Source: Chitinolyticbacter albus
Lineage (GTDB): Bacteria; Pseudomonadota; Gammaproteobacteria; Burkholderiales; Chitinibacteraceae
Length of the DNA stretch: 64,000 nt
Direction: 5' to 3'
Assembly (NCBI RefSeq): GCF_024437655.1
Contig: NZ_JANBVF010000027.1
Coordinates: 1-64,000 of the forward strand
Position 1 is the first letter of the stretch. The number at the start of each line of letters is the position of its first letter. Made by a program: the position numbers and the translations under genes. Positions 1 through 64,000 of the stretch are shown piece after piece. The notes below the pieces were generated by a model. That model was not told the origin of the DNA and did no database searches. It saw only the letters and a program-made list of their open reading frames with translations.

Positions 1-234
<234 letters not shown>

Positions 235-241
235 GTGTGGC

Positions 242-345
242 TACAGATGCGCCCCAATCGCCCTCAAGAAATCATCGCCGTACCGCTCCAGCTTGCGATC
301 GCCGATGCTGCTGATCCAAGATCAGCTCGTAAGTCGCCCGCTCGC
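242..345 (-). repeat. recQ 3'-end remnant, copy A
   Basis: On the minus strand this encodes GDRKLERYGDDFLRAIGAHL followed by TAG. That is the end of RecQ in the same frame as the intact recQ tail at 2834 (GDRKLEKYGDDFLKVIGTHL). DNA similarity to 2836-2940 runs over about 100 bases. The body of recQ is absent here, so this is a duplicated gene end. It lies between the GST fragment and the serine hydrolase gene. Confidence 0.8.
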
Positions 346-389
346 CTGCACGGCAATTGATGCAACCTAGCCTTTCCAATGAGTCACCC

Positions 390-1787
390 ATGCCAACGCC
401 CATATCCTTGCGTTATTTGTGCGGTGCGCTGCAGGGCACCCTGGTCGTTGCCCTCATGTTGCTCGCGCCCCATTTTACTCAAGCGCAGATGACCGATGCA
501 GAGCTCAAGCAGTTGCTCAAGCAACGTGTCGATCAGGCGCAGCAAACTGTTGGCATCGTGGTTGGGCGCATTGACGGGGATGGGGAGCACATCATCGCCT
601 ATGGCAAAGCCGCCGTGGCGGGGCCTGATGTGGATGCGAGTACGCAATTCGAGATCGGGTCCCTCACCAAGACCTTCACGGGCCTGCTCTTGGCGGACAT
701 GATCGAGAATCGCGAGGTGAAGGGCGACGATGCGATTTCCCTTTATCTGCCCCAAGGCGTGACAGCGCCAAGCGATCACAGCAAGCCCATCACCCTATTG
801 GACTTGGCAACGCATACTTCCGGATTGCCGCGTCTTATCGTCCCTTGGGAGCCCAAGAATCCCAATGATCCCTATGCGGACTACACTGCGCAGCAACTCT
901 ATGCTTTTTTATCCAGCTATACGTTGACCCGGCCAATAGGAACCCAGTTTGAGTACTCAAATTACGGGGTGGCTCTGCTGGGTTTGTTGCTGGCAAATCA
1001 AAAGGAAATGGGCTTCGATCTGTTGTTGCAGCAGCGCATTCTCCAACCGTTAGGTATGACAACGAGCTTCATGGTTGAGCCCTCTAGTCCAAAGAATGTG
1101 CGTGCTCAAGGGCATGATGTAGATTTGCAAGCAACGGCACCCTGGCATTTGGGAGTGTGGTCTGCCGCAGGTGGCTTGCTCAGCAATGGAAACGATTTGA
1201 TGCGGTATATGAAGTTCAATCTCGGGCTAAGCGATGTTTCGCCCCGCCTGGCAAAGGCGGCAAAGGCTGCACAGCAGCCTATGAGTCGGTTCATTGATGA
1301 CCATGCACGTATTGGCATGGGGTGGCACATTAGTCAAGCCCTGGGGAAAACCCTCGTTTGGCACAATGGGCAAACGGGAGGGCAGCGCTCGATCATGATG
1401 CTCGACCCTGCCGCGCAGAAAGGTGTTTTTGCGCTCTGGAATAGTACGAACGACCTGGAGGATATCGCACGCCATTTGATCGATGATGCGTATCCGTTGG
1501 CAAAGCAGAAGGTGCCGCAGAAAATAGATGCCGACAGCTTGGCGGTGTACGTTGGCACTTACGCCATCTCGCCTTTTTGGAAATTGAAAATCAGTGAAGA
1601 TAAGGGCGGGCTCTATTTGAAATCGACTGGTCAGGAACGCCATGCCATCTATCTCGATGAGCAGGGCAGCTTCTACCAGAGGGTCGCCGACGCAAAGCTT
1701 GAGTTTGCTAAAAATGAAAAGGGCCTGGTGATCCAATTGACATTAAGGCAGGATGGAAAAACCTATATCGCAAAGAGAATCGAATAA
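390..1787 (+). CDS. Exported beta-lactamase/penicillin-binding-type serine hydrolase (class C fold)
   Basis: The 465-residue product starts with a typical signal peptide (hydrophobic stretch about residues 9-30, then TQAQ). The start at 390 is preferred over TTG/ATG at 357/360 because it gives a clean signal peptide and because the same leader begins the Sel1 gene at 1996. Class C beta-lactamase/esterase motifs are in order: SLTK (about 91-94, nucleophile Ser and general-base Lys), YSN (about 189-191) and HNG (about 325-327, replacing KTG). The HNG form is common in esterase or peptidase-like members, so a true beta-lactamase is not implied. The last 90 residues form a separate beta-rich domain like those fused to such hydrolases. 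The substrate is unknown. It sits between two recQ tail remnants and has lower GC than the housekeeping genes nearby. Confidence 0.85.
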   Translation: MPTPISLRYLCGALQGTLVVALMLLAPHFTQAQMTDAELKQLLKQRVDQAQQTVGIVVGRIDGDGEHIIAYGKAAVAGPDVDASTQFEIGSLTKTFTGLLLADMIENREVKGDDAISLYLPQGVTAPSDHSKPITLLDLATHTSGLPRLIVPWEPKNPNDPYADYTAQQLYAFLSSYTLTRPIGTQFEYSNYGVALLGLLLANQKEMGFDLLLQQRILQPLGMTTSFMVEPSSPKNVRAQGHDVDLQATAPWHLGVWSAAGGLLSNGNDLMRYMKFNLGLSDVSPRLAKAAKAAQQPMSRFIDDHARIGMGWHISQALGKTLVWHNGQTGGQRSIMMLDPAAQKGVFALWNSTNDLEDIARHLIDDAYPLAKQKVPQKIDADSLAVYVGTYAISPFWKLKISEDKGGLYLKSTGQERHAIYLDEQGSFYQRVADAKLEFAKNEKGLVIQLTLRQDGKTYIAKRIE

Positions 1788-1884
1788 ATGTTGCACGAGT
1801 GCGGTTTGATGCGCTGATCCAGGGAGTACGTATCCAATGCAATATTGCGTCATGACGCAGTCGCGATTGCTGGAGTGCTCCCGG

Positions 1885-1944
1885 TCAATGTCAAGAAATC
1901 ATCGCTATACTGCGCCAACTTGCGATCGCCGATGCTGCTGATCC
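1885..1944 (-). repeat. recQ 3'-end remnant, copy B
   Basis: On the minus strand this reads GDRKLAQYSDDFLT, a more decayed version of the RecQ C-terminus at 2834-2910. The matching stop codon is lost. It lies about 50 bases before the Sel1-repeat gene, the same relative position that copy A has before the serine hydrolase. Confidence 0.75.
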
Positions 1945-1995
1945 GCGTCGCTTATGTTTCAATTGATGCGGTCTAACCCTTCCATCGAGTCACCC

Positions 1996-2727
1996 ATGCC
2001 TATGCCCATATCCTTGCGTTACCTGTGTGGTGTGCTGCTGTGCACCCTGGTCGTTGCCGCAACCGCAGCGCCTGCCGAAGAGCAGGAAAGCCAGTCTGCA
2101 ATCGAGCAACTCACCGAACAGGCCAAAGCCGGGGATCCGGCTTATCAGTTCAGGTTGGGATTCGCATACGAGCTCGGTTCGGGCGTGCCCAAGGATATGA
2201 AACGGGCTATCCACTGGTATCTGACTGCGGCAGAGCAGGGCTACGAGCCGGCCCAGTATCGCCTGGGGCAGATCTACATCGACGCCCGAGGTGTGCCACG
2301 TGACTTCGCCGAGGCAGCGCGCTGGCATCAAAAGGCTGCGGAACAGGGTAATGCAGCCGCACAACTCGCCATAGGGCGCCAGTACGCCTATGGCTGGGGG
2401 GTGAGACACAACGGGAAAACGGCGAGGACCTGGCTCATCGCCGCAGCACAACAGAAGCGGAAGCTGGCGTACGAGGAGCTCGCCACCTTGTATGAGCGAG
2501 GGGTAGTGCTGCCGAAGAATCTGGTGGTGGCCTACGCGCTACACAGTATCGCGGCAGAGGAAGGGGACAGGTTGGCCAAGGACGCCATGAATAGTATCGA
2601 GCCTGAGCTGGACGAGAAAGCGTTTCATGCTGCGAAGCAGCTGGCAGCAAGGCTGATCGCGGACCCCTCGTCGCTGAAAGCCGAGCTGGAAGGGATAGGC
2701 GAACAAGTGTCACCGACGAAGGAGTAA
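1996..2727 (+). CDS. Exported Sel1-repeat (TPR-like) protein
   Basis: The product has 243 residues. The signal peptide (MPMPISLRYLCGVLLCTLVV, cleavage near AAPAEE) is nearly identical to that of the serine hydrolase at 390. This decides the start at 1996 rather than 1954. The mature part has about four Sel1-like helical repeats (about residues 45-190), each with the AxxxLGxxYxxGxGVxxDxxxAxxWxxxAAEQG pattern, for example YELGSGVPKD and IYIDARGVPRD. Sel1 repeats are protein-interaction scaffolds, often in envelope or secreted proteins. The partner is unknown. The gene ends about 105 bases before the convergent recQ stop. Confidence 0.85.
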   Translation: MPMPISLRYLCGVLLCTLVVAATAAPAEEQESQSAIEQLTEQAKAGDPAYQFRLGFAYELGSGVPKDMKRAIHWYLTAAEQGYEPAQYRLGQIYIDARGVPRDFAEAARWHQKAAEQGNAAAQLAIGRQYAYGWGVRHNGKTARTWLIAAAQQKRKLAYEELATLYERGVVLPKNLVVAYALHSIAAEEGDRLAKDAMNSIEPELDEKAFHAAKQLAARLIADPSSLKAELEGIGEQVSPTKE

Positions 2728-2833
2728 TGGCGCAGGCAAGGCCGTGCGACACGTTGAAAGGCGATTGGTCGGTGCCCCTCAGCTGCAGGCGTGCGCTAAT
2801 TGGGTATGGTCCCCGGGGCGACCCAAAGCGGGA

Positions 2834-6459
<3,626 letters not shown>

Positions 6460-6475
6460 AGCGGCAAGACGGCAG

Positions 6476-6511
6476 CAACAAAAAACCGGCTCCTGGGCCG
6501 GTTTTTTGTTG
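6476..6511. terminator. Bidirectional rho-independent terminator between argS and cysB
   Basis: Perfect 15-base inverted repeat (6476-6490 and 6497-6511) with a 6-base loop. A GC core (ccggc/gccgg) is flanked by A-run and T-run, so it has a U-tract in both directions and fits two convergent genes. Confidence 0.92.
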
Positions 6512-6554
6512 CTTGCAAGGAGAGTGGAGCGCCTGTTGGCCGAGACCTCGATAC

Positions 6555-7502
6555 TTATTCGTCGTCCGCTTCGCTCGGCTCGCACAGCAGGCTGTCACGG
6601 ATCACGTCTCGGCTCAGGTGCGGGGCGAACAGCTCGATGAAATCGAAGGCGTAGCCACGCAGGTAGGCATCCTTGCGCATGCCGATGTGGGTGGTCGATT
6701 TCTCGAACAAATGACCTGCATCGATGCAAACGAGGTCGCGATCGTGATCGGGCTCGTAGGCCATGGCGGCGATCAGACCGATGCCGAGGCCGAGGCGCAC
6801 ATAGGTCTTGATCACGTCGGTGTCGATGGCGGTCAGCACCACGTTGGGCGTGAGATTGACCCGCTCGAAGGCCTGGTTGATCTTGCTGCGGCCGGTGAAG
6901 GCGAAATCGTAGGTGATCAGCGGGTAGGCGGCGATATCGGCCAGCGTGAGCGTGCGGCCGAGCGCGGCCAGCGGATGCGCGTTGGGTACGACCACGCTGC
7001 GGTTCCAGTCGTAGCAGTCGAGCATGGCGAGCTCGGGGTAGTGGTCGATGCCCTCGGTGGCGACGGCAAGATCCGCCTCTCCGTCGACGACCATCTCGCT
7101 GATCTGGGTCGGGCTGCCCTGCTTGATCGATAGCCGTACCTTGGGATAGCGCTCGAGGAAGGCCTTTACCGTGGCCGGCAGCGCGTAGCGGGCCTGCGTG
7201 TGCGTGGTGGCGATGGTGAGGCTGCCGCCCTCCACGTTGACGAATTCCTCACCGATGCGCTTGAGGTTCTGCGCCTGCAACAGGATACGCTCGGAAATCT
7301 TCAGGATCTCGCGGCCCGGGGCGGTCACGTCGACCACGCGCTTGCCGTTGCGGATGAAGATCTGTACGCCGAGTTCGTCTTCCAAGAGGCGAATCTGCTT
7401 GGAAATGCCCGGCTGCGATGTATGCAGTTTTTCCGCGGCCTCGGAGACGTTGAGCCCCTGGCGCGCGACCTCGACCAGATAGCGCAGTTGCTGCAGCTTC
7501 AT
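6555..7502 (-). CDS. cysB: LysR-type regulator CysB (sulfur assimilation)
   Basis: The 315-residue regulator begins MKLQQLRYLVEVARQGLNVS, the characteristic CysB/Cbl N-terminus, followed by the winged helix-turn-helix (SEAAEKLHTSQPGISKQIRLL, about 20-40). The effector domain (about 90-300) contains TTHTQARYALP and QGSPTQISEMV, the N-acetylserine/sulfate-binding loops of CysB. CysB activates cysteine biosynthesis genes when N-acetylserine accumulates. It is divergent from a TSUP permease and cysH, its likely targets, across a 111-base intergenic region (7503-7613). Confidence 0.95.
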   Translation of the reverse strand: MKLQQLRYLVEVARQGLNVSEAAEKLHTSQPGISKQIRLLEDELGVQIFIRNGKRVVDVTAPGREILKISERILLQAQNLKRIGEEFVNVEGGSLTIATTHTQARYALPATVKAFLERYPKVRLSIKQGSPTQISEMVVDGEADLAVATEGIDHYPELAMLDCYDWNRSVVVPNAHPLAALGRTLTLADIAAYPLITYDFAFTGRSKINQAFERVNLTPNVVLTAIDTDVIKTYVRLGLGIGLIAAMAYEPDHDRDLVCIDAGHLFEKSTTHIGMRKDAYLRGYAFDFIELFAPHLSRDVIRDSLLCEPSEADDE

Positions 7503-7613
7503 GGCCTTGCCCCCTTATCAAATAACCTGTGCTTCTAAAATCGTAACACATCAGTATAAGGACGAATATTCCCCCTGATATCATCGCCGCTTCTTTCAAG
7601 CAGCAGCGCCAAT

Positions 7614-8393
7614 ATGGAAATCGGATTCATCATCGCCGGCCTCGTAGTCGGGTTTATCGTCGGCATGACCGGTGTGGGCGGCGGCTCGCTGATGACGCCC
7701 ATCCTGCTGTTCTTCGGCATCAACCCGGCCACCGCGGTCGGCACCGACCTGCTGTACGCATCGATTACCAAGGCGGGCGGCGTCTTCGTCCATCAGAAGC
7801 AGCGCAATATCGACTGGAAAATCTGCGGCTGGCTGGCCGTCGGTAGCGTGCCCGCCGCCATGACCACCGTGTGGGCACTGCATGGCCTGCGCGCCGATAC
7901 CGCGGTGGTGAACGCGGTGATCAAGCACTCACTCGGCATCGCATTGTTGATCACTGCCGTGGCCATCGTGTTCAAGCAGCAGCTGCTGCGCTTTGCCCAG
8001 ACCCATGTCGGCGTCGGCGAGACGCTGTATGGCGGTCCGCGCCGGATGTGGGCCACCGTCGCCACCGGAGTGCTGCTGGGCGTGATCGTCACACTGTCGT
8101 CGATCGGCGCCGGTGCCATTGGCACCATCGCGCTGTTCCTCTTGTTTCCGCTGCTCCCGACCGCGCGCCTCGTCGGCACCGAGATTGCCCACGCGGTGCC
8201 GCTCACCCTGGTGGCGGGCCTTGGCCACGCCGGCCTTGGCAATATCGATTTGGGCTTGCTCGCCAACCTCTTGATCGGCTCGCTGCCGGGCATCTACTTC
8301 GGTAGCCAGCTGACCGGCCGTATGCCGGACCACATCCTGCGGCCGGTGCTCGCTGGTATGCTGGCCCTGATCGGTGCGAAACTGGTGTTTTAA
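7614..8393 (+). CDS. TSUP (TauE/SafE) family membrane permease, probably sulfur anion transport
   Basis: The 259-residue integral membrane protein has about 8 hydrophobic segments. The N-terminal repeat carries the family signature VGMTGVGGGSLMTPILLFF and the second repeat carries SSIGAGAIGTIALFLLFPLL. TSUP proteins export or import sulfite, sulfate and organosulfonates. Divergent from cysB and 27 bases upstream of cysH, it is probably the sulfate or sulfite transporter of this cysteine regulon. The ion and direction are inferred from context only. Confidence 0.85.
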   Translation: MEIGFIIAGLVVGFIVGMTGVGGGSLMTPILLFFGINPATAVGTDLLYASITKAGGVFVHQKQRNIDWKICGWLAVGSVPAAMTTVWALHGLRADTAVVNAVIKHSLGIALLITAVAIVFKQQLLRFAQTHVGVGETLYGGPRRMWATVATGVLLGVIVTLSSIGAGAIGTIALFLLFPLLPTARLVGTEIAHAVPLTLVAGLGHAGLGNIDLGLLANLLIGSLPGIYFGSQLTGRMPDHILRPVLAGMLALIGAKLVF

Positions 8394-8420
8394 CCGGGAA
8401 CGGTAGTCTGGAGCTTAGCA

Positions 8421-9104
8421 ATGGATTTGGAACAGAAGCTCGCCGAGACGCTGGCGGTGCTGCGCCGCGTCGAGGCCGAGTTCAGCCCCGCCGTCTTCGC
8501 CAATTCGTTTGGCGCCGAAGACATGGTGATCACCGACCTGATCGCCAAACATGGGCTCAAGATCGAGGTGTTCAGCCTCGACACCGGCCGGCTGCCGGCC
8601 GAAACCTACGACCTGATGGCCAAGGTGCGCGAATCGTACCCGACTACGCAGGTGGTCACCTTCTTCCCCAACGCCGCGAGCGTAGAGCGTTACGTGAACC
8701 AGAGCGGCATCAATGCCTTCTACGAATCGGTCGAGTTGCGCAAGGAGTGCTGCCGCATCCGCAAGCTGGAGCCACTGGCGCGCGCGCTCGCCGGCAAGAA
8801 GGCGTGGATTACCGGGTTGCGTCGCGAACAGTCGCCGACGCGGACCGATATGGCGCACCAGGAATGGGACGACGGTAACGCCATGGCCAAGTTCAACCCG
8901 CTACTGGAATGGACCGAGAAGGAAGTCTGGGCCTATATCAAGGGCAATCAGGTGCCGTACAACAAGCTGCACGACCAGTTCTACCCATCGATCGGCTGCG
9001 CGCCCTGTACGCGCTCGGTGTCGCTGGGTGAGGACGTACGCTCCGGCCGCTGGTGGTGGGAGAACCCCGAGTTCAAGGAGTGCGGGCTGCACGCCAAGCA
9101 CTGA
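8421..9104 (+). CDS. cysH: Assimilatory adenylylsulfate (APS) reductase, [4Fe-4S] type CysH
   Basis: The 227-residue product has the PAPS-reductase-family P-loop-like fold (SLDTGRLPAET, about 52-62; TGLRREQSPTR, about 132-142). Two cysteine pairs, KECCRIRK (about 110) and CAPC (about 194-197), ligate the 4Fe-4S cluster. The C-terminal ECGLH holds the catalytic cysteine. This cysteine set marks the APS-reducing (thioredoxin-dependent) subgroup rather than cluster-free enterobacterial PAPS reductases. It produces sulfite and AMP from APS. Co-transcribed with the TSUP permease and followed by a terminator. Confidence 0.93.
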   Translation: MDLEQKLAETLAVLRRVEAEFSPAVFANSFGAEDMVITDLIAKHGLKIEVFSLDTGRLPAETYDLMAKVRESYPTTQVVTFFPNAASVERYVNQSGINAFYESVELRKECCRIRKLEPLARALAGKKAWITGLRREQSPTRTDMAHQEWDDGNAMAKFNPLLEWTEKEVWAYIKGNQVPYNKLHDQFYPSIGCAPCTRSVSLGEDVRSGRWWWENPEFKECGLHAKH

Positions 9105-9118
9105 GCCGCATCGCAAGC

Positions 9119-9144
9119 AGCCGCCCACAAGGGCGGCTTTTTTT
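9119..9144 (+). terminator. Rho-independent terminator after cysH
   Basis: Stem agccgccc/gggcggct (9119-9126, 9131-9138), 4-base loop, then a run of seven T. It begins 15 bases after the cysH stop. Confidence 0.92.
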
Positions 9145-9215
9145 ATGCGCGCCGGCTTCACGGTAACGTTTCGCTGACTATATTCATTTCATTACTGACA
9201 TGGAGGAAGCGAATC

Positions 9216-10466
9216 ATGAGCCGCGCCGTACGCATCGTACTGTTGCTGTTCGCCTTCTGCCTGGGCATGCCCTGGGCGCAGGCGGACGACGCCAAGCCAT
9301 TCAAGCCCGAGCAGCTCGAGCAGCTGGCCGCGCCGATCGCACTCTATCCGGATGCGCTGGTGGCGCAAATCATGATGGCCGCAACTTATCCATTGGAAGT
9401 GGTCGAAGCGGCGCGCTGGTCCAAGGCCAATCCCAACGTCAAGGACAAGGCGCTGGAAGACGCGATGGCCAAGCAAAGCTGGGATGCCAGCGTGAAATCA
9501 CTGGCGGCGTTCCCGCAGGTGCTGCAGATGATGAACGACAAGCTCGACTGGACCCAGCAACTGGGCGATGCCGTGCTGGCGCAGCAGAAAGACGTGATGG
9601 ATGCGGTGCAGCGGCTGCGCGCCAAGGCACAGGCCGAAGGCAACCTGAAATCCGGCAAGGAGCAGAAGGTGAGCACCGAGGCAACGTCCTCGGGCACCAC
9701 GGTGATCAAGATCGAGCCGACACAGCCCGAAGTGGTGTACGTGCCGACCTACAACCCCACCGTGGTCTACGGTACCTGGCCGTATCCGGCCTACACCCCG
9801 TACTACTGGTACCCGCCCGGCTACGCAGCGGCGAATTTCTTCTCGTTCTCTGTCGGCGTGGCGGTCGGTGCGGCGCTCTGGGGTAACTGCAACTGGGGCG
9901 GCGGCGATATCGACATCGACGTGAACCGCTACAACAACTTCAACCGCACCAATGTCAGCAACCGCGAGTGGAATCACGACAGCACGCACCGCAAGGGCGT
10001 GCAGTACCGCGACAACGCCACCCAGCAGCGCTTCAACCGTGAGGGCAAGGCGGGTGCGGAAAACCGCGAGCAGTTCCGCGGCCGGGCCGATTCCGAGCGC
10101 AAGAACCTGAACCAGGTCGATCGTGATGCAGTCGATCGCACCACGGCGCAGAACCGCGAGCGTGATCGTGCCCAGGGTGGCGATCGCGCGCAGGGCGGCG
10201 ACCGTGCTGCGCAACGTCCGCAGTCCCGGGATTCCCAGACTCGCGATGTCCAGTCGCGCGATACGCAGTCCCGCGATCGCCAGAGCAGCGGTACGACGGG
10301 CAGCCGCACCTCGCAACAGCGCGACCAAGCCTTTCAGGGGACCGATCGCGGCGCCAACGCGACGCGTGCGGCCAGCAATCGCGGCCAGACCAGCCGTGCC
10401 ACGAGTAGCGCATCACGCCCACCCCGCCCATCGGGCGGTGGCAGTCGTGGTGGCGGCCGCCGCTAA
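9216..10466 (+). CDS. Exported DUF3300-family protein with low-complexity C-terminus
   Basis: The 416-residue product starts with a signal peptide (about 1-23, ending AQADD). The conserved DUF3300 domain follows: LAAPIALYPDALVAQIMMAA (about 33-52), then PEVVYVPTYNP. A Tyr/Pro/Trp-rich stretch and a hydrophobic FFSFSVGVAVGAALWG segment are next. The last 150 residues are Arg/Gln/Asp/Ser-rich and largely disordered, with repeated SRDxQ and RAQGGD units. An AGGA-type ribosome site precedes ATG 9216. The function of DUF3300 is unknown. It is followed after 11 bases by a DUF2950 gene, a pairing I recognise from other proteobacteria. Confidence 0.88.
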   Translation: MSRAVRIVLLLFAFCLGMPWAQADDAKPFKPEQLEQLAAPIALYPDALVAQIMMAATYPLEVVEAARWSKANPNVKDKALEDAMAKQSWDASVKSLAAFPQVLQMMNDKLDWTQQLGDAVLAQQKDVMDAVQRLRAKAQAEGNLKSGKEQKVSTEATSSGTTVIKIEPTQPEVVYVPTYNPTVVYGTWPYPAYTPYYWYPPGYAAANFFSFSVGVAVGAALWGNCNWGGGDIDIDVNRYNNFNRTNVSNREWNHDSTHRKGVQYRDNATQQRFNREGKAGAENREQFRGRADSERKNLNQVDRDAVDRTTAQNRERDRAQGGDRAQGGDRAAQRPQSRDSQTRDVQSRDTQSRDRQSSGTTGSRTSQQRDQAFQGTDRGANATRAASNRGQTSRATSSASRPPRPSGGGSRGGGRR

Positions 10467-10477
10467 GGAGGACACCC

Positions 10478-11416
10478 ATGTACACCATCCAAAATCTGCT
10501 GCCACGCGCGCTGGCGATCCTGATCTTGTCGCTGTCAATGCTTCATGCCCAGGCTGCCGAACGCCATTTCGCCACCCCCGAGGAGGCGGTGGCCGCATTG
10601 CAGTCGGCACTGGAGCAGCCTGACGACGGCGCCTTGCTGGCCTTGTTCGGCGATGAGGCACAAGCGCTATTCGATTCCGGTGATCCGGTCGCCGACCAAC
10701 GAGTACGAGAGCGCTTCCTTGCTGCGTTGAAGGCCGGACGGAAGCTCGACGAAACGGGGCCGGGCACCCGCGTGCTGGAAGTGGGCGAGGACGGCTGGCC
10801 GTTCCCGATTCCGCTGAAGAATGCCTTCGGCCAATGGGCGTTCGACACGCCGGCGGGCGCGGAGGAGCTGATCAACCGGCGTATCGGCTTCAACGAGCTT
10901 TACACCATCCAGGTCAGCTTGGCGCTGGTCGACGCGCAGCGCGAGTACTACCAGCGCAATCCGGATAACGCAAAGCTGCTGCACTACGCCCGGCGCATCG
11001 TCAGCAGCGCAGGCAAGCGTGATGGCCTCTACTGGTCCGATACGGTCAGGGCCCCGGATGGTAAGCCCAGCCCGCTGGGTGCATTGGTGGCAGATGCGTT
11101 TCGCGAAGGCTATCGCAAGCGTGGCGACGCGCCTGCGCCGTATCACGGCTATTACTACCGCTTGCTGACCCGACAAGGCCCGGCGGCGGAGGGGGGCGCC
11201 TACGACTACCTCGCCAAGGGTTACCTGCTCGGTGGTTTCGCAGTGATAGCGTGGCCGGCCGATTATGGCGTATCGGGTATCAAGACCTTCATCGTCAGTC
11301 ACGATGGCGTGGTGTTCGAGCGCGACCTGGGCGAGCGCACGGACGAGATTGCGCCCACGATCAGCGCCTTCAATCCGGACGAGGGCTGGAGCCAGGCCGA
11401 CGATACTTTGCATTGA
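10478..11416 (+). CDS. Exported DUF2950-family protein
   Basis: The 312-residue product has a signal peptide (about 1-27, HAQAAE). The mature part contains FATPEEAVAALQSAL (about 30-44), GWPFPIPL, then a YQRNPDNAKLLHYARRI segment and PYHGYYYRLLTRQGP (about 220), all typical of DUF2950. It is in an operon with the DUF3300 gene, with a strong AAGGAGG ribosome site 5 bases before ATG. The biochemical role is unknown; both products should be in the periplasm or outer envelope. Confidence 0.88.
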   Translation: MYTIQNLLPRALAILILSLSMLHAQAAERHFATPEEAVAALQSALEQPDDGALLALFGDEAQALFDSGDPVADQRVRERFLAALKAGRKLDETGPGTRVLEVGEDGWPFPIPLKNAFGQWAFDTPAGAEELINRRIGFNELYTIQVSLALVDAQREYYQRNPDNAKLLHYARRIVSSAGKRDGLYWSDTVRAPDGKPSPLGALVADAFREGYRKRGDAPAPYHGYYYRLLTRQGPAAEGGAYDYLAKGYLLGGFAVIAWPADYGVSGIKTFIVSHDGVVFERDLGERTDEIAPTISAFNPDEGWSQADDTLH

Positions 11417-11743
11417 GCTGCGGCCGCCTGCGGGGTTTTCGCAACGGCTCGACAGCATCCGTAGTGCTGACGCATGGGGCATTCCCAACCGGGATGCCCC
11501 ATGTTTGCGTGGTCCCACGCCCTTGGGCTTAAGGCTTGGGAGAAATCCTGCCGCTGCGCAGACCTTCCGCCAATCGCGCGCGGCATCGCCGGCGATGCCT
11601 GCTTGCACGGCATCCCACGTTAGTTTTGTGCCACGCGGCACCCGCTTTGTCGACGTGTAGGAGGCTGCGGCGTCAATCGCCGACGTGCAGGCGACACGGG
11701 CGTGGGATAATCCGGGCTTCCTGCAACGAGCCATGGTCAGCCG
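11417..11743. other. Intergenic region with one imperfect hairpin
   Basis: 327 bases between the DUF2950 gene and srkA. It contains a hairpin at 11473-11503 (catggggcat(t)ccc/gggatgccccatg, 4-base loop, one bulge). There is no T-tract, so termination is only possible, not convincing. The remaining sequence up to 11743 shows no gene, repeat or clear promoter. Confidence 0.6.
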
Positions 11744-12721
11744 ATGACGCACCCCTACGCGGCGCTCACGCCAGATTGCGTGCTCGACGTCCTCGATAGC
11801 GTCGGGTTCCGAACCAGCGGCAGCCAGTTTCCGCTCAACAGCTATGAGAACCGGGTCTACCAGGTGGGCGTTGACGACGAAGCGCCCGTCATCGCCAAGT
11901 TCTACCGCCCCGGGCGCTGGAGCGATGCGCAGATACTGGAAGAGCACACGTTTGCCGCCGAGCTTGTCGAACGCGAAATCCCGGTGGTGGCGCCGCTGCA
12001 GATAGCCGGGCGTACGCTGTTCGAACACCAGGGTTTCCGCTTCGCGGTCTTTCCGCGCCGGGGCGGTCGCGCGCCCGAGCTCGACAATCCCGACACATTG
12101 GAATGGCTGGGCCGCTTTCTCGGCCGCATTCATGCGGTCGGCGCGATCCGGCCGTTCGCCGAGCGGCCGGCGCTGACGCAGCAGACTTTTGGCAGCGGCC
12201 CACGCGATCTGCTGCTCGCCGGCAACTTCATTCCGGATGATCTGCTGCCGGCCTATCGCAGCGTGGTCGATCAGGCGCTGCAAGGCGTGGCCTACTGCTA
12301 CGAGCGGGCAGGGACCGTGGCGGCCATCCGCCTTCATGGCGACGTGCATGGCGGCAATGTGTTGTGGACGCCGGACGGCCCGCATTTCGTCGACCTGGAC
12401 GATGCGCGCATGGGCCCGGCGGTACAGGATTTGTGGATGCTGTTGTCGGGCGAGCGCGAAGAGCGCGTGCGCCAGCTGGCCGATGTGCTGGCGGGCTACG
12501 AGGATTTCTGCGAGTTCGATCCACGCGAGCTCCACCTGATCGAGGCGCTGCGCACGCTGCGGCTGATCCACTACGCCGGCTGGCTGGCGCAACGCTGGGA
12601 AGACCCGGCGTTTCCGCACGCCTTTCCCTGGTTCAACACGCAGCGCTACTGGCAGGACCATATCCTCGCGCTGCGCGAGCAGGTGGCGGCGATGGACGAG
12701 CCGCCGCTGTGGCCGGTGTGA
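11744..12721 (+). CDS. srkA: Stress response serine/threonine kinase SrkA (YihE/RdoA family)
   Basis: The 325-residue product belongs to the aminoglycoside phosphotransferase-like kinase family. The N-lobe has YENRVYQVG and VIAKFYRPGRWS (Lys about 49, nucleotide binding). The catalytic loop is RLHGDVHGGNVLW (about 198-210) and the metal-binding segment is FVDLDDARMGP. The C-terminal helices contain YEDFCEFD and HYAGWLAQRW. All of these match YihE/SrkA, which counteracts envelope stress and toxin-linked cell death. Length is normal. Transcribed alone. Confidence 0.93.
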   Translation: MTHPYAALTPDCVLDVLDSVGFRTSGSQFPLNSYENRVYQVGVDDEAPVIAKFYRPGRWSDAQILEEHTFAAELVEREIPVVAPLQIAGRTLFEHQGFRFAVFPRRGGRAPELDNPDTLEWLGRFLGRIHAVGAIRPFAERPALTQQTFGSGPRDLLLAGNFIPDDLLPAYRSVVDQALQGVAYCYERAGTVAAIRLHGDVHGGNVLWTPDGPHFVDLDDARMGPAVQDLWMLLSGEREERVRQLADVLAGYEDFCEFDPRELHLIEALRTLRLIHYAGWLAQRWEDPAFPHAFPWFNTQRYWQDHILALREQVAAMDEPPLWPV

Positions 12722-12847
12722 GCGAGGTAGCCTGAGCCCGTTGCGCACTGGCTTCGGGCTCACAGGTGGAGGTCGGATTTGCCGCAACTCCGCAATGTGT
12801 CGAAGCAGTCAATGCGGTGCTCAGGTATTAGAGGGTCGGTCGGGGAT

Positions 12848-13386
12848 AGCGCCTACGGCGCGGTGTTTAGATGCCGGTTCCGCCCGGCGGACGGGATACT
12901 TTTCTTGCGCCGCCAAGCAAAGTATCCAAAAGAAGGCGACCCCGCATCCGCGCCCTTCGGGTTCCCTCGCTGCGGACAATCGAGTCGGCGGCTGCGCAAC
13001 TCGCTGCGCTCAAACAGTGCTCGCCGAAACCCCGCCCCGCTTGTTCCTCACTCGGCGCTCCTGAGGGGAATTCGGGTGGTACGCGAAGACCGCTGGCCTA
13101 TTCTCTGTTCTTTGCGCACCGGTTCCCCCTTCGCGGAAGGGAGGAGGTGGGATTTTCCTGGTAAACAAGTTGCTGTGAACGGCCCAGCACCTACTGGCGC
13201 ATGGTTTTCCTCCCTGTTGCCGAGCGCCGAAGGAGTAGAGCGAGACCTTAGGCTCGCGACCGACTGAGGGCAGCCCGGAGGGCCGTAAGGCAGGGGTCAC
13301 CTTTTCTTTGGTTCGTTTCTTTTGGCGAAGCAAAAGAAATGAACCCGTCTGCCGGGCGGAACCGGCATGCTTGCGCCGTAGGCGCT
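12848..13386. repeat. Large imperfect inverted-repeat element (about 540 bp)
   Basis: The left arm (12848-12943) and the reverse complement of the right arm (13293-13386) share agcgcctacggcgc, tgccggttccgcccggc and a gacgggt/gacggga start, and both finish in gcgacccc/gtgacccc. They match over about 95 bases with small gaps. The centre (12944-13292) has further internal symmetry and no convincing gene. Short reading frames here have no recognisable protein content. It occupies the srkA-orphan gene gap (12722-13464) and resembles a non-autonomous intergenic repeat unit; no transposase is present. Confidence 0.75.
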
Positions 13387-13464
13387 GAAAAGAGATTGCG
13401 CAGTGCAATGTCTTCGGCGATTGCGCCCTATGGACGTGCTGTACGTCGTGTGGCATTCATCATT

Positions 13465-13908
13465 TCATAGGATTCCTTCGAACCTTATTTCCGACTTGAT
13501 GCGGCTTTCGCCAAATGTTGATGCAACAAAAACTTGCAACGCCTGCAATAGGTCTTCCTTTAGCTCAGCGGTAGGTGCAGGCAAAGTCATTACTTTTTCA
13601 GTTTTTATTACGTACGCCTCCTTTACAAACCACAGATAGAAATGAAAAACCTCTGCGTTATAAGAATAAAAAAAAGCACAAGCTTCGCTGGTATCCATGG
13701 GGTTGAGGCGAGGGCCATAATATAAATAGTTTCTGTCGCCTATATCATTTACGCACCAACTTCTTTCCATGCATCCAAGAGTCAAAATCGCGGCATAGCT
13801 TCTGAAATACGCGACATGAGAAATTGCGGCGGCGAGCCGGTTCTTGTCGTTTTGGGTCATCTCTTGGTATTTGTACATTTTCATGCTCTTGTTATTTGTG
13901 ATGGCCAA
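13465..13908 (-). CDS. Orphan hypothetical protein, atypical composition
   Basis: The 147-residue product is not recognised. It begins MAITNNKSMKMYKYQEMTQN; Met-9 or Met-11 are alternative starts, and none has a strong ribosome site. It is predicted soluble and mainly helical, with many aromatic residues (YLYYGPRLNP, FFYSYNAEVFHFYLWF) and two cysteines in LGCMERSWC. Its coding sequence is visibly richer in A and T than all neighbours. It lies next to the large inverted-repeat element, so horizontal acquisition is likely. No domain assignment can be defended. Confidence 0.6.
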   Translation of the reverse strand: MAITNNKSMKMYKYQEMTQNDKNRLAAAISHVAYFRSYAAILTLGCMERSWCVNDIGDRNYLYYGPRLNPMDTSEACAFFYSYNAEVFHFYLWFVKEAYVIKTEKVMTLPAPTAELKEDLLQALQVFVASTFGESRIKSEIRFEGIL

Positions 13909-14038
13909 TGCGCCATTTTCTCATATGCGATGACCTCCCGCGGCCCGGCGGCGAGGCCGTATCCGACGCAATCATCAGATGCTATGGCCTCCAGCTAGGG
14001 CGCAATCGCCACAGGCATTGCGCCGCAAGCGATGACCC

Positions 14039-16258
14039 TCATCCCCGCTGCCTTGCCGCCAGCCACTCCGTGAGCTCGGCGAGCGGCATCGGTTTGGCGT
14101 AATAGTAGCCCTGCGCCTCGGCGCAGCCCAGCGCGCGCAGAAAGCCTGCCTGTTCGGGCGTTTCCACGCCTTCGGCGATGATGCCCAGGCCCAGCTTTTT
14201 CGCCAGCGTGACGATGGTCTCGGCAAAGAGACCACCCTTGCCATCGCGGATTTCGTCGACGAAGGCGCGATCGATCTTGAGCTTGTCGATCGGCAGCGCC
14301 CGCAGCTGTGCCAGCGAGGAGTAGCCGGTGCCGAAGTCGTCGATCGCCACGCTGATTCCCAGCATGCGCAGCCCTTCCAGCGTGGCGACCACCGTCTTGG
14401 GCTCATCCATGGCGATGCTTTCGGTGATTTCGAGCTCCAGTGCCGACGGGGGGACGCGGCGGCTGCCGAGCAGGCTGGCGACGCGCTCGGTGAGGTTGCC
14501 GGCGCGAAACTGCGGCATTGATACGTTGACGGCGATGCGCAATGGCGTTTCCTGCAGCTTGGACAGTGCGAGGTAGGCGCCGCACGCCTCGTGCAACACC
14601 CAGTCGCCAATATCGACGATCAGGCCTGAATACTCCGCGAGCGGCACGAACACGGACGGCGGTTGCACAAAGCCCTCACCATCGGGCCAACGCAGCAGTG
14701 CCTCCACGCCGCAGACTTCGCCGGTCTGGATCAGTACCTGCGGCTGGTACCACACCGCGAGCCCTCCGGCATGGAAGTCATGCTTGAGCTTGCGGATCAG
14801 GTCGAGCCGCCAGCGCGTGTGCTCCTCCATGTCGCTGCTGAAATGCTCGAAATCGGCCGAGAGATTCTTCTTGGCGCGGTTGAGCGCGATATTGGCGCGC
14901 TTGAGCAGCAAGAAACCTGAACCGCGACCGTCCTGCAGCCGGCAATAGCCGAGCTTGACCGAGATCGGCAAGAGGTGCTCGCCCACCTCGAACGGCTGCT
15001 GGAACAGCTCGAGCAGCTGTTGCGGCTGCAACAGGTCGGCCGGGCCCAGAATGCCGAACACGTCGGCGTCGACGCGGGCGAGCCGGCAGGCACTGGGCAG
15101 GTTTTCCTCCAGCCGCGATGCCACTGCCACCAGGAGCTCGCTGCCGACATCGTGGCCGAGACCGTCGTTGATGTCGGCGAAGTGATCGATGTCGATCAAC
15201 AGCGCCACCCGGTCGGCATGGCCGCCATGCAGCGCGTGTTCCAGCTGGATGATGAAGCGCGAGCGGTTGGAAAGGTGGGTGAGCGCGTCGTGATAGGCGG
15301 CGAAATTGAGCTTCTCGACGTAATTCACGTTGGAGAAACAGGCCGAGATATTGGCAGCGAACACCTCGATCAGCTGGCGGTCCGCCTCGGACAGCGGCTG
15401 GCGCGTATCCAGGAACACGGCGCCTTCCTGATCGGCGCCATGCAGGTACAGCGTGGTATGGGTGTCGGTGAACTGGTGCATGCCGAACTGCACCGTTTGC
15501 TCGATGGCCTGGCGGACCCGGTCATCGTCCAGCTCATCCAGCGGGGCGGCGATCAACGGGGCGAGCTTGCCGGCCGCACCGACGATGTAGAGCCGGTCGC
15601 GCTCGGATTCATTGATCGGCGAACCGCGCTGGGCGCAGACGATGCCATCGAGGGGCAGCTTGAGCAGCGCGGTGAGCTGGGTCAGCACACCTTCGGCGAA
15701 CTGCGTGAGCGCATGTTGCTCCATCAGATCGGCCGCCGCGCGCACGATCAGCTCCAGACCGCGCCGGTTCTCGGCAATGGTGCGGATCTGATCGTAGCTG
15801 CGAAGCGCCGCGGTGATCGCGGTGATCAATCGGGTATGGGTGAGCTCGGCCTTGGTACGGTAGTCGTTGATGTCGTAATCGTTGAAGACGGTCAGTTCGG
15901 GGGCGTAGCCAGGCTGGCCAGTGCGCAGGATGATGCGACATTCAGCCAGTTTCAGCGTCTCGCGGATATAGCCGACCAGGGTGAGGCCTGCGTCGTCCGT
16001 TTCCATCACCACATCGAGCAGGATCACGGCGAAATCCTGGCGTTCGGCGAGGATGGCGCGGGCCTCGACAGCCGAACGTGCATGCACCAGTTCCAGCTCG
16101 CGCCCCAGGATCACATGGCGGGTCAGCGCGAAGCGGGTGACGGCGTGGACTTCCTCGTCGTCGTCGACGACGAGCACGGCCCAGCGTGCGTGGGTGTCGG
16201 GCAGCGCTTGGCGCCCTTCGGCAATCAGCTGCAGTTCGTCATCACGAGGGTCGGTCAT
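14039..16258 (-). CDS. Response regulator with DUF3369, degenerate GGDEF and EAL domain (c-di-GMP phosphodiesterase)
   Basis: The 739-residue product has an N-terminal receiver domain (WAVLVVDDDEEVHAVT; phospho-acceptor Asp in ILLDVVMETDD; about 25-150). DUF3369, a GAF-like domain typical of this class, follows (about 165-320). The GGDEF-type domain has the signature replaced by VDADVF, so cyclase activity is unlikely. The EAL domain (about 480-735) keeps EALLRW, NVS, ELEITES, DDFGTGYSSL, IDRAFV and EGVET, so c-di-GMP hydrolysis is expected. Start 16258 (MTDPRDDE) is chosen because it overlaps the upstream kinase stop by 17 bases. The kinase at 16242-18791 is its likely phosphodonor. Confidence 0.92.
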   Translation of the reverse strand: MTDPRDDELQLIAEGRQALPDTHARWAVLVVDDDEEVHAVTRFALTRHVILGRELELVHARSAVEARAILAERQDFAVILLDVVMETDDAGLTLVGYIRETLKLAECRIILRTGQPGYAPELTVFNDYDINDYRTKAELTHTRLITAITAALRSYDQIRTIAENRRGLELIVRAAADLMEQHALTQFAEGVLTQLTALLKLPLDGIVCAQRGSPINESERDRLYIVGAAGKLAPLIAAPLDELDDDRVRQAIEQTVQFGMHQFTDTHTTLYLHGADQEGAVFLDTRQPLSEADRQLIEVFAANISACFSNVNYVEKLNFAAYHDALTHLSNRSRFIIQLEHALHGGHADRVALLIDIDHFADINDGLGHDVGSELLVAVASRLEENLPSACRLARVDADVFGILGPADLLQPQQLLELFQQPFEVGEHLLPISVKLGYCRLQDGRGSGFLLLKRANIALNRAKKNLSADFEHFSSDMEEHTRWRLDLIRKLKHDFHAGGLAVWYQPQVLIQTGEVCGVEALLRWPDGEGFVQPPSVFVPLAEYSGLIVDIGDWVLHEACGAYLALSKLQETPLRIAVNVSMPQFRAGNLTERVASLLGSRRVPPSALELEITESIAMDEPKTVVATLEGLRMLGISVAIDDFGTGYSSLAQLRALPIDKLKIDRAFVDEIRDGKGGLFAETIVTLAKKLGLGIIAEGVETPEQAGFLRALGCAEAQGYYYAKPMPLAELTEWLAARQRG

Positions 16259-18791
16259 GGTCTTCCTGCGGATGCGGGGCGGTGATGGGCAGCGTGACGG
16301 TGAACCGGGCGCCGCCACCTGGCGCATCGTCGAGCGCCAGCTTGCCGCCCAGCACGTTGTAAATCAGGTTGTAGACGATATAGAGCCCGAGACCGCTGCC
16401 ACCCTGGCCCAGCCGGGTGGTGAAGAAGGGGTCGAACACGCGTCGGCGCAGCGGTTCGGGGATACCCCGGCCGTCGTCCTGGTAGACGAGTTGCACATTG
16501 CGCGCGTCCAGCAGCGCGGCGTGAATGCGGATATGGCCCGGCTGCTCCTGAGTGAGGCCATGCGCCAGCGAGTTGAGCACCAGATTGGTCAGCACTTGTT
16601 CCAGCGGTCCCGGATAGCTTTCCAGCTGCACGTCGTGTGGCAGATCGACTTCGACCTGGTGCGGGGTGTGCTTGAGTTGCGGGCGCAGCGTGGACATCAC
16701 TTCTTCGATCGTCTGCTTCAGGTTGAACTCCCGGCGTCGCGTGCTGGCGGTATCGACCGCCACCTGCTTGAAGTTGCTGATCAGCTCGCTGGCGCGCTGG
16801 GCACTTTTCTCGATCAGCTGCGCGGCTTCGATGCTGATCTCGAGGAAGCTTTCGAGCTCGGAGCGCTTCAGGCGATTTTCCTGCAACAGCGTACGAAATT
16901 CGGCCACCTTCTGCTGCAGCGTCGACGAGACGGTCACGGTATTGCCCAGCGGCGTATTGAGCTCATGCGCGATCCCGGCGACGAGGTTGCCGAGCGAGGC
17001 GAGCTTCTCGGACTGAACCAGCTGGTTCATCGCCTGTTTCAGCTCGTCGTTGGCGGTACGCAATTCGCCGGTGCGTTCCGCCACCAGTTCTTCCAGCCGA
17101 TCACGCGTCTGGCGTAACTCGTCCTCGTACTGCTTGCGTATGGTGATGTCGACATCCATGCACACATAGGTCGCCTCGCCGTTCTGCCCGATGATCTGGA
17201 ACTGGGTCGACAGCGTCCAGGCGATGCTGCCATCGCGGCGGGTCACCGGCCATTCGGCGGGCTCGGTGACCTCGCCGGTAGCAGCAATATGATGCAGCAC
17301 GCCCAGGAAATTCTGGTGATCGACCGAGCTGAACATGAATTCCGAAGCCACCCGGCCCACCGCTTCGGCCTCGGACCAGCCAAACAGCCGCTCGCTGGCG
17401 CGATTCCAGAACAGCACCCGGCCTTCGATGTCGTAACCCTGGATCGCCACATTGGGCGTGTTGTCAACGATGGCACGCAGCAGCGTCGTTGCCTCGGCCC
17501 GCGCCGCCTCCGCCGCCTTCCTTGCGCCAATATCGAGCAGCATGCCGTCGATGAGCCGCGCCGTGCCCAGGTGGACACTGCGCCCGCGCTCGGAGATCCA
17601 GCGCACCTGTCCGTCGGGCGGCAGCAGCCGGTATTCGATTTCATACGGCTCCTCGCCGACCAGCGCGTAGCGGATCTCGTGCGCCACATGGCCGCGATCG
17701 TCCGGGTGGATCAGGTCGGCAAAGCTCAGATCGCGGTTGTGGATCAGCGCCTCGGGCGCGAGCCCGGTCAGCGCGGTAATGGCCGGGCTGAGATAGAGCA
17801 TGGTCCACTGGCTGTCGGCACGACAGCGGAACACCGCGCCAGGCAGCTGATCGATCAGCGTGCGGCAATGCGTTTCGCTGTCTTCCAGTTGGGCCCGCGC
17901 CAGCTCCAGCTCCGCTTCGCGTCGCTGGCTGCGCACATAAAGCTCGAGCAGGACGAGGGTGCCGGCACCGAGCAACACGATGGCGATCAGGCCGCCCCAG
18001 CGGACAGTGTTACTCAGCCACCGGCTGTCGCCATTTCCGTCGACGTCAGCATCCGGCTGTTCCCAGTACCAGTCCCAGCGGCTGTTGGCGCGGTAGGTGG
18101 TCTGGTGCAGCGCGTCCGGCCCCATATCGCTGGCTTCACCCACGACAAACACGGCGGGCTGGCCAGTCGTGGCGATGGCCAGGCGCAATATCAGGCTGGA
18201 CTTGGGCAGCGTGTCCAGCATGTCGGTGAAGTCGATTCGGGTGAAGGCCAGTGCCCGTTTGCCATGACGCTGTAGCGGATAGGCGTGATAGGCCCAGGCC
18301 CGGCCACCGGCGCCGCGCACCATGGGGCTCAGCAGCGTATCGATATTGCCGCTCGTCGCTTGGGGTAACAAGGCGAGCAGGCCGGCATCGTGCGATAGGT
18401 CCGCACCGATCGGCAGGTTGACGCCCCGGGCGTTGTAGCGCAGCCGCAGCACGCCATGGGCATCCTCTTCGGCGTAGGCCAGGCCGATGGTCTTGCCCCC
18501 GGTTGCGGCCGCTTGCAATACGGTGGCCGCATGCGCGTATTCCTGCGCGGATACCTCGGTTGATGCGAGGAACAGTGCGGCTACGCCGCGCAAGGCCTGG
18601 TGCCGGGTGTCCAACCAGTGGTTAAGCAGGGCCATGCTGCGGCGGGCGTCCTGCTCGGCGCTCGCCCGGCGGCTCGCGCTGGCATGCTGTTCCAGCCTTT
18701 CCGCACGCACGAAGCTCAACGCCGCCAGCGTAACGGTGAGCATAGCCACGGTCAGACGCAGGCAGGCGAGCAGGCGGGGGCGCAGGGGCAT
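16242..18791 (-). CDS. Membrane sensor histidine kinase (CHASE-like periplasmic domain, two PAS domains)
   Basis: The 849-residue product has TM1 (about 8-28), a periplasmic CHASE-like sensor domain (about 45-255), and TM2 (about 265-285, GLIAIVLLGAGTLVLLELYV). Two PAS domains follow (about 310-425 with a PAC motif EIEYRLLPPDGQ, and about 435-555), then a coiled coil. HisKA has the H-box GIAHELNTPLGN (about 620), and HATPase_c has the N-box NLVLNSLAHG and glycine boxes DDGRGIP and GGSGLGLYIV (about 740-810). The signal is unknown. It overlaps the downstream REC-EAL gene, suggesting a dedicated pair controlling c-di-GMP breakdown. Confidence 0.92.
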   Translation of the reverse strand: MPLRPRLLACLRLTVAMLTVTLAALSFVRAERLEQHASASRRASAEQDARRSMALLNHWLDTRHQALRGVAALFLASTEVSAQEYAHAATVLQAAATGGKTIGLAYAEEDAHGVLRLRYNARGVNLPIGADLSHDAGLLALLPQATSGNIDTLLSPMVRGAGGRAWAYHAYPLQRHGKRALAFTRIDFTDMLDTLPKSSLILRLAIATTGQPAVFVVGEASDMGPDALHQTTYRANSRWDWYWEQPDADVDGNGDSRWLSNTVRWGGLIAIVLLGAGTLVLLELYVRSQRREAELELARAQLEDSETHCRTLIDQLPGAVFRCRADSQWTMLYLSPAITALTGLAPEALIHNRDLSFADLIHPDDRGHVAHEIRYALVGEEPYEIEYRLLPPDGQVRWISERGRSVHLGTARLIDGMLLDIGARKAAEAARAEATTLLRAIVDNTPNVAIQGYDIEGRVLFWNRASERLFGWSEAEAVGRVASEFMFSSVDHQNFLGVLHHIAATGEVTEPAEWPVTRRDGSIAWTLSTQFQIIGQNGEATYVCMDVDITIRKQYEDELRQTRDRLEELVAERTGELRTANDELKQAMNQLVQSEKLASLGNLVAGIAHELNTPLGNTVTVSSTLQQKVAEFRTLLQENRLKRSELESFLEISIEAAQLIEKSAQRASELISNFKQVAVDTASTRRREFNLKQTIEEVMSTLRPQLKHTPHQVEVDLPHDVQLESYPGPLEQVLTNLVLNSLAHGLTQEQPGHIRIHAALLDARNVQLVYQDDGRGIPEPLRRRVFDPFFTTRLGQGGSGLGLYIVYNLIYNVLGGKLALDDAPGGGARFTVTLPITAPHPQEDHDRPS

Positions 18792-18875
18792 GTCGGGCGG
18801 TTTGGGGTGGTTTACCTACCTTGATACGTCATGGGCTGGCCACACGCCATGCCGTATCGCGCTATCCGGCCAGAT

Positions 18876-19793
18876 TTAGCCTTGCTTGCCGGCCAGTTGC
18901 GTCAACTGGTCCTCGACCAGCAGCAGGTCGTGCCAGGCGCGCGCCTTGTCGGGCAGGTTGCGCAGCAGATAGGCCGGGTGGTAGCCGACCACCACTGGAA
19001 TGCCGTCGACTTCATGCACCTTGCCACGCAGCGCGCCGACCGGTGCCTCGGTCTGCAGCAGGGTCTGGATGGCGAAGCGGCCGACGGCGAAGATCAGGCG
19101 TGGCCGGATCAGCGCGATCTGGCGGGCAAGGAAAGGCGCGCATTGCAGCACTTCCTCGGCCTGTGGATTGCGGTTGCCGGGCGGGCGGCACTTGAGCACG
19201 TTGGCAATGAACACGCGTTCGCCACGTTTTTCACCGATGGCGGCGAGCAGGTTGTCGAGCAGCTTGCCGGCGGCGCCGACGAAGGGCTCGCCCTGGCGGT
19301 CCTCCTCGGCGCCCGGCGCCTCGCCCACGACCAGGAGCTCGGCTTGCGGGTTGCCGACGCCGAATACGGTTTGCGTGCGGGTCTGGCACAGCCCGCAGGC
19401 GGTACAACCGGCCACTTCGCGTTGCAGTGCCTGCCAATCGAGGCTGGCAATGCGCTCGGCACGCGCCCCCTCGCCGATGACCAGTTTGACCTGCTGGACC
19501 GGCGCGCCGCGTGTCGCTGGCGCTGGATTCGGGCTGGTCGCGGCCAGGGGGGGGCGGAGGGCCGGCGCAGCGTCGGCGATCGCCGAGCGCACGGCATCGG
19601 CGGCGCTGCGCATCGTAGGTTGAAGCGGGGCGGGTTCCATTGCCACAGGCTGCGGGACGGCTTGCGCGACGGGCTGCGGCCCAGGCTGTCCGGTTTCGGC
19701 GGAAGCGGCAGCCATGGAGCGGGTGATCCGCTCAGGGCGCACCCACAGCGGCGTCAGCCCGAGCTCGGAGAGGACAAAGTCGCGCCGGCTCAT
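18876..19793 (-). CDS. Uracil-DNA glycosylase, family 4 (Fe-S)
   Basis: The 305-residue product has a variable Ala/Pro-rich N-terminal third. The catalytic domain (about 130-300) carries [10 protein letters not shown] for Fe-S ligation, [17 protein letters not shown] (motif 1 with catalytic Glu/Asp region), [13 protein letters not shown], and the second active-site motif HPAYLLRN. Family 4 enzymes remove uracil from DNA and carry a 4Fe-4S cluster; some annotations call the N-terminally extended version a phage SPO1 DNA-polymerase-related protein. Start 19793 ([12 protein letters not shown]) overlaps the rimI stop by 4 bases. Confidence 0.93.
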
Positions 19794-20257
19794 ACGGCGA
19801 TCCCAGTCAGCGTGAACGCATAAAGCCGCGCATCCTCGCGAGTGCCCGCGGGGCCAGGATAATAATTGCGGCGCACCCCGGTCTCGCTGCCACCGGCGCT
19901 GTCGTACAAGGCCTGTGCCCGACGATTGCCGGCGCGCACTTCGAGGAACAGCATGGCCGCGCCGTCGGCCGCGAGCCGGTTGCAGGTTTCGGCGAGCAAC
20001 AGCTTGCCCAGGCCCTGGCCGTGGCGTGCGGGATCGACGGCGATGGCAAGCAGCTCGGCTTCGTCGAGCACGCGGCTGGCAACGGAGAAACCGACCAGGT
20101 ACGGGCCGTCGAACAGGCCCAGGCATAGGTGGCTACGGAGCGAGTCCGCCCAGTTGTCGGCATGCCAGGGATGACTGTTGGTCGCCGCATCGAGCGGCAG
20201 CAAGGCCGCCAGATCGGTGGGGGCCAGCGGGCGGAAGTCCATGGCTGGCGCGCTCAT
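19790..20257 (-). CDS. rimI: Ribosomal protein S18-alanine N-acetyltransferase (GNAT family)
   Basis: The 155-residue GNAT-fold protein has the acetyl-CoA-binding motif AVDPARHGQGLGKLLL (about 75-90) and the RimI-type motif LEVRAGNRRAQALYDSAG (about 108-125). Its position directly after tsaB, with an ATGA overlap at both ends (20254-20257 and 19790-19793), matches the conserved tsaB-rimI arrangement. Start 20257 is favoured by this coupling; Met at 20242 is an alternative. Confidence 0.9.
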   Translation of the reverse strand: MSAPAMDFRPLAPTDLAALLPLDAATNSHPWHADNWADSLRSHLCLGLFDGPYLVGFSVASRVLDEAELLAIAVDPARHGQGLGKLLLAETCNRLAADGAAMLFLEVRAGNRRAQALYDSAGGSETGVRRNYYPGPAGTREDARLYAFTLTGIAV

Positions 20258-20934
20258 GCCTTGATGCGCTCGTGGGTCTTGAGCGCCACCTTGTCGCGCA
20301 GGTAGACGAGTGGCGCATCCTCGGGCGCCAGTGCGGCTCCGCGCGCGAACACAGGCAATGCCAGCGCGAGCAGGTCGCGGGCATGTGGAAACCGTGCGGG
20401 CAGCGTTGTGCCCAGGGCGTCGCCCAGCCGGGTGCCCAGGGCCTCGCCGTAGGCGGCAAAGCCGCTGCCAACACCCGTCCAGCCCGTACCCTCGGGGATG
20501 GATACGGCATCCGGATCGCAGACGCTGGCGGTGATTACTTCGCGCCAGCCTTCGCCATCGCGCTCGAACGCCGCGGCGTAGACCTGGTTCATCCGGGCGT
20601 CCAGGCAGGCATAGACGCGATCCGCGCCGCTGCCTTGCGCCAGTGCCATCAGTGTGGATACGCCGACCAGCCGGATGCCGAGGCCGAATGCGAGGCCCTG
20701 CGCGATACCGCAACCGATGCGCAGGCCGGTGAACGAGCCCGGGCCCATGCCGTAGACGATGCCTTCAAGCGCTGCGCGGGCGATGCCGGCTTCCGACAGC
20801 AGCGCCTCGATCTCGGGCAGCGTGCGCTCGGCATGTTTCTGTCCCACGTGCCAGTCGCGCGCAAGCACGCCCTGCGGCGTGGTCACGGCCAGCGACAGGT
20901 GTTCGGTGGTGGTATCGAGCGCGAGATAAGGCAT
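20254..20934 (-). CDS. tsaB: tRNA t6A37 threonylcarbamoyladenosine biosynthesis protein TsaB
   Basis: The 226-residue ASKHA-fold protein begins LALDTTTEHLSLAV. Further family motifs are HAERTLPEIEALL and GIVYGMGPGSFTGLRIGCG (about 60-78). TsaB is the scaffold subunit that partners TsaD and TsaE in making t6A37. It is the first gene of a three-gene minus-strand unit, tsaB-rimI-udg, and is divergent from the yejABE operon. Confidence 0.94.
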   Translation of the reverse strand: MPYLALDTTTEHLSLAVTTPQGVLARDWHVGQKHAERTLPEIEALLSEAGIARAALEGIVYGMGPGSFTGLRIGCGIAQGLAFGLGIRLVGVSTLMALAQGSGADRVYACLDARMNQVYAAAFERDGEGWREVITASVCDPDAVSIPEGTGWTGVGSGFAAYGEALGTRLGDALGTTLPARFPHARDLLALALPVFARGAALAPEDAPLVYLRDKVALKTHERIKA

Positions 20935-21060
20935 GGGCAGGGTGGTGACGGGTTACGCGTCGATTCTAACACGGGGCCTGCGCCCACCCCGGTGTTGTGG
21001 CGCGGGCGGGCGGCACTGCCCGGCATCGACCCTGACGCGTGTGCAGGCTATGATCAAAGC

Positions 21061-22854
21061 ATGCTGCGCTCCCTGCCCGCCTTGTTGTTCGCCGCCGTCT
21101 TGCTGGCACCTGCCGCCCGCGCAGGCCATGCCATTGCGCTGGGTTACGAGCCCAAGTATCCGGCGGGGTTCAGTCATTTCGACTACGTGAACCCCGATGC
21201 GCCCAAGGGGGGCGCGCTGCTATTGCCCAATCCGGATCGGCGCACCAGCTTTGACAGCTTCAATCCCTTCTTGCTCAAGGGCACGTCGGCGGCGGGGCTG
21301 GGCAACCTGATGTTCGAGAGCCTACTCATCGGCAGCGACGACGAGCCTGCCAGCAGCTACGGCTTGCTGGCCGAGGATGTGAGCGTGGATCAGGACGGGC
21401 TTGCCGTCACGTTCCGGCTCTATCCCAAGGCGCGGTTCAACGATGGCAGCCCGGTGACGGCCGCCGACGTGAAATACAGTTTCGACATACTGAACAGCAA
21501 GCTGGTGTCACCGCAGTATCCGGCGCTGCTCGCCGATGTGAAGGAGGCGCGCGTCATAGACAAGCACACCGTGCGCTACCAATTTCGTCGTCGCAATCCC
21601 GAATTGCCCATCATCATTGGCGGTCTGGCGGTGTTCTCCAAGCGCTGGGGCGCGGGCAAATCGTTTGACAAGATCGCGCTGGAGCGACCGATCACCAGCG
21701 GTCCTTACTTGATCGAGCAGTACCAGAACGGGCGCCAGCTCACCTATCGGCGCAATCCCGACTACTGGGGCAAGGATCTGCCCACCCGTCGCGGGATGTT
21801 CAACTTCGATCGCATCACCTACCGCTACTACAAGGACGAGGTGGCGCGGCTGGAGGCGTTCAAAGCCGGCGAGTTCGATTTCATCGTCGAGTACAGCGCC
21901 AAGAACTGGGTGCGCCAATACATCGGCAAGCAGTTCGATGCGGGCGAACTCGTCAAGACCACGTTCAAGCACCGCAACACCGCCGGCATGCAGGGTTTCA
22001 TCCTCAATACGCGCAGGCCGCAGTTCGCCGATCTGCGGGTGCGGCAGGCGCTGGCGCTGGCGCTCGATTTCGAGTGGATGAACCGCCAGTTCTTTTACAA
22101 CCAGTACATCCGGCTCGACAGTTACTGGTCCAACAGCGAGCTCGCCGCGCACGGCCTGCCGGGCGAGGACGAGCTCAAGCTCTTGGCGCCGCTGCGCAAA
22201 CGGCTCGACCCCAAGGTGTTCGGTCCGGCGCCGATCCCGGCGACGACGACGGCGCCCTCCAGCCTGCGCGACAACCTGCGCCAAGCGCGTGAATTGCTGG
22301 CCGAGGCGGGCTGGACCTATCGCGACGGGGCGCTGCGCAACGCCGAGGGTCAGGCATTCGAATTCGAGTTCCTCGACGATTCGGGTCCCATGCTGCGGGT
22401 GTTTCTGGCCTATGCACGCAATCTGGAAAAGCTCGGCATCCACGCGCGGCCGCGTCAGGTCGACTACGCGCTCTACCAGCGACGCATGGACAGTTTCGAT
22501 TTCGACATGACCACCATGCGCTTCGCCGACAGCCAGAGCCCCGGCAACGAGCTGTATGACTATTACGGCAGCAAGGCGGCAAGAACCCCGGGCAGCGCCA
22601 ATTTCACCGGCGTGAAAGATCGCGCGGTCGATGCCCTGATCGATAACGTGATCGTCAGCGAGACCCGTGCCCAGCGCGTCACGGCGGTGCGTGCGCTCGA
22701 TCGGGTGCTGCGTCAGGGCGCGTATGTGATTCCGCAGTGGTTCAGCGCCGAGCATCGCGTGGCATACCGCAAGCGGCTGTCGCCGCCGGCCACGCTGCCG
22801 CTCTACTATTCGCCTGAACCGTGGATGGTGTCGACCTGGTGGATACGGCCATGA
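21061..22854 (+). CDS. yejA: Oligopeptide/microcin C-type ABC transporter substrate-binding protein YejA
   Basis: The 597-residue product has a signal peptide (about 1-22, PAARAGH). The SBP family 5 fold is recognisable by AIALGYEPKYPAGFSHFDYV, FNPFLLKG, LAEDVSVDQDG, FNDGSPVTAADVKYSF and ERPITSGPYLI. The C-terminus (PQWFSAEHRVAYR ... YYSPEPWMVSTWW) is typical of YejA. It binds peptides in the periplasm for the YejB/YejE permease. The start is set by the signal peptide; the reading frame stays open far upstream, antisense to rimI and tsaB, but that part has no family similarity. Confidence 0.93.
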   Translation: MLRSLPALLFAAVLLAPAARAGHAIALGYEPKYPAGFSHFDYVNPDAPKGGALLLPNPDRRTSFDSFNPFLLKGTSAAGLGNLMFESLLIGSDDEPASSYGLLAEDVSVDQDGLAVTFRLYPKARFNDGSPVTAADVKYSFDILNSKLVSPQYPALLADVKEARVIDKHTVRYQFRRRNPELPIIIGGLAVFSKRWGAGKSFDKIALERPITSGPYLIEQYQNGRQLTYRRNPDYWGKDLPTRRGMFNFDRITYRYYKDEVARLEAFKAGEFDFIVEYSAKNWVRQYIGKQFDAGELVKTTFKHRNTAGMQGFILNTRRPQFADLRVRQALALALDFEWMNRQFFYNQYIRLDSYWSNSELAAHGLPGEDELKLLAPLRKRLDPKVFGPAPIPATTTAPSSLRDNLRQARELLAEAGWTYRDGALRNAEGQAFEFEFLDDSGPMLRVFLAYARNLEKLGIHARPRQVDYALYQRRMDSFDFDMTTMRFADSQSPGNELYDYYGSKAARTPGSANFTGVKDRAVDALIDNVIVSETRAQRVTAVRALDRVLRQGAYVIPQWFSAEHRVAYRKRLSPPATLPLYYSPEPWMVSTWWIRP

Positions 22855-22897
22855 TGCGGTGCGTAGCGGACCCCTGGATGCGCGAGGCGGCTTGACC

Positions 22898-23953
22898 ATG
22901 TGGCACTACATTCTGAAGCGGCTCGTGCTGATGATCCCCACGCTGTTCGGCGTGCTGCTGATGGCGTTCGCCATCGTGCAATTCGTTCCCGGCGGGCCGG
23001 TTGAGCAGCTGGCCTACGAGATGAAGGGCCGCAATGTGGGCGGCGAGGCAGCGGGAGGCACCCGCAGCACCCTCTACCAAGGCCAGCGCGGACTGAACGA
23101 CGAGCAACTGGCTGAGATCCGCAAGATGTATGGCTTCGACAAGCCGGTGATCGCGCGCTTCTGGGATCTGGTCAAGCGTTGCGCCACATTTGATCTGGGC
23201 GAGAGCTATTACCACCACCAGAGCGTGTGGTCGCTGATGGTGTCCAAGTTGCCGGTGTCGATCTCGCTCGGGATCTGGACTTTTCTCCTGACCTATCTGA
23301 TCTCGGTGCCGCTCGGCGTCGCCAAAGCGATGCGGCACGGCAGCCAGTTTGATCTGGCGACGACCCTGATCCTCATGGTGGGCTATGCCATTCCCGGCTT
23401 CGTGCTCGGCGTGGCACTCCTGGTGCTGTTTGGCGGTGGCAGCTTCTGGCAGATGTTTCCGCTGCGCGGCCTCACTTCGGACGACTGGGAGCAGCTCTCG
23501 CTCTTGGGCAAGATCACCGACTACCTGTGGCACGTGGTCCTACCGGTGACCGCGATGGTGCTCGGCAGCTTCGCCACCGTGACCATGCTGACCAAGAACA
23601 GCGTGCTGGAGGAAATCCGCAAGCAATACGTGCTGACCGCCCGCGCCAAGGGGTTGGGCGAGCGGCAGATCCTGTATCGCCACGTATTTCGCAACGCCAT
23701 GATTCCCATCGTCACCGGTTTTCCAGCCGCTTTCGTCGGCGCCTTCTTCACCGGCAGCCTGCTGATCGAAACGCTGTTTTCGCTCGATGGTCTGGGATTG
23801 CTGTCGTATGAATCGGTGATCCGCCGCGATTACCCAGTGGTCCTGGGCTCGCTCTATCTGTTCGCGCTCTTGGGTCTGTTTACCCGGTTGCTGTCCGATC
23901 TCTGTTACGTTCTGGTCGATCCGCGCCTGCGTTTCGAGGGGAGCGCGCGATGA
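22898..23953 (+). CDS. yejB: ABC transporter permease YejB
   Basis: The 351-residue product has TM1 in YILKRLVLMIPTLFGVLLMA (about 4-23), the DppB-like N-terminal loop, then five more segments. The EAA loop EEIRKQYVLTARAKGLGERQ (about 228-247) contacts the ATPase. Start 22898 begins directly at the conserved MWHYILKR; the 13-codon upstream extension has no family match. It lies 43 bases after yejA and overlaps yejE by 4 bases. Confidence 0.93.
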   Translation: MWHYILKRLVLMIPTLFGVLLMAFAIVQFVPGGPVEQLAYEMKGRNVGGEAAGGTRSTLYQGQRGLNDEQLAEIRKMYGFDKPVIARFWDLVKRCATFDLGESYYHHQSVWSLMVSKLPVSISLGIWTFLLTYLISVPLGVAKAMRHGSQFDLATTLILMVGYAIPGFVLGVALLVLFGGGSFWQMFPLRGLTSDDWEQLSLLGKITDYLWHVVLPVTAMVLGSFATVTMLTKNSVLEEIRKQYVLTARAKGLGERQILYRHVFRNAMIPIVTGFPAAFVGAFFTGSLLIETLFSLDGLGLLSYESVIRRDYPVVLGSLYLFALLGLFTRLLSDLCYVLVDPRLRFEGSAR

Positions 23954-24981
23954 AGCCTGCAGTTGCCCGTGGGCCCTGGGGGCGCGCCTGGAACCGCTTC
24001 AAGGCGCAGAAACTCGGCTACTACAGCCTGTTGCTGTTCCTCCTGATGCTGGTGCTCAGTAGCGCCGCCGAGCTGATCTCCAACGACAAGCCCATCCTCG
24101 TGCGCTACCAGGGACAGTGGTACGTGCCTTTGCTGAACGACTACGCCGAGACGACCTTCGGCGGCGACTTCCCGACGCCTGCCGATTACCATGATCCTTT
24201 CGTGCTGCAGCAGATCACCGGGGGCGACAATTGGGCGCTGTTCACGCCCAACCGCTACGGGCCCAACACGCTCAACTACTTTGCCAGCAAGCCCAATCCG
24301 GCGCCGCCCTCAAGCGAGAACTGGCTGGGAACCGACGAGAAGGGTCGCGACGTGCTGGCGCGGCTGCTCTACGGTTTTCGCATCTCGGCGCTGTTCGGGC
24401 TCGCGCTCACCTTTGTTGGCACGCTGCTGGGCGTCATCATCGGCGCGCTGCAAGGCTATTTCGCAGGCAGGATCGATCTGATCGGCCAGCGGCTGATCGA
24501 GGTCTGGGGGGCGCTGCCCGAGCTCTACCTGCTGCTGATCATCGTGTCGATGTTCGAGCCCAGCATTTGGGTGCTGTTCGTCGTCTTGTCGCTGTTCGGC
24601 TGGATGCTGATGTCGGACTATGTGCGCGCCGAATTTCTGCGCAATCGCAACCTCGAATACGTGACCGCTGCCCGCGCGCTGGGGCTGTCGGATTGGCAGA
24701 TCATCCGCCGCCACTTGCTGCCCAATTCGATGACCTCGGTGATCGCGTTCCTGCCGTTTCGCAAGTCCGCCGCCGTGCTGGCACTGACCGCCTTTGATTT
24801 CCTGGGCCTCGGCGTGCCGCCATCGACCGCGTCGCTGGGCGAATTGCTGGCGCAAGGCAAGGCCAACCTCGATGCGTGGTGGATTTCGCTCTCCACCTTC
24901 GCGGTGCTGGTCAGCCTGCTCTTGTTGCTGGTCTTTATCGGTGAAGCCGCTCGTGCGGCGCTGGACCCGCGGGCGGATTGA
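23950..24981 (+). CDS. yejE: ABC transporter permease YejE
   Basis: The 343-residue product has an N-terminal cytoplasmic stretch, TM1 (about 22-42), a large periplasmic insertion containing NWLGTDEKGRDVLARLLYG, and the OppC-like core of five more segments. The EAA loop is FLRNRNLEYVTAARALGLSD (about 228-247). It is translationally coupled to yejB (ATGA). Normally a yejF ATPase gene follows. Here the next 189 bases hold no gene and the following genes run on the opposite strand, so the ATPase must be encoded elsewhere or is lost. Confidence 0.93.
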   Translation: MKPAVARGPWGRAWNRFKAQKLGYYSLLLFLLMLVLSSAAELISNDKPILVRYQGQWYVPLLNDYAETTFGGDFPTPADYHDPFVLQQITGGDNWALFTPNRYGPNTLNYFASKPNPAPPSSENWLGTDEKGRDVLARLLYGFRISALFGLALTFVGTLLGVIIGALQGYFAGRIDLIGQRLIEVWGALPELYLLLIIVSMFEPSIWVLFVVLSLFGWMLMSDYVRAEFLRNRNLEYVTAARALGLSDWQIIRRHLLPNSMTSVIAFLPFRKSAAVLALTAFDFLGLGVPPSTASLGELLAQGKANLDAWWISLSTFAVLVSLLLLLVFIGEAARAALDPRAD

Positions 24982-25170
24982 CGCGCTTGGCGCCGCTCAC
25001 AAACCCCGGTGCAACGATGCTGGCAAGACGCGAGAAACGCCCTGAAAGGTGATAAACCGGGTTCCTTTCGCTCGCACTGAAAAGCGGTGAACCGGACTCC
25101 CTTCGGTCGCACGCAGTACAAGGCGTACGACCAGTGTGCAACGCGGCCAGCGGGGTTTTGTTAGCAGCGC

Positions 25171-25497
25171 TTAGAAGAAGAAAGGCACGAAGACCATGAC
25201 CAGGCAGGCGATCCAGCCGTAGCCGAGCACCCGGGTGGCGCGGCACCAGAACCGGTGGCGCTGGCTGGGCAGCTCGGCGATGTAGGTCGAGCGCAAGAGC
25301 GGCGGCATCACCGTGAGCGCCCTGAATTCCTGGCCGATGTTGCTGTCCATGGCACCGAGAATCTCATCGACGAGCTTGGGGTAGTGGCGCTGGAACGTGT
25401 CGTAGAGCCGCACGCACAGGTAGAGGTAGGCGAGCGAGCCCAGCAGCGTGCCGAGGATGCAGTAGCCGATCACATACTCGATCAGGAACTCACGCAT
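25171..25497 (-). CDS. Small membrane protein, last gene of the PspA/flotillin operon
   Basis: The 108-residue product begins MREFLIEYVIGYCILG. It has two hydrophobic segments, about 5-27 and about 88-106 (GYGWIACLVMVFVPFFF), with a soluble helical middle (TFQRHYPKLVDEILGAM). Start 25497 overlaps the end of the preceding gene by 8 bases. Not recognised as a named family. Its position makes it a probable membrane partner of the operon. Confidence 0.75.
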   Translation of the reverse strand: MREFLIEYVIGYCILGTLLGSLAYLYLCVRLYDTFQRHYPKLVDEILGAMDSNIGQEFRALTVMPPLLRSTYIAELPSQRHRFWCRATRVLGYGWIACLVMVFVPFFF

Positions 25498-25981
25498 GCA
25501 CGGGCTCCCCGGCGGCTTGTGCGGTATCGCCGATGTGTCGCGCCATATAGAGGTAAAGCGCGATATACCAAGCCATGGCAAATAGCTTGAATGCCACGTC
25601 GGACCAGCCCTCGGCGGCGGGATGGAAGGCTGCCAGGATACCGAGCAGCACTCCGATCGCTATGACGCCGACCACCATCACCACCATGAAATGCAGCATC
25701 GCGACAAAGCCGATGCTCAGGTACTTGGCGAGGAACTGTGTGCCTTGCTTGCCCCCATTGGCGTTGAAGCACCACCAGGTGCCCCAGATCGGAATGGCGA
25801 TATTGGTCGCGGTGCCAAGGTAACGCCAGAAACCGCTGCTGTCGTCGGGGTAGTAGCCGATCAGCTCGACTGCGGCGGCGCTGAGCGCAACGTAGATCAA
25901 CAGGTAGAGAAACAGCTGGTACTCGGAGAGGCCCTGCGTGCGCAGGCTCTGCTTCAGCGGCTGGAGTCGCCAGAAATACAT
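25490..25981 (-). CDS. Polytopic membrane protein of the PspA/flotillin operon
   Basis: The 163-residue product starts MYFWRLQPLKQSLR. It has about four transmembrane segments, around 23-42 (FLYLLIYVALSAAAVELIGY), 52-70, 88-118 (LHFMVVMVVGVIAIGVLLGI) and 130-147. There is no catalytic motif and the family is not recognised. It is co-directional with and 23 bases downstream of the LURP-one-like gene, and overlaps the 108-residue membrane protein. Confidence 0.75.
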   Translation of the reverse strand: MYFWRLQPLKQSLRTQGLSEYQLFLYLLIYVALSAAAVELIGYYPDDSSGFWRYLGTATNIAIPIWGTWWCFNANGGKQGTQFLAKYLSIGFVAMLHFMVVMVVGVIAIGVLLGILAAFHPAAEGWSDVAFKLFAMAWYIALYLYMARHIGDTAQAAGEPVHA

Positions 25982-26004
25982 GGGCTACCTCGATTCGTGG
26001 GAGT

Positions 26005-26595
26005 TCAGCCGCGGGCGCGTTCGAGCAACAGCAGCATGGTCAGCGCCAGCGTGATCGCGCGTTCGGGCTCGTCACCCAGTGCTGCCACGCGCTCCAGTGA
26101 GTAGCGGCCTTCGAAAAACGCCGCTTCCTTGCGCAGGCTCATCAGCAACCTGCCGCTGCGATCGTGTACGTCGTATTGCGGATGCAGGAAATAGCCGGAG
26201 AGCATGCCGACCACCGGGATCTCCTCGACGAGGCCATTGACGAAGCGCACCCAGGGGTTGGCTTCGCTGACCTGCAGCGTGCCGAGACTCGGCAGCTCGA
26301 TCTCGTAGCTGGCGCGCCATAGCGAGCGCATGCCGCGCCGGCGCAACTGCGCCAGCCTGCTGCCCGCCTGGTCGGTGACGTTGTAGCTGGCCGAGAAATC
26401 GATGATGCGATCGGCGTCGATGCGATAGAGCGGCCGGGTCTGCGCCTCGTCGGCGAACAGCGTGACCGCTTCCTTGAACTTGAACAGCTTCTGTTTGGCA
26501 TGGAACAGCAGCGCGCCGTCCGCGTCGCGGGCGGACAGCTGCTGGGCGATCGCGAGAACCTTGAACGAAAACTCGACGGGAAAGCGGATGGACAT
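26005..26595 (-). CDS. LURP-one-related (tubby C-terminal-like) protein
   Basis: The 196-residue product has repeated beta-strand patterns of the LOR/tubby-like barrel: FSFKVLAIAQQLSARDADG, LLFHAKQKLFKFKEAVTLFA, RPLYRIDADRIIDFSASYNV and QYDVHDRSGRLLMSLRKEAAF. LOR proteins are lipid-binding or scramblase-like barrels, so a membrane-sensing role fits the flotillin/PspA context, but activity is inferred. It lies 4 bases after the end of the second AAA+ fragment. Confidence 0.75.
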   Translation of the reverse strand: MSIRFPVEFSFKVLAIAQQLSARDADGALLFHAKQKLFKFKEAVTLFADEAQTRPLYRIDADRIIDFSASYNVTDQAGSRLAQLRRRGMRSLWRASYEIELPSLGTLQVSEANPWVRFVNGLVEEIPVVGMLSGYFLHPQYDVHDRSGRLLMSLRKEAAFFEGRYSLERVAALGDEPERAITLALTMLLLLERARG

Positions 26596-26599
26596 GGCT

Positions 26600-27463
26600 T
26601 TACTCCGTGGTGTCGGCCTTGGCCGGCTTTCTGGTGGCGCGATTGAGCGTCGCGTCCATGGTCTTGATCTGCTCGCCGATCTGTTTCACCTTGTCCCAGA
26701 TGTCATGGTCGAGCCGGATCTTGTGCTGCATGGCGCTGATCACCGGGATCAAGGCGTTTTCATAGGCATGGCCCAGCGCCTGCAGCACCGACAGCAGCTC
26801 CGGTTGCGGTGGCACGGTGATTTGCGGCTGATTGCCCCGCAGCGTGTTCTCCAGCGCGACGAGGCCATCGCGCCAGGTGCGGGCCAAGAGCTGGTTGCTG
26901 GTCTCGCCGCTGGCCAAGTGCTTTTCGATCTGCGCGATGGCGGTGGCGATCTGCTGGCCGCTGTCCTGGTTGGCGAGCCGTTCGCTGATGTCGCCAAGCG
27001 CTGCCACGATGTGCGACGCCTGCTGCGCCAGCTTGGTCGCGCCATCCGTATCTGCGCCGCCCATGCGCTTGTGGTGCAGGAAATCGCGCTTGATCTGCGC
27101 CCAACGCTCGGCTTCTTCGCTGCTGAGCGCCCCTTGCAGCTCGGCCAGCTTCAACAGGTTTTCCTCGGCGCCGTGGGTGAGCGTCTGCGCCTCGCCGAGG
27201 TAGTGGTCGCGCACCATGGCGGCGAGCTCGGTCTCGTTCATGATGGCGGAGACCTTGATCGCCAGCTTGGCCATGTTGCGATAACTGCCCTGCAGCTTGA
27301 ATGGCGGCTCGACGCGGTAGGCATCGGCCTGCGCCGCCGAGGCGATATAGGCGGCATTCACCTTCATCAGCACTTCGCGCACGGCAAAGAGCTTTTGCAG
27401 CACGGCGACGATCTCGCCGGCCTCGGCGGCGCTGTAGCCGTGCTTGAAGTCGGTCAGCGGCAC
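26600..27463 (-). CDS. C-terminal part of the giant AAA+ ATPase, separated by an in-frame TAG
   Basis: The 287-residue frame opens at GTG 27463, only five codons after the TAG (27479-27481) that ends the upstream ATPase frame, and is in exactly the same reading frame. Conserved-looking content such as IVAVLQKLFAVREVLMKVN, IASAAQADAYRVEPPFKLQG and GEAQTLTHGAEENLLKLAEL is what I expect to continue the ATPase C-terminus (AAA+ lid and helical tail). It may be made by re-initiation, by readthrough, or not at all. The GTG start has only a weak ribosome site (GGCGG), so the start is uncertain. Confidence 0.75.
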   Translation of the reverse strand: MPLTDFKHGYSAAEAGEIVAVLQKLFAVREVLMKVNAAYIASAAQADAYRVEPPFKLQGSYRNMAKLAIKVSAIMNETELAAMVRDHYLGEAQTLTHGAEENLLKLAELQGALSSEEAERWAQIKRDFLHHKRMGGADTDGATKLAQQASHIVAALGDISERLANQDSGQQIATAIAQIEKHLASGETSNQLLARTWRDGLVALENTLRGNQPQITVPPQPELLSVLQALGHAYENALIPVISAMQHKIRLDHDIWDKVKQIGEQIKTMDATLNRATRKPAKADTTE

Positions 27464-27478
27464 GGCGTCGCCGCCGGC

Positions 27479-30400
27479 CTAGCGCAGGAACAGCTGGATA
27501 TCGGCCGGATCGCGGTTGGCCAGCGGCGCCAGCACCGGGTTGGCGGTGAGGCTGTTCTCGATGTACGACAGCGCGAACAGGTGTTCCTTGCCCGAGAGCA
27601 CATCGCCCAGGTTGTAGATGTCGGCGCGGTTGGCCAGCATGTCCGGAATGCGGAAGGCCTCGCCCGATTCGGTGTATGGGTTGCCGGCCATGACCACGCA
27701 GAAGCGCTTGCCGCGCAGGTCGTAGCTCCTGGCTTCGCCTTTCCAGATGCCCTCGATGCGGCGGGTGCCGTCGCACAGCGCGATAAAGCGTTGCAGGAAT
27801 TCGGGCGAGGTGTGCTGGATGTCGTCGACGTACAGCATCACGTTGTTGCCCATCGCCAGGCCAAAGTTCAGCCGCTCCAGCTCCTGCCGTGCCGCGCTGC
27901 TGTCAGCCTGCGCCGGATCGAGCGAGGTCACCTTGTGGCCCAGCGCCGGGCCGTTCACCCGCACGAAGATCAGGCCCAGCCGGTTGGCGACGTATTCCAT
28001 CAAGGTGGTCTTGCCGTAGCCCGGTGGCGAGATCAGCAACAACAGCCCCATCAGGTCGCCGCGCCGTGATTCGCCGGCGGTGCCGATCTGCTTGGCGAGG
28101 TTGTCGCCGATCAGCGAGAGGTAGACTTCATCGATCAGCTGGTTGCGCACGAAGCCGGACAGCGGCTTGGCTTGGTATTGCTCCAGCCGTAGCGCGCGGC
28201 GCGTGCTGTCGACGATGTCGTGGCGCAAGGCCTGCAGCGTATTGAACGCGGGCACGACCACCACATCGTGCTGCGCCAGCTTGGCGCGGAAGGTGTTGAG
28301 ATCGATCGCGAGCGCGCCGTCCCGGATGGTTGGATGCTGGCCGACGAGGCCGCTCACGGCACCGGTCAGCGCCACGTTCACGCGCTGGCGCGGCAGCTCG
28401 GTCAGCAACAGCGCCGCCGCTTCAGTTGCGTAGCTGGCGGGCAGTTGCTGCTGCGCGGCCACCGCCTCGCACCAGGCGCAGGCTAGCTGCCAGCGCTCGT
28501 GCAGCGATCCGGTCTTGAGGCCATCGTGCAGCGTGCCGATCGCGCCGCGCCGTTCCAGCTGCTGGTTCAGCGCATCGACCAGTGTCTGCGCATCGGCGCT
28601 GCTGGCCCATTCGGCGCGGCCGGTGGTCAGCTCGGCCAACAGATAGTCGACGATGGCCTGCCGCAGCGCCACATCGAGCGCAAAGCCCTCGTGTTCGGTG
28701 AATTCGGCGAGCCGGGTGGCAAGGCTGTCCGCCAGCGTGAGCAGCGCCTTGTCCTGGCCGAATTCGTCACGGATGCGCCGTGCGTTCTCGGCACGGATGC
28801 GCCAGCCGGCCTTGTCGTTCTCCCAGATGCCGTGGGCCCAGAACAGCGCGGCGAGGCCGCGCGGTAGCGGGCCGAAACGCAGCAGCCCGGCCTCGCGGTC
28901 CATCGGCAGCAGCGTGGCGAGCAGCGCGGCGGCGTCCACGTCGTGCACGCCCTTCTGGTAGCCATCGTGGTAACGGGTGGCCGCGTAGTCGCGCACCAGC
29001 GGCAGCAGGCCGGTGTCCGCCAGCCGCGCCGCTTCCAGCGCGGCTGGATCGAGCTCGCCGGCGTGCATCGCGCACAGCATGCGCCAGGCCAGGTATTCGC
29101 CGCGGTAGACGGCCTCGGTTTCCGATACCAGCTGTTGTGCCCACCAGGGCTTGAGCGCGATCAGGCGCTCGTCGGCGAGCGGCTCGAAGTAGTCGGTGCC
29201 GGTCAGGTGCAGCGAGAGCGCGTCATCGCGATGGACCAGCGTCAGATCGAACGGCTGGGTGGTGACGGTGAAGGTGTGGCGGCCCAGGCGGATGCCGTCG
29301 GCGCTGAACAGATCGCCCTTGTCGCGCTGGATGCGCACCGCGTTATCGCGCAGCGTCTTGATCCGCGCTTCCAGCGTATCGGCCTGCACCGTGTCGTTCA
29401 GCTGGCGCAGGTCGCCAATCAGGCCGCGCAGCTTCTGCACCATGGCGTCGGCGGCGAAGTAGCTGTGCAGCTCTTCGGGCGAAGTGAAGCGGGTGAGGCG
29501 CTTCTCGATGCTCTCGACGATGCGGCGCGCGGCGGCGGCCAGCGATTGCGCGCGTTGCTGGCGCGCGTCGAGCAGGGCCTGGCGGCGGCTGGCGAATGCT
29601 TCGTACACCGCCTCGCGCTTGGCGACGATGTCGGCGAGGAAGGTCTCCTGGCTGCCAAAGCGCGTTTCCAGCTCCTCCAGCTGTGTCAGGAGCTGGGTCA
29701 GCGCCTCGTCGCACTTTTCCGGGCTGTCGGCGAGATCGATGGCATTGGCCACGCTTTGGCCAAAGAGCTTGAACTGCGCGCCGAACTCGGCGCTGGCTTC
29801 CTTCACCGCCAGGCTGTCGCGTCGTGCCCGGGCGGCGGCGCGCACCTGGTTCAGCCGGGCGTAGACCTCGCCGACATCGTCGAGAATCTGCGTGCGCACG
29901 GTGGCATCGCCACTTTCCAGCCCGGCCAGAAGCTCGGTCAACAGATCGAGCCCGCTGGCGGTGGTGTCGAGTGCCGAGAGTTGCGGCGTCAGCGCGGCGA
30001 CGGTAGCTATGCCCGGCAGCTCGGTGGCGACCTTTTCCAGTTCGGCATGGTATTGCGTGAACGACTGCGGCCCGGCAAGAAAGCGGATGGTCTCGTCGGA
30101 CAGCCGCTTTTGCTCGGCGGCGAGCCCGTCGTCGATCGCCTGCAGCCTGGCGCGATCGATGTAACGCTGCTCGGAGAGGCCCAGCAGCTCGCCGCGCAGC
30201 GCGCGCAAGCGCGCCAGCGCGTCGACGAACTGCTGCGGCGACTTCCAGATGGTGGCGGCGATGTCGGTGAGCAGTGCCTTGTTCTGCGTTTCCATCTTTG
30301 CCAGCGCCGTATCGGCGGCGTGGCGGATGGCGGTGACCTTGTCGAACTCGTCGAGCGTCAGCCTTGCGGTGTCGGCGATGGTCTTGAGCGCGGTGGCCAG

Positions 30401-31855
30401 CTGGCCGGCCTCGGCGCTGTCCAGCCAGAAATAGCTGTCGAGCAAGCGGGTGATGGCGCGGTTCAGGTCTTCATAGTGCAGCCGACTCGGGCTTTGTTCG
30501 CGCGTGGCGCGGGCGATGCCATAAAGCTCGGAGATGCCGCGCACCAGTTCGCCATTGCCGATGCGACCGTAGAAGCCGGCCGGCGGCGCGCTGGCGGCGT
30601 GCTCGTCACTGCAGAACGGCGTATTCCACAGCTGCATGGCGTGGGTGCGGGTCGGCTCTTCGCCTTCGGCGTTGAACAGCAGCACGCGGCCATCGTCGAA
30701 GCGCGCGTAGCCGTTGCTGAACAGCGGGGAGGACAGCGTCTTTTCGATCAGGTTGTACGCCAGCAGCGCCAACCGGCCCGCTTCGGGCTCGTAGAAGGCA
30801 TAGAGCACGTCCTCGCCGTTGGGCGAGCGGATCATGCGCTTGAACTTCATGCCGGCCACATCGTCGGCGAAGGTCTTGTACTCGCCGCTCTGCAGGTAGC
30901 AGCCGCCGGGGAACACGATGCCGTGATCCTCGGGCAGCTGCACGCAGGAGGCACCGATGCCGTCGATACGCGTCACCTGCTGGGTGCGGGTATTGAAGAC
31001 CAGGTAACGGTAGGCGGTTTCGCGGTAGGGCAGGATCTTGAGCAGGATCAGCGTGCCCAGCCGTGCGTAGCTGATGTCGGAGTCGGTCAGCGACTGGCTG
31101 CCGTCGTCGACCGGCTCGCTGTAGATGCCGCGGCCGACATCGGTATTGTTCTCGACCTTGATCGTCAGGTCGCCACCGATGGTTTCGACGAACAGCGTGT
31201 CGAGGATGTTGACGTGCGGGTGCTTGCCGTTGATGTGGTGCTCGCGCCCGGTGGCGATCCATTCGAAATCGTGCGATGGCGGCAGCACGATGTCGCGCTC
31301 GCCGCGGTTGTCGATGTACTGCACGCTGCCATCGCGATTCAGCTGCCAGCGGAACACGCGCAGATCACCGGCGCGCACGCCGATCTGGAACGCGGCCAGT
31401 AGTTTGTCGCCGGTGACGCGCAGCTGGCGCAGGTTGGCGTTCTTGTAATACGCGTAAAGCTCGCGAAAATCGCTGGTGAAGCGCGGATCATCGAGGAAGG
31501 TGCCGGTCGCGGGCACCGCCTCGAGCTCGACCGCCTCGCCTTCGCCGGTCAGCCGGTACAGGCTGAACACGTCGTCGATCCGCGTTTCCTTCCTGAGGCC
31601 GATGTAGACGTTGTAACCGAACAGCAGCAGCTCGCCGACGCGCACGATATCGCGTGCCACGCAGTTGTTCTCGGTACGGGCGCGGGTGCGGGCGATCAGC
31701 CGCAGCTCGGCGCGGCCGAACGCGGCCAGCCGTGCCTGGTTCAGCGTGCCAGCCTGCACCAATAGTGCTTCACCCTGCTGCGACAGCCGCTGCTTCAACA
31801 GCTCGTAGCCGCCGCTGGCAGCGATGTCCTGATCGATTTCCTGGGTGGTGCTCAT
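27479..31855 (-). CDS. Giant AAA+ ATPase ('DNA repair ATPase'-type) with N-terminal beta-rich and coiled-coil regions, stopped by an in-frame TAG
   Basis: The 1,458-codon frame has an N-terminal region (about 1-430) rich in beta strands, of the kind annotated DUF3686. A long helical/coiled-coil middle follows (about 470-830). The C-terminal AAA+ module has Walker A PPGYGKTT (about 1277-1284), Walker B VMLYVDDIQ, sensor 1 VVMAGNPYT and an arginine-finger region IPDMLANRADIYNL. The frame ends FLR then TAG, while the protein clearly continues in frame at 26600-27463. Read through, it would total about 1,750 residues. Start ATG 31855 follows a TTG. The cellular role is unproven; the DNA-repair label is only an annotation habit. 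Context suggests a membrane-associated remodeller. Confidence 0.85.
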   Translation of the reverse strand: MSTTQEIDQDIAASGGYELLKQRLSQQGEALLVQAGTLNQARLAAFGRAELRLIARTRARTENNCVARDIVRVGELLLFGYNVYIGLRKETRIDDVFSLYRLTGEGEAVELEAVPATGTFLDDPRFTSDFRELYAYYKNANLRQLRVTGDKLLAAFQIGVRAGDLRVFRWQLNRDGSVQYIDNRGERDIVLPPSHDFEWIATGREHHINGKHPHVNILDTLFVETIGGDLTIKVENNTDVGRGIYSEPVDDGSQSLTDSDISYARLGTLILLKILPYRETAYRYLVFNTRTQQVTRIDGIGASCVQLPEDHGIVFPGGCYLQSGEYKTFADDVAGMKFKRMIRSPNGEDVLYAFYEPEAGRLALLAYNLIEKTLSSPLFSNGYARFDDGRVLLFNAEGEEPTRTHAMQLWNTPFCSDEHAASAPPAGFYGRIGNGELVRGISELYGIARATREQSPSRLHYEDLNRAITRLLDSYFWLDSAEAGQLATALKTIADTARLTLDEFDKVTAIRHAADTALAKMETQNKALLTDIAATIWKSPQQFVDALARLRALRGELLGLSEQRYIDRARLQAIDDGLAAEQKRLSDETIRFLAGPQSFTQYHAELEKVATELPGIATVAALTPQLSALDTTASGLDLLTELLAGLESGDATVRTQILDDVGEVYARLNQVRAAARARRDSLAVKEASAEFGAQFKLFGQSVANAIDLADSPEKCDEALTQLLTQLEELETRFGSQETFLADIVAKREAVYEAFASRRQALLDARQQRAQSLAAAARRIVESIEKRLTRFTSPEELHSYFAADAMVQKLRGLIGDLRQLNDTVQADTLEARIKTLRDNAVRIQRDKGDLFSADGIRLGRHTFTVTTQPFDLTLVHRDDALSLHLTGTDYFEPLADERLIALKPWWAQQLVSETEAVYRGEYLAWRMLCAMHAGELDPAALEAARLADTGLLPLVRDYAATRYHDGYQKGVHDVDAAALLATLLPMDREAGLLRFGPLPRGLAALFWAHGIWENDKAGWRIRAENARRIRDEFGQDKALLTLADSLATRLAEFTEHEGFALDVALRQAIVDYLLAELTTGRAEWASSADAQTLVDALNQQLERRGAIGTLHDGLKTGSLHERWQLACAWCEAVAAQQQLPASYATEAAALLLTELPRQRVNVALTGAVSGLVGQHPTIRDGALAIDLNTFRAKLAQHDVVVVPAFNTLQALRHDIVDSTRRALRLEQYQAKPLSGFVRNQLIDEVYLSLIGDNLAKQIGTAGESRRGDLMGLLLLISPPGYGKTTLMEYVANRLGLIFVRVNGPALGHKVTSLDPAQADSSAARQELERLNFGLAMGNNVMLYVDDIQHTSPEFLQRFIALCDGTRRIEGIWKGEARSYDLRGKRFCVVMAGNPYTESGEAFRIPDMLANRADIYNLGDVLSGKEHLFALSYIENSLTANPVLAPLANRDPADIQLFLR

Positions 31856-31909
31856 CAACGATGACCTTGTAGACGGGGCAAGGGGTAGGCTCCGGGCTGA
31901 TACCGGCGA

Positions 31910-32458
31910 TCAGTGTGGCGCGGGGGCGGTTGTCAGCAAGAAAGCCAGCAGCACGGCGCGCTGCGGATGGCCTGCCAGCCAGGCGCGCACGCGTTGCGCT
32001 TCGGCGTAGTCCACATCGCCCAGCCGTGCGCGCCAGGTGGCATCGCGCCGCTCGCGCGATTCGCTCTCGCGCACCTCGCGCTGGCCGCGATCGCTGAGGA
32101 TGTGCAACAGCGTGCGGGTCAAACCGTGTGCACGCAGCGCCGGCCACTCGTCGCCATCGAGCCAGACCTTGCGGCAGGCGCCGCAGCGATCGAGCCTGAA
32201 TTTCAGATGCCCGGCCACGCGGTATTTCTGCAGCAACTGCGTACAGTCCGGGCAGCGCAGCGCGCGCGGCGAGGCTTCCTCGATCAGTTCGGCTGCTTTG
32301 CTCACCGCTTCGTCCGGTAGCGGCGGCGCCTGGTCGAGCCAGTGGCGATAGTCGCCGAGCCCGAGCCAGGTGCCCTGGCAGGTGGGGCACTGCTCGGCGA
32401 CGAGCCCGGGCTCGATGGATTCGGGACGGGTTTCGGTATTGCAGCTCAGGCAAAGCAT
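31910..32458 (-). CDS. TFIIB-type zinc-ribbon protein
   Basis: The 182-residue product has two zinc ribbons. The first is CLSCNTET ... CPTCQGTWL (about 3-31); the second is CPDCTQLLQKY ... CGACRKVWLDGDEW (about 69-106). The consensus CxxC...CxxCxGxWLD is that of the zf-TFIIB family. The charged helical C-terminus (RDATWRARLG) ends in a short hydrophobic stretch (AVLLAFLLTTA). Such proteins commonly accompany membrane-stress genes; the function is unknown. It lies 54 bases before the giant ATPase. Confidence 0.8.
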   Translation of the reverse strand: MLCLSCNTETRPESIEPGLVAEQCPTCQGTWLGLGDYRHWLDQAPPLPDEAVSKAAELIEEASPRALRCPDCTQLLQKYRVAGHLKFRLDRCGACRKVWLDGDEWPALRAHGLTRTLLHILSDRGQREVRESESRERRDATWRARLGDVDYAEAQRVRAWLAGHPQRAVLLAFLLTTAPAPH

Positions 32459-32473
32459 GCCCGCTCCTTGGTT

Positions 32474-32743
32474 TTACAGTTCGAAAGTGTTCTTGCGTTT
32501 CAAGATGCGGATCAGCGCATTGCTGCGCCTGGATTGCCGCCAGAGCTCGGCGCCGAGCACGGCGATCAGCAACCAGGGCGTCTGGTCGCGGATTGCCGGC
32601 ACGAACTGCGAACCGAGAAAACCCAGCGCGGCTGCGCAGGCCACCACGGCGCCCGGCAGCAGCGAGCACGTGTAGCTCAGTGTTTGCCGATCCAGCGCAT
32701 CACGCTCGGTGATCGCCACGAGTGGGTTGGGGGCGTGGGGCAT
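32474..32743 (-). CDS. Small two-TM membrane protein
   Basis: The 89-residue product starts MPHAPNPLVAITERD (start 32743). The 25-codon upstream extension runs into the flotillin gene and is discounted. Two hydrophobic segments, about 26-47 (LPGAVVACAAALGFLGSQF) and 55-70 (PWLLIAVLGAELW), are followed by a basic tail. Not recognised. It lies between the flotillin and the zinc-ribbon gene in the operon. Confidence 0.7.
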   Translation of the reverse strand: MPHAPNPLVAITERDALDRQTLSYTCSLLPGAVVACAAALGFLGSQFVPAIRDQTPWLLIAVLGAELWRQSRRSNALIRILKRKNTFEL

Positions 32744-32756
32744 CGTCGGCGCTCGC

Positions 32757-34829
32757 TTACTTGCGACCCAGCGAGCCCAGCAGCTTTTGCAGCGCATCGT
32801 GTGTTTCGGCGTTGCCATCCTTCATCACGCGTTGCAGCAGCGCGGCGGCGGACAGGTTCTGCAGCTCGTCGGCCGATTGGCCGAGGCCACCAAGCAGCTT
32901 GCCGGCGTCGTCGATCAGGTTGCGCTCGCCGGCGCGATGCGGCGCGGTGGCAAGCTGCAGCGTTTCGCTCTTGCCGATGGCGCCGTCGATGGCCTTGCCG
33001 ATGCCTAGCGCGTTGACGAAGCGCTGGAAGTAGTCGCCCTCGCCACCGACGATGTCGATGCGCGCATTGCCCAGCGCCTTGCCCAGCACCTCGGCCTGTT
33101 CGCGGGCGATGCTGGTGTTGGCGTCGATGGCCTTGAGCGTCTGCACGTGGGCGTTGTCGAGCCGCATGCGGAATTCCTCGTGGGCGCGGGTGTCGTCGCT
33201 CATCGCCTTCATTGCTTCGAACTTCGAGTGCAGGCCCTTGGCTTCGGCGGCAAACTTGGCTTCGATCGCGTGCGCGTCGGCGGTCTTGACGTTCACGTCC
33301 GCCAGGCCCAGCTTCTCGCGGCCCGATGCTTCGGCTTCGAGCTTGAGGCGCAGCGCCTCGGCTTCGGCCTCGCCCATGCGGCTGACCGCGTCGGCGTCGG
33401 CCATCTTCACCTTGGCGGCAACCATGCCGTCCTTTTCCTTGGCATCGGCCGTCACCAGCATCACCTTGGCGTCCGCGAGGCCCGGTGCGGCGGACAGTGC
33501 TTCGACGCCTTCGGCCTCGCGCTTCTTGGCCTCGGCTTCCTTCTCGGCAACCTTGAGCTTGGCGTCGGCCAGCGTGGTTTCCTCGACGGCCTTGTGCTTG
33601 GCGCGGCGCTCCTCGGCTTCGGCCGCTTTCACGTCGACAACCAGCTTCTCTTCCGCGCGGGCTTCGGCGGCGATCACCGTGGCCTTGCGGGTGCGATCGG
33701 CCTCGGCAACCACGCGCAGTTCCTTGATTGCTTCTTCCTGCTCGGCCACCGTGCGCTCGACCACGATGCGCTCGCGGATCACGTCGGCGATGGCCTTCTT
33801 CTCGATCTCGATTGCCTTGTCGGCCTCGATGCCTTGCAGCGCCACTTCGCGCTCGCGGTCGACCACTTCCAGATCGCGGGCACGGGTGACTTTTTCTTCT
33901 TCGATGGCGACGGCGCGCTTGCGGTTGTTCTCCGCCACTTCCTTCTCGCGCTGCATGTTTTCCTGCTGCACGGCGATCAGCTGATCGGCCTGGATACGGG
34001 CGATCTCGGCCTTGGCGCGTTCCTCGGCGGCGACACGGTCGGATTCGGCCTGCTCGCGGGCGCGCACGGTGGCGATTTCGCGCTGCTGCCGGGCTTCGGC
34101 GTCGGCCTGCTGGCGTTGCAGTTCGAGGATGGTTTCGGCGGTCTCGACATCCTTCTTCTTGATCTGCATCTGCTCGTCACGCTGCAGCTGGTTGGTGGTG
34201 ACGTGCTGCACGGCGGTGAGCTCGGTGATCTTGCGGATGCCCTGCGCGTCGAGGATGTTGTTGCGATCGAGCTTGTCCATCGGCGTCTGCTCGAGGTAAT
34301 CGATCGCCGCGTCTTCCAGCACATAGCCCGAGAGGTTGTCGCCGATCTGGCGGATGATCTCGTCGCGGAACTTGTCGCGCGCCATGTAGAGATCCTCGAA
34401 GTCCATCGCCTTGCCGACGGTCTTCAGCGCCTCGGCGAACTTGGCGGCGAACAGCTCTTCCAGCGTCTCCTGGCTGGAGGCGCGCTCGCAACCGACGGTC
34501 TGCGCCACGCGCAGCACGTCCTCGGCGGTCTTGTTCACGTGCACGAAGAAGGTGACCTCGATATCGGCACGGATGTTGTCGCGACAGATCAGGCCGGCGT
34601 TGCCCGAGCGCTTGATGACGATGGTCTTGAGCGAGATGTCCATCAGTTCCATCTTGTGGATCACCGGGTAGACCATGCGGCCGGTAAAGGTGACCTCGGG
34701 CTCGGCGCGCAAGGTGTTCACGATCATGCCGCGGCCCTGTTCGACCTTGTGATAGAACTTCACGAACAGCAAGAAGGCACTGAAGATAAAGAAGGCGGCG
34801 ATGACGATCGCCACGAGAATCGAAGTCAT
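32757..34829 (-). CDS. yqiK: Flotillin-like SPFH/Band 7 membrane protein (YqiK type)
   Basis: The 690-residue product has one N-terminal TM (ILVAIVIAAFFIFSAFLLFV, about 4-23). The SPFH domain follows (about 30-220), with YHKVEQGRGMIVNTL and DISLKTIVIKRSGNAGLICR. A very long Ala/Glu-rich coiled coil (about 220-570) carries repeated KAEAEA-type heptads, and the C-terminus is helical. Flotillins scaffold membrane microdomains, and YqiK is the enterobacterial homologue. It is placed 91 bases after the YqiJ-like gene, the same partnership as in E. coli yqiJK. Start 34829 is at the TM; the upstream in-frame extension has no family similarity. Confidence 0.92.
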   Translation of the reverse strand: MTSILVAIVIAAFFIFSAFLLFVKFYHKVEQGRGMIVNTLRAEPEVTFTGRMVYPVIHKMELMDISLKTIVIKRSGNAGLICRDNIRADIEVTFFVHVNKTAEDVLRVAQTVGCERASSQETLEELFAAKFAEALKTVGKAMDFEDLYMARDKFRDEIIRQIGDNLSGYVLEDAAIDYLEQTPMDKLDRNNILDAQGIRKITELTAVQHVTTNQLQRDEQMQIKKKDVETAETILELQRQQADAEARQQREIATVRAREQAESDRVAAEERAKAEIARIQADQLIAVQQENMQREKEVAENNRKRAVAIEEEKVTRARDLEVVDREREVALQGIEADKAIEIEKKAIADVIRERIVVERTVAEQEEAIKELRVVAEADRTRKATVIAAEARAEEKLVVDVKAAEAEERRAKHKAVEETTLADAKLKVAEKEAEAKKREAEGVEALSAAPGLADAKVMLVTADAKEKDGMVAAKVKMADADAVSRMGEAEAEALRLKLEAEASGREKLGLADVNVKTADAHAIEAKFAAEAKGLHSKFEAMKAMSDDTRAHEEFRMRLDNAHVQTLKAIDANTSIAREQAEVLGKALGNARIDIVGGEGDYFQRFVNALGIGKAIDGAIGKSETLQLATAPHRAGERNLIDDAGKLLGGLGQSADELQNLSAAALLQRVMKDGNAETHDALQKLLGSLGRK

Positions 34830-34920
34830 GGTTGCTCCCTGATAACGACAAGACGGCGGTGTGGGCCTGCTGCACAAGCAGGTCGATGAGTTATTGCGGG
34901 TGAGAGATGGAAAGGGCGGT

Positions 34921-35541
34921 TCAGGAGTCGTCGATGGCGGCGATGGTGTACACGCTGCTCGCCGCGTCGTAATCGACGATGACGGCGCGCGAGCCCTTGC
35001 CCAGCGCGTTGGGCATCTCGGCGCGCACGCGGATATTGATACCGGCGCCACCGGTGGCCACCTCGGCACGGCCGAAGCGCTCGGTCACTTCCAGCGTCAG
35101 CACCTTGCAGGCGCTGCCGACCAGTGCCGGGTTGCTGACCGCGTTGTGCGAGACGAACAGCCCGCGCATCGGCCGCAACACGGCGGCGGTGATGGGCAGC
35201 GCGATGGCGAAACTGACCAGCAGCACCACCACGCCGGCCACGTAGCGCAGCAGGTCGGGCAGCCACGTCAGCAGGTATTCGCCGGCGAGGCAGGACAGCA
35301 GCCAGCCGATCAGCGTGATCAGGCTGACCACGATGGAAAACGGCACCGCGCCCAGCCCCAGCGCCATCAACTTGCCCGAAAGATCGCCCAGCCCATGGGC
35401 ATCGCTGTCCAGATCGAGCGCATCCACGTCGACAAATCCTGCCAGCGCAGCGATCCAGTACAGCAGCACCACGCCGAGCAGCACCGTCCAGATGGCGGTG
35501 GGGAAGCTGCTGATGGTGTCGAAGAAACGGCCCATGTTCAT
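34921..35541 (-). CDS. yqiJ: OB-fold membrane protein of the YqiJ family
   Basis: The 206-residue product has TMs about 13-35 (FPTAIWTVLLGVVLLYWIAA), 62-88 and 95-118. The C-terminal soluble beta-barrel (about 125-200) has VGSACKVLTLEVTERFGRAE and NALGKGSRAVIVDYD, the NfeD/OB-like fold. OB-fold membrane proteins of this kind typically pair with SPFH proteins, here the next gene. Met at 35541 or 35535 could be the start. Confidence 0.88.
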   Translation of the reverse strand: MNMGRFFDTISSFPTAIWTVLLGVVLLYWIAALAGFVDVDALDLDSDAHGLGDLSGKLMALGLGAVPFSIVVSLITLIGWLLSCLAGEYLLTWLPDLLRYVAGVVVLLVSFAIALPITAAVLRPMRGLFVSHNAVSNPALVGSACKVLTLEVTERFGRAEVATGGAGINIRVRAEMPNALGKGSRAVIVDYDAASSVYTIAAIDDS

Positions 35542-35560
35542 GTCCTAGGTTGCAACGTCG

Positions 35561-35839
35561 TTACGGCGAGGTGCTGCGCCACAGCGGATTCTTGCAGCGC
35601 TCGCAGCAATGCAGGCGCCAAGTTGAAGTCGGGCCGAACACGCCGGTGTCCAGGATTTCTGCACTGCCACAATGCACGCAGTGTGCTCGGGCACTGGCTG
35701 CGATATCCGGGTAGCGGGTCAGGTACTCGGCCTGGGTCGGAAAGCGATGCCACCAACCGGCGCGTACGGAGCGGAACTGCCAGCCAAACAGCAGCAGGGG
35801 CAAGAGGATCACGATGGCCAGCATCATCGCAGTGCTCAT
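35561..35839 (-). CDS. Small membrane-anchored zinc-ribbon protein
   Basis: The 92-residue product has an N-terminal hydrophobic segment (MMLAIVILLPLLLFGWQF, about 5-22), then a putative zinc ribbon CVHCGSAE ... CCERC (about 54-83). The ATG lies directly next to the stop of the upstream gene (35840). Not assigned to a named family. It is part of the PspA/flotillin operon. Confidence 0.7.
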   Translation of the reverse strand: MSTAMMLAIVILLPLLLFGWQFRSVRAGWWHRFPTQAEYLTRYPDIAASARAHCVHCGSAEILDTGVFGPTSTWRLHCCERCKNPLWRSTSP

Positions 35840-36187
35840 CTAGCGTTCTCCTCGCCCTGGGTTCTCGACACGCCGCGCGAACGCAAGCAGTTCCCGCAGT
35901 ACCCGCTCCTTGATTTCCAGCCGCTGCTCGGGCGTGAGCCCGAAACGCTGACCGAGCGCGGCGTAATCCTCTTCGGACAGCGTGACGGTGAGCCGTGGCC
36001 GCTTGGGGCGGCTGGTGACCGCGAGCCCGAGCACCTGGCGGATCTGGTCCGAGTTGCTGAGGTTGTTGTCGAAGGCGGCGCGGCGCACCGCCTGCAACAC
36101 CTCCTCTTCTACATCGAACGCCACCTGCACCGCGTGGATGGCCGGCGCCGAGCTTTCCCAGCGCGGCGGCAGCTTCTTCTGGCTCAT
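35840..36187 (-). CDS. Probable DNA-binding protein with two ribbon-helix-helix-like segments
   Basis: The 115-residue product has two segments that each look like a beta strand followed by two helices: AIHAVQVAFDVEEEVLQAVR ... SNSDQIRQVLGL (about 16-55), and RLTVTLSEEDYAALGQRFG ... IKERVLRELLAFA (about 65-105). This is the layout of a tandem ribbon-helix-helix protein; I infer it from pattern only. An RHH autorepressor would explain the four-half-site operator upstream of the operon (37361-37396). It overlaps the preceding pspA stop by 4 bases. Confidence 0.6.
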   Translation of the reverse strand: MSQKKLPPRWESSAPAIHAVQVAFDVEEEVLQAVRRAAFDNNLSNSDQIRQVLGLAVTSRPKRPRLTVTLSEEDYAALGQRFGLTPEQRLEIKERVLRELLAFARRVENPGRGER

Positions 36188-36894
36188 TCGATGCGCTCAC
36201 TGCCCGCGTCGCGCCGGGCCTTCAGCCGCGCCAGCACCGCCTCCTTGCGGTTGGCGTCCTCGCCGATGCCGGCGGCGGCAAGCTTGCGTTCCAGCGCCTT
36301 GTTGCCGAACTCGGCGTCGAGTTCCTCGGCGGCCTTCATCCGGTCGGCCATCAGCGTGTGGCGCTCCTTGATCCGCTCCAGCGATTCGCGCGCGCCGCCC
36401 AGTTTGGAGGCGCCGCTGCCCATGCTTTGCGAAATCGATTCGGTGGCGCGGTAGACGCTCTCGGTGGTCTTGGCCACCGCCAGTTCGCGCTCGTGTTCAC
36501 GCACGCGGGTTTCGGCCTGGCGGATCAGATCCTTGAGGTTGACGATGTGCTGGGCGAAATCGGCCTGTGCGCGTTGCTGTGCGGTGTGCTCGGCCTCCAG
36601 TTCGGCGATGCGGCTGGCGACGTCGCCGGCGAGGTGGTCCTCAGCCTTGTCGAGTGCGGCGAGCGCGTGTTCTTCGAAGCGGGTGATTTCCCGCTCCAGC
36701 CGCTCGATCTCGCGTTCGGCGGCCTTTTCCTGAGCCATGACCAGCGTGAGATCCTGCTTGGCGCGAGCAAGCGCGGCCTTGGATTCGTGGATCTCCTGCT
36801 CGTAGATACGGGTGGCGTTGGCGTCGACGACGCTTTCGCCGATTTCGCGCGCGCTGCCTTTGAGCGCGGTGAGGATCTTGCTGAAGACGGACAT
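36184..36894 (-). CDS. pspA: PspA/IM30-family membrane-remodelling protein
   Basis: The 236-residue product begins MSVFSKILTALKGSAREIGE, an amphipathic N-terminal helix. A long coiled coil follows (about 30-150), including IYEQEIHESKAALARAKQDL and AEREIERLEREITRFEEHAL. It ends with a shorter helical tail (NKALERKLAAAGI). It resembles E. coli YjfJ more than classical PspA. ESCRT-III-like IM30 proteins oligomerise on stressed inner membranes. Start 36894 is chosen on the family N-terminus. It is second in the operon, 16 bases after the DUF2170 gene. Confidence 0.9.
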   Translation of the reverse strand: MSVFSKILTALKGSAREIGESVVDANATRIYEQEIHESKAALARAKQDLTLVMAQEKAAEREIERLEREITRFEEHALAALDKAEDHLAGDVASRIAELEAEHTAQQRAQADFAQHIVNLKDLIRQAETRVREHERELAVAKTTESVYRATESISQSMGSGASKLGGARESLERIKERHTLMADRMKAAEELDAEFGNKALERKLAAAGIGEDANRKEAVLARLKARRDAGSERIE

Positions 36895-36910
36895 CTCGTT
36901 CTCCTTGCGG

Positions 36911-37324
36911 TCAGTGCAGGTAGTCGGCCATGGCTTCGAGGGCATCGACGGCGTTGTCGCTCAGCGCGAGCAGATCCTGCGCCAGATCGTCGGCGCCGGC
37001 ATTGCGTGCCAGTGCGCCATAGAGCAGGTACTTGTCGCCGATGCGGCCGAACGACGACAGCGGTATCGCCACGTTCAGATCGAGCATCGCTTCGAGCAGG
37101 GCAGTGCGACGCGCGCTGGCAATGTCAGCTTCGGTCCATAGGTAGCAAATACACAACAGCTGGCTGTCAGCTTCGGTGATGAAGATCGGCAGCTCCTCGC
37201 GCCCGCTGATCGCGACCTTGAAGACCACGACCTCGCCCGGTATGCGCTCGAGCTCGAACGCACCCAACTGGCCGGCAAGCCGTTGACCTGCCTCGGAAAT
37301 CCGGTGTTGCAATGCTGTGTCCAT
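36911..37324 (-). CDS. yjfI: DUF2170 (YjfI-like) protein, first gene of the operon
   Basis: The 137-residue cytoplasmic protein includes RIPGEVVVFKVAISGREELP (about 28-47), ICYLWTEADIASARRTALLE and LDLNVAIPLSSFGRIGDKYL, which match DUF2170. In E. coli yjfI precedes the PspA-like yjfJ, the same order as here. Start 37324 lies 7 bases after an acgaggag ribosome site on the minus strand. Family function is unknown. The promoter/operator lies 25-75 bases upstream. Confidence 0.88.
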   Translation of the reverse strand: MDTALQHRISEAGQRLAGQLGAFELERIPGEVVVFKVAISGREELPIFITEADSQLLCICYLWTEADIASARRTALLEAMLDLNVAIPLSSFGRIGDKYLLYGALARNAGADDLAQDLLALSDNAVDALEAMADYLH

Positions 37325-37350
37325 GGCGACTCCTCGTGATGGATGCACTC

Positions 37351-37379
37351 AACATAAATGCCTCGACATATAATGTCAA
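37351..37379 (-). promoter_or_regulatory. Sigma70-type promoter of the DUF2170-pspA-flotillin operon
   Basis: On the minus strand a perfect -35 TTGACA (37374-37379) is separated by exactly 17 bases from a -10 TATGTT (37351-37356). Expected transcription start is near 37344, giving a leader of about 20 bases before ATG 37324. The -35 lies inside the palindromic operator. Confidence 0.75.
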
Positions 37380-37396
37380 GACATTTTATGTCGAGG
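37361..37396. promoter_or_regulatory. Operator-like palindrome with four GACAT/ATGTC half sites
   Basis: 36 bases symmetric about 37378/37379, with 17-base arms and one mismatch pair. Half sites are GACAT (37365-37369), ATGTC (37373-37377), GACAT (37380-37384) and ATGTC (37388-37392), spaced 3, 2 and 3 bases. It covers the -35 and part of the spacer, so a bound protein would block RNA polymerase. The protein is unknown; the RHH-like product at 35840-36187 is a candidate. Confidence 0.75.
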
Positions 37397-37584
37397 TGTG
37401 CGACGCGATATCGGCGTTCTGACTGGGGGAGGGCAACGAAATGTGCGACGTATGATTGTAAGTATTTTACAGGGTTGCTTGCGACAGACTGAGATCGTGC
37501 CGTAATTCTGTCTATTGGCGCAAGCAAAATGCTGACGCTTCCGGCGTGCGCGCAACAAGGCCGTTCACCCGCAGGCGGGAAGAG
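37397..37584. other. Gene-free stretch upstream of the operator
   Basis: 188 bases between the operator and the end of the DUF3025 gene. The part around 37440-37520 is AT-richer than its surroundings and could hold an activator site. Only a weak GC hairpin (cccgcaggcggg, about 37565-37576) follows the DUF3025 stop, and no gene is visible. Confidence 0.5.
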
Positions 37585-38376
37585 TCAGTGGGTGACGCTC
37601 TGACGACCGCGCGGGCGAAAGTAGCCGGCGTCGTCGTAGAAGTGCGCATCCTGCTCGGGCCACCAGCCGGGAATGCCCAAATAGGGCAGGGGTGGCAGCT
37701 GGCGCGGCGTACGCAGCTCGCCAGCATCGATCAACATGGCGAGCTCGCCGTCGAGCAGGGCGAGACGTTCGGTGAGCGGCAGCCGGAAAAAGCCCGGGGT
37801 GACCCGGATCGGCCAGCACTTGCCGGTGAGACCGACAAAGGGTGCGAGCAGGTTCTCGAACGTGGCGTGGCCGAACACCAGCGCGTCGATCTGCCGACCC
37901 CAGGTCGCGCGTTGCCGGTTGAACAACGCATCCCATTCATGCTCGATGAGCAGCGCCAGCAGCTCGGGGTTGCTGTAGGGCAGGATCAGCCCGCATTCGT
38001 CGAACAGCGTGGCGGCGTCGCGCACCGGGCCGCGCGGGCCTTGCGTGGCGGCGGGCAGCTGCAGGTAATGCAGCGCGTTGAGCGCAGCCTTGGTGCGCGG
38101 GTAGCTGTGCCAGACCAGCGCATTGAAGCAGTCGTGCCAGTTGTCGCGCGTGGCGACGCGGCCGAGCTCGAAGATTTCGGCTTCGTAGTAGCGATCGAGC
38201 GTCTCGGGGTCGACACAGCGCAGCACGTGCCCAGACTGGGTATGCACGGGCGGCAGCCTCGCCCAATCGGCGAGCCGCGGCACCGTGGGCAATTGCTGCA
38301 GCAGCGGCGCCAGCAATGCAAAGGCCGGATGCTGAATGGCATCCGGCCACGGTAGACCACCGATGGACCCGCTCAC
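37585..38376 (-). CDS. DUF3025 family protein
   Basis: The 263-residue cytoplasmic protein contains the DUF3025 core: YYEAEIFELGRVATRDNWHD, FNALVWHSYPRTKAALNALH (about 84-103), DECGLILPYSN and ALVFGHATFENLLAPFVGLTG. Function is unknown. It starts with GTG at 38376, whose first base overlaps the last base of the TAG of the upstream PEBP-like gene, so the pair is probably translationally coupled. Confidence 0.85.
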   Translation of the reverse strand: MSGSIGGLPWPDAIQHPAFALLAPLLQQLPTVPRLADWARLPPVHTQSGHVLRCVDPETLDRYYEAEIFELGRVATRDNWHDCFNALVWHSYPRTKAALNALHYLQLPAATQGPRGPVRDAATLFDECGLILPYSNPELLALLIEHEWDALFNRQRATWGRQIDALVFGHATFENLLAPFVGLTGKCWPIRVTPGFFRLPLTERLALLDGELAMLIDAGELRTPRQLPPLPYLGIPGWWPEQDAHFYDDAGYFRPRGRQSVTH

Positions 38377-38852
38377 TACAGCTTGCCGAGTTCCAGCCGG
38401 CCTTCACCCAGGATCTTGGCGTCGGCATTGGCTTCTTCCAGAGCCTTCACAGTCAGGAAATAGGCCTTGCCGGCATTGCACGGCGGCAGATAGTTGCCCT
38501 CTGCACCTTGCGGGCCGGACACCTGCGTGAAGCCGCCGGGCAATTTGCCCTGGGCCTGCACGCTGGGTACCTGGGCGCTGGCGACACCCTTGTTCACGGC
38601 GAACAGTAGCCGGCCATTGCTGCCACCGCCACGCTCGTTGAATTCGAGCAGGATGGCGCCGGTGCCTGCCGGCAGATCGAACACGTTGAGCGCCGGCGTG
38701 GAACCCTGGCCGCCGAGCTTGGCGCATTGCTGGCCGGGAGGGACGGCAACACCGTTCCAGGCCGGATTGGCGAAGCGCACCGTCAGGCGCGGTCCGGCCA
38801 GGGCTGGCAAGGTGGCGAGGGTGAGCAGGGCGCACAGCAGTTGGCGTTTCAT
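38376..38852 (-). CDS. Exported PEBP-like (YbhB/Raf kinase inhibitor-like) protein
   Basis: The 158-residue product has a signal peptide (MKRQLLCALLTLATLPALAG). The mature part has a faint PEBP pattern: GGQGSTPALNVFDLPAGTGA (about 46-65), then LPGGFTQVSG, GNYLPPCNAG and a YFLTVKALE ending. Usual PEBP residues such as DPDAP and the CH...H set are missing, so the family call is distant and ligand binding uncertain. Two cysteines could form a disulfide. Start 38852 is set by the signal peptide. Confidence 0.6.
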   Translation of the reverse strand: MKRQLLCALLTLATLPALAGPRLTVRFANPAWNGVAVPPGQQCAKLGGQGSTPALNVFDLPAGTGAILLEFNERGGGSNGRLLFAVNKGVASAQVPSVQAQGKLPGGFTQVSGPQGAEGNYLPPCNAGKAYFLTVKALEEANADAKILGEGRLELGKL

Positions 38853-38922
38853 GATCTCAATCCAAAATGACGACAGGGGCATACCTTGTTACGCGAATTG
38901 TAATGGATATGCCCCTGCTGTA

Positions 38923-38960
38923 ACGGTGATCGAGTCAACAGCGTTGACCGCCATCACCGT
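38923..38960 (-). terminator. Nested hairpin after tpx
   Basis: Outer stem acggtgat/atcaccgt (38923-38930, 38953-38960) and inner stem gtcaac/gttgac. It begins 14 bases after the tpx stop on the minus strand. There is no T-run, so it may be a factor-dependent terminator or a processing/stability hairpin. Confidence 0.45.
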
Positions 38961-38974
38961 GAAAACGCACGTAA

Positions 38975-39475
38975 TCAGGCGAGGGCGCTAAGCGCGGTGC
39001 CGTAGTTCGGTTCATTCTTGATCTCGGCGACGAGCTCGGTGTGCAGCACCTTGTCATTTTCGTCGAGTACCACCACGGCGCGGGCGGCGACGCCGGTCAG
39101 CGGACCGGAGGCGACTTCAACGCCGTAATCGGCGAGAAACTGGCGGCCGCGCATCGTCGACAGCGTGACCACGTTTTCCAGGCCTTCGGCACCGCAGAAG
39201 CGGTTCTGTGCGAACGGCAGATCGGCCGAGATGCACAGCACCACGGTGTTGGCGAGCGCGCTGGCCGATTCGTTGAAGCGACGCACCGAGGTGGCGCAGG
39301 TGGGCGTATCGATGCTCGGGAAGATGTTCAGCACCTTGCGCTTGCCCGCGAAGCTGGCGAGCGACACGTCGGCCAGATCCTTGCCGACGAGGGTGAAGGG
39401 CTTGGCGCTGCTACCGACCGCGGGCAGCGCGCCATTGACGGTGACGGCGTTGCCGCCGAGGGTGACTTGGGACAT
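38975..39475 (-). CDS. tpx: Thiol peroxidase Tpx
   Basis: The 166-residue atypical 2-Cys peroxiredoxin detoxifies peroxides using thioredoxin. The peroxidatic cysteine is Cys60 in [14 protein letters not shown] and the resolving cysteine is Cys94 in NRFCGAEGL. The conserved arginine is in [11 protein letters not shown] (about 132). Length is normal. It lies 89 bases after a homologous gene without cysteines (39565-40092), which looks like a tandem duplicate. Confidence 0.95.
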
Positions 39476-39564
39476 TGTATTCTCCAGTGGGTTGAAACAA
39501 GGGGGGATGCAAAAGGCCCTGCCCAGGGGGCAGAGCCCATGATGATGACCCGACGTGATGACGA

Positions 39565-40092
39565 TCAGGCTTCGGGGACGGGTGTTTCCACCGTGATCAG
39601 CTGTTCAACCATCGCCGTGTAATTGGGTTCGCCGTTGATATCCTGGACCAGCTCGGCATAGCGTACGGTGTCGTCGGTGTCGAGCGCGATCAGCGAGGTG
39701 GCCATCAACCCGGACAGCGGCACGTCCGTGATCATCACGCCATAGTCCTTATGAAAATCGCGGCCGCGCAGCGTGGAGAGCAGCTGCAGCCGGTACAGCC
39801 CTTCCTGCTGCGCCACGCGGGCCAGGGCGTAGGGCGTATCGACCGAGACCACGAGCACCACGGTGTTCTCGAGCTCCGGCGCGATCGCTTCCAGCCGCTT
39901 GGCGATGGCAAGCCCCACTGCCGCGTCGACGCTGGGTATCACGGCAATCACCTTGCGACGGCCCCAGTACTTGGAAAGCGGCACGTCCTGCAATTGGGTG
40001 TCGACCAGCATGAAGCTGTGCGCGGTATCGCCGACATGCGGGAAACGACCGCCTACGCTGATCGGCGTACCGTTGAGCATCACGGTGGCCAT
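39565..40092 (-). CDS. Cysteine-free Tpx paralogue, catalytically dead peroxiredoxin fold
   Basis: The 175-residue product aligns without gaps to the neighbouring Tpx over residues 1-160: [56 protein letters not shown]. Peroxidatic Cys60 is Gly, resolving Cys94 is Ala, the catalytic Thr57 is Ala and the active-site Arg (about 132) is Thr. No cysteine is left anywhere. The rest of the fold is kept and the frame is clean, so it is maintained, probably as a binding, regulatory or chaperone-like protein. Confidence 0.9.
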
Positions 40093-40170
40093 GCTGCACT
40101 CCTCGTTTTCTGGGTGGACGTTCCAGTATTGCCAGCGCTGAGCTTGAATACAAGGCCAGCAAGGCCGGGA

Positions 40171-41241
40171 TCAGGGGTAGAACCAGTAGATGGTATAGCC
40201 GGTGGAAGAGAGATCGCCGAGATCGAGTTGCAGCTTGGCGTGCAGCTCGTCGTTTGAAGCCAGCTCGCTGCGGTTCTTCTCGCTGTTCACCAGGTATTCG
40301 GCGGGCTGGAAGCGCTTCTTAGCGACCACTTCCTCGTTTGCGTTGGTCAGCGTGAGTTCCAGCATCGGCAGGGCCTGGGCGTAGGGGGCCAGGTTGCGTA
40401 CCGAGGCGGTCAGCTGCACCAGGTTGTTGTGATCGGGCAGGTAGGTGAGTTCGGAATAGTCCGAGCGCAGCAATTCGGCATTGCGCGGCAGCGGCATGGC
40501 GCAGTGCAGTTGTGCGCAGATGGCGATCAGCGGTGGGCGCAACCAGGGGAAATCGGTGGCGAGGCGGTTGCGATAGTGCAGGCCGACCTGAACGAGCAGG
40601 CCACCGATCAGCAACAGCAACAGTGGAATCGCCAGCCAGCGCCAGCGTGATGGTGGCTCGGGGGGGGTGAGCAGTGCTTCGTCTTCCAGCGAGCGGATCG
40701 GCCGGTATACCGAATTGAGCGTGAGCGGCGATTCCTTCAGTGCGGCCTTCAGGGCTTCCTGATCGCGCGGGTCGACCTTGGGCTTGCTGGACAAGGGCGG
40801 CAGCGGCTCCGGCGCTGGCAGCGGCAGTAACGCTTCCTGCTCGGCGGCAGCCTGTGCGGCAACGGCCTTGGCCGCAAGGCGTGCCTTGCGCGCCGCGATC
40901 ACCATCTCGGCGACGCTGGGCTCCGGGACAGTATCTGCTGCCAGCGCGGGCTCGGGGTCCCGGGGCGGGGCGGGCGGCAAATTGATTGGCGGGGTCGCCT
41001 TGGCTGGCGCTTCTACCGGTTTCGGGGCCGCTTGGGGCGGTGGCGTAACCGCCGCGGGAGTCGGCGCCTCAGCGCGGACGGGGGCCTGCTCAGGTTCCGC
41101 CTGTGCTTCTTCCAGGCAGGCGCGTGCGTTGAATACGAAGCTGCACTTGCCGCAACGCACCTTGCCGCCGTGGGCGGCGAGCTGAGGCTCGCTCACCTTG
41201 AAGGCGGTCTGGCAATTGGGGCAGCGCGTCACATGGTTCAT
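40171..41241 (-). CDS. Zinc-ribbon and DUF3426 membrane protein
   Basis: The 356-residue product has an N-terminal MJ0042-type zinc ribbon (CPNCQTAFKV ... CGKCSFVFNA, about 5-39), a long Pro/Ala-rich linker (about 45-155), one TM (about 205-225, LAIPLLLLLIGGLLVQVGL) and a DUF3426 C-terminal domain (LTNANEEVVAKKRFQPAEYL). It follows prmA by 69 bases, a pairing widespread in Betaproteobacteria. Start 41241 begins directly at the zinc ribbon. Function is unknown. Confidence 0.9.
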   Translation of the reverse strand: MNHVTRCPNCQTAFKVSEPQLAAHGGKVRCGKCSFVFNARACLEEAQAEPEQAPVRAEAPTPAAVTPPPQAAPKPVEAPAKATPPINLPPAPPRDPEPALAADTVPEPSVAEMVIAARKARLAAKAVAAQAAAEQEALLPLPAPEPLPPLSSKPKVDPRDQEALKAALKESPLTLNSVYRPIRSLEDEALLTPPEPPSRWRWLAIPLLLLLIGGLLVQVGLHYRNRLATDFPWLRPPLIAICAQLHCAMPLPRNAELLRSDYSELTYLPDHNNLVQLTASVRNLAPYAQALPMLELTLTNANEEVVAKKRFQPAEYLVNSEKNRSELASNDELHAKLQLDLGDLSSTGYTIYWFYP

Positions 41242-41310
41242 GGGGCTCGATTGTAGCGGGCTCTTGGGCGAGTGCAATCGCTGACTCGCAGAACCCTGCC
41301 GACTGTGGCG

Positions 41311-42198
41311 TCAGCGCTTGGTGCCGGACAGACAGACCCAGCCTTCCTCGACCTTGGGTTGCGCCAGATCGAACCACGCGCCGTAGATGGCGGCAACGTC
41401 CTCGGCCTGCTCGGCGAGGATGCCCGAGAGCGCGATGCGCCCGCCGGCGCGCACCCGGCTTGCCAGCATCGGTGCCAAGGCTTTGAGCGGATTGGTCAGG
41501 ATATTGGCGATCACCACGTCGTATACGCCCTCAGGCGCGGCATCGGGCAGGAAGAATTCGATGGCCACATCGTTCTGCTCGGCGTTCTGGCGGCTGGCGA
41601 CCATGGCTTGCGGGTCGATATCGACGCCATGCGTGGCGCCGGCGCCCACCTTCTTTGCCGCGATCGCGAGGATGCCCGAGCCGCAACCATAGTCGAGCAC
41701 CGTTTCGCCGCCGTGCAGGCTGGCATCCAGCCATTGCAGGCACAGCCGCGTGGTGGGGTGGCTGCCGGTGCCGAAAGCGAGGCCCGGATCGAGCGCGATA
41801 TTGATGGCGTCGGCGTCGGGTGCCTCGTGCCAGGTCGGCGTGATCCACAGCCGCTCGGAGATGCGGATGGGGTCGAACTGCGATTGCGTCAACCGCACCC
41901 AGTCCTGGTCTTCGACCTCTACGGTGTCGAACGCCGGCGTGGCGATACCAAGCTGATTGGCGGCAGCGACCACGGTCAGCGCCGGATCCATGTCGTCCCC
42001 CAGATGCGCGACGACGACGCTGTGGTCCCACATCTGGTCCACGGGCTCACCCGGCTCGCCGAAGATGGGCTTTTCTTCGTCGGTGCCGGCCGCGGCATCC
42101 TCGATGCTGACCGACAGCGCGCCCAGATCGAACAGCGCATCGGACAGCGCCTCGGCGTGCTTGGAGTCAGTTGTGATGCGTAGTTCGGTCCAGGGCAT
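41311..42198 (-). CDS. prmA: Ribosomal protein L11 methyltransferase
   Basis: The 295-residue product begins MPWTELRITTDSKHAEALSD, the N-terminal L11-recognition domain. The SAM domain has LDYGCGSGILAIAAKKVGA (about 164-182), GVDIDPQAMVAS and the NPPF-like motif IANILTNPLKALAP. It methylates L11. The ATG lies 32 bases inside the 3' end of the S41-type peptidase gene, so the two are co-transcribed. Confidence 0.95.
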   Translation of the reverse strand: MPWTELRITTDSKHAEALSDALFDLGALSVSIEDAAAGTDEEKPIFGEPGEPVDQMWDHSVVVAHLGDDMDPALTVVAAANQLGIATPAFDTVEVEDQDWVRLTQSQFDPIRISERLWITPTWHEAPDADAINIALDPGLAFGTGSHPTTRLCLQWLDASLHGGETVLDYGCGSGILAIAAKKVGAGATHGVDIDPQAMVASRQNAEQNDVAIEFFLPDAAPEGVYDVVIANILTNPLKALAPMLASRVRAGGRIALSGILAEQAEDVAAIYGAWFDLAQPKVEEGWVCLSGTKR

Positions 42199-43216
42199 GG
42201 GAATTCCTTGTCAATTGTTCGACGGCCTGCCGCAGCAGCTCGTCGTCCGCCAACACGGCGGCAGAAAGCGGGTGATCGGGCGGGATGCCGATGCCGTCGA
42301 TGCCTGCTCCCTGATCGATGCGAGAACTGCGGGAAGTGGGCATGAACAAGGTACGCCGGCCGCAAGGCAGGGGGAACGGCCTGACGTTGCCGTAGTCGAG
42401 TATCCCGGCGCTGGGCTCACCCAGCAGGGTGACGCGGGCACTTTGCCTTGCGGCGAGCAGGAACTGTTCAGCACTGCTACCAACTTTGCGGTCGGCGATG
42501 ATCCAGGTTCGCTCTGGGCTGGGGTGAGATGTCACCGTCACCGTGGTGGTCATGGATGGCTCCTCCGACATGGATACCATCTCACCCGGGTGCTGGCGCA
42601 GGAGGGTGACCAGCGATTTGATGTATGCAACCAGATCGGGCGCCAGATCCGGCCTCCAGGTGAGGAGCGCTTCCCAGCTGGCAATATTGTCTGGCGTGGC
42701 GTACACCGCTATGTCGGCGATGGAGTAGGAACCGCAGAGCACATAGGGCAATAGCGCGTCGTAGCTATCGTCATTGCCGCCACTGTTGCCGCGCAGATCG
42801 ATCACGAGATCGCTGCTGTGCTCCAACGCTTGCGCGTGCGCGGCGAGCAGCTGCTGCAGCGGCTGCCGCTGGCTGGCATCGAAACTGGGAATGCGCAACC
42901 AGGCAAGCTCACCATCGATGCGCAGCGTCGGCAGGCATGTGGGTGGGCTCGCTACTGAATCGCAGTCGTTGGCAAGCCCGAGGTGGCCGTCGGCAAACAC
43001 GGCAAGATAGCGGCGGATTGCCGCATCGATGGCGTCGTCGCTGGTCGTCTCGGCGGTCAGCAAAGCGGCGCGGGCCTGCTCCAGCGTGCCGGTTGGCAGC
43101 CGTTGCGTCTTGTCGGCATAACCAGGGTAGTTGCGGATGACCAGCGAAATGACTGCGGCCATGTCTTGTGCCCCTGCACTGATGGGGCCATCAACAACGG
43201 TGGGAGAAAGCGTCAT
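42167..43216 (-). CDS. S41-family (tail-specific/tricorn-like) peptidase without signal peptide or PDZ domain
   Basis: The 349-residue product has LVIDLRGNSGGNDDSYDALL (about 137-156), the S41 core strand, and RKVGSSAEQFLLAARQS (about 250-266) with the probable nucleophile Ser in SSAEQF. GEPSAGILDYGN and GIPPDHPL follow, also typical of S41. No signal peptide and no PDZ domain are visible. Start 43216 (MTLSPTVVDG) is chosen because the frame upstream lies within accC. It sits between accC and prmA, which are usually adjacent in related bacteria. Confidence 0.8.
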   Translation of the reverse strand: MTLSPTVVDGPISAGAQDMAAVISLVIRNYPGYADKTQRLPTGTLEQARAALLTAETTSDDAIDAAIRRYLAVFADGHLGLANDCDSVASPPTCLPTLRIDGELAWLRIPSFDASQRQPLQQLLAAHAQALEHSSDLVIDLRGNSGGNDDSYDALLPYVLCGSYSIADIAVYATPDNIASWEALLTWRPDLAPDLVAYIKSLVTLLRQHPGEMVSMSEEPSMTTTVTVTSHPSPERTWIIADRKVGSSAEQFLLAARQSARVTLLGEPSAGILDYGNVRPFPLPCGRRTLFMPTSRSSRIDQGAGIDGIGIPPDHPLSAAVLADDELLRQAVEQLTRNSHALDRTTHHN

Positions 43217-43275
43217 AGGGCATTGCAAAGCGCGCGTGATGAAGAAGAACCTGCTCTCATCACGCGCCTTCGGGT

Positions 43276-44640
<1,365 letters not shown>

Positions 44641-44652
44641 CTTGGTTTTCCC

Positions 44653-44680
44653 GGGAAGAGGGAAGAGGGAAGAGGGAAGG
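44653..44680. repeat. 7-base tandem repeat in the accB-accC gap
   Basis: Four consecutive units of gggaaga/gggaagg (44653-44659, 44660-44666, 44667-44673, 44674-44680). This is a purine tract on the plus strand and a CU-rich tract in the accBC mRNA. It lies 13 bases upstream of the accC start codon. Confidence 0.85.
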
Positions 44681-44690
44681 GGAGGCTAAG

Positions 44691-44732
44691 GGGGCGAGAC
44701 TGGGGAGGGTTGCACCCTTCCCCCTTCGCCCC
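44691..44732 (-). promoter_or_regulatory. Strong hairpin in the accB-accC intergenic region
   Basis: Outer stem ggggcga/tcgcccc and inner stem ggggagggt/acccttcccc with a one-base bulge and a short loop. No T-run follows on the minus strand, so it is more likely an attenuation, processing or stability element than a simple terminator. It separates accB from accC. Confidence 0.6.
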
Positions 44733-44774
44733 TGCTGCGTCCGCGTGTCCCGGAGCTTCATCCTCTCCAAAGGA

Positions 44775-45236
44775 TTAGCCAATCACGAACAGCGGCTCGC
44801 CGTATTCCACCGGCTGGCCGTTCTCGACCAGGATGGCCTTGATCACGCCGGCGTGATCCGCTTCGATCTCGTTCAGGAGCTTCATCGCCTCGATGATGCA
44901 TAGCGTATCGCCGACATTCACCGATTGGCCCACTTCGACAAAAGACTTGGCGCCCGGCGAGGCCGAACGATAGAAGGTGCCCACCATCGGCGACTTGACG
45001 ACAAAACCTTCCGGCAGGCCACCGGCTGCCGGGACGGCTTCGGCAACCGCCGCTGCGGCTACCGGCGCAACGGCAGGCGCGGACTGGTATTGCATAGGTG
45101 CCTGCGCGTAAACCGGCGCGGCGTTCTGATTGACGCGGGTGATGCGAACCTTCTCTTCGCCCTCGGTCACTTCAAGCTCGGCAATGCCGGACTCTTCGAC
45201 GAGGTCTATCAGTTTTTTCAGTTTGCGCAGATCCAT
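44775..45236 (-). CDS. accB: Acetyl-CoA carboxylase biotin carboxyl carrier protein
   Basis: The 153-residue product starts [20 protein letters not shown], the usual BCCP N-terminus. An Ala/Pro-rich linker follows (about 38-75). The biotinyl domain (about 78-153) has the thumb-type [20 protein letters not shown] and the biotinylation site [11 protein letters not shown]. The target Lys is about residue 118. It is first of the accB-accC pair and lies 37 bases after aroQ on the same strand. Confidence 0.97.
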
Positions 45237-45273
45237 ACGGCAACCCTTCTTGATGTATATGGGGTGCGTCCGC

Positions 45274-45732
45274 TCAGGACGCTAGTGGTATCGGATACTC
45301 GAGGGCAAAGGCGAGGGCATATTCATAGCCCTTGGCACCCAGCCCGCAGATCACGCCCACGGCGAGATCGGAAAAGAACGAATGATGGCGGAACGCCTCG
45401 CGGGCATGCACATTGGACAGATGCACCTCGATAAACGGCTTCTTCACCCCAGAGAGCGCATCGCGCAGCGCAACGCTGGTATGCGTGAACGCGGCCGGGT
45501 TGATCACGATCACATCGGTGCCGTCGTTCAGCGTGGCGTGGATGCGCTCGATCAACTCGTATTCGCGGTTCGACTGGAAGGTGTCGACCTTTGCGCCGGC
45601 GGCCTGGCCTTGAGCGACCAGTCGGGCATTGATCGTGGCAAGCGTATCCGCGCCATAATGCTGCGGTTCACGCACGCCCAGAAGATTGAGATTGGGACCG
45701 TGCAATACCAGTACCTTGCGGTCGTTCGGCAT
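45274..45732 (-). CDS. aroQ: 3-dehydroquinate dehydratase, type II
   Basis: The 152-residue shikimate-pathway enzyme has [19 protein letters not shown] (about 8-26, catalytic Tyr), [14 protein letters not shown] (about 51), [17 protein letters not shown] (about 76-92) and [17 protein letters not shown] (catalytic His region, about 101-117). Start 45732 is chosen on the family N-terminus; the upstream frame is not conserved. aroQ before accB-accC is a common betaproteobacterial order. Confidence 0.96.
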
Positions 45733-45949
45733 GGCCACCTCGTGTTGTTCTGTACTCCTGAGATGGGGCGGAGTTTGCCGAGGCGATTTCGCGTTGTCCA
45801 GCAAATTCGACGAAATTCCCGGTAGTTTTGCGATAAAACAAGTGTTTGATTTGTCTTGATTGCCAGTGTTGACGCGGGCTGTCGCCAGGTTAAGCTGCTA
45901 CAATTTCCCGTTTCCTTACGGTGGGCGGGCAGCCGTTCGTCCCCACGCC

Positions 45950-46993
45950 ATGATGCAAGTCTCCGATTTCGACTATTTCCTGCCCGAACGATTGATCGCG
46001 CAGTTTCCCCCCGCCGAGCGCGGCGCCAGCCGGATGTTGCACGTCGATGGCGCGCAGCTGGAAGACACCTGGTTCCGCGAATTGCCGCGCTTCCTGCGCG
46101 CAGGCGACGTGCTGGTGTTCAACGACACCAAGGTGATCAAGGCGCGCCTGTTCGGCAGCAAGGCCACCGGGGGGGCGATCGAGGCGCTGATCGAGCGGGT
46201 ACTGGATCAGCACCACGCGCTGGCGCACGTGCGCGCGTCCAAATCGCCCAAGCCGGGCACGCGCTTGCTGTTCGACGGCGGTTTCGCGGCGGAGATGGTC
46301 GAGCGCCGCGGCGATCTCTTTTTGCTGAAGTTCGCCGGTGATGCCAGCGTGCTCGATATCCTCGACGCCGCAGGTCGTTTGCCGCTGCCGCCCTACATCA
46401 CGCACACGCCAGACGACGACGATGCGCGACGTTACCAGACGGTGTATGCCCGCGATCCGGGTGCCGTCGCCGCGCCCACCGCCGGCCTGCATTTCACCGA
46501 TGCGTTGCTCGATACGTTGCGGCAGATGGGCGTGGCCACGCACTTCCTCACGCTGCATGTCGGCGCTGGCACCTTCCAGCCGGTGCGGGTCGACGAGATC
46601 GCCGCACATACGATGCATCACGAGCGCTATGCGATCCCGGCTGCCACGGTCGAGGCGATCAAGGCCGCCAAGGCAGCGGGCGGGCGGGTGATCGCGGTCG
46701 GCACCACCAGTTTGCGCGCACTGGAGGCCGCCTCGCAGCAGGGCCTGCTGGCCGAACCCGAGGGCGATACCGACATCTTCATTACGCCGGGATATCAGTT
46801 CCGGGTGGTGGACAGGCTGATCACCAATTTCCACCTGCCGAAGTCAACGTTGCTGATGCTGGTATCGGCCTTCGCAGGCTTTGATGCGATGAAGGCGGCG
46901 TACACGCACGCGGTCGATCAGGAGTACCGCTTCTTCAGTTATGGCGACGCGATGCTGCTCGAGCGCGCCGCTGGCTCGGGGCTGCCGGGCTAA
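45950..46993 (+). CDS. queA: S-adenosylmethionine:tRNA ribosyltransferase-isomerase (queuosine pathway)
   Basis: The 347-residue product begins [34 protein letters not shown] (about 60-75), the late motif [17 protein letters not shown] (about 243-259) and [20 protein letters not shown] (about 290-309) are diagnostic of QueA. It adds the epoxycyclopentane ring of queuosine. Its pathway partner tgt lies about 2 kb downstream on the same strand, separated here by three unrelated genes. ATG at 45950 or 45953 is the start. Confidence 0.96.
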
Positions 46994-47088
46994 GGGCGGA
47001 TTTGCCCTGGATCAAGCCACTGGCATTTACCGACGGCAAGCGCAGCTGATAGGCGCAGAATCGGCCTGTTTTCTCGTGGCGATGCTCC

Positions 47089-47391
47089 ATGCGTATTTTG
47101 CTCTGCAGCCTGATCTGGATGCTTGTCGTGCTGGCCTGGCCGGCTGCGGCGCCGGCAGCGGCCTGCCCCGAATCCGCGCAGCCACACGTCGCTGTGCTCG
47201 CCGATCCGGCCGCGCATGATGCCGATTGCCAGGCTGCTGCGCGCTGCTGTCTGGCGCCAGTGCCGCTCGCGGTGATGCCGACGCTGATCGCGCCGCAGGG
47301 TTATCTGGCGGTGCGCCTGGCCCACGTGCCAAGGGGCCGGAGCCTGGAGTCTGCCGCGCCGCCATTGCCACCGCCGCGCTCGCTCGCTTGA
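47089..47391 (+). CDS. Small exported Cys-containing protein
   Basis: The 100-residue product starts MRILLCSLIWMLVVLAWPAA (signal peptide about 1-24). The mature part has four cysteines, with CPES near the start and a CQAAARCC cluster (about 47-54), and a Pro-rich tail. Not recognised; the cysteine cluster could bind metal or form disulfides. It precedes a membrane protein gene by 72 bases and they may be one unit. Confidence 0.6.
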   Translation: MRILLCSLIWMLVVLAWPAAAPAAACPESAQPHVAVLADPAAHDADCQAAARCCLAPVPLAVMPTLIAPQGYLAVRLAHVPRGRSLESAAPPLPPPRSLA

Positions 47392-47463
47392 TTGTGTTTG
47401 CCCGCCGCCTGCCGCGGCGGTTCGCGCCTGACGGCGCTTACGATCAATAGCGAGACCTACATC

Positions 47464-47958
47464 ATGGACATGACGCATTACATGGCATTGCTGGCCGCCA
47501 ACCAGCCGTGGAATCTGCTGCTCTTTATGGCAGTGCCGGTGATCCTGGCCGAAACCGTGGCCATCACCGAACTCTTCATCCTGCTGCGGCGCCAGATGGA
47601 TGGCACGCTGCGCCGTATCAACCGCGCCGCCAGCATTGCCGCCGGCGTGTATTTCAGCGGGGTATTCGTCTACCTGCTGTTCACCGCGGTGATCCCGCTG
47701 ACGCGCGATGGGCTGTGGCGCGGTCCGGCAGACTGGATCGCAGTGGGGTTCTATCTTGCCGGCGTGATCCCGCTCGGCGGCCTGGCGCTGTTGGACCTGG
47801 GGCTGCTGTACCGCCAAGCAGGGGCCGAGCGGCGCATGGCGGTTCACGCCACGCTGGTGGCACTGTTCCTGGTGGTGGCCCACGTCGCGATGGTGTTCGG
47901 CATGCTCGATCCCACCGTGCTGGGCGCGATGCCGCTCGATATGCACGCCGGGCACTGA
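47464..47958 (+). CDS. Four-TM membrane protein (permease-like, unknown function)
   Basis: The 164-residue product begins MDMTHYMALLAANQPWNLLL and has TM segments about 15-38, 55-78, 91-115 and 127-147. It ends in a His-containing tail (MPLDMHAGH). There is a conserved-looking acidic residue in the first TM (ILAETVAITELFILL). I do not recognise the family with certainty. Start 47464 is chosen for topology; upstream codons are unlike a membrane protein. Confidence 0.7.
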   Translation: MDMTHYMALLAANQPWNLLLFMAVPVILAETVAITELFILLRRQMDGTLRRINRAASIAAGVYFSGVFVYLLFTAVIPLTRDGLWRGPADWIAVGFYLAGVIPLGGLALLDLGLLYRQAGAERRMAVHATLVALFLVVAHVAMVFGMLDPTVLGAMPLDMHAGH

Positions 47959-47991
47959 GGCCCGGCTGCGACGCGTCGGCCGGGCCCGGGC

Positions 47992-48681
47992 TCAGTACGG
48001 GTTCTGGCCGACGTAGTTGCCCGCGGGCAGGTAGTTGCAGACCCACACCTCCCCCCCAGTGCAGCGCGCGCGCGCGCAACCGACGGCTGTCGTGGTCTTC
48101 CAGACGATTTGCGTGTAGTGTCCGCACGCCTCGCCGGCCGCACAGCTCTTGGTGGCGAAGTTGTAATCTGCTTTCTCGCCAGCCCAGGACGCGATGACAT
48201 CGGCGGCGCTCCAGCGATAACCGTTGTAGTCCGGGGAAAACCAGCCGGCGGCCAGATTTTCGCCGGTGGTGGCGCCGTTGAGCAGGCGTTCGCTGCCGCT
48301 GCGATGTGTCAGGTCGCAATTGTTGTCGTTGGCTAGGTGATCGGCCCAGGTCTGGGCAAAGCTCGCGAGCCAGGTGGACCAGGTCAGATCAGCGAGGCTT
48401 GCGCCCTCGGCGCGGCGCACGCTGTTGTGGGCATCGAGCATGCTGCTGACAAAGTCGTTAGATGGCGTGGGCGTGGGCGTGGGAGTCGGAGTCGGAGTCG
48501 GAGTCGGAGTCGGAGTCGGAGTCGGAGTCGGCGAGCTGCTGGTCGGCGTTGGCGTTGGCGCGCCGCTCGTGGGCGTCGACGCAGGCGTCGGCTTGGGCGC
48601 CGCAACGGCATTGTCGGTGTCGTCGCCGCCACCACCACACGCGGTGAGCAGCAGGCACAACAGCAGGGCAGGGATACGCAT
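47992..48681 (-). CDS. CAP/SCP-domain lipoprotein with Pro-Thr linker
   Basis: The 229-residue product has a lipoprotein signal with lipobox LLTACGGGG (Cys about 15). A Pro-Thr linker (about 30-75) is encoded in part by a hexamer array. The CAP (cysteine-rich secretory protein) domain (about 78-229) has [56 protein letters not shown] and [16 protein letters not shown]. It is surface or periplasmic. CAP proteins bind sterols/lipids or act as proteases in other organisms; the role here is unknown. Start 48681 is set by the lipobox. Confidence 0.9.
48485..48526. repeat. Hexanucleotide tandem repeat (gtcgga)7
   Basis: Seven perfect copies of gtcgga, flanked by close variants (gtggga, gtcggc), encode Thr-Pro dipeptides in the CAP lipoprotein linker. 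Changes in copy number would alter linker length by two residues per unit without shifting the frame. Confidence 0.92.
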
Positions 48682-48722
48682 TGACGGTGTTCCACAGAAG
48701 ATAAGGGTGGCAAGATTTCTAG

Positions 48723-49952
<1,230 letters not shown>

Positions 49953-50098
49953 GTGTTTTACAGTCAGTTTCATGCTGACTGGTATGACGGTGGGAACCGA
50001 ATGCCTGCATTAGCGGTCGGTGTGCGAGTGGATTTAGCCACCCGTGCGGGCTAGAATGTCCCGCTTCGTTCCGACCCAACAGACAAAGGTAGTCCCGA

Positions 50099-50428
50099 AT
50101 GTTCCTCATCGAACCTGCATACGCTCAGGCGGCCCCCGCCGGCGCGGAAATGGGCTTCATGTCCTTCCTGCCCATGATCGTGATCTTCGTGCTGTTCTGG
50201 TTCCTGATGATCCGGCCGCAGCAAAAGCGCATGAAGGAAATGAAGGCCATGGTCGACGCGCTGCAAAAGGGCGACGAGGTCGTGACCAATGGCGGCTTGC
50301 TCGGCAAGGTGGCCAAGGCCGGCGAGCAATTTCTGACACTGGAAATTGCTGATGGCGTCGAAATCGTCGTGCAGCGTTCCGCAGTCTCCCAGCGCCTGGA
50401 AAAAGGCACCATCAAGAACAACAAATAA
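50099..50428 (+). CDS. yajC: Sec translocon accessory subunit YajC
   Basis: The 109-residue product has one TM (FMSFLPMIVIFVLFWFLMIR, about 20-39), then the signature RPQQKRMKEM and GDEVVTNGGLLGKVAKAGEQ (about 58-77). It is part of the SecDF-YajC complex. It lies 146 bases after tgt and 51 bases before secD, with a hairpin between. Confidence 0.96.
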   Translation: MFLIEPAYAQAAPAGAEMGFMSFLPMIVIFVLFWFLMIRPQQKRMKEMKAMVDALQKGDEVVTNGGLLGKVAKAGEQFLTLEIADGVEIVVQRSAVSQRLEKGTIKNNK

Positions 50429-50437
50429 ATCACGAGG

Positions 50438-50460
50438 GAAAGGCGGCATGGCCGCCTTTC
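50438..50460 (+). terminator. Hairpin between yajC and secD
   Basis: Perfect stem gaaaggcggc/gccgcctttc (50438-50447, 50451-50460) with a 3-base loop. The following T content is modest (tttctttc), so partial termination or attenuation is likely rather than full stop, because secD depends on upstream transcription. Confidence 0.6.
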
Positions 50461-50479
50461 TTTCATGGATGGCTCCGCG

Positions 50480-52342
50480 ATGAACCGCTACCCGCTCTGG
50501 AAATACCTGCTGATCGCTGTTTCGCTGATCGCAGCTCTGCTCTATACCCTGCCCAACTTCTTCGGTGAAAGCCCGGCCGTGCAGATTTCGGCCGCGCGCT
50601 CCACCGCGAAGGTGGATCAGGCCACGCATGCACGGACGCTGGCTGCGCTGAAGGCCGCCGGGATCACCCCGGATGAGCGCATCCCCGATGTCACTTCGTT
50701 CAAGCTGCGTTTCCATGACACGGAAACCCAGCTCAAGGCCAAGGACGTGATCCAGACGGCGCTGGGCGACGATTACATCGTGGCGCTCAACCTGTTGCCG
50801 CAAACCCCGGCCTGGCTCGCCAAGATCGGCGGCAAGCCGATGTTCCTGGGCCTCGACTTGCGCGGTGGTGTGCACTTCCTTTTGGAAGTGGACATGAAGG
50901 CCGCAGTCGACAAGCAGCTGGAAAAGGTCGCCGGCGACATCCGCCGCGAGCTCAAGGACCAGAAGATCCGTTATGGCCGCGTGACCCGCGAGCGCGAAAG
51001 CGTCTCGGTCGGTCTGCGCGACGAGGAAACGCTGGCCCGTGCCGCGGGTGCCGTGCGCCGCGTGTTGCCGGACCTCAAGGTCGAGGAAAGCCGCAACCCA
51101 GGCGACTATCGCCTGATCGTGCGCTTCTCGCCCGAGGCGCAGATCAAGCTGCAGAACGATGCGGTCGCGCAGAACATCACCACGCTGCACAACCGGGTGA
51201 ACGAGCTGGGCGTCGCCGAACCCATCATCCAGCAGCAGGGCCAGGGCCGGATCGTGGTGCAGCTGCCGGGGGTGCAGGACACCGCCAAGGCCAAGGACAT
51301 CCTGGGGCGCACCGCCACGCTGGAAGTGCGCATGGTCGAGGACGACCAGCAGAAGATCGCCGATGCCTTTACCGGCAAGGTGGCGCCGGGGCTCGAGTTG
51401 GTTCCGGTGGCCGGCGTGCGCAGCGGCCAGGGTTCGGCTGAACTCCTGAAGACCGAGGTCGAGCTGACCGGTGACAACATCACCAAGGCCGAGCCGACCT
51501 ACGACCAGAACAATAACCCGGTGATCGGCCTCAGTCTCGATTCGACCGGTGCCTCGATTTTCCGCACGCTGACCCGCGACAACGTCGGCAAGCGCATGGC
51601 CATCGTGCTGGTCGAGAAGGGCAAGGGCCAGGTCATCACCGCGCCGCGCATCAACGCCGAGCTCGGCGGCAGCTTCGTGATCGAAGGCGGCGGCATGACG
51701 GTGCAGGAAGCCAATGACATCTCGCTCTTGGTGCGTGCGGGTTCGTTGGCGGCGCCGATGAACATCGTTGAGGAGCGCACCATCGGCCCGTCGCTGGGCA
51801 AGGAAAATATCGAGAAGGGCTTCCATTCGACGCTGTATGGCTTTATCGCCATCGCCATCTTCATGGTCATCTACTACCGCGTGTTCGGCTTCGTGTCGGC
51901 CGTGGCCTTGTCGGCCAATGTGCTGCTGCTGCTGGCGCTGCTGTCGGCGATCGGCATCACGCTGACGCTGCCGGGCATTGCCGCCATCGCGCTGGCGCTG
52001 GGTATGGCGATCGATTCCAACGTGCTGATCAATGAGCGGATCCGCGAAGAACTGCGTAACGGCATGAGTCCGCAGATGGCAATCCAGAACGGCTACGGCC
52101 ACGCCTGGGCGACCATTCTCGATTCCAATATCACCACCTTGATCGCCGGCATCGCGCTGTTTATGTTCGGCTCGGGCGCGGTGCGCGGCTTTGCCGTGGT
52201 GCATTGCCTGGGCATTCTCACCTCGATGTTCAGCGCAGTGATGGTGTCGCGCGCGATGATCAACCTGATTTACGGCTACCGCCGCCGCCTGACCGGTCTG
52301 TCGATCGGCCAGGTGTGGGTGCCGCAACAAAAACAAGCATAA
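50480..52342 (+). CDS. secD: Protein translocase subunit SecD
   Basis: The 620-residue product has an N-terminal TM (YLLIAVSLIAALLYTLPNFF). The periplasmic head includes PMFLGLDLRGGVHFLLEVDM (about 116-135), FSPEAQIKLQ and VQLPGVQDTAKAKDILGRTA. The C-terminal five-TM module has NIVEERTIGPSLGKENIEKG, the RND-type GMAIDSNVLINERIREELR (about 510-530) and the ending LIYGYRRR. It drives protein export using the proton gradient. Start 50480 (MNRYPLWKY) is preferred to 50465 on family similarity. Confidence 0.97.
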   Translation: MNRYPLWKYLLIAVSLIAALLYTLPNFFGESPAVQISAARSTAKVDQATHARTLAALKAAGITPDERIPDVTSFKLRFHDTETQLKAKDVIQTALGDDYIVALNLLPQTPAWLAKIGGKPMFLGLDLRGGVHFLLEVDMKAAVDKQLEKVAGDIRRELKDQKIRYGRVTRERESVSVGLRDEETLARAAGAVRRVLPDLKVEESRNPGDYRLIVRFSPEAQIKLQNDAVAQNITTLHNRVNELGVAEPIIQQQGQGRIVVQLPGVQDTAKAKDILGRTATLEVRMVEDDQQKIADAFTGKVAPGLELVPVAGVRSGQGSAELLKTEVELTGDNITKAEPTYDQNNNPVIGLSLDSTGASIFRTLTRDNVGKRMAIVLVEKGKGQVITAPRINAELGGSFVIEGGGMTVQEANDISLLVRAGSLAAPMNIVEERTIGPSLGKENIEKGFHSTLYGFIAIAIFMVIYYRVFGFVSAVALSANVLLLLALLSAIGITLTLPGIAAIALALGMAIDSNVLINERIREELRNGMSPQMAIQNGYGHAWATILDSNITTLIAGIALFMFGSGAVRGFAVVHCLGILTSMFSAVMVSRAMINLIYGYRRRLTGLSIGQVWVPQQKQA

Positions 52343-52355
52343 AAGGGGCGCCGAC

Positions 52356-53291
52356 ATGGAGTTCTTCCGCATCAAGCAGGACATCCCGTTCATGAGCTAC
52401 GGCAAGCTCACGACGGCGATCTCGTTGCTCACCTTCATCGTTGCCGTGTTTTTCCTGGTGTTCAAGGGGCTGAATTTCGGCGTCGAGTTCACCGGTGGAA
52501 CGGTAATGGAACTGCGCTACGCGCAGCCGGCCGATCTGAATCAGGTGCGCGGCGCCGTCGATAACCTCAAGTACGGCGAATCGCAGGTGCAGGCGCTTGG
52601 CACCACGCGCGACGTGATGGTGAGGCTGCCCAATATCAAGCAGAAGACCAGCGCCCAGCTCTCCAACGAAGTGCTGACGGCGCTTAAGCAGCAACGCGGC
52701 GACGTCGAGCTGCGCAAGGTCGAGTTCATCGGCCCGTCGGTGGGCGAGGAGCTGGTCAGCCATGGCCTGCTGGCGCTGGCACTGGTGTGTATCGGCATCA
52801 TCGCTTATCTCGCGATCCGCTTCGAATGGCGGTTCGCGGTGTCCGCCGTGATCGCCAACATGCACGACGTGGTGATCATCCTGGGCTTCTTCGCGCTGTT
52901 CCAGTGGGAATTCTCGCTGACCGTGCTCGCCGGTATCCTGGCGGTGCTGGGCTACTCGGTGAACGAATCGGTGGTGGTGTTCGACCGGATTCGCGAGAAC
53001 TTCCGCAAGTCCAATCTGCGCGGCAAGACGGTACCGCAGGTGATCGACAACGCGATCACCGCCACCATGAGCCGGACCATCATCACCCACGGCTCGACCG
53101 AAGCGATGGTGCTGTCGATGCTGATCCTGGGCGGGCCTGCACTGCATGGTTTCGCCATGGCGCTGACCATCGGCATCGTATTCGGCATCTATTCGTCGGT
53201 GCTGGTGGCCTCGCCCTTGCTGCTGATGTTCGGCGTCACGCGCGAGAACATGGTGAAGCCGGTGACGGTGAAGGAAGAAGCCGTCGTCTGA
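52356..53291 (+). CDS. secF: Protein translocase subunit SecF
   Basis: The 311-residue product has GLNFGVEFTGGTVMELRYAQ (about 37-56), VEFIGPSVGEELVSHGLLAL (about 126-145), and the RND motif GYSVNESVVVFDRIRENFRK (about 202-221). It is partner of SecD, 13 bases after it, and is followed by a GC-rich terminator. Confidence 0.97.
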   Translation: MEFFRIKQDIPFMSYGKLTTAISLLTFIVAVFFLVFKGLNFGVEFTGGTVMELRYAQPADLNQVRGAVDNLKYGESQVQALGTTRDVMVRLPNIKQKTSAQLSNEVLTALKQQRGDVELRKVEFIGPSVGEELVSHGLLALALVCIGIIAYLAIRFEWRFAVSAVIANMHDVVIILGFFALFQWEFSLTVLAGILAVLGYSVNESVVVFDRIRENFRKSNLRGKTVPQVIDNAITATMSRTIITHGSTEAMVLSMLILGGPALHGFAMALTIGIVFGIYSSVLVASPLLLMFGVTRENMVKPVTVKEEAVV

Positions 53292-53317
53292 GCCTCGCCG
53301 CTGGTCATCCCGGCAAG

Positions 53318-53341
53318 ACCGGCGGCTGAGCCGCCGGTTTT
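53318..53341 (+). terminator. Rho-independent terminator after secF
   Basis: Stem accggcggc/gccgccggt (53318-53326, 53330-53338), 3-base loop, then tttt. It lies 26 bases after the secF stop. Confidence 0.88.
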
Positions 53342-53405
53342 CGCTTGTGTCTGATCGTCATCGTCAACCATTAAGCTGCAACCTTCACTGCGCCGAGCCC
53401 AAGTC

Positions 53406-54047
53406 ATGGATTTCAACCCGATCGACCTGTTCCTGCATCTGGACACCTACCTGGAAACCTTCGTGCGCGAGTACGGGATCTGGGCCTATGCCGTGCTGTT
53501 CGCGGTGATCTTTTGCGAGACCGGCCTCGTGGTGATGCCGCTGTTGCCCGGTGATTCCCTGCTGTTCGTGGCCGGCATGCTCGCCGGTGGCGGGCTCTTC
53601 AATATCCATGTCCTGTGCCTGTTGATGTTCGTCGCTGCGGTGGCCGGCGATGCGCTCAACTACACGATAGGCCGCTACTTCGGCCACAAGCTGTTCGCCA
53701 ATCCCGACTCCAAGGTATTCCGCCGCGACCATCTGGAAAAGACCCACGCCTTCTACGAGAAGCATGGCGGCAAGACCATCATCATTGCCCGCTTCGTGCC
53801 CATCGTGCGTACCTTCGCGCCCTTCGTCGCCGGCATGGCCGAGATGAGCTATGCCAAGTTCTTCACCTTCAACGTGGTCGGCGCCTTCGTCTGGGTGTAT
53901 GCGCTGACCTTCGCAGGCTTCCTGCTTGGTGGCATTTCCTTTATCAAGGACAACCTGACGCTGATCATCTTCGGCATCGTCTTCATCTCCATCCTGCCGG
54001 GCCTGATCGAAGTGGCACGCCACAAGCTGCGTCGCGCGCCGGCGTGA
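53406..54047 (+). CDS. DedA-family membrane protein
   Basis: The 213-residue product contains [20 protein letters not shown] (about 37-56), [14 protein letters not shown] (about 80-93) and [20 protein letters not shown] (about 118-137), all DedA/VTT-domain hallmarks including the essential acidic and arginine residues. DedA proteins flip undecaprenyl phosphate or phospholipids across the inner membrane and support envelope integrity. It may be co-transcribed with bioC, which starts 14 bases after its stop. Confidence 0.94.
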
Positions 54048-54061
54048 AGCTACCCGTACGC

Positions 54062-54961
54062 ATGTCCGAAACGTTCTACACCGACAAGGCCGCGATGCGC
54101 GTGGCCTTCGACAAGGCCGCGGGCAGTTACGACGCCGCGGCCGTGCTGCAGCGCGAAGTGGCCGACCGCATGGCCGAGCGCCTCGATTACATCAAGCTCG
54201 CGCCCAGCCGGGTGCTCGATGCCGGCTGCGGTACCGGCTACGCCAGCCCAATGCTGCGTGCCCGCTATCCGGAAGCCCAGCTCGTCGAGCTCGACCTCGC
54301 CCCCGGCATGCTGCAGGTGGCGCGGCAGAAGGGGCAGGGCGGCATGCTGCAGCGCTGGCTGCACCTGTTCGAACGCAACCGTGTTCTGCAGGTGTGCGGC
54401 GATGTCGAACGGCTGCCGCTGGCCGATGCCTCGGTCGAGCTGATCTGGTCCAACCTCACGCTGCAGTGGTGCAACACGCCCGATGCCGTGTTCGCCGAGT
54501 GCTTTCGCGTGCTCAAACCCGGTGGCCTGTTGATGTTCTCGACGCTGGGCCCGGACACGCTGAAGGAATTGCGTGCTGCCTTCGATGGAATCGACGGCTA
54601 CAGCCACGTGAACCGCTTCATCGACATGCACGATCTGGGCGACGCGCTGGTGAAGGCCGGCATGGCGACGCCGGTGATGGACATGGAGCAGATCACGCTG
54701 ACCTATCCCGATGCCAAGGCGGTGATGCGCGATCTCAAGGCCATCGGCGCACACAACGTCACCGAGGGCCGGAATCGTGGCCTGATGGGCAAGGCCGCGT
54801 GGCAGCAGGTGGTGGCACAGTACGAGCGCTTTCGTCATGCCGGCGAGCTGCCCTGCAGCTATGAAGTCGTCTACGGTCATGCCTGGAAGCCCGAGCCACG
54901 CCCCGGCCAACTGGCCGACGGGCGCCAGGTCATCGAATTCAGACCGCGCTCCCGCGCCTGA
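54062..54961 (+). CDS. bioC: Malonyl-[acyl-carrier protein] O-methyltransferase BioC
   Basis: The 299-residue class I SAM methyltransferase has VAFDKAAGSYDAAAVLQREV (about 12-31), the characteristic BioC N-terminus, SAM motif VLDAGCGTGYASPMLRARYP (about 51-70), VCGDVERLPLADASVELIWS and SNLTLQWCN. It starts pimeloyl synthesis for biotin. bioD is two genes downstream. The open frame extends upstream within dedA but is not conserved there. Confidence 0.93.
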   Translation: MSETFYTDKAAMRVAFDKAAGSYDAAAVLQREVADRMAERLDYIKLAPSRVLDAGCGTGYASPMLRARYPEAQLVELDLAPGMLQVARQKGQGGMLQRWLHLFERNRVLQVCGDVERLPLADASVELIWSNLTLQWCNTPDAVFAECFRVLKPGGLLMFSTLGPDTLKELRAAFDGIDGYSHVNRFIDMHDLGDALVKAGMATPVMDMEQITLTYPDAKAVMRDLKAIGAHNVTEGRNRGLMGKAAWQQVVAQYERFRHAGELPCSYEVVYGHAWKPEPRPGQLADGRQVIEFRPRSRA

Positions 54962-54976
54962 TCACAAGGAATCCGG

Positions 54977-55312
54977 GTGTTCAGCACCACCTTCATCTTC
55001 GAGAAGAAACAGTACGACGCCGAGTTCGATCGGCTCGACGTGGCCATTGCCGAGCTTGCGCGCAGCCAGCCTGATTTCGCCGGCGAGGAATTCTGGGAAG
55101 ACCCCAAGACCGGCCGGATCTCGGCCGTGTACTACTGGCACGGCCGCGACGGGATCGATGCATTGATGCGCGATGCCAGTCACCTCGAAGCCAAGCGGCG
55201 TTACCGCGAGTGGTACCACGGTTATCACGTGGTGATTGCCGAAGTGCTCTCCGCCTATGGCGATGGCGGGTTCGAGCACCCCGTGCCGTCGATGCGCCCG
55301 GCCCGCGCATGA
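54977..55312 (+). CDS. Antibiotic biosynthesis monooxygenase (ABM)-like small protein in the bio operon
   Basis: The 111-residue product starts with GTG 54977, preceded by an AAGGA site. The sequence has the ferredoxin-like ABM pattern: MFSTTFIFEKKQYDAEFDRL, EEFWEDPKTGRISAVYYWHG (about 41-60) and LEAKRRYREWYHGYHVVIAE (about 73-92). Function is unknown; such proteins are often heme- or quinone-acting monooxygenases or stress proteins. It is coupled to bioD by an ATGA overlap. Confidence 0.7.
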   Translation: MFSTTFIFEKKQYDAEFDRLDVAIAELARSQPDFAGEEFWEDPKTGRISAVYYWHGRDGIDALMRDASHLEAKRRYREWYHGYHVVIAEVLSAYGDGGFEHPVPSMRPARA

Positions 55313-55983
55313 CCACCCTCTTTATCGCCGGCACGGACACCGAAGTCGGCAAGACCGTCATTACCTGCCAGCTGCTGCGGGCCTTTGCGCAAAAGGGGCT
55401 CAGGGCCTTGGCGATGAAGCCCGTTGCCTCGGGCTGCGTCTGGCAGGATGGCGAGCTGGTGAACGCCGACGTCACCGCGCATGCCGCTGCCGCCAACGTC
55501 GATACGCCGCTATCCTGGCGCAGCCCCTATCGCTTCGAGCCGCCGATTTCGCCGCATCTGGCTGCGCGTGCAGCAGGTGTGGTGATTGAGCTGGAACACC
55601 TTGCTGCTCGCGCGTCGCAACTGGCGGCGTGCGCCGATGTCGTGCTGGTGGAAGGGGCGGGGGGCTGGTATGCGCCCTTGTCCGAACAGACCACGATGGC
55701 AGACCTTGCCGCACGCTTGCAGGCGCCCATCATCCTGGTGGTCGGCATGCGGCTGGGTTGCATCAACCATGCCTTGCTGACGGTGGAGGCCATCGCGGCG
55801 CGCGGTTTGCGGCTGGTCGGCTGGGTGGCCAATGCGGTCGATCCGACGATGTCGCACTATGCGGAAAACGTGGCTACGCTATGCGCACGTATCGATGCGC
55901 CGCTGCTTGCCGAGGTAGGCCACTCGTCAGATGCAGAATGGGGCAGCCTTCCGTCGCCTGCCGTGGTAACCTTACTGCCCTGA
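55309..55983 (+). CDS. bioD: Dethiobiotin synthetase
   Basis: The 224-residue product has P-loop GTDTEVGKTVITCQLLRAF (about 8-26, with the catalytic Lys), MKPVASGC (about 36), FEPPISPHLAA (about 74-84) and VEGAGGWYAPLSEQTTMADL (about 112-131). ATP-dependent ring closure of DAPA to dethiobiotin. It ends the bioC-ABM-bioD unit. Confidence 0.95.
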   Translation: MTTLFIAGTDTEVGKTVITCQLLRAFAQKGLRALAMKPVASGCVWQDGELVNADVTAHAAAANVDTPLSWRSPYRFEPPISPHLAARAAGVVIELEHLAARASQLAACADVVLVEGAGGWYAPLSEQTTMADLAARLQAPIILVVGMRLGCINHALLTVEAIAARGLRLVGWVANAVDPTMSHYAENVATLCARIDAPLLAEVGHSSDAEWGSLPSPAVVTLLP

Positions 55984-56059
55984 ATGCTTGCGTCAGTTAC
56001 TAGCGCAGCGCACACTTGCCGATAATAGATATCAGACATCTCTAATAGATCCTGCAGTC

Positions 56060-56638
56060 ATGATTGTCCGTTTCCTGCGCCTGGCTTTGATGCTGTTTGC
56101 GGTCCTTGCGATCGCCGCCTGCTCACGCCCCCAATTCAAGGGTAGCGACCTCACCGGAGCCAGCTTCGGTGGCGATTTCCAGCTGGTCGACCATACCGGC
56201 AAGGCCAGGCTGCTGTCGGACTACCGTGGCAAGGTGGTGGCGCTGTTCTTCGGTTTCACGCATTGCCCCGATGTCTGCCCGACGACGATGGCTGAGTTGT
56301 CCGCCGCCATGAAGCAGCTTGGCGACAAGGCTGCAGATGTGCAGGTGCTGTTCGTGTCGGTCGATCCAGCACGCGATACGCCGGCGCTGCTGGCGCAGTA
56401 TGTTCCCGCCTTCGACAAGCGCTTCGTTGGCCTCACCGGCAGCGAAGCACAGGTCAGTGCAGTGGCAAAACAGTACAAGGTGGTTTACCAACGTCAGGAC
56501 CAAGCTGACGGTTATTCAGTCGATCATACGGCCGGAAGCTACCTGATCGATCGCAAGGGCAAGTTGCGGGTACTGGAGAACTACGGCGCCGGGCCCGACA
56601 CCCTGGCGCATGATCTGGCCTTATTGGTCGAGGAATGA
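56060..56638 (+). CDS. SCO1/SenC-family copper chaperone lipoprotein
   Basis: The 192-residue product has a lipoprotein signal with lipobox AIAAC (Cys about 21). The thioredoxin-like SCO domain contains VALFFGFTHCPDVCPTTMAE (about 58-77) with the copper-binding CxxxC, and the third ligand His in VDHTAGSYLID (about 156). It delivers copper to the CuA site of cytochrome oxidase from the periplasmic face. Length is normal. Its stop is closely followed by the ycgR-like gene. Confidence 0.93.
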   Translation: MIVRFLRLALMLFAVLAIAACSRPQFKGSDLTGASFGGDFQLVDHTGKARLLSDYRGKVVALFFGFTHCPDVCPTTMAELSAAMKQLGDKAADVQVLFVSVDPARDTPALLAQYVPAFDKRFVGLTGSEAQVSAVAKQYKVVYQRQDQADGYSVDHTAGSYLIDRKGKLRVLENYGAGPDTLAHDLALLVEE

Positions 56639-56646
56639 GAGCGATC

Positions 56647-57402
56647 ATGGACGACGAACTCACGGCGCTGCAGCAATTGCCGGACGATCCCGATCTCGCG
56701 CGCTACCGCATGGTGAATCCGCTCGAGATCGGCTCCGTGCTGCGTCAGTTGCTCACACGCGGCGATTTCGTGTCGATGCATTTCGGCCGTAGCCAATTTA
56801 TGCTCACCCGCGTGCTGCAGGTCGACGTGCCCTCGCGCAGCTTCTGCTTCGACTGGGGTGGGCAGGAAGAGCTGAATCGGGCGCTGCTGGTCTCTGATCG
56901 CAATATCTGTGTGGCGGCGCCGGATGGCGTGAAGGTGCAGTTTGTGCTCGGCCGCCCACGAGAGGCGCGGGTCGACGGCCGGCCGGCCTTTATCGTCGGT
57001 TTTCCACCTGACCTGATCAAACTGCAGCGGCGCGAGTATTTCCGTATCGAAACCCCGCTGGCCCACCCCTTCGTCTGTCGTTTCACGCTGCAGGACGGTC
57101 AACAGTTTGTCATGCCGCTACACGATCTCTCGCTGGGCGGGCTGGGCTTATGGGCCAGTACTGTCGAAGCGCAAAAGCTGCAGTGTGGTGTGCAGTTGCA
57201 CGATGCGGTGATCGAACTGGGCGTCGGCGGCGTGGTGCAGACCGATCTTGAAATCTGCGCATTGCGGTCGATGACCTCGCGCAGCGGTGAGGCGCGTTTC
57301 CATGTCGGTTGCCGTTTCCTCTCGCTGACTCGTGGCGCGGAGGCCAGTGTGCAGCGGCTGATGGCGCAGCTGGAGCGCGAGCGCAAGGCACTGACCGGCT
57401 GA
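56647..57402 (+). CDS. ycgR: Flagellar brake protein YcgR (c-di-GMP-binding PilZ protein)
   Basis: The 251-residue product has an N-terminal YcgR domain (about 15-120, YRMVNPLEIGSVLRQLLTRG). The C-terminal PilZ domain has the c-di-GMP motif QRREYFRIETP (RxxxR, about 126-136) and the second motif DLSLGGLGLW (about 159-168). c-di-GMP-bound YcgR slows the flagellar motor. It may respond to the EAL enzyme encoded at 14039. Start 56647 is chosen because GAGAG lies 6 bases upstream; 56635 is an alternative that overlaps the SCO1 stop. Confidence 0.92.
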   Translation: MDDELTALQQLPDDPDLARYRMVNPLEIGSVLRQLLTRGDFVSMHFGRSQFMLTRVLQVDVPSRSFCFDWGGQEELNRALLVSDRNICVAAPDGVKVQFVLGRPREARVDGRPAFIVGFPPDLIKLQRREYFRIETPLAHPFVCRFTLQDGQQFVMPLHDLSLGGLGLWASTVEAQKLQCGVQLHDAVIELGVGGVVQTDLEICALRSMTSRSGEARFHVGCRFLSLTRGAEASVQRLMAQLERERKALTG

Positions 57403-57423
57403 GCGTGGGCGTGTCTCACAACG

Positions 57424-57450
57424 AAAAGCCGCCCACCCGGGCGGCTTTTT
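57424..57450. terminator. Bidirectional terminator between ycgR and adhP
   Basis: Stem aaaagccgccc/gggcggctttt (57424-57434, 57439-57449) with a 4-base loop. T-runs on both strands suit the convergent genes on either side. Confidence 0.92.
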
Positions 57451-57466
57451 GCTGGAGGGCGCCGCG

Positions 57467-58492
57467 CTATTGCAAATCGAGCACCACCCTTCCCAGTAGT
57501 TCACCCCGTTCCATTCGGGCGAACACGTCGTTGATGTCGGCGAGCTTGGCGCGCGTGTAGTGCGCCTTCACCTTGCCCGCGGCGGCAAACTGCAGCGACT
57601 CTTTCAGGTCCTGGCGCGTCCCGACGATGGAGCCGCGTATGGTCTTACGCGCGAGCACGATATCGAAGATCGGCGTCTTGAAGTCTCCTGGCGGCAGGCC
57701 GACCAGCGCCATGGTGCCGCCGCGACGCAGCAGCGCGATGCCCTGGTCGAACGCGGCGGGCGACACCGCGGTGACCAAGACGCCGTGCACACCGCCGACA
57801 TCGCGTTGCACTTGGGCGGCCACGTCGCCCTGGGTGTAGTCGTAGGCCAGATCGGCGCCGAGCTCGCGCGCCAGTTGCAGCTTGTCTGCGCCCCGATCGA
57901 TGGCGATCACGTTAAAGCCCATGGCCTTGGCGTACTGCACGGCCACGTGGCCGAGACCCCCGACGCCGGAAATGGCGACCCACTGCCCGGGTTTTGCATC
58001 GGTCTCGATCAGCCCCTTGTAGGTGGTGACGCCGGCGCAAAGGATGGGCGCGGCATCGAAGGGGTCGAGCCCCTTGGGGATGAGGCCGACATAATCGGCG
58101 GTTGCCAGGCTGTATTGGGAGAAGCCGCCGTTCACCGAATAGCCGGTATTGTGCTGCTCGGCGCACAGGGTTTCCCAGCCGGTGGTGCAGGGCGTGCAAT
58201 GTCCGCATGCGTCGTGCAGCCAGGGCACGCCGACGATGTCGCCCACCTTGACGCTGGTGACGCCCGCTCCGAGCTTGACCACCTCGCCGACCCCCTCATG
58301 CCCCGGAATGAATGGCGGCGAGGGCTTCACCGGCCAATCGCCGTGTGCGGCGTGCAGGTCGGTGTGGCATACGCCGCAGGCGATGTTGCGCACCAGGATC
58401 TGGCCTGGACCAGGATCGGCAATGGCGACCTCGGTGACTTCGAGCGGCTGTTTGAACGCGCGTACCAGTGCGGCGAGGGATGGGGTGGACAT
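57467..58492 (-). CDS. adhP: Zinc-dependent alcohol dehydrogenase AdhP
   Basis: The 341-residue medium-chain dehydrogenase has the catalytic zinc site [15 protein letters not shown] (Cys about 39), [13 protein letters not shown] (about 64-76), the structural zinc site [17 protein letters not shown] (about 94-110) and the NAD loop [19 protein letters not shown] (about 174-192). It oxidises ethanol and other primary alcohols. Transcribed singly and convergent with ycgR. Confidence 0.94.
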
Positions 58493-58600
58493 GGCAGGCT
58501 CCTGGCTATGGGCCCGTTCGCAGTCGGTGCGGCCACGCGCGGGAATTGGAACGCAGGGACCGGATCGCCGCCCCTGCTCGCTCCAGTTTAGCCACCGCGT

Positions 58601-59515
58601 CTAGCTTTGCTTTTGATTCAAGTTCCGGGCGAAGAAGTCGTCGACAGTCGGATAGCGCAACGAGATCCGCAATTCGGTCTTGAGCCGCTGATTCGCAAGA
58701 CGCCGCGATTCATTGAGATAGGACAGCATGGCCGGCGTCAGCCGCGTCTGCGCTTCAGTGCGGCCCACCCGTGGCGGGCGCGGCAATCCGCTGGCGTCGG
58801 CGACCCGATCGAACCAGTCGGCCATTTTCAGCGGCGCATCGTCGCTGGCGTGATAACAGCGCAGCGGCCGAGCCCGGAACAGCGCGAGCGCGACGATGCG
58901 GGCAAGATCATCGGCATGGATGTGATTGCTGTAGCTGTCTTCAACGGCGTGCAACACCACGTCGCCGCGGGCGATGCGCTCGGTGGGCAGGCGCGTGTCG
59001 GCGTAAATGCCCGGTGCGCGCAGCAGCCCGAGTCGCACCCGTCGCCGCCGGGCCCAGTCGCGCAACTGGCGCTCGGCATCGGCGCGCCGTTGCGCGCGGG
59101 CGTTGGTGGGCTGCAGCGGCCGGGTTTCCGTGATCTGGGCGCCGGCGCAATCGCCATAGACACCGCTGGTGCCGATGTAGACGGCGCGGGACGGTGCTAA
59201 AATCGCGCCATTGCTGCGTGGCCGGTTCAGGGCCGCGATCAGCCTGCGACTGCGCGCATCGTGCAGGCCGTGGTTGGCCGGCGGTGCGCTGTGGACCAGC
59301 ATCTGGGCGATCCCGGACAGGCGCGACAGGCTGCGGCGCTGGTCGAGGTCGGCCGTGATAGGCAGCACCCCCAGCTGGCGCAAGCGGCTGGCGGATAAGT
59401 CAGAGCGCGCGGTGGCGTACACGCGGAATCGTCGGGATAGCCAAGGCAGGGCGCGCTCCAGCACGTCGCCGCAACCAACGATCAACAGGCGCCGCGTCCC
59501 TTTCCGTTTTTGCAT
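58601..59515 (-). CDS. NAD(P)-binding short-chain reductase of the YeeZ type
   Basis: The 304-residue product has a Rossmann start RRLLIVGCGDVLERALPWLS (about 8-27; GxGDxxxR variant). It continues with VLPITADLDQ, YIGTSGVYGDCAGAQITETR (about 110-129), then RAPGIYADTRLPTERIARGD and HIHADDLARIVALALF. This is the extended-SDR/YeeZ family, atypical because the catalytic YxxxK is not apparent. Substrate unknown. Start 59515 is chosen at the Rossmann fold; it is divergent from the flavin reductase gene. Confidence 0.8.
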   Translation of the reverse strand: MQKRKGTRRLLIVGCGDVLERALPWLSRRFRVYATARSDLSASRLRQLGVLPITADLDQRRSLSRLSGIAQMLVHSAPPANHGLHDARSRRLIAALNRPRSNGAILAPSRAVYIGTSGVYGDCAGAQITETRPLQPTNARAQRRADAERQLRDWARRRRVRLGLLRAPGIYADTRLPTERIARGDVVLHAVEDSYSNHIHADDLARIVALALFRARPLRCYHASDDAPLKMADWFDRVADASGLPRPPRVGRTEAQTRLTPAMLSYLNESRRLANQRLKTELRISLRYPTVDDFFARNLNQKQS

Positions 59516-59539
59516 TAGCGATCCAAGACTCTCAAGCGA

Positions 59540-60568
59540 ATGACCAAGCAACTTACCATCCAGCCCTCGGGCCAGCAAATCACCGCGGACGACGACGAAA
59601 CCATCCTCGCCGCGGCCCTGCGCGCCGGCTTCAACATGCCCTACGGCTGCAAGAACGGCGCCTGCGGTGCCTGCAAGGGACAGGTGCTGTCGGGCGAAGT
59701 GGCGCATGGCGATCATGCCGAATCGGCGTTGTCGCACACCGAGATCAGCCGCGGCGTGGCGCTGTTCTGCTGCGCCAAGCCGGTGGGGGACGTGGTGATC
59801 GAATGCAAGGAAATCTCGGCGACCAAGGATATCCATATCAAGACACTGCCGTGCCGGGTGGAGGCGATCGACAAGGTGTCGCACGATGTGGCGGTGTTAA
59901 GGCTCAAGCTGCCAACCACCGAGCGCCTGCAGTTCCTCGCCGGCCAGTACATCGACATCCACGCCAAGGGTGGCAAGAAGCGCAGTTTCTCGATCGCGAA
60001 TGCGCCCCACGAGGACGATCACATCCAGCTGCATATCCGTCATGTGCCGGGTGGGGAGTTTTCCGAGCATGTGTGGAACACCATGCAGCCCAAGGAAATC
60101 TTCCGCTTCACGGGCCCCTTGGGTTCGTTCTTCCTGCGCGAGGACAGCGACAAGCCTATCCTCTTCATCGCCACCGGCACCGGGTTCGCGCCGATCAAGG
60201 GCATGCTGCAATACGCGTTCCAGAAGGGCATACAGCGCGAGATGGTGCTGTATTGGGGCGCACGCACGCTGGCCGATCTCTATATGCCGCAACTGCCGTC
60301 TGAGTGGCAGCAGCAGCATCCGAACTTCACCTTCATTCCGGTGCTGTCCGAACCCAAACCGGAAGATCAGTGGCCGGGCCGGACCGGCTTCGTGCACGAG
60401 GCAGTGCTGGAGGATTTCGGCAGCCTCGCCGGTTACCAGGTCTATGCCTGTGGCGCGCCGGTGATGGTTGAGGCCGCGTACAAGCATTTCGTGTCGCGCA
60501 AGTTGCCGGAGGACGAATTCTTCTCCGATGCGTTCTTTACCACCAAAGACCTCGCGACCAGGCTGTGA
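59540..60568 (+). CDS. Ferredoxin-type NAD(P)H-flavin reductase (CDP-6-deoxyglucoseen reductase-like, AscD family)
   Basis: The 342-residue product has an N-terminal 2Fe-2S domain with CKNGACGACKGQVLSGEV (Cys ligands about 37-45) and a last ligand in ALFCCAKP (about 75). The FAD domain has KKRSFSIANAP (RxxS, about 148-158) and the NAD(P) domain has FIATGTGFAPIKGML (about 209-223), VYACGAP (about 299) and a C-terminal FFSDAF. It is widely annotated as CDP-4-dehydro-6-deoxyglucose reductase, but in most proteobacteria the true electron acceptor is unknown. Only 12 bases precede the truncated response regulator. Confidence 0.9.
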   Translation: MTKQLTIQPSGQQITADDDETILAAALRAGFNMPYGCKNGACGACKGQVLSGEVAHGDHAESALSHTEISRGVALFCCAKPVGDVVIECKEISATKDIHIKTLPCRVEAIDKVSHDVAVLRLKLPTTERLQFLAGQYIDIHAKGGKKRSFSIANAPHEDDHIQLHIRHVPGGEFSEHVWNTMQPKEIFRFTGPLGSFFLREDSDKPILFIATGTGFAPIKGMLQYAFQKGIQREMVLYWGARTLADLYMPQLPSEWQQQHPNFTFIPVLSEPKPEDQWPGRTGFVHEAVLEDFGSLAGYQVYACGAPVMVEAAYKHFVSRKLPEDEFFSDAFFTTKDLATRL

Positions 60569-60580
60569 GTGGCCGCGGCA

Positions 60581-61213
60581 ATGCGTATCCTGATCGTTGA
60601 AGACGACGCCGACATCGCCACCAATCTCTACGACTATCTGGCCGCGCGCGGCCATGTCGTGGATGCCGCCCCCAATGGTCTCGTCGCCCTACATCTTCTG
60701 GCTGGCAGTCTATCGTTCGATGCGATCGTGCTCGATTTGGGGCTGCCGGGGATGGACGGACTGACGGTGGCCGAGCGCCTGCGCCGCGATGCCCGTTTGG
60801 CGACGCCCATCCTGATGCTGACCGCACGCGATACGCTGGATGACAAACTGGCCGGTTTCGACGCCGGCGCCAACGATTATCTGGTCAAGCCCTTCGCGCT
60901 CAAGGAGGTCGAGGTGCGGCTCGCCGCGCTGGTGAAGCGCGCAAAAGGGCGGGTGGTCGATACCGGATTGCGGCTGGGAGCGCTTGAGTACGACGCGCGG
61001 AGCGGCATCGCGCTCTGGTATGGCGAGGCGCTGCCCTTGCCGCCCAAGGCGCTGCAATTGCTGATCGCCATGCTGACGCGTCCCGGCCAGTGGCTGCGTG
61101 ACCCTGCTCAAGCTGAAGAGTCCCCATCATTGCCCCTAGGACTTGGCGGAGTACGGCGGCTATACGCCGCACCTGACGCTGTTTGCGGCCTTGTCGGCCG
61201 GCATCGCGCCTAG
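60581..61213 (+). pseudogene. OmpR-type response regulator with truncated DNA-binding domain
   Basis: The receiver domain is complete (MRILIVEDDADIATNLYDYL; phospho-acceptor in VLDLGLPGMDGL; LTARDT; LVKPF). The winged-helix domain begins normally (LRLGALEYDARSG ... LPLPPKALQLLIAMLTRPGQ, about 130-170) but stops at WLR, about 50 residues early, before the recognition helix. The frame then runs into unrelated sequence that overlaps the PAP2 remnant. The usual downstream histidine kinase gene is missing. It probably cannot bind DNA; a stand-alone receiver function is possible. Confidence 0.8.
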
Positions 61214-61450
61214 CCACTGCTTTCCGGCTGGCGATGCTGCGGGGGCTTTGCCCTGCTCGCATTTCATTTTGCATTGCGCGACCGACATCCGCGCTGGGCT
61301 CGCATCGCGGCCCTGGTTCTCGGCTGGGTCATGGGCTGGGCGCAGACGATGCGCGGCGCGCACTTTGTTTCCCACGCGCTGTGGTCGGCCTGGTGGAGCT
61401 GGATGGTGCTGTTATTGCTCCACACCTGCTGGGCACCGCTTGCAGATTAA
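61140..61450 (+). pseudogene. PAP2-family phosphatase C-terminal remnant with frameshift
   Basis: From 61140 the frame reads DLAEYGGYTPHLTLFAALSA and PSHCFPAGDAAG. After a one-base shift at the G run 61241-61245 it continues FALLAFHFALRDRHPRWARI, MRGAHFVSHALWSAWW and ends LAD then TAA at 61448. This is the second half of a PAP2 (lipid phosphatase-like) membrane protein. The active-site His of the AGH motif is Asp, the frame is broken and the first half is absent, so it is dead. Confidence 0.82.
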
Positions 61451-61506
61451 TGAATAATGAATTACTAATGTGAAGGTGTAGCGCATGCTGCACTCCTTTC
61501 GAATTC

Positions 61507-61534
61507 ACCCCGCGGTTTCCGCGGGGTTTTTTTT
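61507..61534 (+). terminator. Rho-independent terminator upstream of the amino-sugar locus
   Basis: Stem accccgcgg/ccgcggggt (61507-61515, 61519-61527), 3-base loop and eight T. It isolates the amino-sugar kinase operon from the pseudogenes upstream. Confidence 0.93.
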
Positions 61535-61548
61535 ATCCGTCCGCTCGA

Positions 61549-61577
61549 TTGACACGGTATGGTGCGCTCTCTAAATT
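61549..61577 (+). promoter_or_regulatory. Sigma70-type promoter of the amino-sugar kinase-gntR operon
   Basis: -35 TTGACA (61549-61554), 17-base spacer, -10 TAAATT (61572-61577). It lies just after the terminator and about 150 bases before the ATG, leaving a leader long enough for regulator sites. Confidence 0.65.
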
Positions 61578-61683
61578 GGCATCCTGGTCGCATAAAGTCG
61601 CGCGCCGGAAATGTCAGGCAGGCCGTGTCTTGGCAGGCAGTGACGGCCTGGTTCGATGGCAAGTGGTATGCGAGTGGACATGA

Positions 61684-61699
61684 AGTGGTCTGGCCGAGT
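61684..61699. promoter_or_regulatory. Possible GntR (NagR/DasR-like) operator
   Basis: AGTGGTCTGGCCGAGT matches the DasR-type palindrome ACTGGTCTAGACCACT at 11 of 16 positions. It lies in the leader of the operon that encodes a GntR/UTRA regulator. It is weakly palindromic, so this is a suggestion only. Confidence 0.35.
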
Positions 61700-61735
61700 C
61701 GGGTCGGATCCGCGAATTGAGAAGGGAGTGCGCGA

Positions 61736-62617
61736 ATGAGCAATATCGAATACCTGATAGGCGTGGATGGCGGCGGCACCGGTACCCGGATCTGCATTGC
61801 CGATCTGTCCGGCAAGGAGCTGGTGCGGGCCGACGGCGGCGCTTCCGCGCTGGGGCAGGGGGTCGACAAGGCCTGGACCAACATCACGCTGGCGATCCGC
61901 GCCGGTTTCGAGGCGCTGGGTATCGAGCGCGTGGACTTCAGCCGCTGTGCGGCGGGCTTTGGTCTGTCCGGCGTCACCGTGAAGGCGTGGGCGCAGGAGT
62001 TCGAGAACAAGAATCCGGGCTTTGCTCGCATTGTCGTCGAGACCGATGGCTTTTCCACATTGCTGGGCGCGCTCGATGGTGCCCATGGCGGCATCATCGC
62101 CATCGGCACGGGCTCGATCGGCGAGGCATGGTTGCCGGATGGCAAGCGTCTGGAAGTCGGCGGCTGGGGTTTCCCGACTTCGGACGAAGGTTCGGGCGCA
62201 TACCTCGGCCTCAAGGCCATCAACCTGGTCCAGCGTGTGGTCGACGGCCGGGCGCCGGATACCGATTTCACCCGCAAGCTGACGAGCATTACCGGCAGCA
62301 CGCGTGAAACGGTGTTCGAGTGGATGGCCGGCATGAAGCAGGGTGAGTGCGCGTCGCTGTCGCCGGTGGTGGTCGAGTTCGGCCAATCGGACGAGACCGC
62401 CCGCCGCTTTCTGCTGGAAGCCGGTCGCGAGATCGAGATCATCGGCAGTGCACTGCGCGCCGATGCGCCCGAGCTACCGATTGCGATCTGCGGGGGGGGG
62501 CTGTCGCAGGCGCTGCGCCCCTATATCCCGGCCGCTTTCCTGGCCAGCACCAGTCTGCCGCTCAAGGATTCCTGCGCCGGCGCCCTGATCCTGGTCCACC
62601 GCGCCGTTTCGGCCTGA
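61736..62617 (+). CDS. BadF/BcrA-type amino-sugar (N-acetylglucosamine/glucosamine) kinase
   Basis: The 293-residue ASKHA ATPase has phosphate-1 loop LIGVDGGGTGTRICIADLSG (about 7-26), IIAIGTGSIGEAW (phosphate-2, about 118-130), GGWGFPTSDEGSGAYLGLKA (about 141-160) and the adenosine motif AICGGGLSQAL (about 250). This is the glucosamine kinase GspK-like subfamily, which traps chitin-derived sugars by 6-phosphorylation. The sugar is inferred from family and from the GntR and ABC genes downstream. An AGGGAG ribosome site precedes ATG 61736. Confidence 0.85.
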   Translation: MSNIEYLIGVDGGGTGTRICIADLSGKELVRADGGASALGQGVDKAWTNITLAIRAGFEALGIERVDFSRCAAGFGLSGVTVKAWAQEFENKNPGFARIVVETDGFSTLLGALDGAHGGIIAIGTGSIGEAWLPDGKRLEVGGWGFPTSDEGSGAYLGLKAINLVQRVVDGRAPDTDFTRKLTSITGSTRETVFEWMAGMKQGECASLSPVVVEFGQSDETARRFLLEAGREIEIIGSALRADAPELPIAICGGGLSQALRPYIPAAFLASTSLPLKDSCAGALILVHRAVSA

Positions 62618-62633
62618 TCGCAAGGAGGCCGCC

Positions 62634-63374
62634 ATGCTGGCTCAGCAGAAACTGCTCGTTCTGAAACCCGATCCGGATAGTGCGACGCCGTTGTACCTGC
62701 AACTGGGCCACAAGCTGGCGGCTGCGATCAATGCCGGCTTCTGGAAGGCGGATGAACCGCTGCCGTCCGAGCGCACTTTCTGTGAGCTGCTCGGCGTCTC
62801 CCGTGTCACCGCGCGCAAGGCGCTCGATCTGTTGTTCGAGCAGGGCATGATCCTGCGCCGCCAAGGCTCGGGCACCTATATCACGCCCAAGCTCGAACAA
62901 CCGCTGGAGCGGCTGACCAATTTGTCGGAGATGCTGAAGCTGCGCGGCTTCACGCCGGGCTCCAAATGGCTCAAGCGTGAAGTGGCGACGGCATCGAGCG
63001 AGGAGCTGCTCAAGCTCAATCTCGCGCCCAATAGCCGGGTGACCCGCTTGCAGCGCGTGCGCATGGCCAACGATACGGTGATGGCGGTCGAAGAGACCGC
63101 CCTGCCGTATCACCTGGTGCCGGACCCGCAGGTGATCGGTGATTCGCTGTATGAATACATGCGTAATGCGAAACTCACTGTTGTACGCGCGATACAGAAT
63201 ATTGGTGCGGTAAACGCCACACCGGAGCTTGCCGCGCTCGCTGGAATCCCTGCAGGCGAGGCGATGTTGCACCTTGTTCGCGTCGGCTATCTCGAAAATG
63301 GCCTTGCCGTTGAGCTTACGCATTCCTGGTTTCGTAGCGATTACTACGATTTCACGGTTGAGCTGCATCGGTAA
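62634..63374 (+). CDS. GntR/HutC-family regulator with UTRA domain (NagR/DasR-like)
   Basis: The 246-residue product has a winged helix with ERTFCELLGVSRVTARKALD (about 45-64) and QGSGTYI (about 81-87). The UTRA effector domain follows (about 100-240), with MLKLRGFTPGSKWL, RVTRLQRVRMANDTVMAVEE and HSWFRSDYYDFTVEL. UTRA proteins of this kind sense GlcN-6-P or GlcNAc-6-P and repress amino-sugar genes. An AAGGAGG ribosome site lies 6 bases before ATG, and the gene follows the kinase by 16 bases. Confidence 0.9.
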   Translation: MLAQQKLLVLKPDPDSATPLYLQLGHKLAAAINAGFWKADEPLPSERTFCELLGVSRVTARKALDLLFEQGMILRRQGSGTYITPKLEQPLERLTNLSEMLKLRGFTPGSKWLKREVATASSEELLKLNLAPNSRVTRLQRVRMANDTVMAVEETALPYHLVPDPQVIGDSLYEYMRNAKLTVVRAIQNIGAVNATPELAALAGIPAGEAMLHLVRVGYLENGLAVELTHSWFRSDYYDFTVELHR

Positions 63375-63863
63375 ATTGCTGTTGTAGCTAGGGTTTTTAC
63401 TTATTCGTTTTTACGGTTTTGTAGTGGCGCTGACATTGCACCGCAATGGGGCTACATAATTGCCGCTTTGGTGCGTATCTGCTGGCGTATCGACGACGCA
63501 TTCGGATATTGCGTCGCACCATCGGGTCGGCTCTGCATCGGTATTCACCCGTACGTGCAGTTGTTGTAATCTGCTTCGGCGTCGAAATTCGTCGGACAGT
63601 CGGCAGAACCTTGTGACGCCAAGGGTTGATGTGCCTGCCAAGTGGTCAAGGGGAGCACTTGGCGGGCTGCACTGTTCGACGTGGTTGTAATACAGAGGCG
63701 AGTCGTGAGTAGAGCTCGCGATGGGAATCGTCCAGAAAACGAGAGTGGTGTTCGACTGTTTGACGAGCCGTCGATGATTTTCCGCCAGCAGACCCAGAAG
63801 AGGCTGCGGTGGTTGATGCTAGGCGACGACGCTCATACAACAAGCAATATTCTGGAGTCGATA
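63375..63863. other. Long regulatory leader before the ABC binding-protein gene
   Basis: 489 bases without a gene. It contains a perfect 8-base inverted repeat GCCAAGTG/CACTTGGC (63637-63644 and 63656-63663, 11-base spacer), a candidate operator or hairpin. A GGAG ribosome site lies 8 bases before the ATG at 63864. The first part (63375-63420) is T-rich. I see no clear terminator. Confidence 0.55.
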
Positions 63864-64000
63864 ATGAAATTGAAGCCGTTTCTCGCCCTCGCCGCCGCCG
63901 TGTTCGCGGTTTCCGCCGCCAACGCCGCCGACAAGGTGAAGGTTGAGTACTGGTCCAACAGCCTGTCGCCGAAGTTCGACAGCGTGATGAAGGACCTGAC
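63864..64000 (+). CDS. Sugar ABC transporter substrate-binding protein, N-terminal part (cut by window edge)
   Basis: 45 residues are visible. The signal peptide MKLKPFLALAAAVFAVSAAN ends at ANAAD, followed by KVKVEYWSNSLSPKFDSVMK, the start typical of family 1 (MalE/UgpB-like) binding proteins. Position after an amino-sugar kinase and a GntR/UTRA regulator suggests uptake of chitin-derived (GlcNAc)n or GlcNAc. The rest lies outside the window. Confidence 0.8.
   Translation, partial: MKLKPFLALAAAVFAVSAANAADKVKVEYWSNSLSPKFDSVMKDL

What the first reader, a model, noticed from the sequence alone, without database searches (positions are those of the whole stretch)
25171..37324. Thirteen-frame PspA-flotillin-giant AAA+ operon: a candidate membrane-surveillance machine
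One strand and one promoter appear to drive DUF2170, PspA/IM30, an RHH-like protein, two zinc-ribbon proteins, a YqiJ OB-fold protein, a YqiK flotillin, a giant AAA+ ATPase, a LURP-one lipid-barrel protein and three small membrane proteins. The separate pairs (yjfI-yjfJ, yqiJ-yqiK) are known from E. coli, but here they are joined with an ATPase that could remodel PspA or flotillin assemblies, much as Vps4 acts on ESCRT-III. The small membrane and zinc-ribbon members look undescribed.
Basis: partly seen in the sequence, partly recalled or inferred. Interest (0 to 1): 0.65.

Follow-up and report, generated by a model that had tools for sequence, protein, structure and literature searches.

The report
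Membrane-stress operon with its own repressor
This is a known type of bacterial membrane-protection gene cluster, but one of its small unnamed genes appears to be the switch that controls it, which would make the control of a class of membrane-stress responses testable; its motor gene is interrupted by a stop codon in this strain.

Summary
The minus-strand operon is real: 12 closely spaced genes. Its core, DUF2170-PspA-YqiJ-flotillin-AAA+ ATPase, is colinear in 56 of 96 loci surveyed. That core is published (Ravi 2024; P. aeruginosa bac operon), as is the ESCRT/Vps4 analogy. The ATPase gene here has an in-frame TAG where 8 of 8 relatives read a sense codon. Its AAA module resembles MoxR proteins more than Vps4.

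The new part is control. The small third gene (r, tandem ribbon-helix-helix-like) goes with a palindrome, GACATNNNATGTC, at the DUF2170 promoter: 24 of 24 testable r-bearing loci, 0 of 32 without r; in a partly overlapping second sample, 12 of 12 against 2 of 22. In this genome the motif occurs only at this promoter, twice, around the -35 box. In four r-bearing genomes of three families it also precedes HtpX-like, NfeD-SPFH and PspA-PspC genes. The 32 r-lacking loci instead carry an N-terminal extension on DUF2170 (weakly antitoxin-like), 27 with a different palindrome; the crystallised BacA chain lacks that extension. Caveat: r changes once on the flotillin tree, so those counts are not independent; the regulon sites are the stronger evidence. 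No binding was measured.

The parts
37365..37392 (-). twin operator: two GACATNNNATGTC palindromes 15 nt apart, core of a 36-bp near-palindrome
   Evidence: only two exact sites in the 3.92-Mb own genome; palindrome score 13 against a maximum of 6.5 in 30 shuffles; same twin arrangement in 9 genomes including this one, among the loci held
37351..37379 (-). sigma-70-type promoter-like site TTGACA-17-TATGTT, -35 box inside the operator
   Evidence: 10 of 12 matches; the scan alone is not above shuffles; sequence
36911..37324 (-). DUF2170 / YjfI / BacA-like CesT-Tir-type protein, short form; ATG at 37324 fits the promoter better than GTG at 37348
   Evidence: PF09938 2.2e-24; start inferred from the -10 position and a GAGGAG motif
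36184..36894 (-). PspA/IM30 (YjfJ/BacB-like), ESCRT-III superfamily
   Evidence: PF04012 4.2e-35; matches solved Vipp1/PspA chains at 2.5e-5; the only PF04012 match in the genome at E 0.001
35840..36187 (-). gene r: proposed DNA-binding autoregulator, tandem ribbon-helix-helix-like
   Evidence: co-occurs with the operator; model aligns best to relaxosome, single-chain Arc and AvtR structures (weak, Z 5.6-6.7)
35561..35839 (-). small protein: one TM-like segment plus PaaD-type zinc ribbon
   Evidence: PF23451 3.4e-7; hydrophobic segment 1-19; in 4 of 96 loci
34921..35541 (-). YqiJ/BacC-like membrane protein
   Evidence: hhalign to E. coli YqiJ 93.9%, E 1.6e-7; no Pfam hit; 88 of 96 loci
32757..34829 (-). 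YqiK/BacD-like flotillin
   Evidence: hhalign to E. coli YqiK 99.9%, E 2e-34; 92 of 96 loci
32474..32818 (-). 114-aa protein, one weak TM-like segment, overlaps the flotillin gene by 62 nt; weakest gene call
   Evidence: 53% identity over 103 aa to L014; no tblastn hit at 1e-3 in the same-genus relative L011
31910..32458 (-). TFIIB-type double zinc-ribbon protein
   Evidence: PF13453 2.8e-11, two stretches; 24 of 96 loci
27482..31855 (-). DUF3686-DUF7902-AAA+ ATPase, part before the stop (1458 codons)
   Evidence: PF12458 4.8e-196, PF25472 2e-26, PF00004 5.4e-7
27479..27481 (-). in-frame TAG, codon 1459, inside the MoxR-like AAA module
   Evidence: sense codon in 8 of 8 relatives; model residue 260, with the alignment to MoxR chains running to about 377
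26600..27478 (-). rest of the ATPase frame, still conserved (93% identity to L011)
   Evidence: dN/dS 0.107 against 0.181 before the stop
26005..26595 (-). LURP-one-like 196-aa protein
   Evidence: PF04525 hit below cut-off in 4 of 4 homologues, the only hit in 3; 4 of 96 loci
25490..25981 (-). 163-aa protein with three TM-like segments
   Evidence: in 2 of 96 loci
25171..25497 (-). 108-aa protein with two TM-like segments
   Evidence: in 4 of 96 loci; in L012 it sits between the zinc-ribbon gene and the ATPase

Best explanation
This is a Psp/bac-type membrane-protection operon. SHOWN: a conserved core of DUF2170 (CesT/Tir-type), PspA, YqiJ, flotillin and a DUF3686 ATPase; an accessory gene r immediately after pspA; and, in r-bearing operons, a GACATNNNATGTC site at the DUF2170 promoter. 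INFERRED: r is the operon's repressor. It binds the two palindromes that surround the -35 box and blocks transcription. DUF2170 and PspA, its immediate neighbours, carry the membrane-stress signal: PspA moving to damaged membrane changes its contact with DUF2170 and thereby releases r. The products then act at the inner membrane. PspA polymers bind and remodel lipid, YqiJ and flotillin form a membrane scaffold, and the MoxR-like ATPase with its large N-terminal region resets or activates one of these assemblies. In the surveyed core operons without r, an extension fused to DUF2170 (as in BacA) does r's job at a different palindrome. In this genome the ATPase step is probably lost or impaired by the stop codon, unless the stop is a sequencing error or is suppressed.
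For: Core colinear in 56 of 96 loci. Motif near the called DUF2170 start in 23 of 25 r-bearing and 0 of 32 r-lacking loci. The two misses are a mis-called start (L018, twin site 66-81 nt upstream of the true start) and a contig that begins at the gene (L053). Second sample, 34 DUF2170 loci from 299 genomes, three of them also in the first: 12 of 12 with r beside them, 2 of 22 others. Thirteen of 15 genomes with r have it within 2 kb of DUF2170. Only two exact sites in the own genome. G126 has DUF2170-PspA-r and YqiJ-flotillin-ATPase in separate loci, and both carry the motif. Other sites in r-bearing genomes precede M48 peptidase genes (HtpX-like; 3 genomes), NfeD-SPFH (3), PspA-PspC (1) and PH-domain genes (1); 0 of 17 sites in r-lacking genomes (21 searched, 11 with a site) lie near homologues of these genes. 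Published: bacA insertion raises BacB-BacF 6.1- to 13.5-fold and RT-PCR shows one operon (PMC10948618; abstract and passages).
Against: On the flotillin tree r is gained or lost only once among these loci, so the large counts are one evolutionary contrast. The model of r is low-confidence (pLDDT 69, pTM 0.40); no significant PDB hit by Foldseek, VIA-align Z under 7, and unrelated Pfam models are reached by as many or more r members than RHH models. G283 has the motif but no r in the 6.4 kb read. Five of the nine r-bearing genomes scanned with the narrower pattern have exact sites only at DUF2170. In G256 and G309 the separate YqiJ-flotillin-ATPase locus lacks the motif. In the second sample 15 of 34 DUF2170 loci have neither r nor an extension, so the r-or-extension rule holds only for the ATPase-linked set (partly by eye). 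No binding, expression or repression was measured; direction of control and the signalling role of DUF2170 and PspA are inferred.
Confidence: 0.65

Rival explanations
1. One reading: the ATPase is a Vps4-like disassembly motor for PspA or flotillin polymers.
For: PspA belongs to the ESCRT-III superfamily (one search matches solved PspA/Vipp1). The ATPase gene lies beside flotillin in most loci. Ravi 2024 proposes ATP-dependent membrane remodelling comparable to Snf7-Vps4 for PspA-AAA+ associations (passages). Archaeal Vps4 aligns at Z 12.4.
Against: MoxR-family NorQ and CbbQ align better (Z up to 16.7, first ten rows). Pfam finds DUF3686 and no MIT domain in the N-terminal part. The acidic pair of Walker B is Asp-Asp in 50 of 50 sequences. 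DUF3686 goes with YqiJ and flotillin (88 of 96) more often than with PspA (57 of 96) on its strand, so flotillin is the likelier client.
Confidence: 0.25
2. The palindrome is bound by some other regulator, and r merely travels with this operon lineage, for instance as a structural or unrelated DNA-binding protein.
For: Presence of r maps to a single change on the flotillin tree; G283 and G381 have the motif without a detected r.
Against: r lies within 2 kb of DUF2170 in 13 of 15 genomes that have it, including genomes without a DUF3686 hit. G381's contig ends before r would be reached. The extra sites recur at the same genes in three families of r-bearing genomes and at none of 17 sites from r-lacking ones.
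Confidence: 0.22
3. In this strain the operon is decaying: the stop codon is a true inactivating mutation and the system is on its way out.
For: In-frame TAG where 8 of 8 relatives have sense codons; DUF3686 is patchy among relatives (9 of 120 genomes, own included), so gain and loss must be frequent.
Against: Purifying selection in all nine genes compared with L011, also after the stop (dN/dS 0.06-0.34; 0.107 after the stop). No second stop in the ATPase frame. The assembly is a draft of 84 contigs, so a base error is possible.
Confidence: 0.3
4. The neighbours are unrelated genes with separate transcripts.
For: Accessory genes (zinc ribbons, LURP-like, small membrane proteins) are found in only 2-24 of 96 loci.
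Against: Overlapping or near-abutting genes, conserved order, and no exact motif elsewhere in the genome; the homologous bac operon is a single transcript by RT-PCR.
Confidence: 0.06

Closest known systems
CesT/Tir-PspA + band-7/flotillin + AAA+ + YqiJ operon class (Ravi et al. 2024, PMC11237479)
   Same: Same five core genes and a membrane-assembly/remodelling reading (section 19 read in full; passages)
   Different: The words operator and HtpX occur 0 times in its main text (supplements not read). Its RHH mention in section 19 concerns the second operon class. r, the TFIIB-type zinc-ribbon protein and the LURP-like gene as members of this operon were not seen in the section read
Pseudomonas aeruginosa bac operon bacABCDEF (PMC2587700, PMC10948618)
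   Same: DUF2170 (BacA) and PspA (BacB) first, then a short NfeD and an SPFH protein (PA14_16160, PA14_16180; PMC13086221 passages); single transcript; osmotic-shock, biofilm and rhamnolipid phenotypes
   Different: Identity of bacE and bacF was not given in the passages I saw. The Pseudomonas loci surveyed lack r and have long DUF2170; the crystallised BacA chain 8Q8O has 146 residues and lacks the extension, whereas the NCBIfam BacA model has 206 positions. I did not read the P. aeruginosa genome itself. A sigma-54 site is proposed there; I found no significant one upstream of the window operon (p 0.215)
E. coli yjfIJKLMC and yqiJK (NC_000913)
   Same: Homologues of four core proteins
   Different: Two separate loci; E. 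coli is among 14 control genomes with no DUF3686 match; no r gene annotated in the two stretches
MoxR-family AAA+ ATPases (NorQ, CbbQ)
   Same: Best structural match of the AAA module
   Different: Giant N-terminal region (DUF3686, DUF7902); flotillin/YqiJ neighbours instead of the VWA partner known for NorQ and CbbQ (recalled; NorD also appears in the titles)
Tandem ribbon-helix-helix proteins (single-chain Arc, AvtR; fold class recalled)
   Same: Strand-helix-helix twice in one chain; best VIA-align rows; palindromic site at its own promoter
   Different: No Pfam RHH model over its cut-off; low-confidence model, Z under 7

Membership tests
CesT/Tir-PspA-flotillin-AAA+ operon class (Ravi 2024) | DUF2170 + PspA + band-7/flotillin + YqiJ + AAA+ in one operon | tested here: met
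CesT/Tir-PspA-flotillin-AAA+ operon class (Ravi 2024) | intact ATPase | tested here: not met
   in-frame TAG; relatives intact. Sequencing error not excluded
bac operon (P. aeruginosa) | DUF2170-PspA-YqiJ/NfeD-flotillin order with downstream genes | tested here: met
   same order in the Pseudomonas loci L050, L052, L057 and others; paper passages
bac operon (P. aeruginosa) | sigma-54 promoter (proposed in the papers) | tested here: inconclusive
   crude consensus scan: window p 0.215; 6 of 57 loci at p <= 0.05, two of the six being one record
ESCRT-III superfamily (PspA) | PspA/IM30 domain over full length | tested here: met
   PF04012 positions 1-218 of 220; solved PspA/Vipp1
Vps4-type AAA+ | AAA fold closest to Vps4 | tested here: inconclusive
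   Vps4 Z 12.4, MoxR up to 16.7; only chains pre-ranked by Foldseek were compared
MoxR AAA+ | AAA fold closest to MoxR members | tested here: met
   first ten rows are NorQ/CbbQ; by Foldseek E-value an MCM chain ranks first, CbbQ and NorQ second and third
MoxR AAA+ | cognate VWA partner (recalled) | not tested
   no VWA family among the Pfam hits of the operon proteins, but no targeted search was made
Flotillin/YqiK | homology to YqiK | tested here: met
   99.9%, E 2e-34; BLAST 26% over 501 aa
YqiJ/NfeD-like | homology to YqiJ | tested here: met
   93.9%, E 1.6e-7 with the deep alignment; not detected with 7 sequences
Ribbon-helix-helix regulator (r) | RHH fold | tested here: inconclusive
   first six rows are F-relaxosome chains, single-chain Arc and AvtR, Z 5.6-6.7; Pfam RHH models below cut-off in 2 (FitA-like) and 1 (RHH_1) of 18 members, while unrelated models reach up to 5
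Ribbon-helix-helix regulator (r) | binds a palindromic operator at its own operon | not testable with these tools
   only co-occurrence shown
LURP-one-related | PF04525 above cut-off | tested here: not met
   12.8-16.3 bits against 24.5, 4 of 4 homologues

The most novel reading that the evidence does not exclude
r is the founding member of a family of membrane-stress repressors that takes the place of PspF. It controls PspA, flotillin/NfeD-SPFH and HtpX-like protease genes as one regulon through GACATNNNATGTC. DUF2170, a secretion-chaperone-type protein, is its stress sensor: it is either paired with r or fused to its own DNA-binding domain, as in BacA, where the crystallised construct left that domain out.
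Probability: 0.43. Interest if true: 0.75.

Novelty: new variant of a known kind. Interest (0 to 1): 0.58.

Why it matters
PspA systems occur across bacteria, but how most of them are controlled is unknown outside a few models (PspF, Lia, ClgR; recalled, also named in PMC11237479). A named gene, an exact 13-bp site and a list of target promoters make this testable with one gel shift and one reporter. It would also offer an explanation for why loss of BacA raises the other Bac proteins, and it suggests that the crystallised BacA construct lacks a DNA-binding part. It ties PspA, flotillin/SPFH and an HtpX-like protease, usually studied apart, into one predicted response.

Tried and rejected
Anti-phage defence: only weak PADLOC matches (best: LmuB 5e-5 to the ATPase, 1.6e-4 to PspA, ten proteins), not taken as membership. 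Sigma-54 promoter as in the bac operon: not supported for the window. Plasmid spread of r: no match at E 1e-5 among 72,556 plasmid records. PDB searches by sequence with the YqiJ, flotillin, LURP-like and r alignments gave nothing usable. In the 60 rows shown, the AAA alignment matched mainly the Walker A stretch of p97-, Cdc48- and RuvB-type proteins. Similarity between r and the N-terminal extension of long DUF2170: none found. Fisher p values (5.6e-14; 1.7e-7) should not be taken at face value, because the flotillin tree shows one change. Genome-wide counts of the motif say little by number alone: 200 of 299 genomes have at least one site, and G379 has six without r. The 13 of 15 count for sites in r-bearing genomes is circular because its queries came from those sites; its 0 of 17 control and the recurrence across genomes carry the weight. 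The regulon was read from 16 of 18 sites away from DUF2170 (two forward-only sites were not fetched); that some first genes are envelope proteins was judged by eye where Pfam had no hit. The second palindrome (WTNACATGTNAW) was defined on the same loci it was counted in; in the second sample it is present in 2 of 2 extension loci found by pattern but in none of five more with a variant extension found by eye. Statements that something is not in print rest on searches in an open-access library only.

Full report
OBSERVATION. The minus strand from 37324 down to 25171 holds 12 genes with gaps of -62 to +91 nt: DUF2170, PspA, a 115-aa gene (r), a TM-plus-zinc-ribbon protein, YqiJ, flotillin, a 114-aa protein, a TFIIB-type zinc-ribbon protein, a DUF3686-AAA+ ATPase, a LURP-one-like protein and two small membrane proteins. 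Pfam supports DUF2170, PspA, the two zinc ribbons and the ATPase. YqiJ, YqiK and YjfI homology was settled by deep profile comparison. The LURP-one label is weak but consistent.

A BROKEN ATPASE. The ATPase frame stops at a TAG (27479-27481, codon 1459 from ATG 31855) and resumes in the same frame to 26600. Eight of 8 relatives have a sense codon there and open frames of 1733-1842 aa. Sequence after the stop is still under purifying selection (dN/dS 0.107 against 0.181 before it, one pairwise comparison), so the lesion is recent or a sequencing error. In the folded model (mean pLDDT 79.7) the stop falls at residue 260, inside the MoxR-like module that spans about 30-377.

CONSERVATION. DUF3686 is uncommon: 9 of 120 genomes among relatives and 8 of 299 of the phylum, own genome included in both. 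DUF2170 occurs in 34 of the same 299, and all 8 DUF3686 genomes have it; in 4 of the 8 the two are in one locus. On the ATPase strand: flotillin 92, YqiJ 88, DUF2170 57, PspA 57, all five together 56, TFIIB-type zinc ribbon 21, r 26. Some loci are cut by contig ends. Named carriers range from Andreprevotia and Variovorax to Pseudomonas, Pseudoalteromonas and Gilliamella and, for the YqiJ-flotillin-ATPase part, actinobacteria and a planctomycete MAG. In four distant genomes the DUF2170-PspA pair and the YqiJ-flotillin-ATPase unit lie apart, with r near the pair in three of them. So the operon joins two modules.

KNOWN. Ravi et al. 2024 (PMC11237479, section 19 read in full; passages) describe this core and suggest chaperone-like, ESCRT-like membrane assembly. 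The bac operon of P. aeruginosa is its studied relative: one transcript by RT-PCR, bacA insertion raising BacB to BacF 6.1- to 13.5-fold, BacA crystal structure of CesT/Tir type (PMC10948618; abstract and passages; PMC2587700, passages). Its third and fourth genes are called a short NfeD and an SPFH protein (PMC13086221, passages).

THE ATPASE. The best structural matches of the AAA module are the MoxR proteins NorQ and CbbQ (Z 14.4-16.7, first ten rows); archaeal Vps4 scores 12.4. By Foldseek E-value an MCM chain ranks first, CbbQ and NorQ second and third. Walker B is Asp-Asp in 50 of 50 sequences. A disassembly or activation role remains likely, but Vps4 kinship is not supported.

THE CONTROL ELEMENT. 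Upstream of DUF2170 lies a 36-bp near-palindrome made of two GACATNNNATGTC sites 15 nt apart, with the -35 box TTGACA between and into them. The same twin form occurs in nine genomes including this one. In the whole own genome the motif occurs only there. Among 57 DUF2170-bearing loci (58 minus the duplicate L039) the motif lies near the start in 23 of 25 with r and 0 of 32 without. The two misses are a mis-called start (L018; twin site 66 and 81 nt before the true start) and a contig that begins at the gene (L053); hence 24 of 24 testable. In the second sample, 34 DUF2170 loci from 299 genomes, three of which overlap the first set: 12 of 12 with r beside them, 2 of 22 others. Of those two, G381's contig ends before r would be reached, and G283 is a true exception.

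LOCI WITHOUT r. All 32 r-lacking DUF2170 loci of the first set have a conserved N-terminal extension that none of the r-bearing rows show. It resembles the MazE-like antitoxin model weakly (E 0.1-0.25 in 5 of 6 scanned, below cut-off). Twenty-seven of 32 carry another palindrome, WTNACATGTNAW; six of 25 r-bearing loci match that pattern too, each time overlapping the GACAT site. The solved BacA chain 8Q8O starts after this extension, while the NCBIfam BacA model is 206 positions long. In the second sample the rule is looser: my script found 20 of 34 loci with neither r nor extension; by eye five of these carry a variant extension, without the second palindrome, which leaves 15, among them G381 and G283.

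A WIDER REGULON. Nine r-bearing genomes were scanned for GACATDWWATGTC. In G277, G269, G158, G256 and G267 sites lie only at DUF2170. In G126, G329, G401 and G323, 16 of 18 other sites were examined: 14 lie upstream of or at the start of envelope-type genes and 2 inside unrelated coding sequence. Recurring targets are an M48 peptidase, HtpX-like (G329, G401, G323), NfeD-SPFH (G126, G329, G401) and a lipoprotein-like gene without Pfam hit, in G126 followed by a DUF350 gene (G126, G329). Single ones include, in G126, an operon with PspA and PspC, a lone SPFH gene, and YqiJ-flotillin-ATPase with the divergent zinc-ribbon gene; and in G329 two PH-domain genes and a 120-aa protein. In 21 r-lacking genomes (11 with a site), 0 of 17 sites lie near homologues of these genes.

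LIMITS. On the flotillin tree the r-bearing and r-lacking loci are separated by one change, so the counts above are far from independent. The evidence that escapes this is the recurrence of the site at unrelated promoters in r-bearing genomes of three families, and the split loci of G126. The model of r is low-confidence (pLDDT 69), though its best alignments are F-plasmid relaxosome chains (probably TraY, recalled), single-chain Arc and AvtR. Pfam gives r no family. No binding or expression was measured.

MECHANISM. Most likely r represses the operon through the twin operator, DUF2170 and PspA relay membrane stress, and the products bind, scaffold and remodel the inner membrane. The site and its company are shown; binding, direction of control and the signal route are inferred.

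VERDICT. As an operon: already described, here in a variant form. As a regulatory system: probably new, and directly testable.

Noticed in passing
L030 (G126), ATPase gene at 5417-10510: A second DUF3686 gene is interrupted (TGA; two frames). Together with the window, 2 of 96 surveyed loci gave two ATPase frames.
   Followed up: partly
L061:15180-16460 and L083:15267-15938: Next to the ATPase, mostly just downstream, a PLD-like family recurs in 14 loci and a rhomboid family in 13 loci (one representative of each scanned).
   Followed up: partly
L014:5607-6256 and L049:7229-7703: YqiJ gene split into two frames in two relatives.
   Followed up: no
PDB 8Q8O versus L026:13486-14106: The solved BacA chain (146 aa) aligns to residues 64-205 of a 206-aa homologue, so the crystallised form lacks the N-terminal extension.
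   Followed up: partly
window 32474-32818: The 114-aa gene's only Pfam hit is PspG at E 0.18, far from significant.
   Followed up: no
G283:C22 (L169): GACATNNNATGTC upstream of DUF2170 without a detectable r gene in the 6.4 kb read.
   Followed up: partly
L061:9599-9886, between flotillin and ATPase: Small 95-aa protein without a Pfam family over cut-off; related genes in 3 loci.
   Followed up: no
window 37585-38376: DUF3025 gene upstream on the same strand, also upstream in the same-genus relative L011.
   Followed up: no
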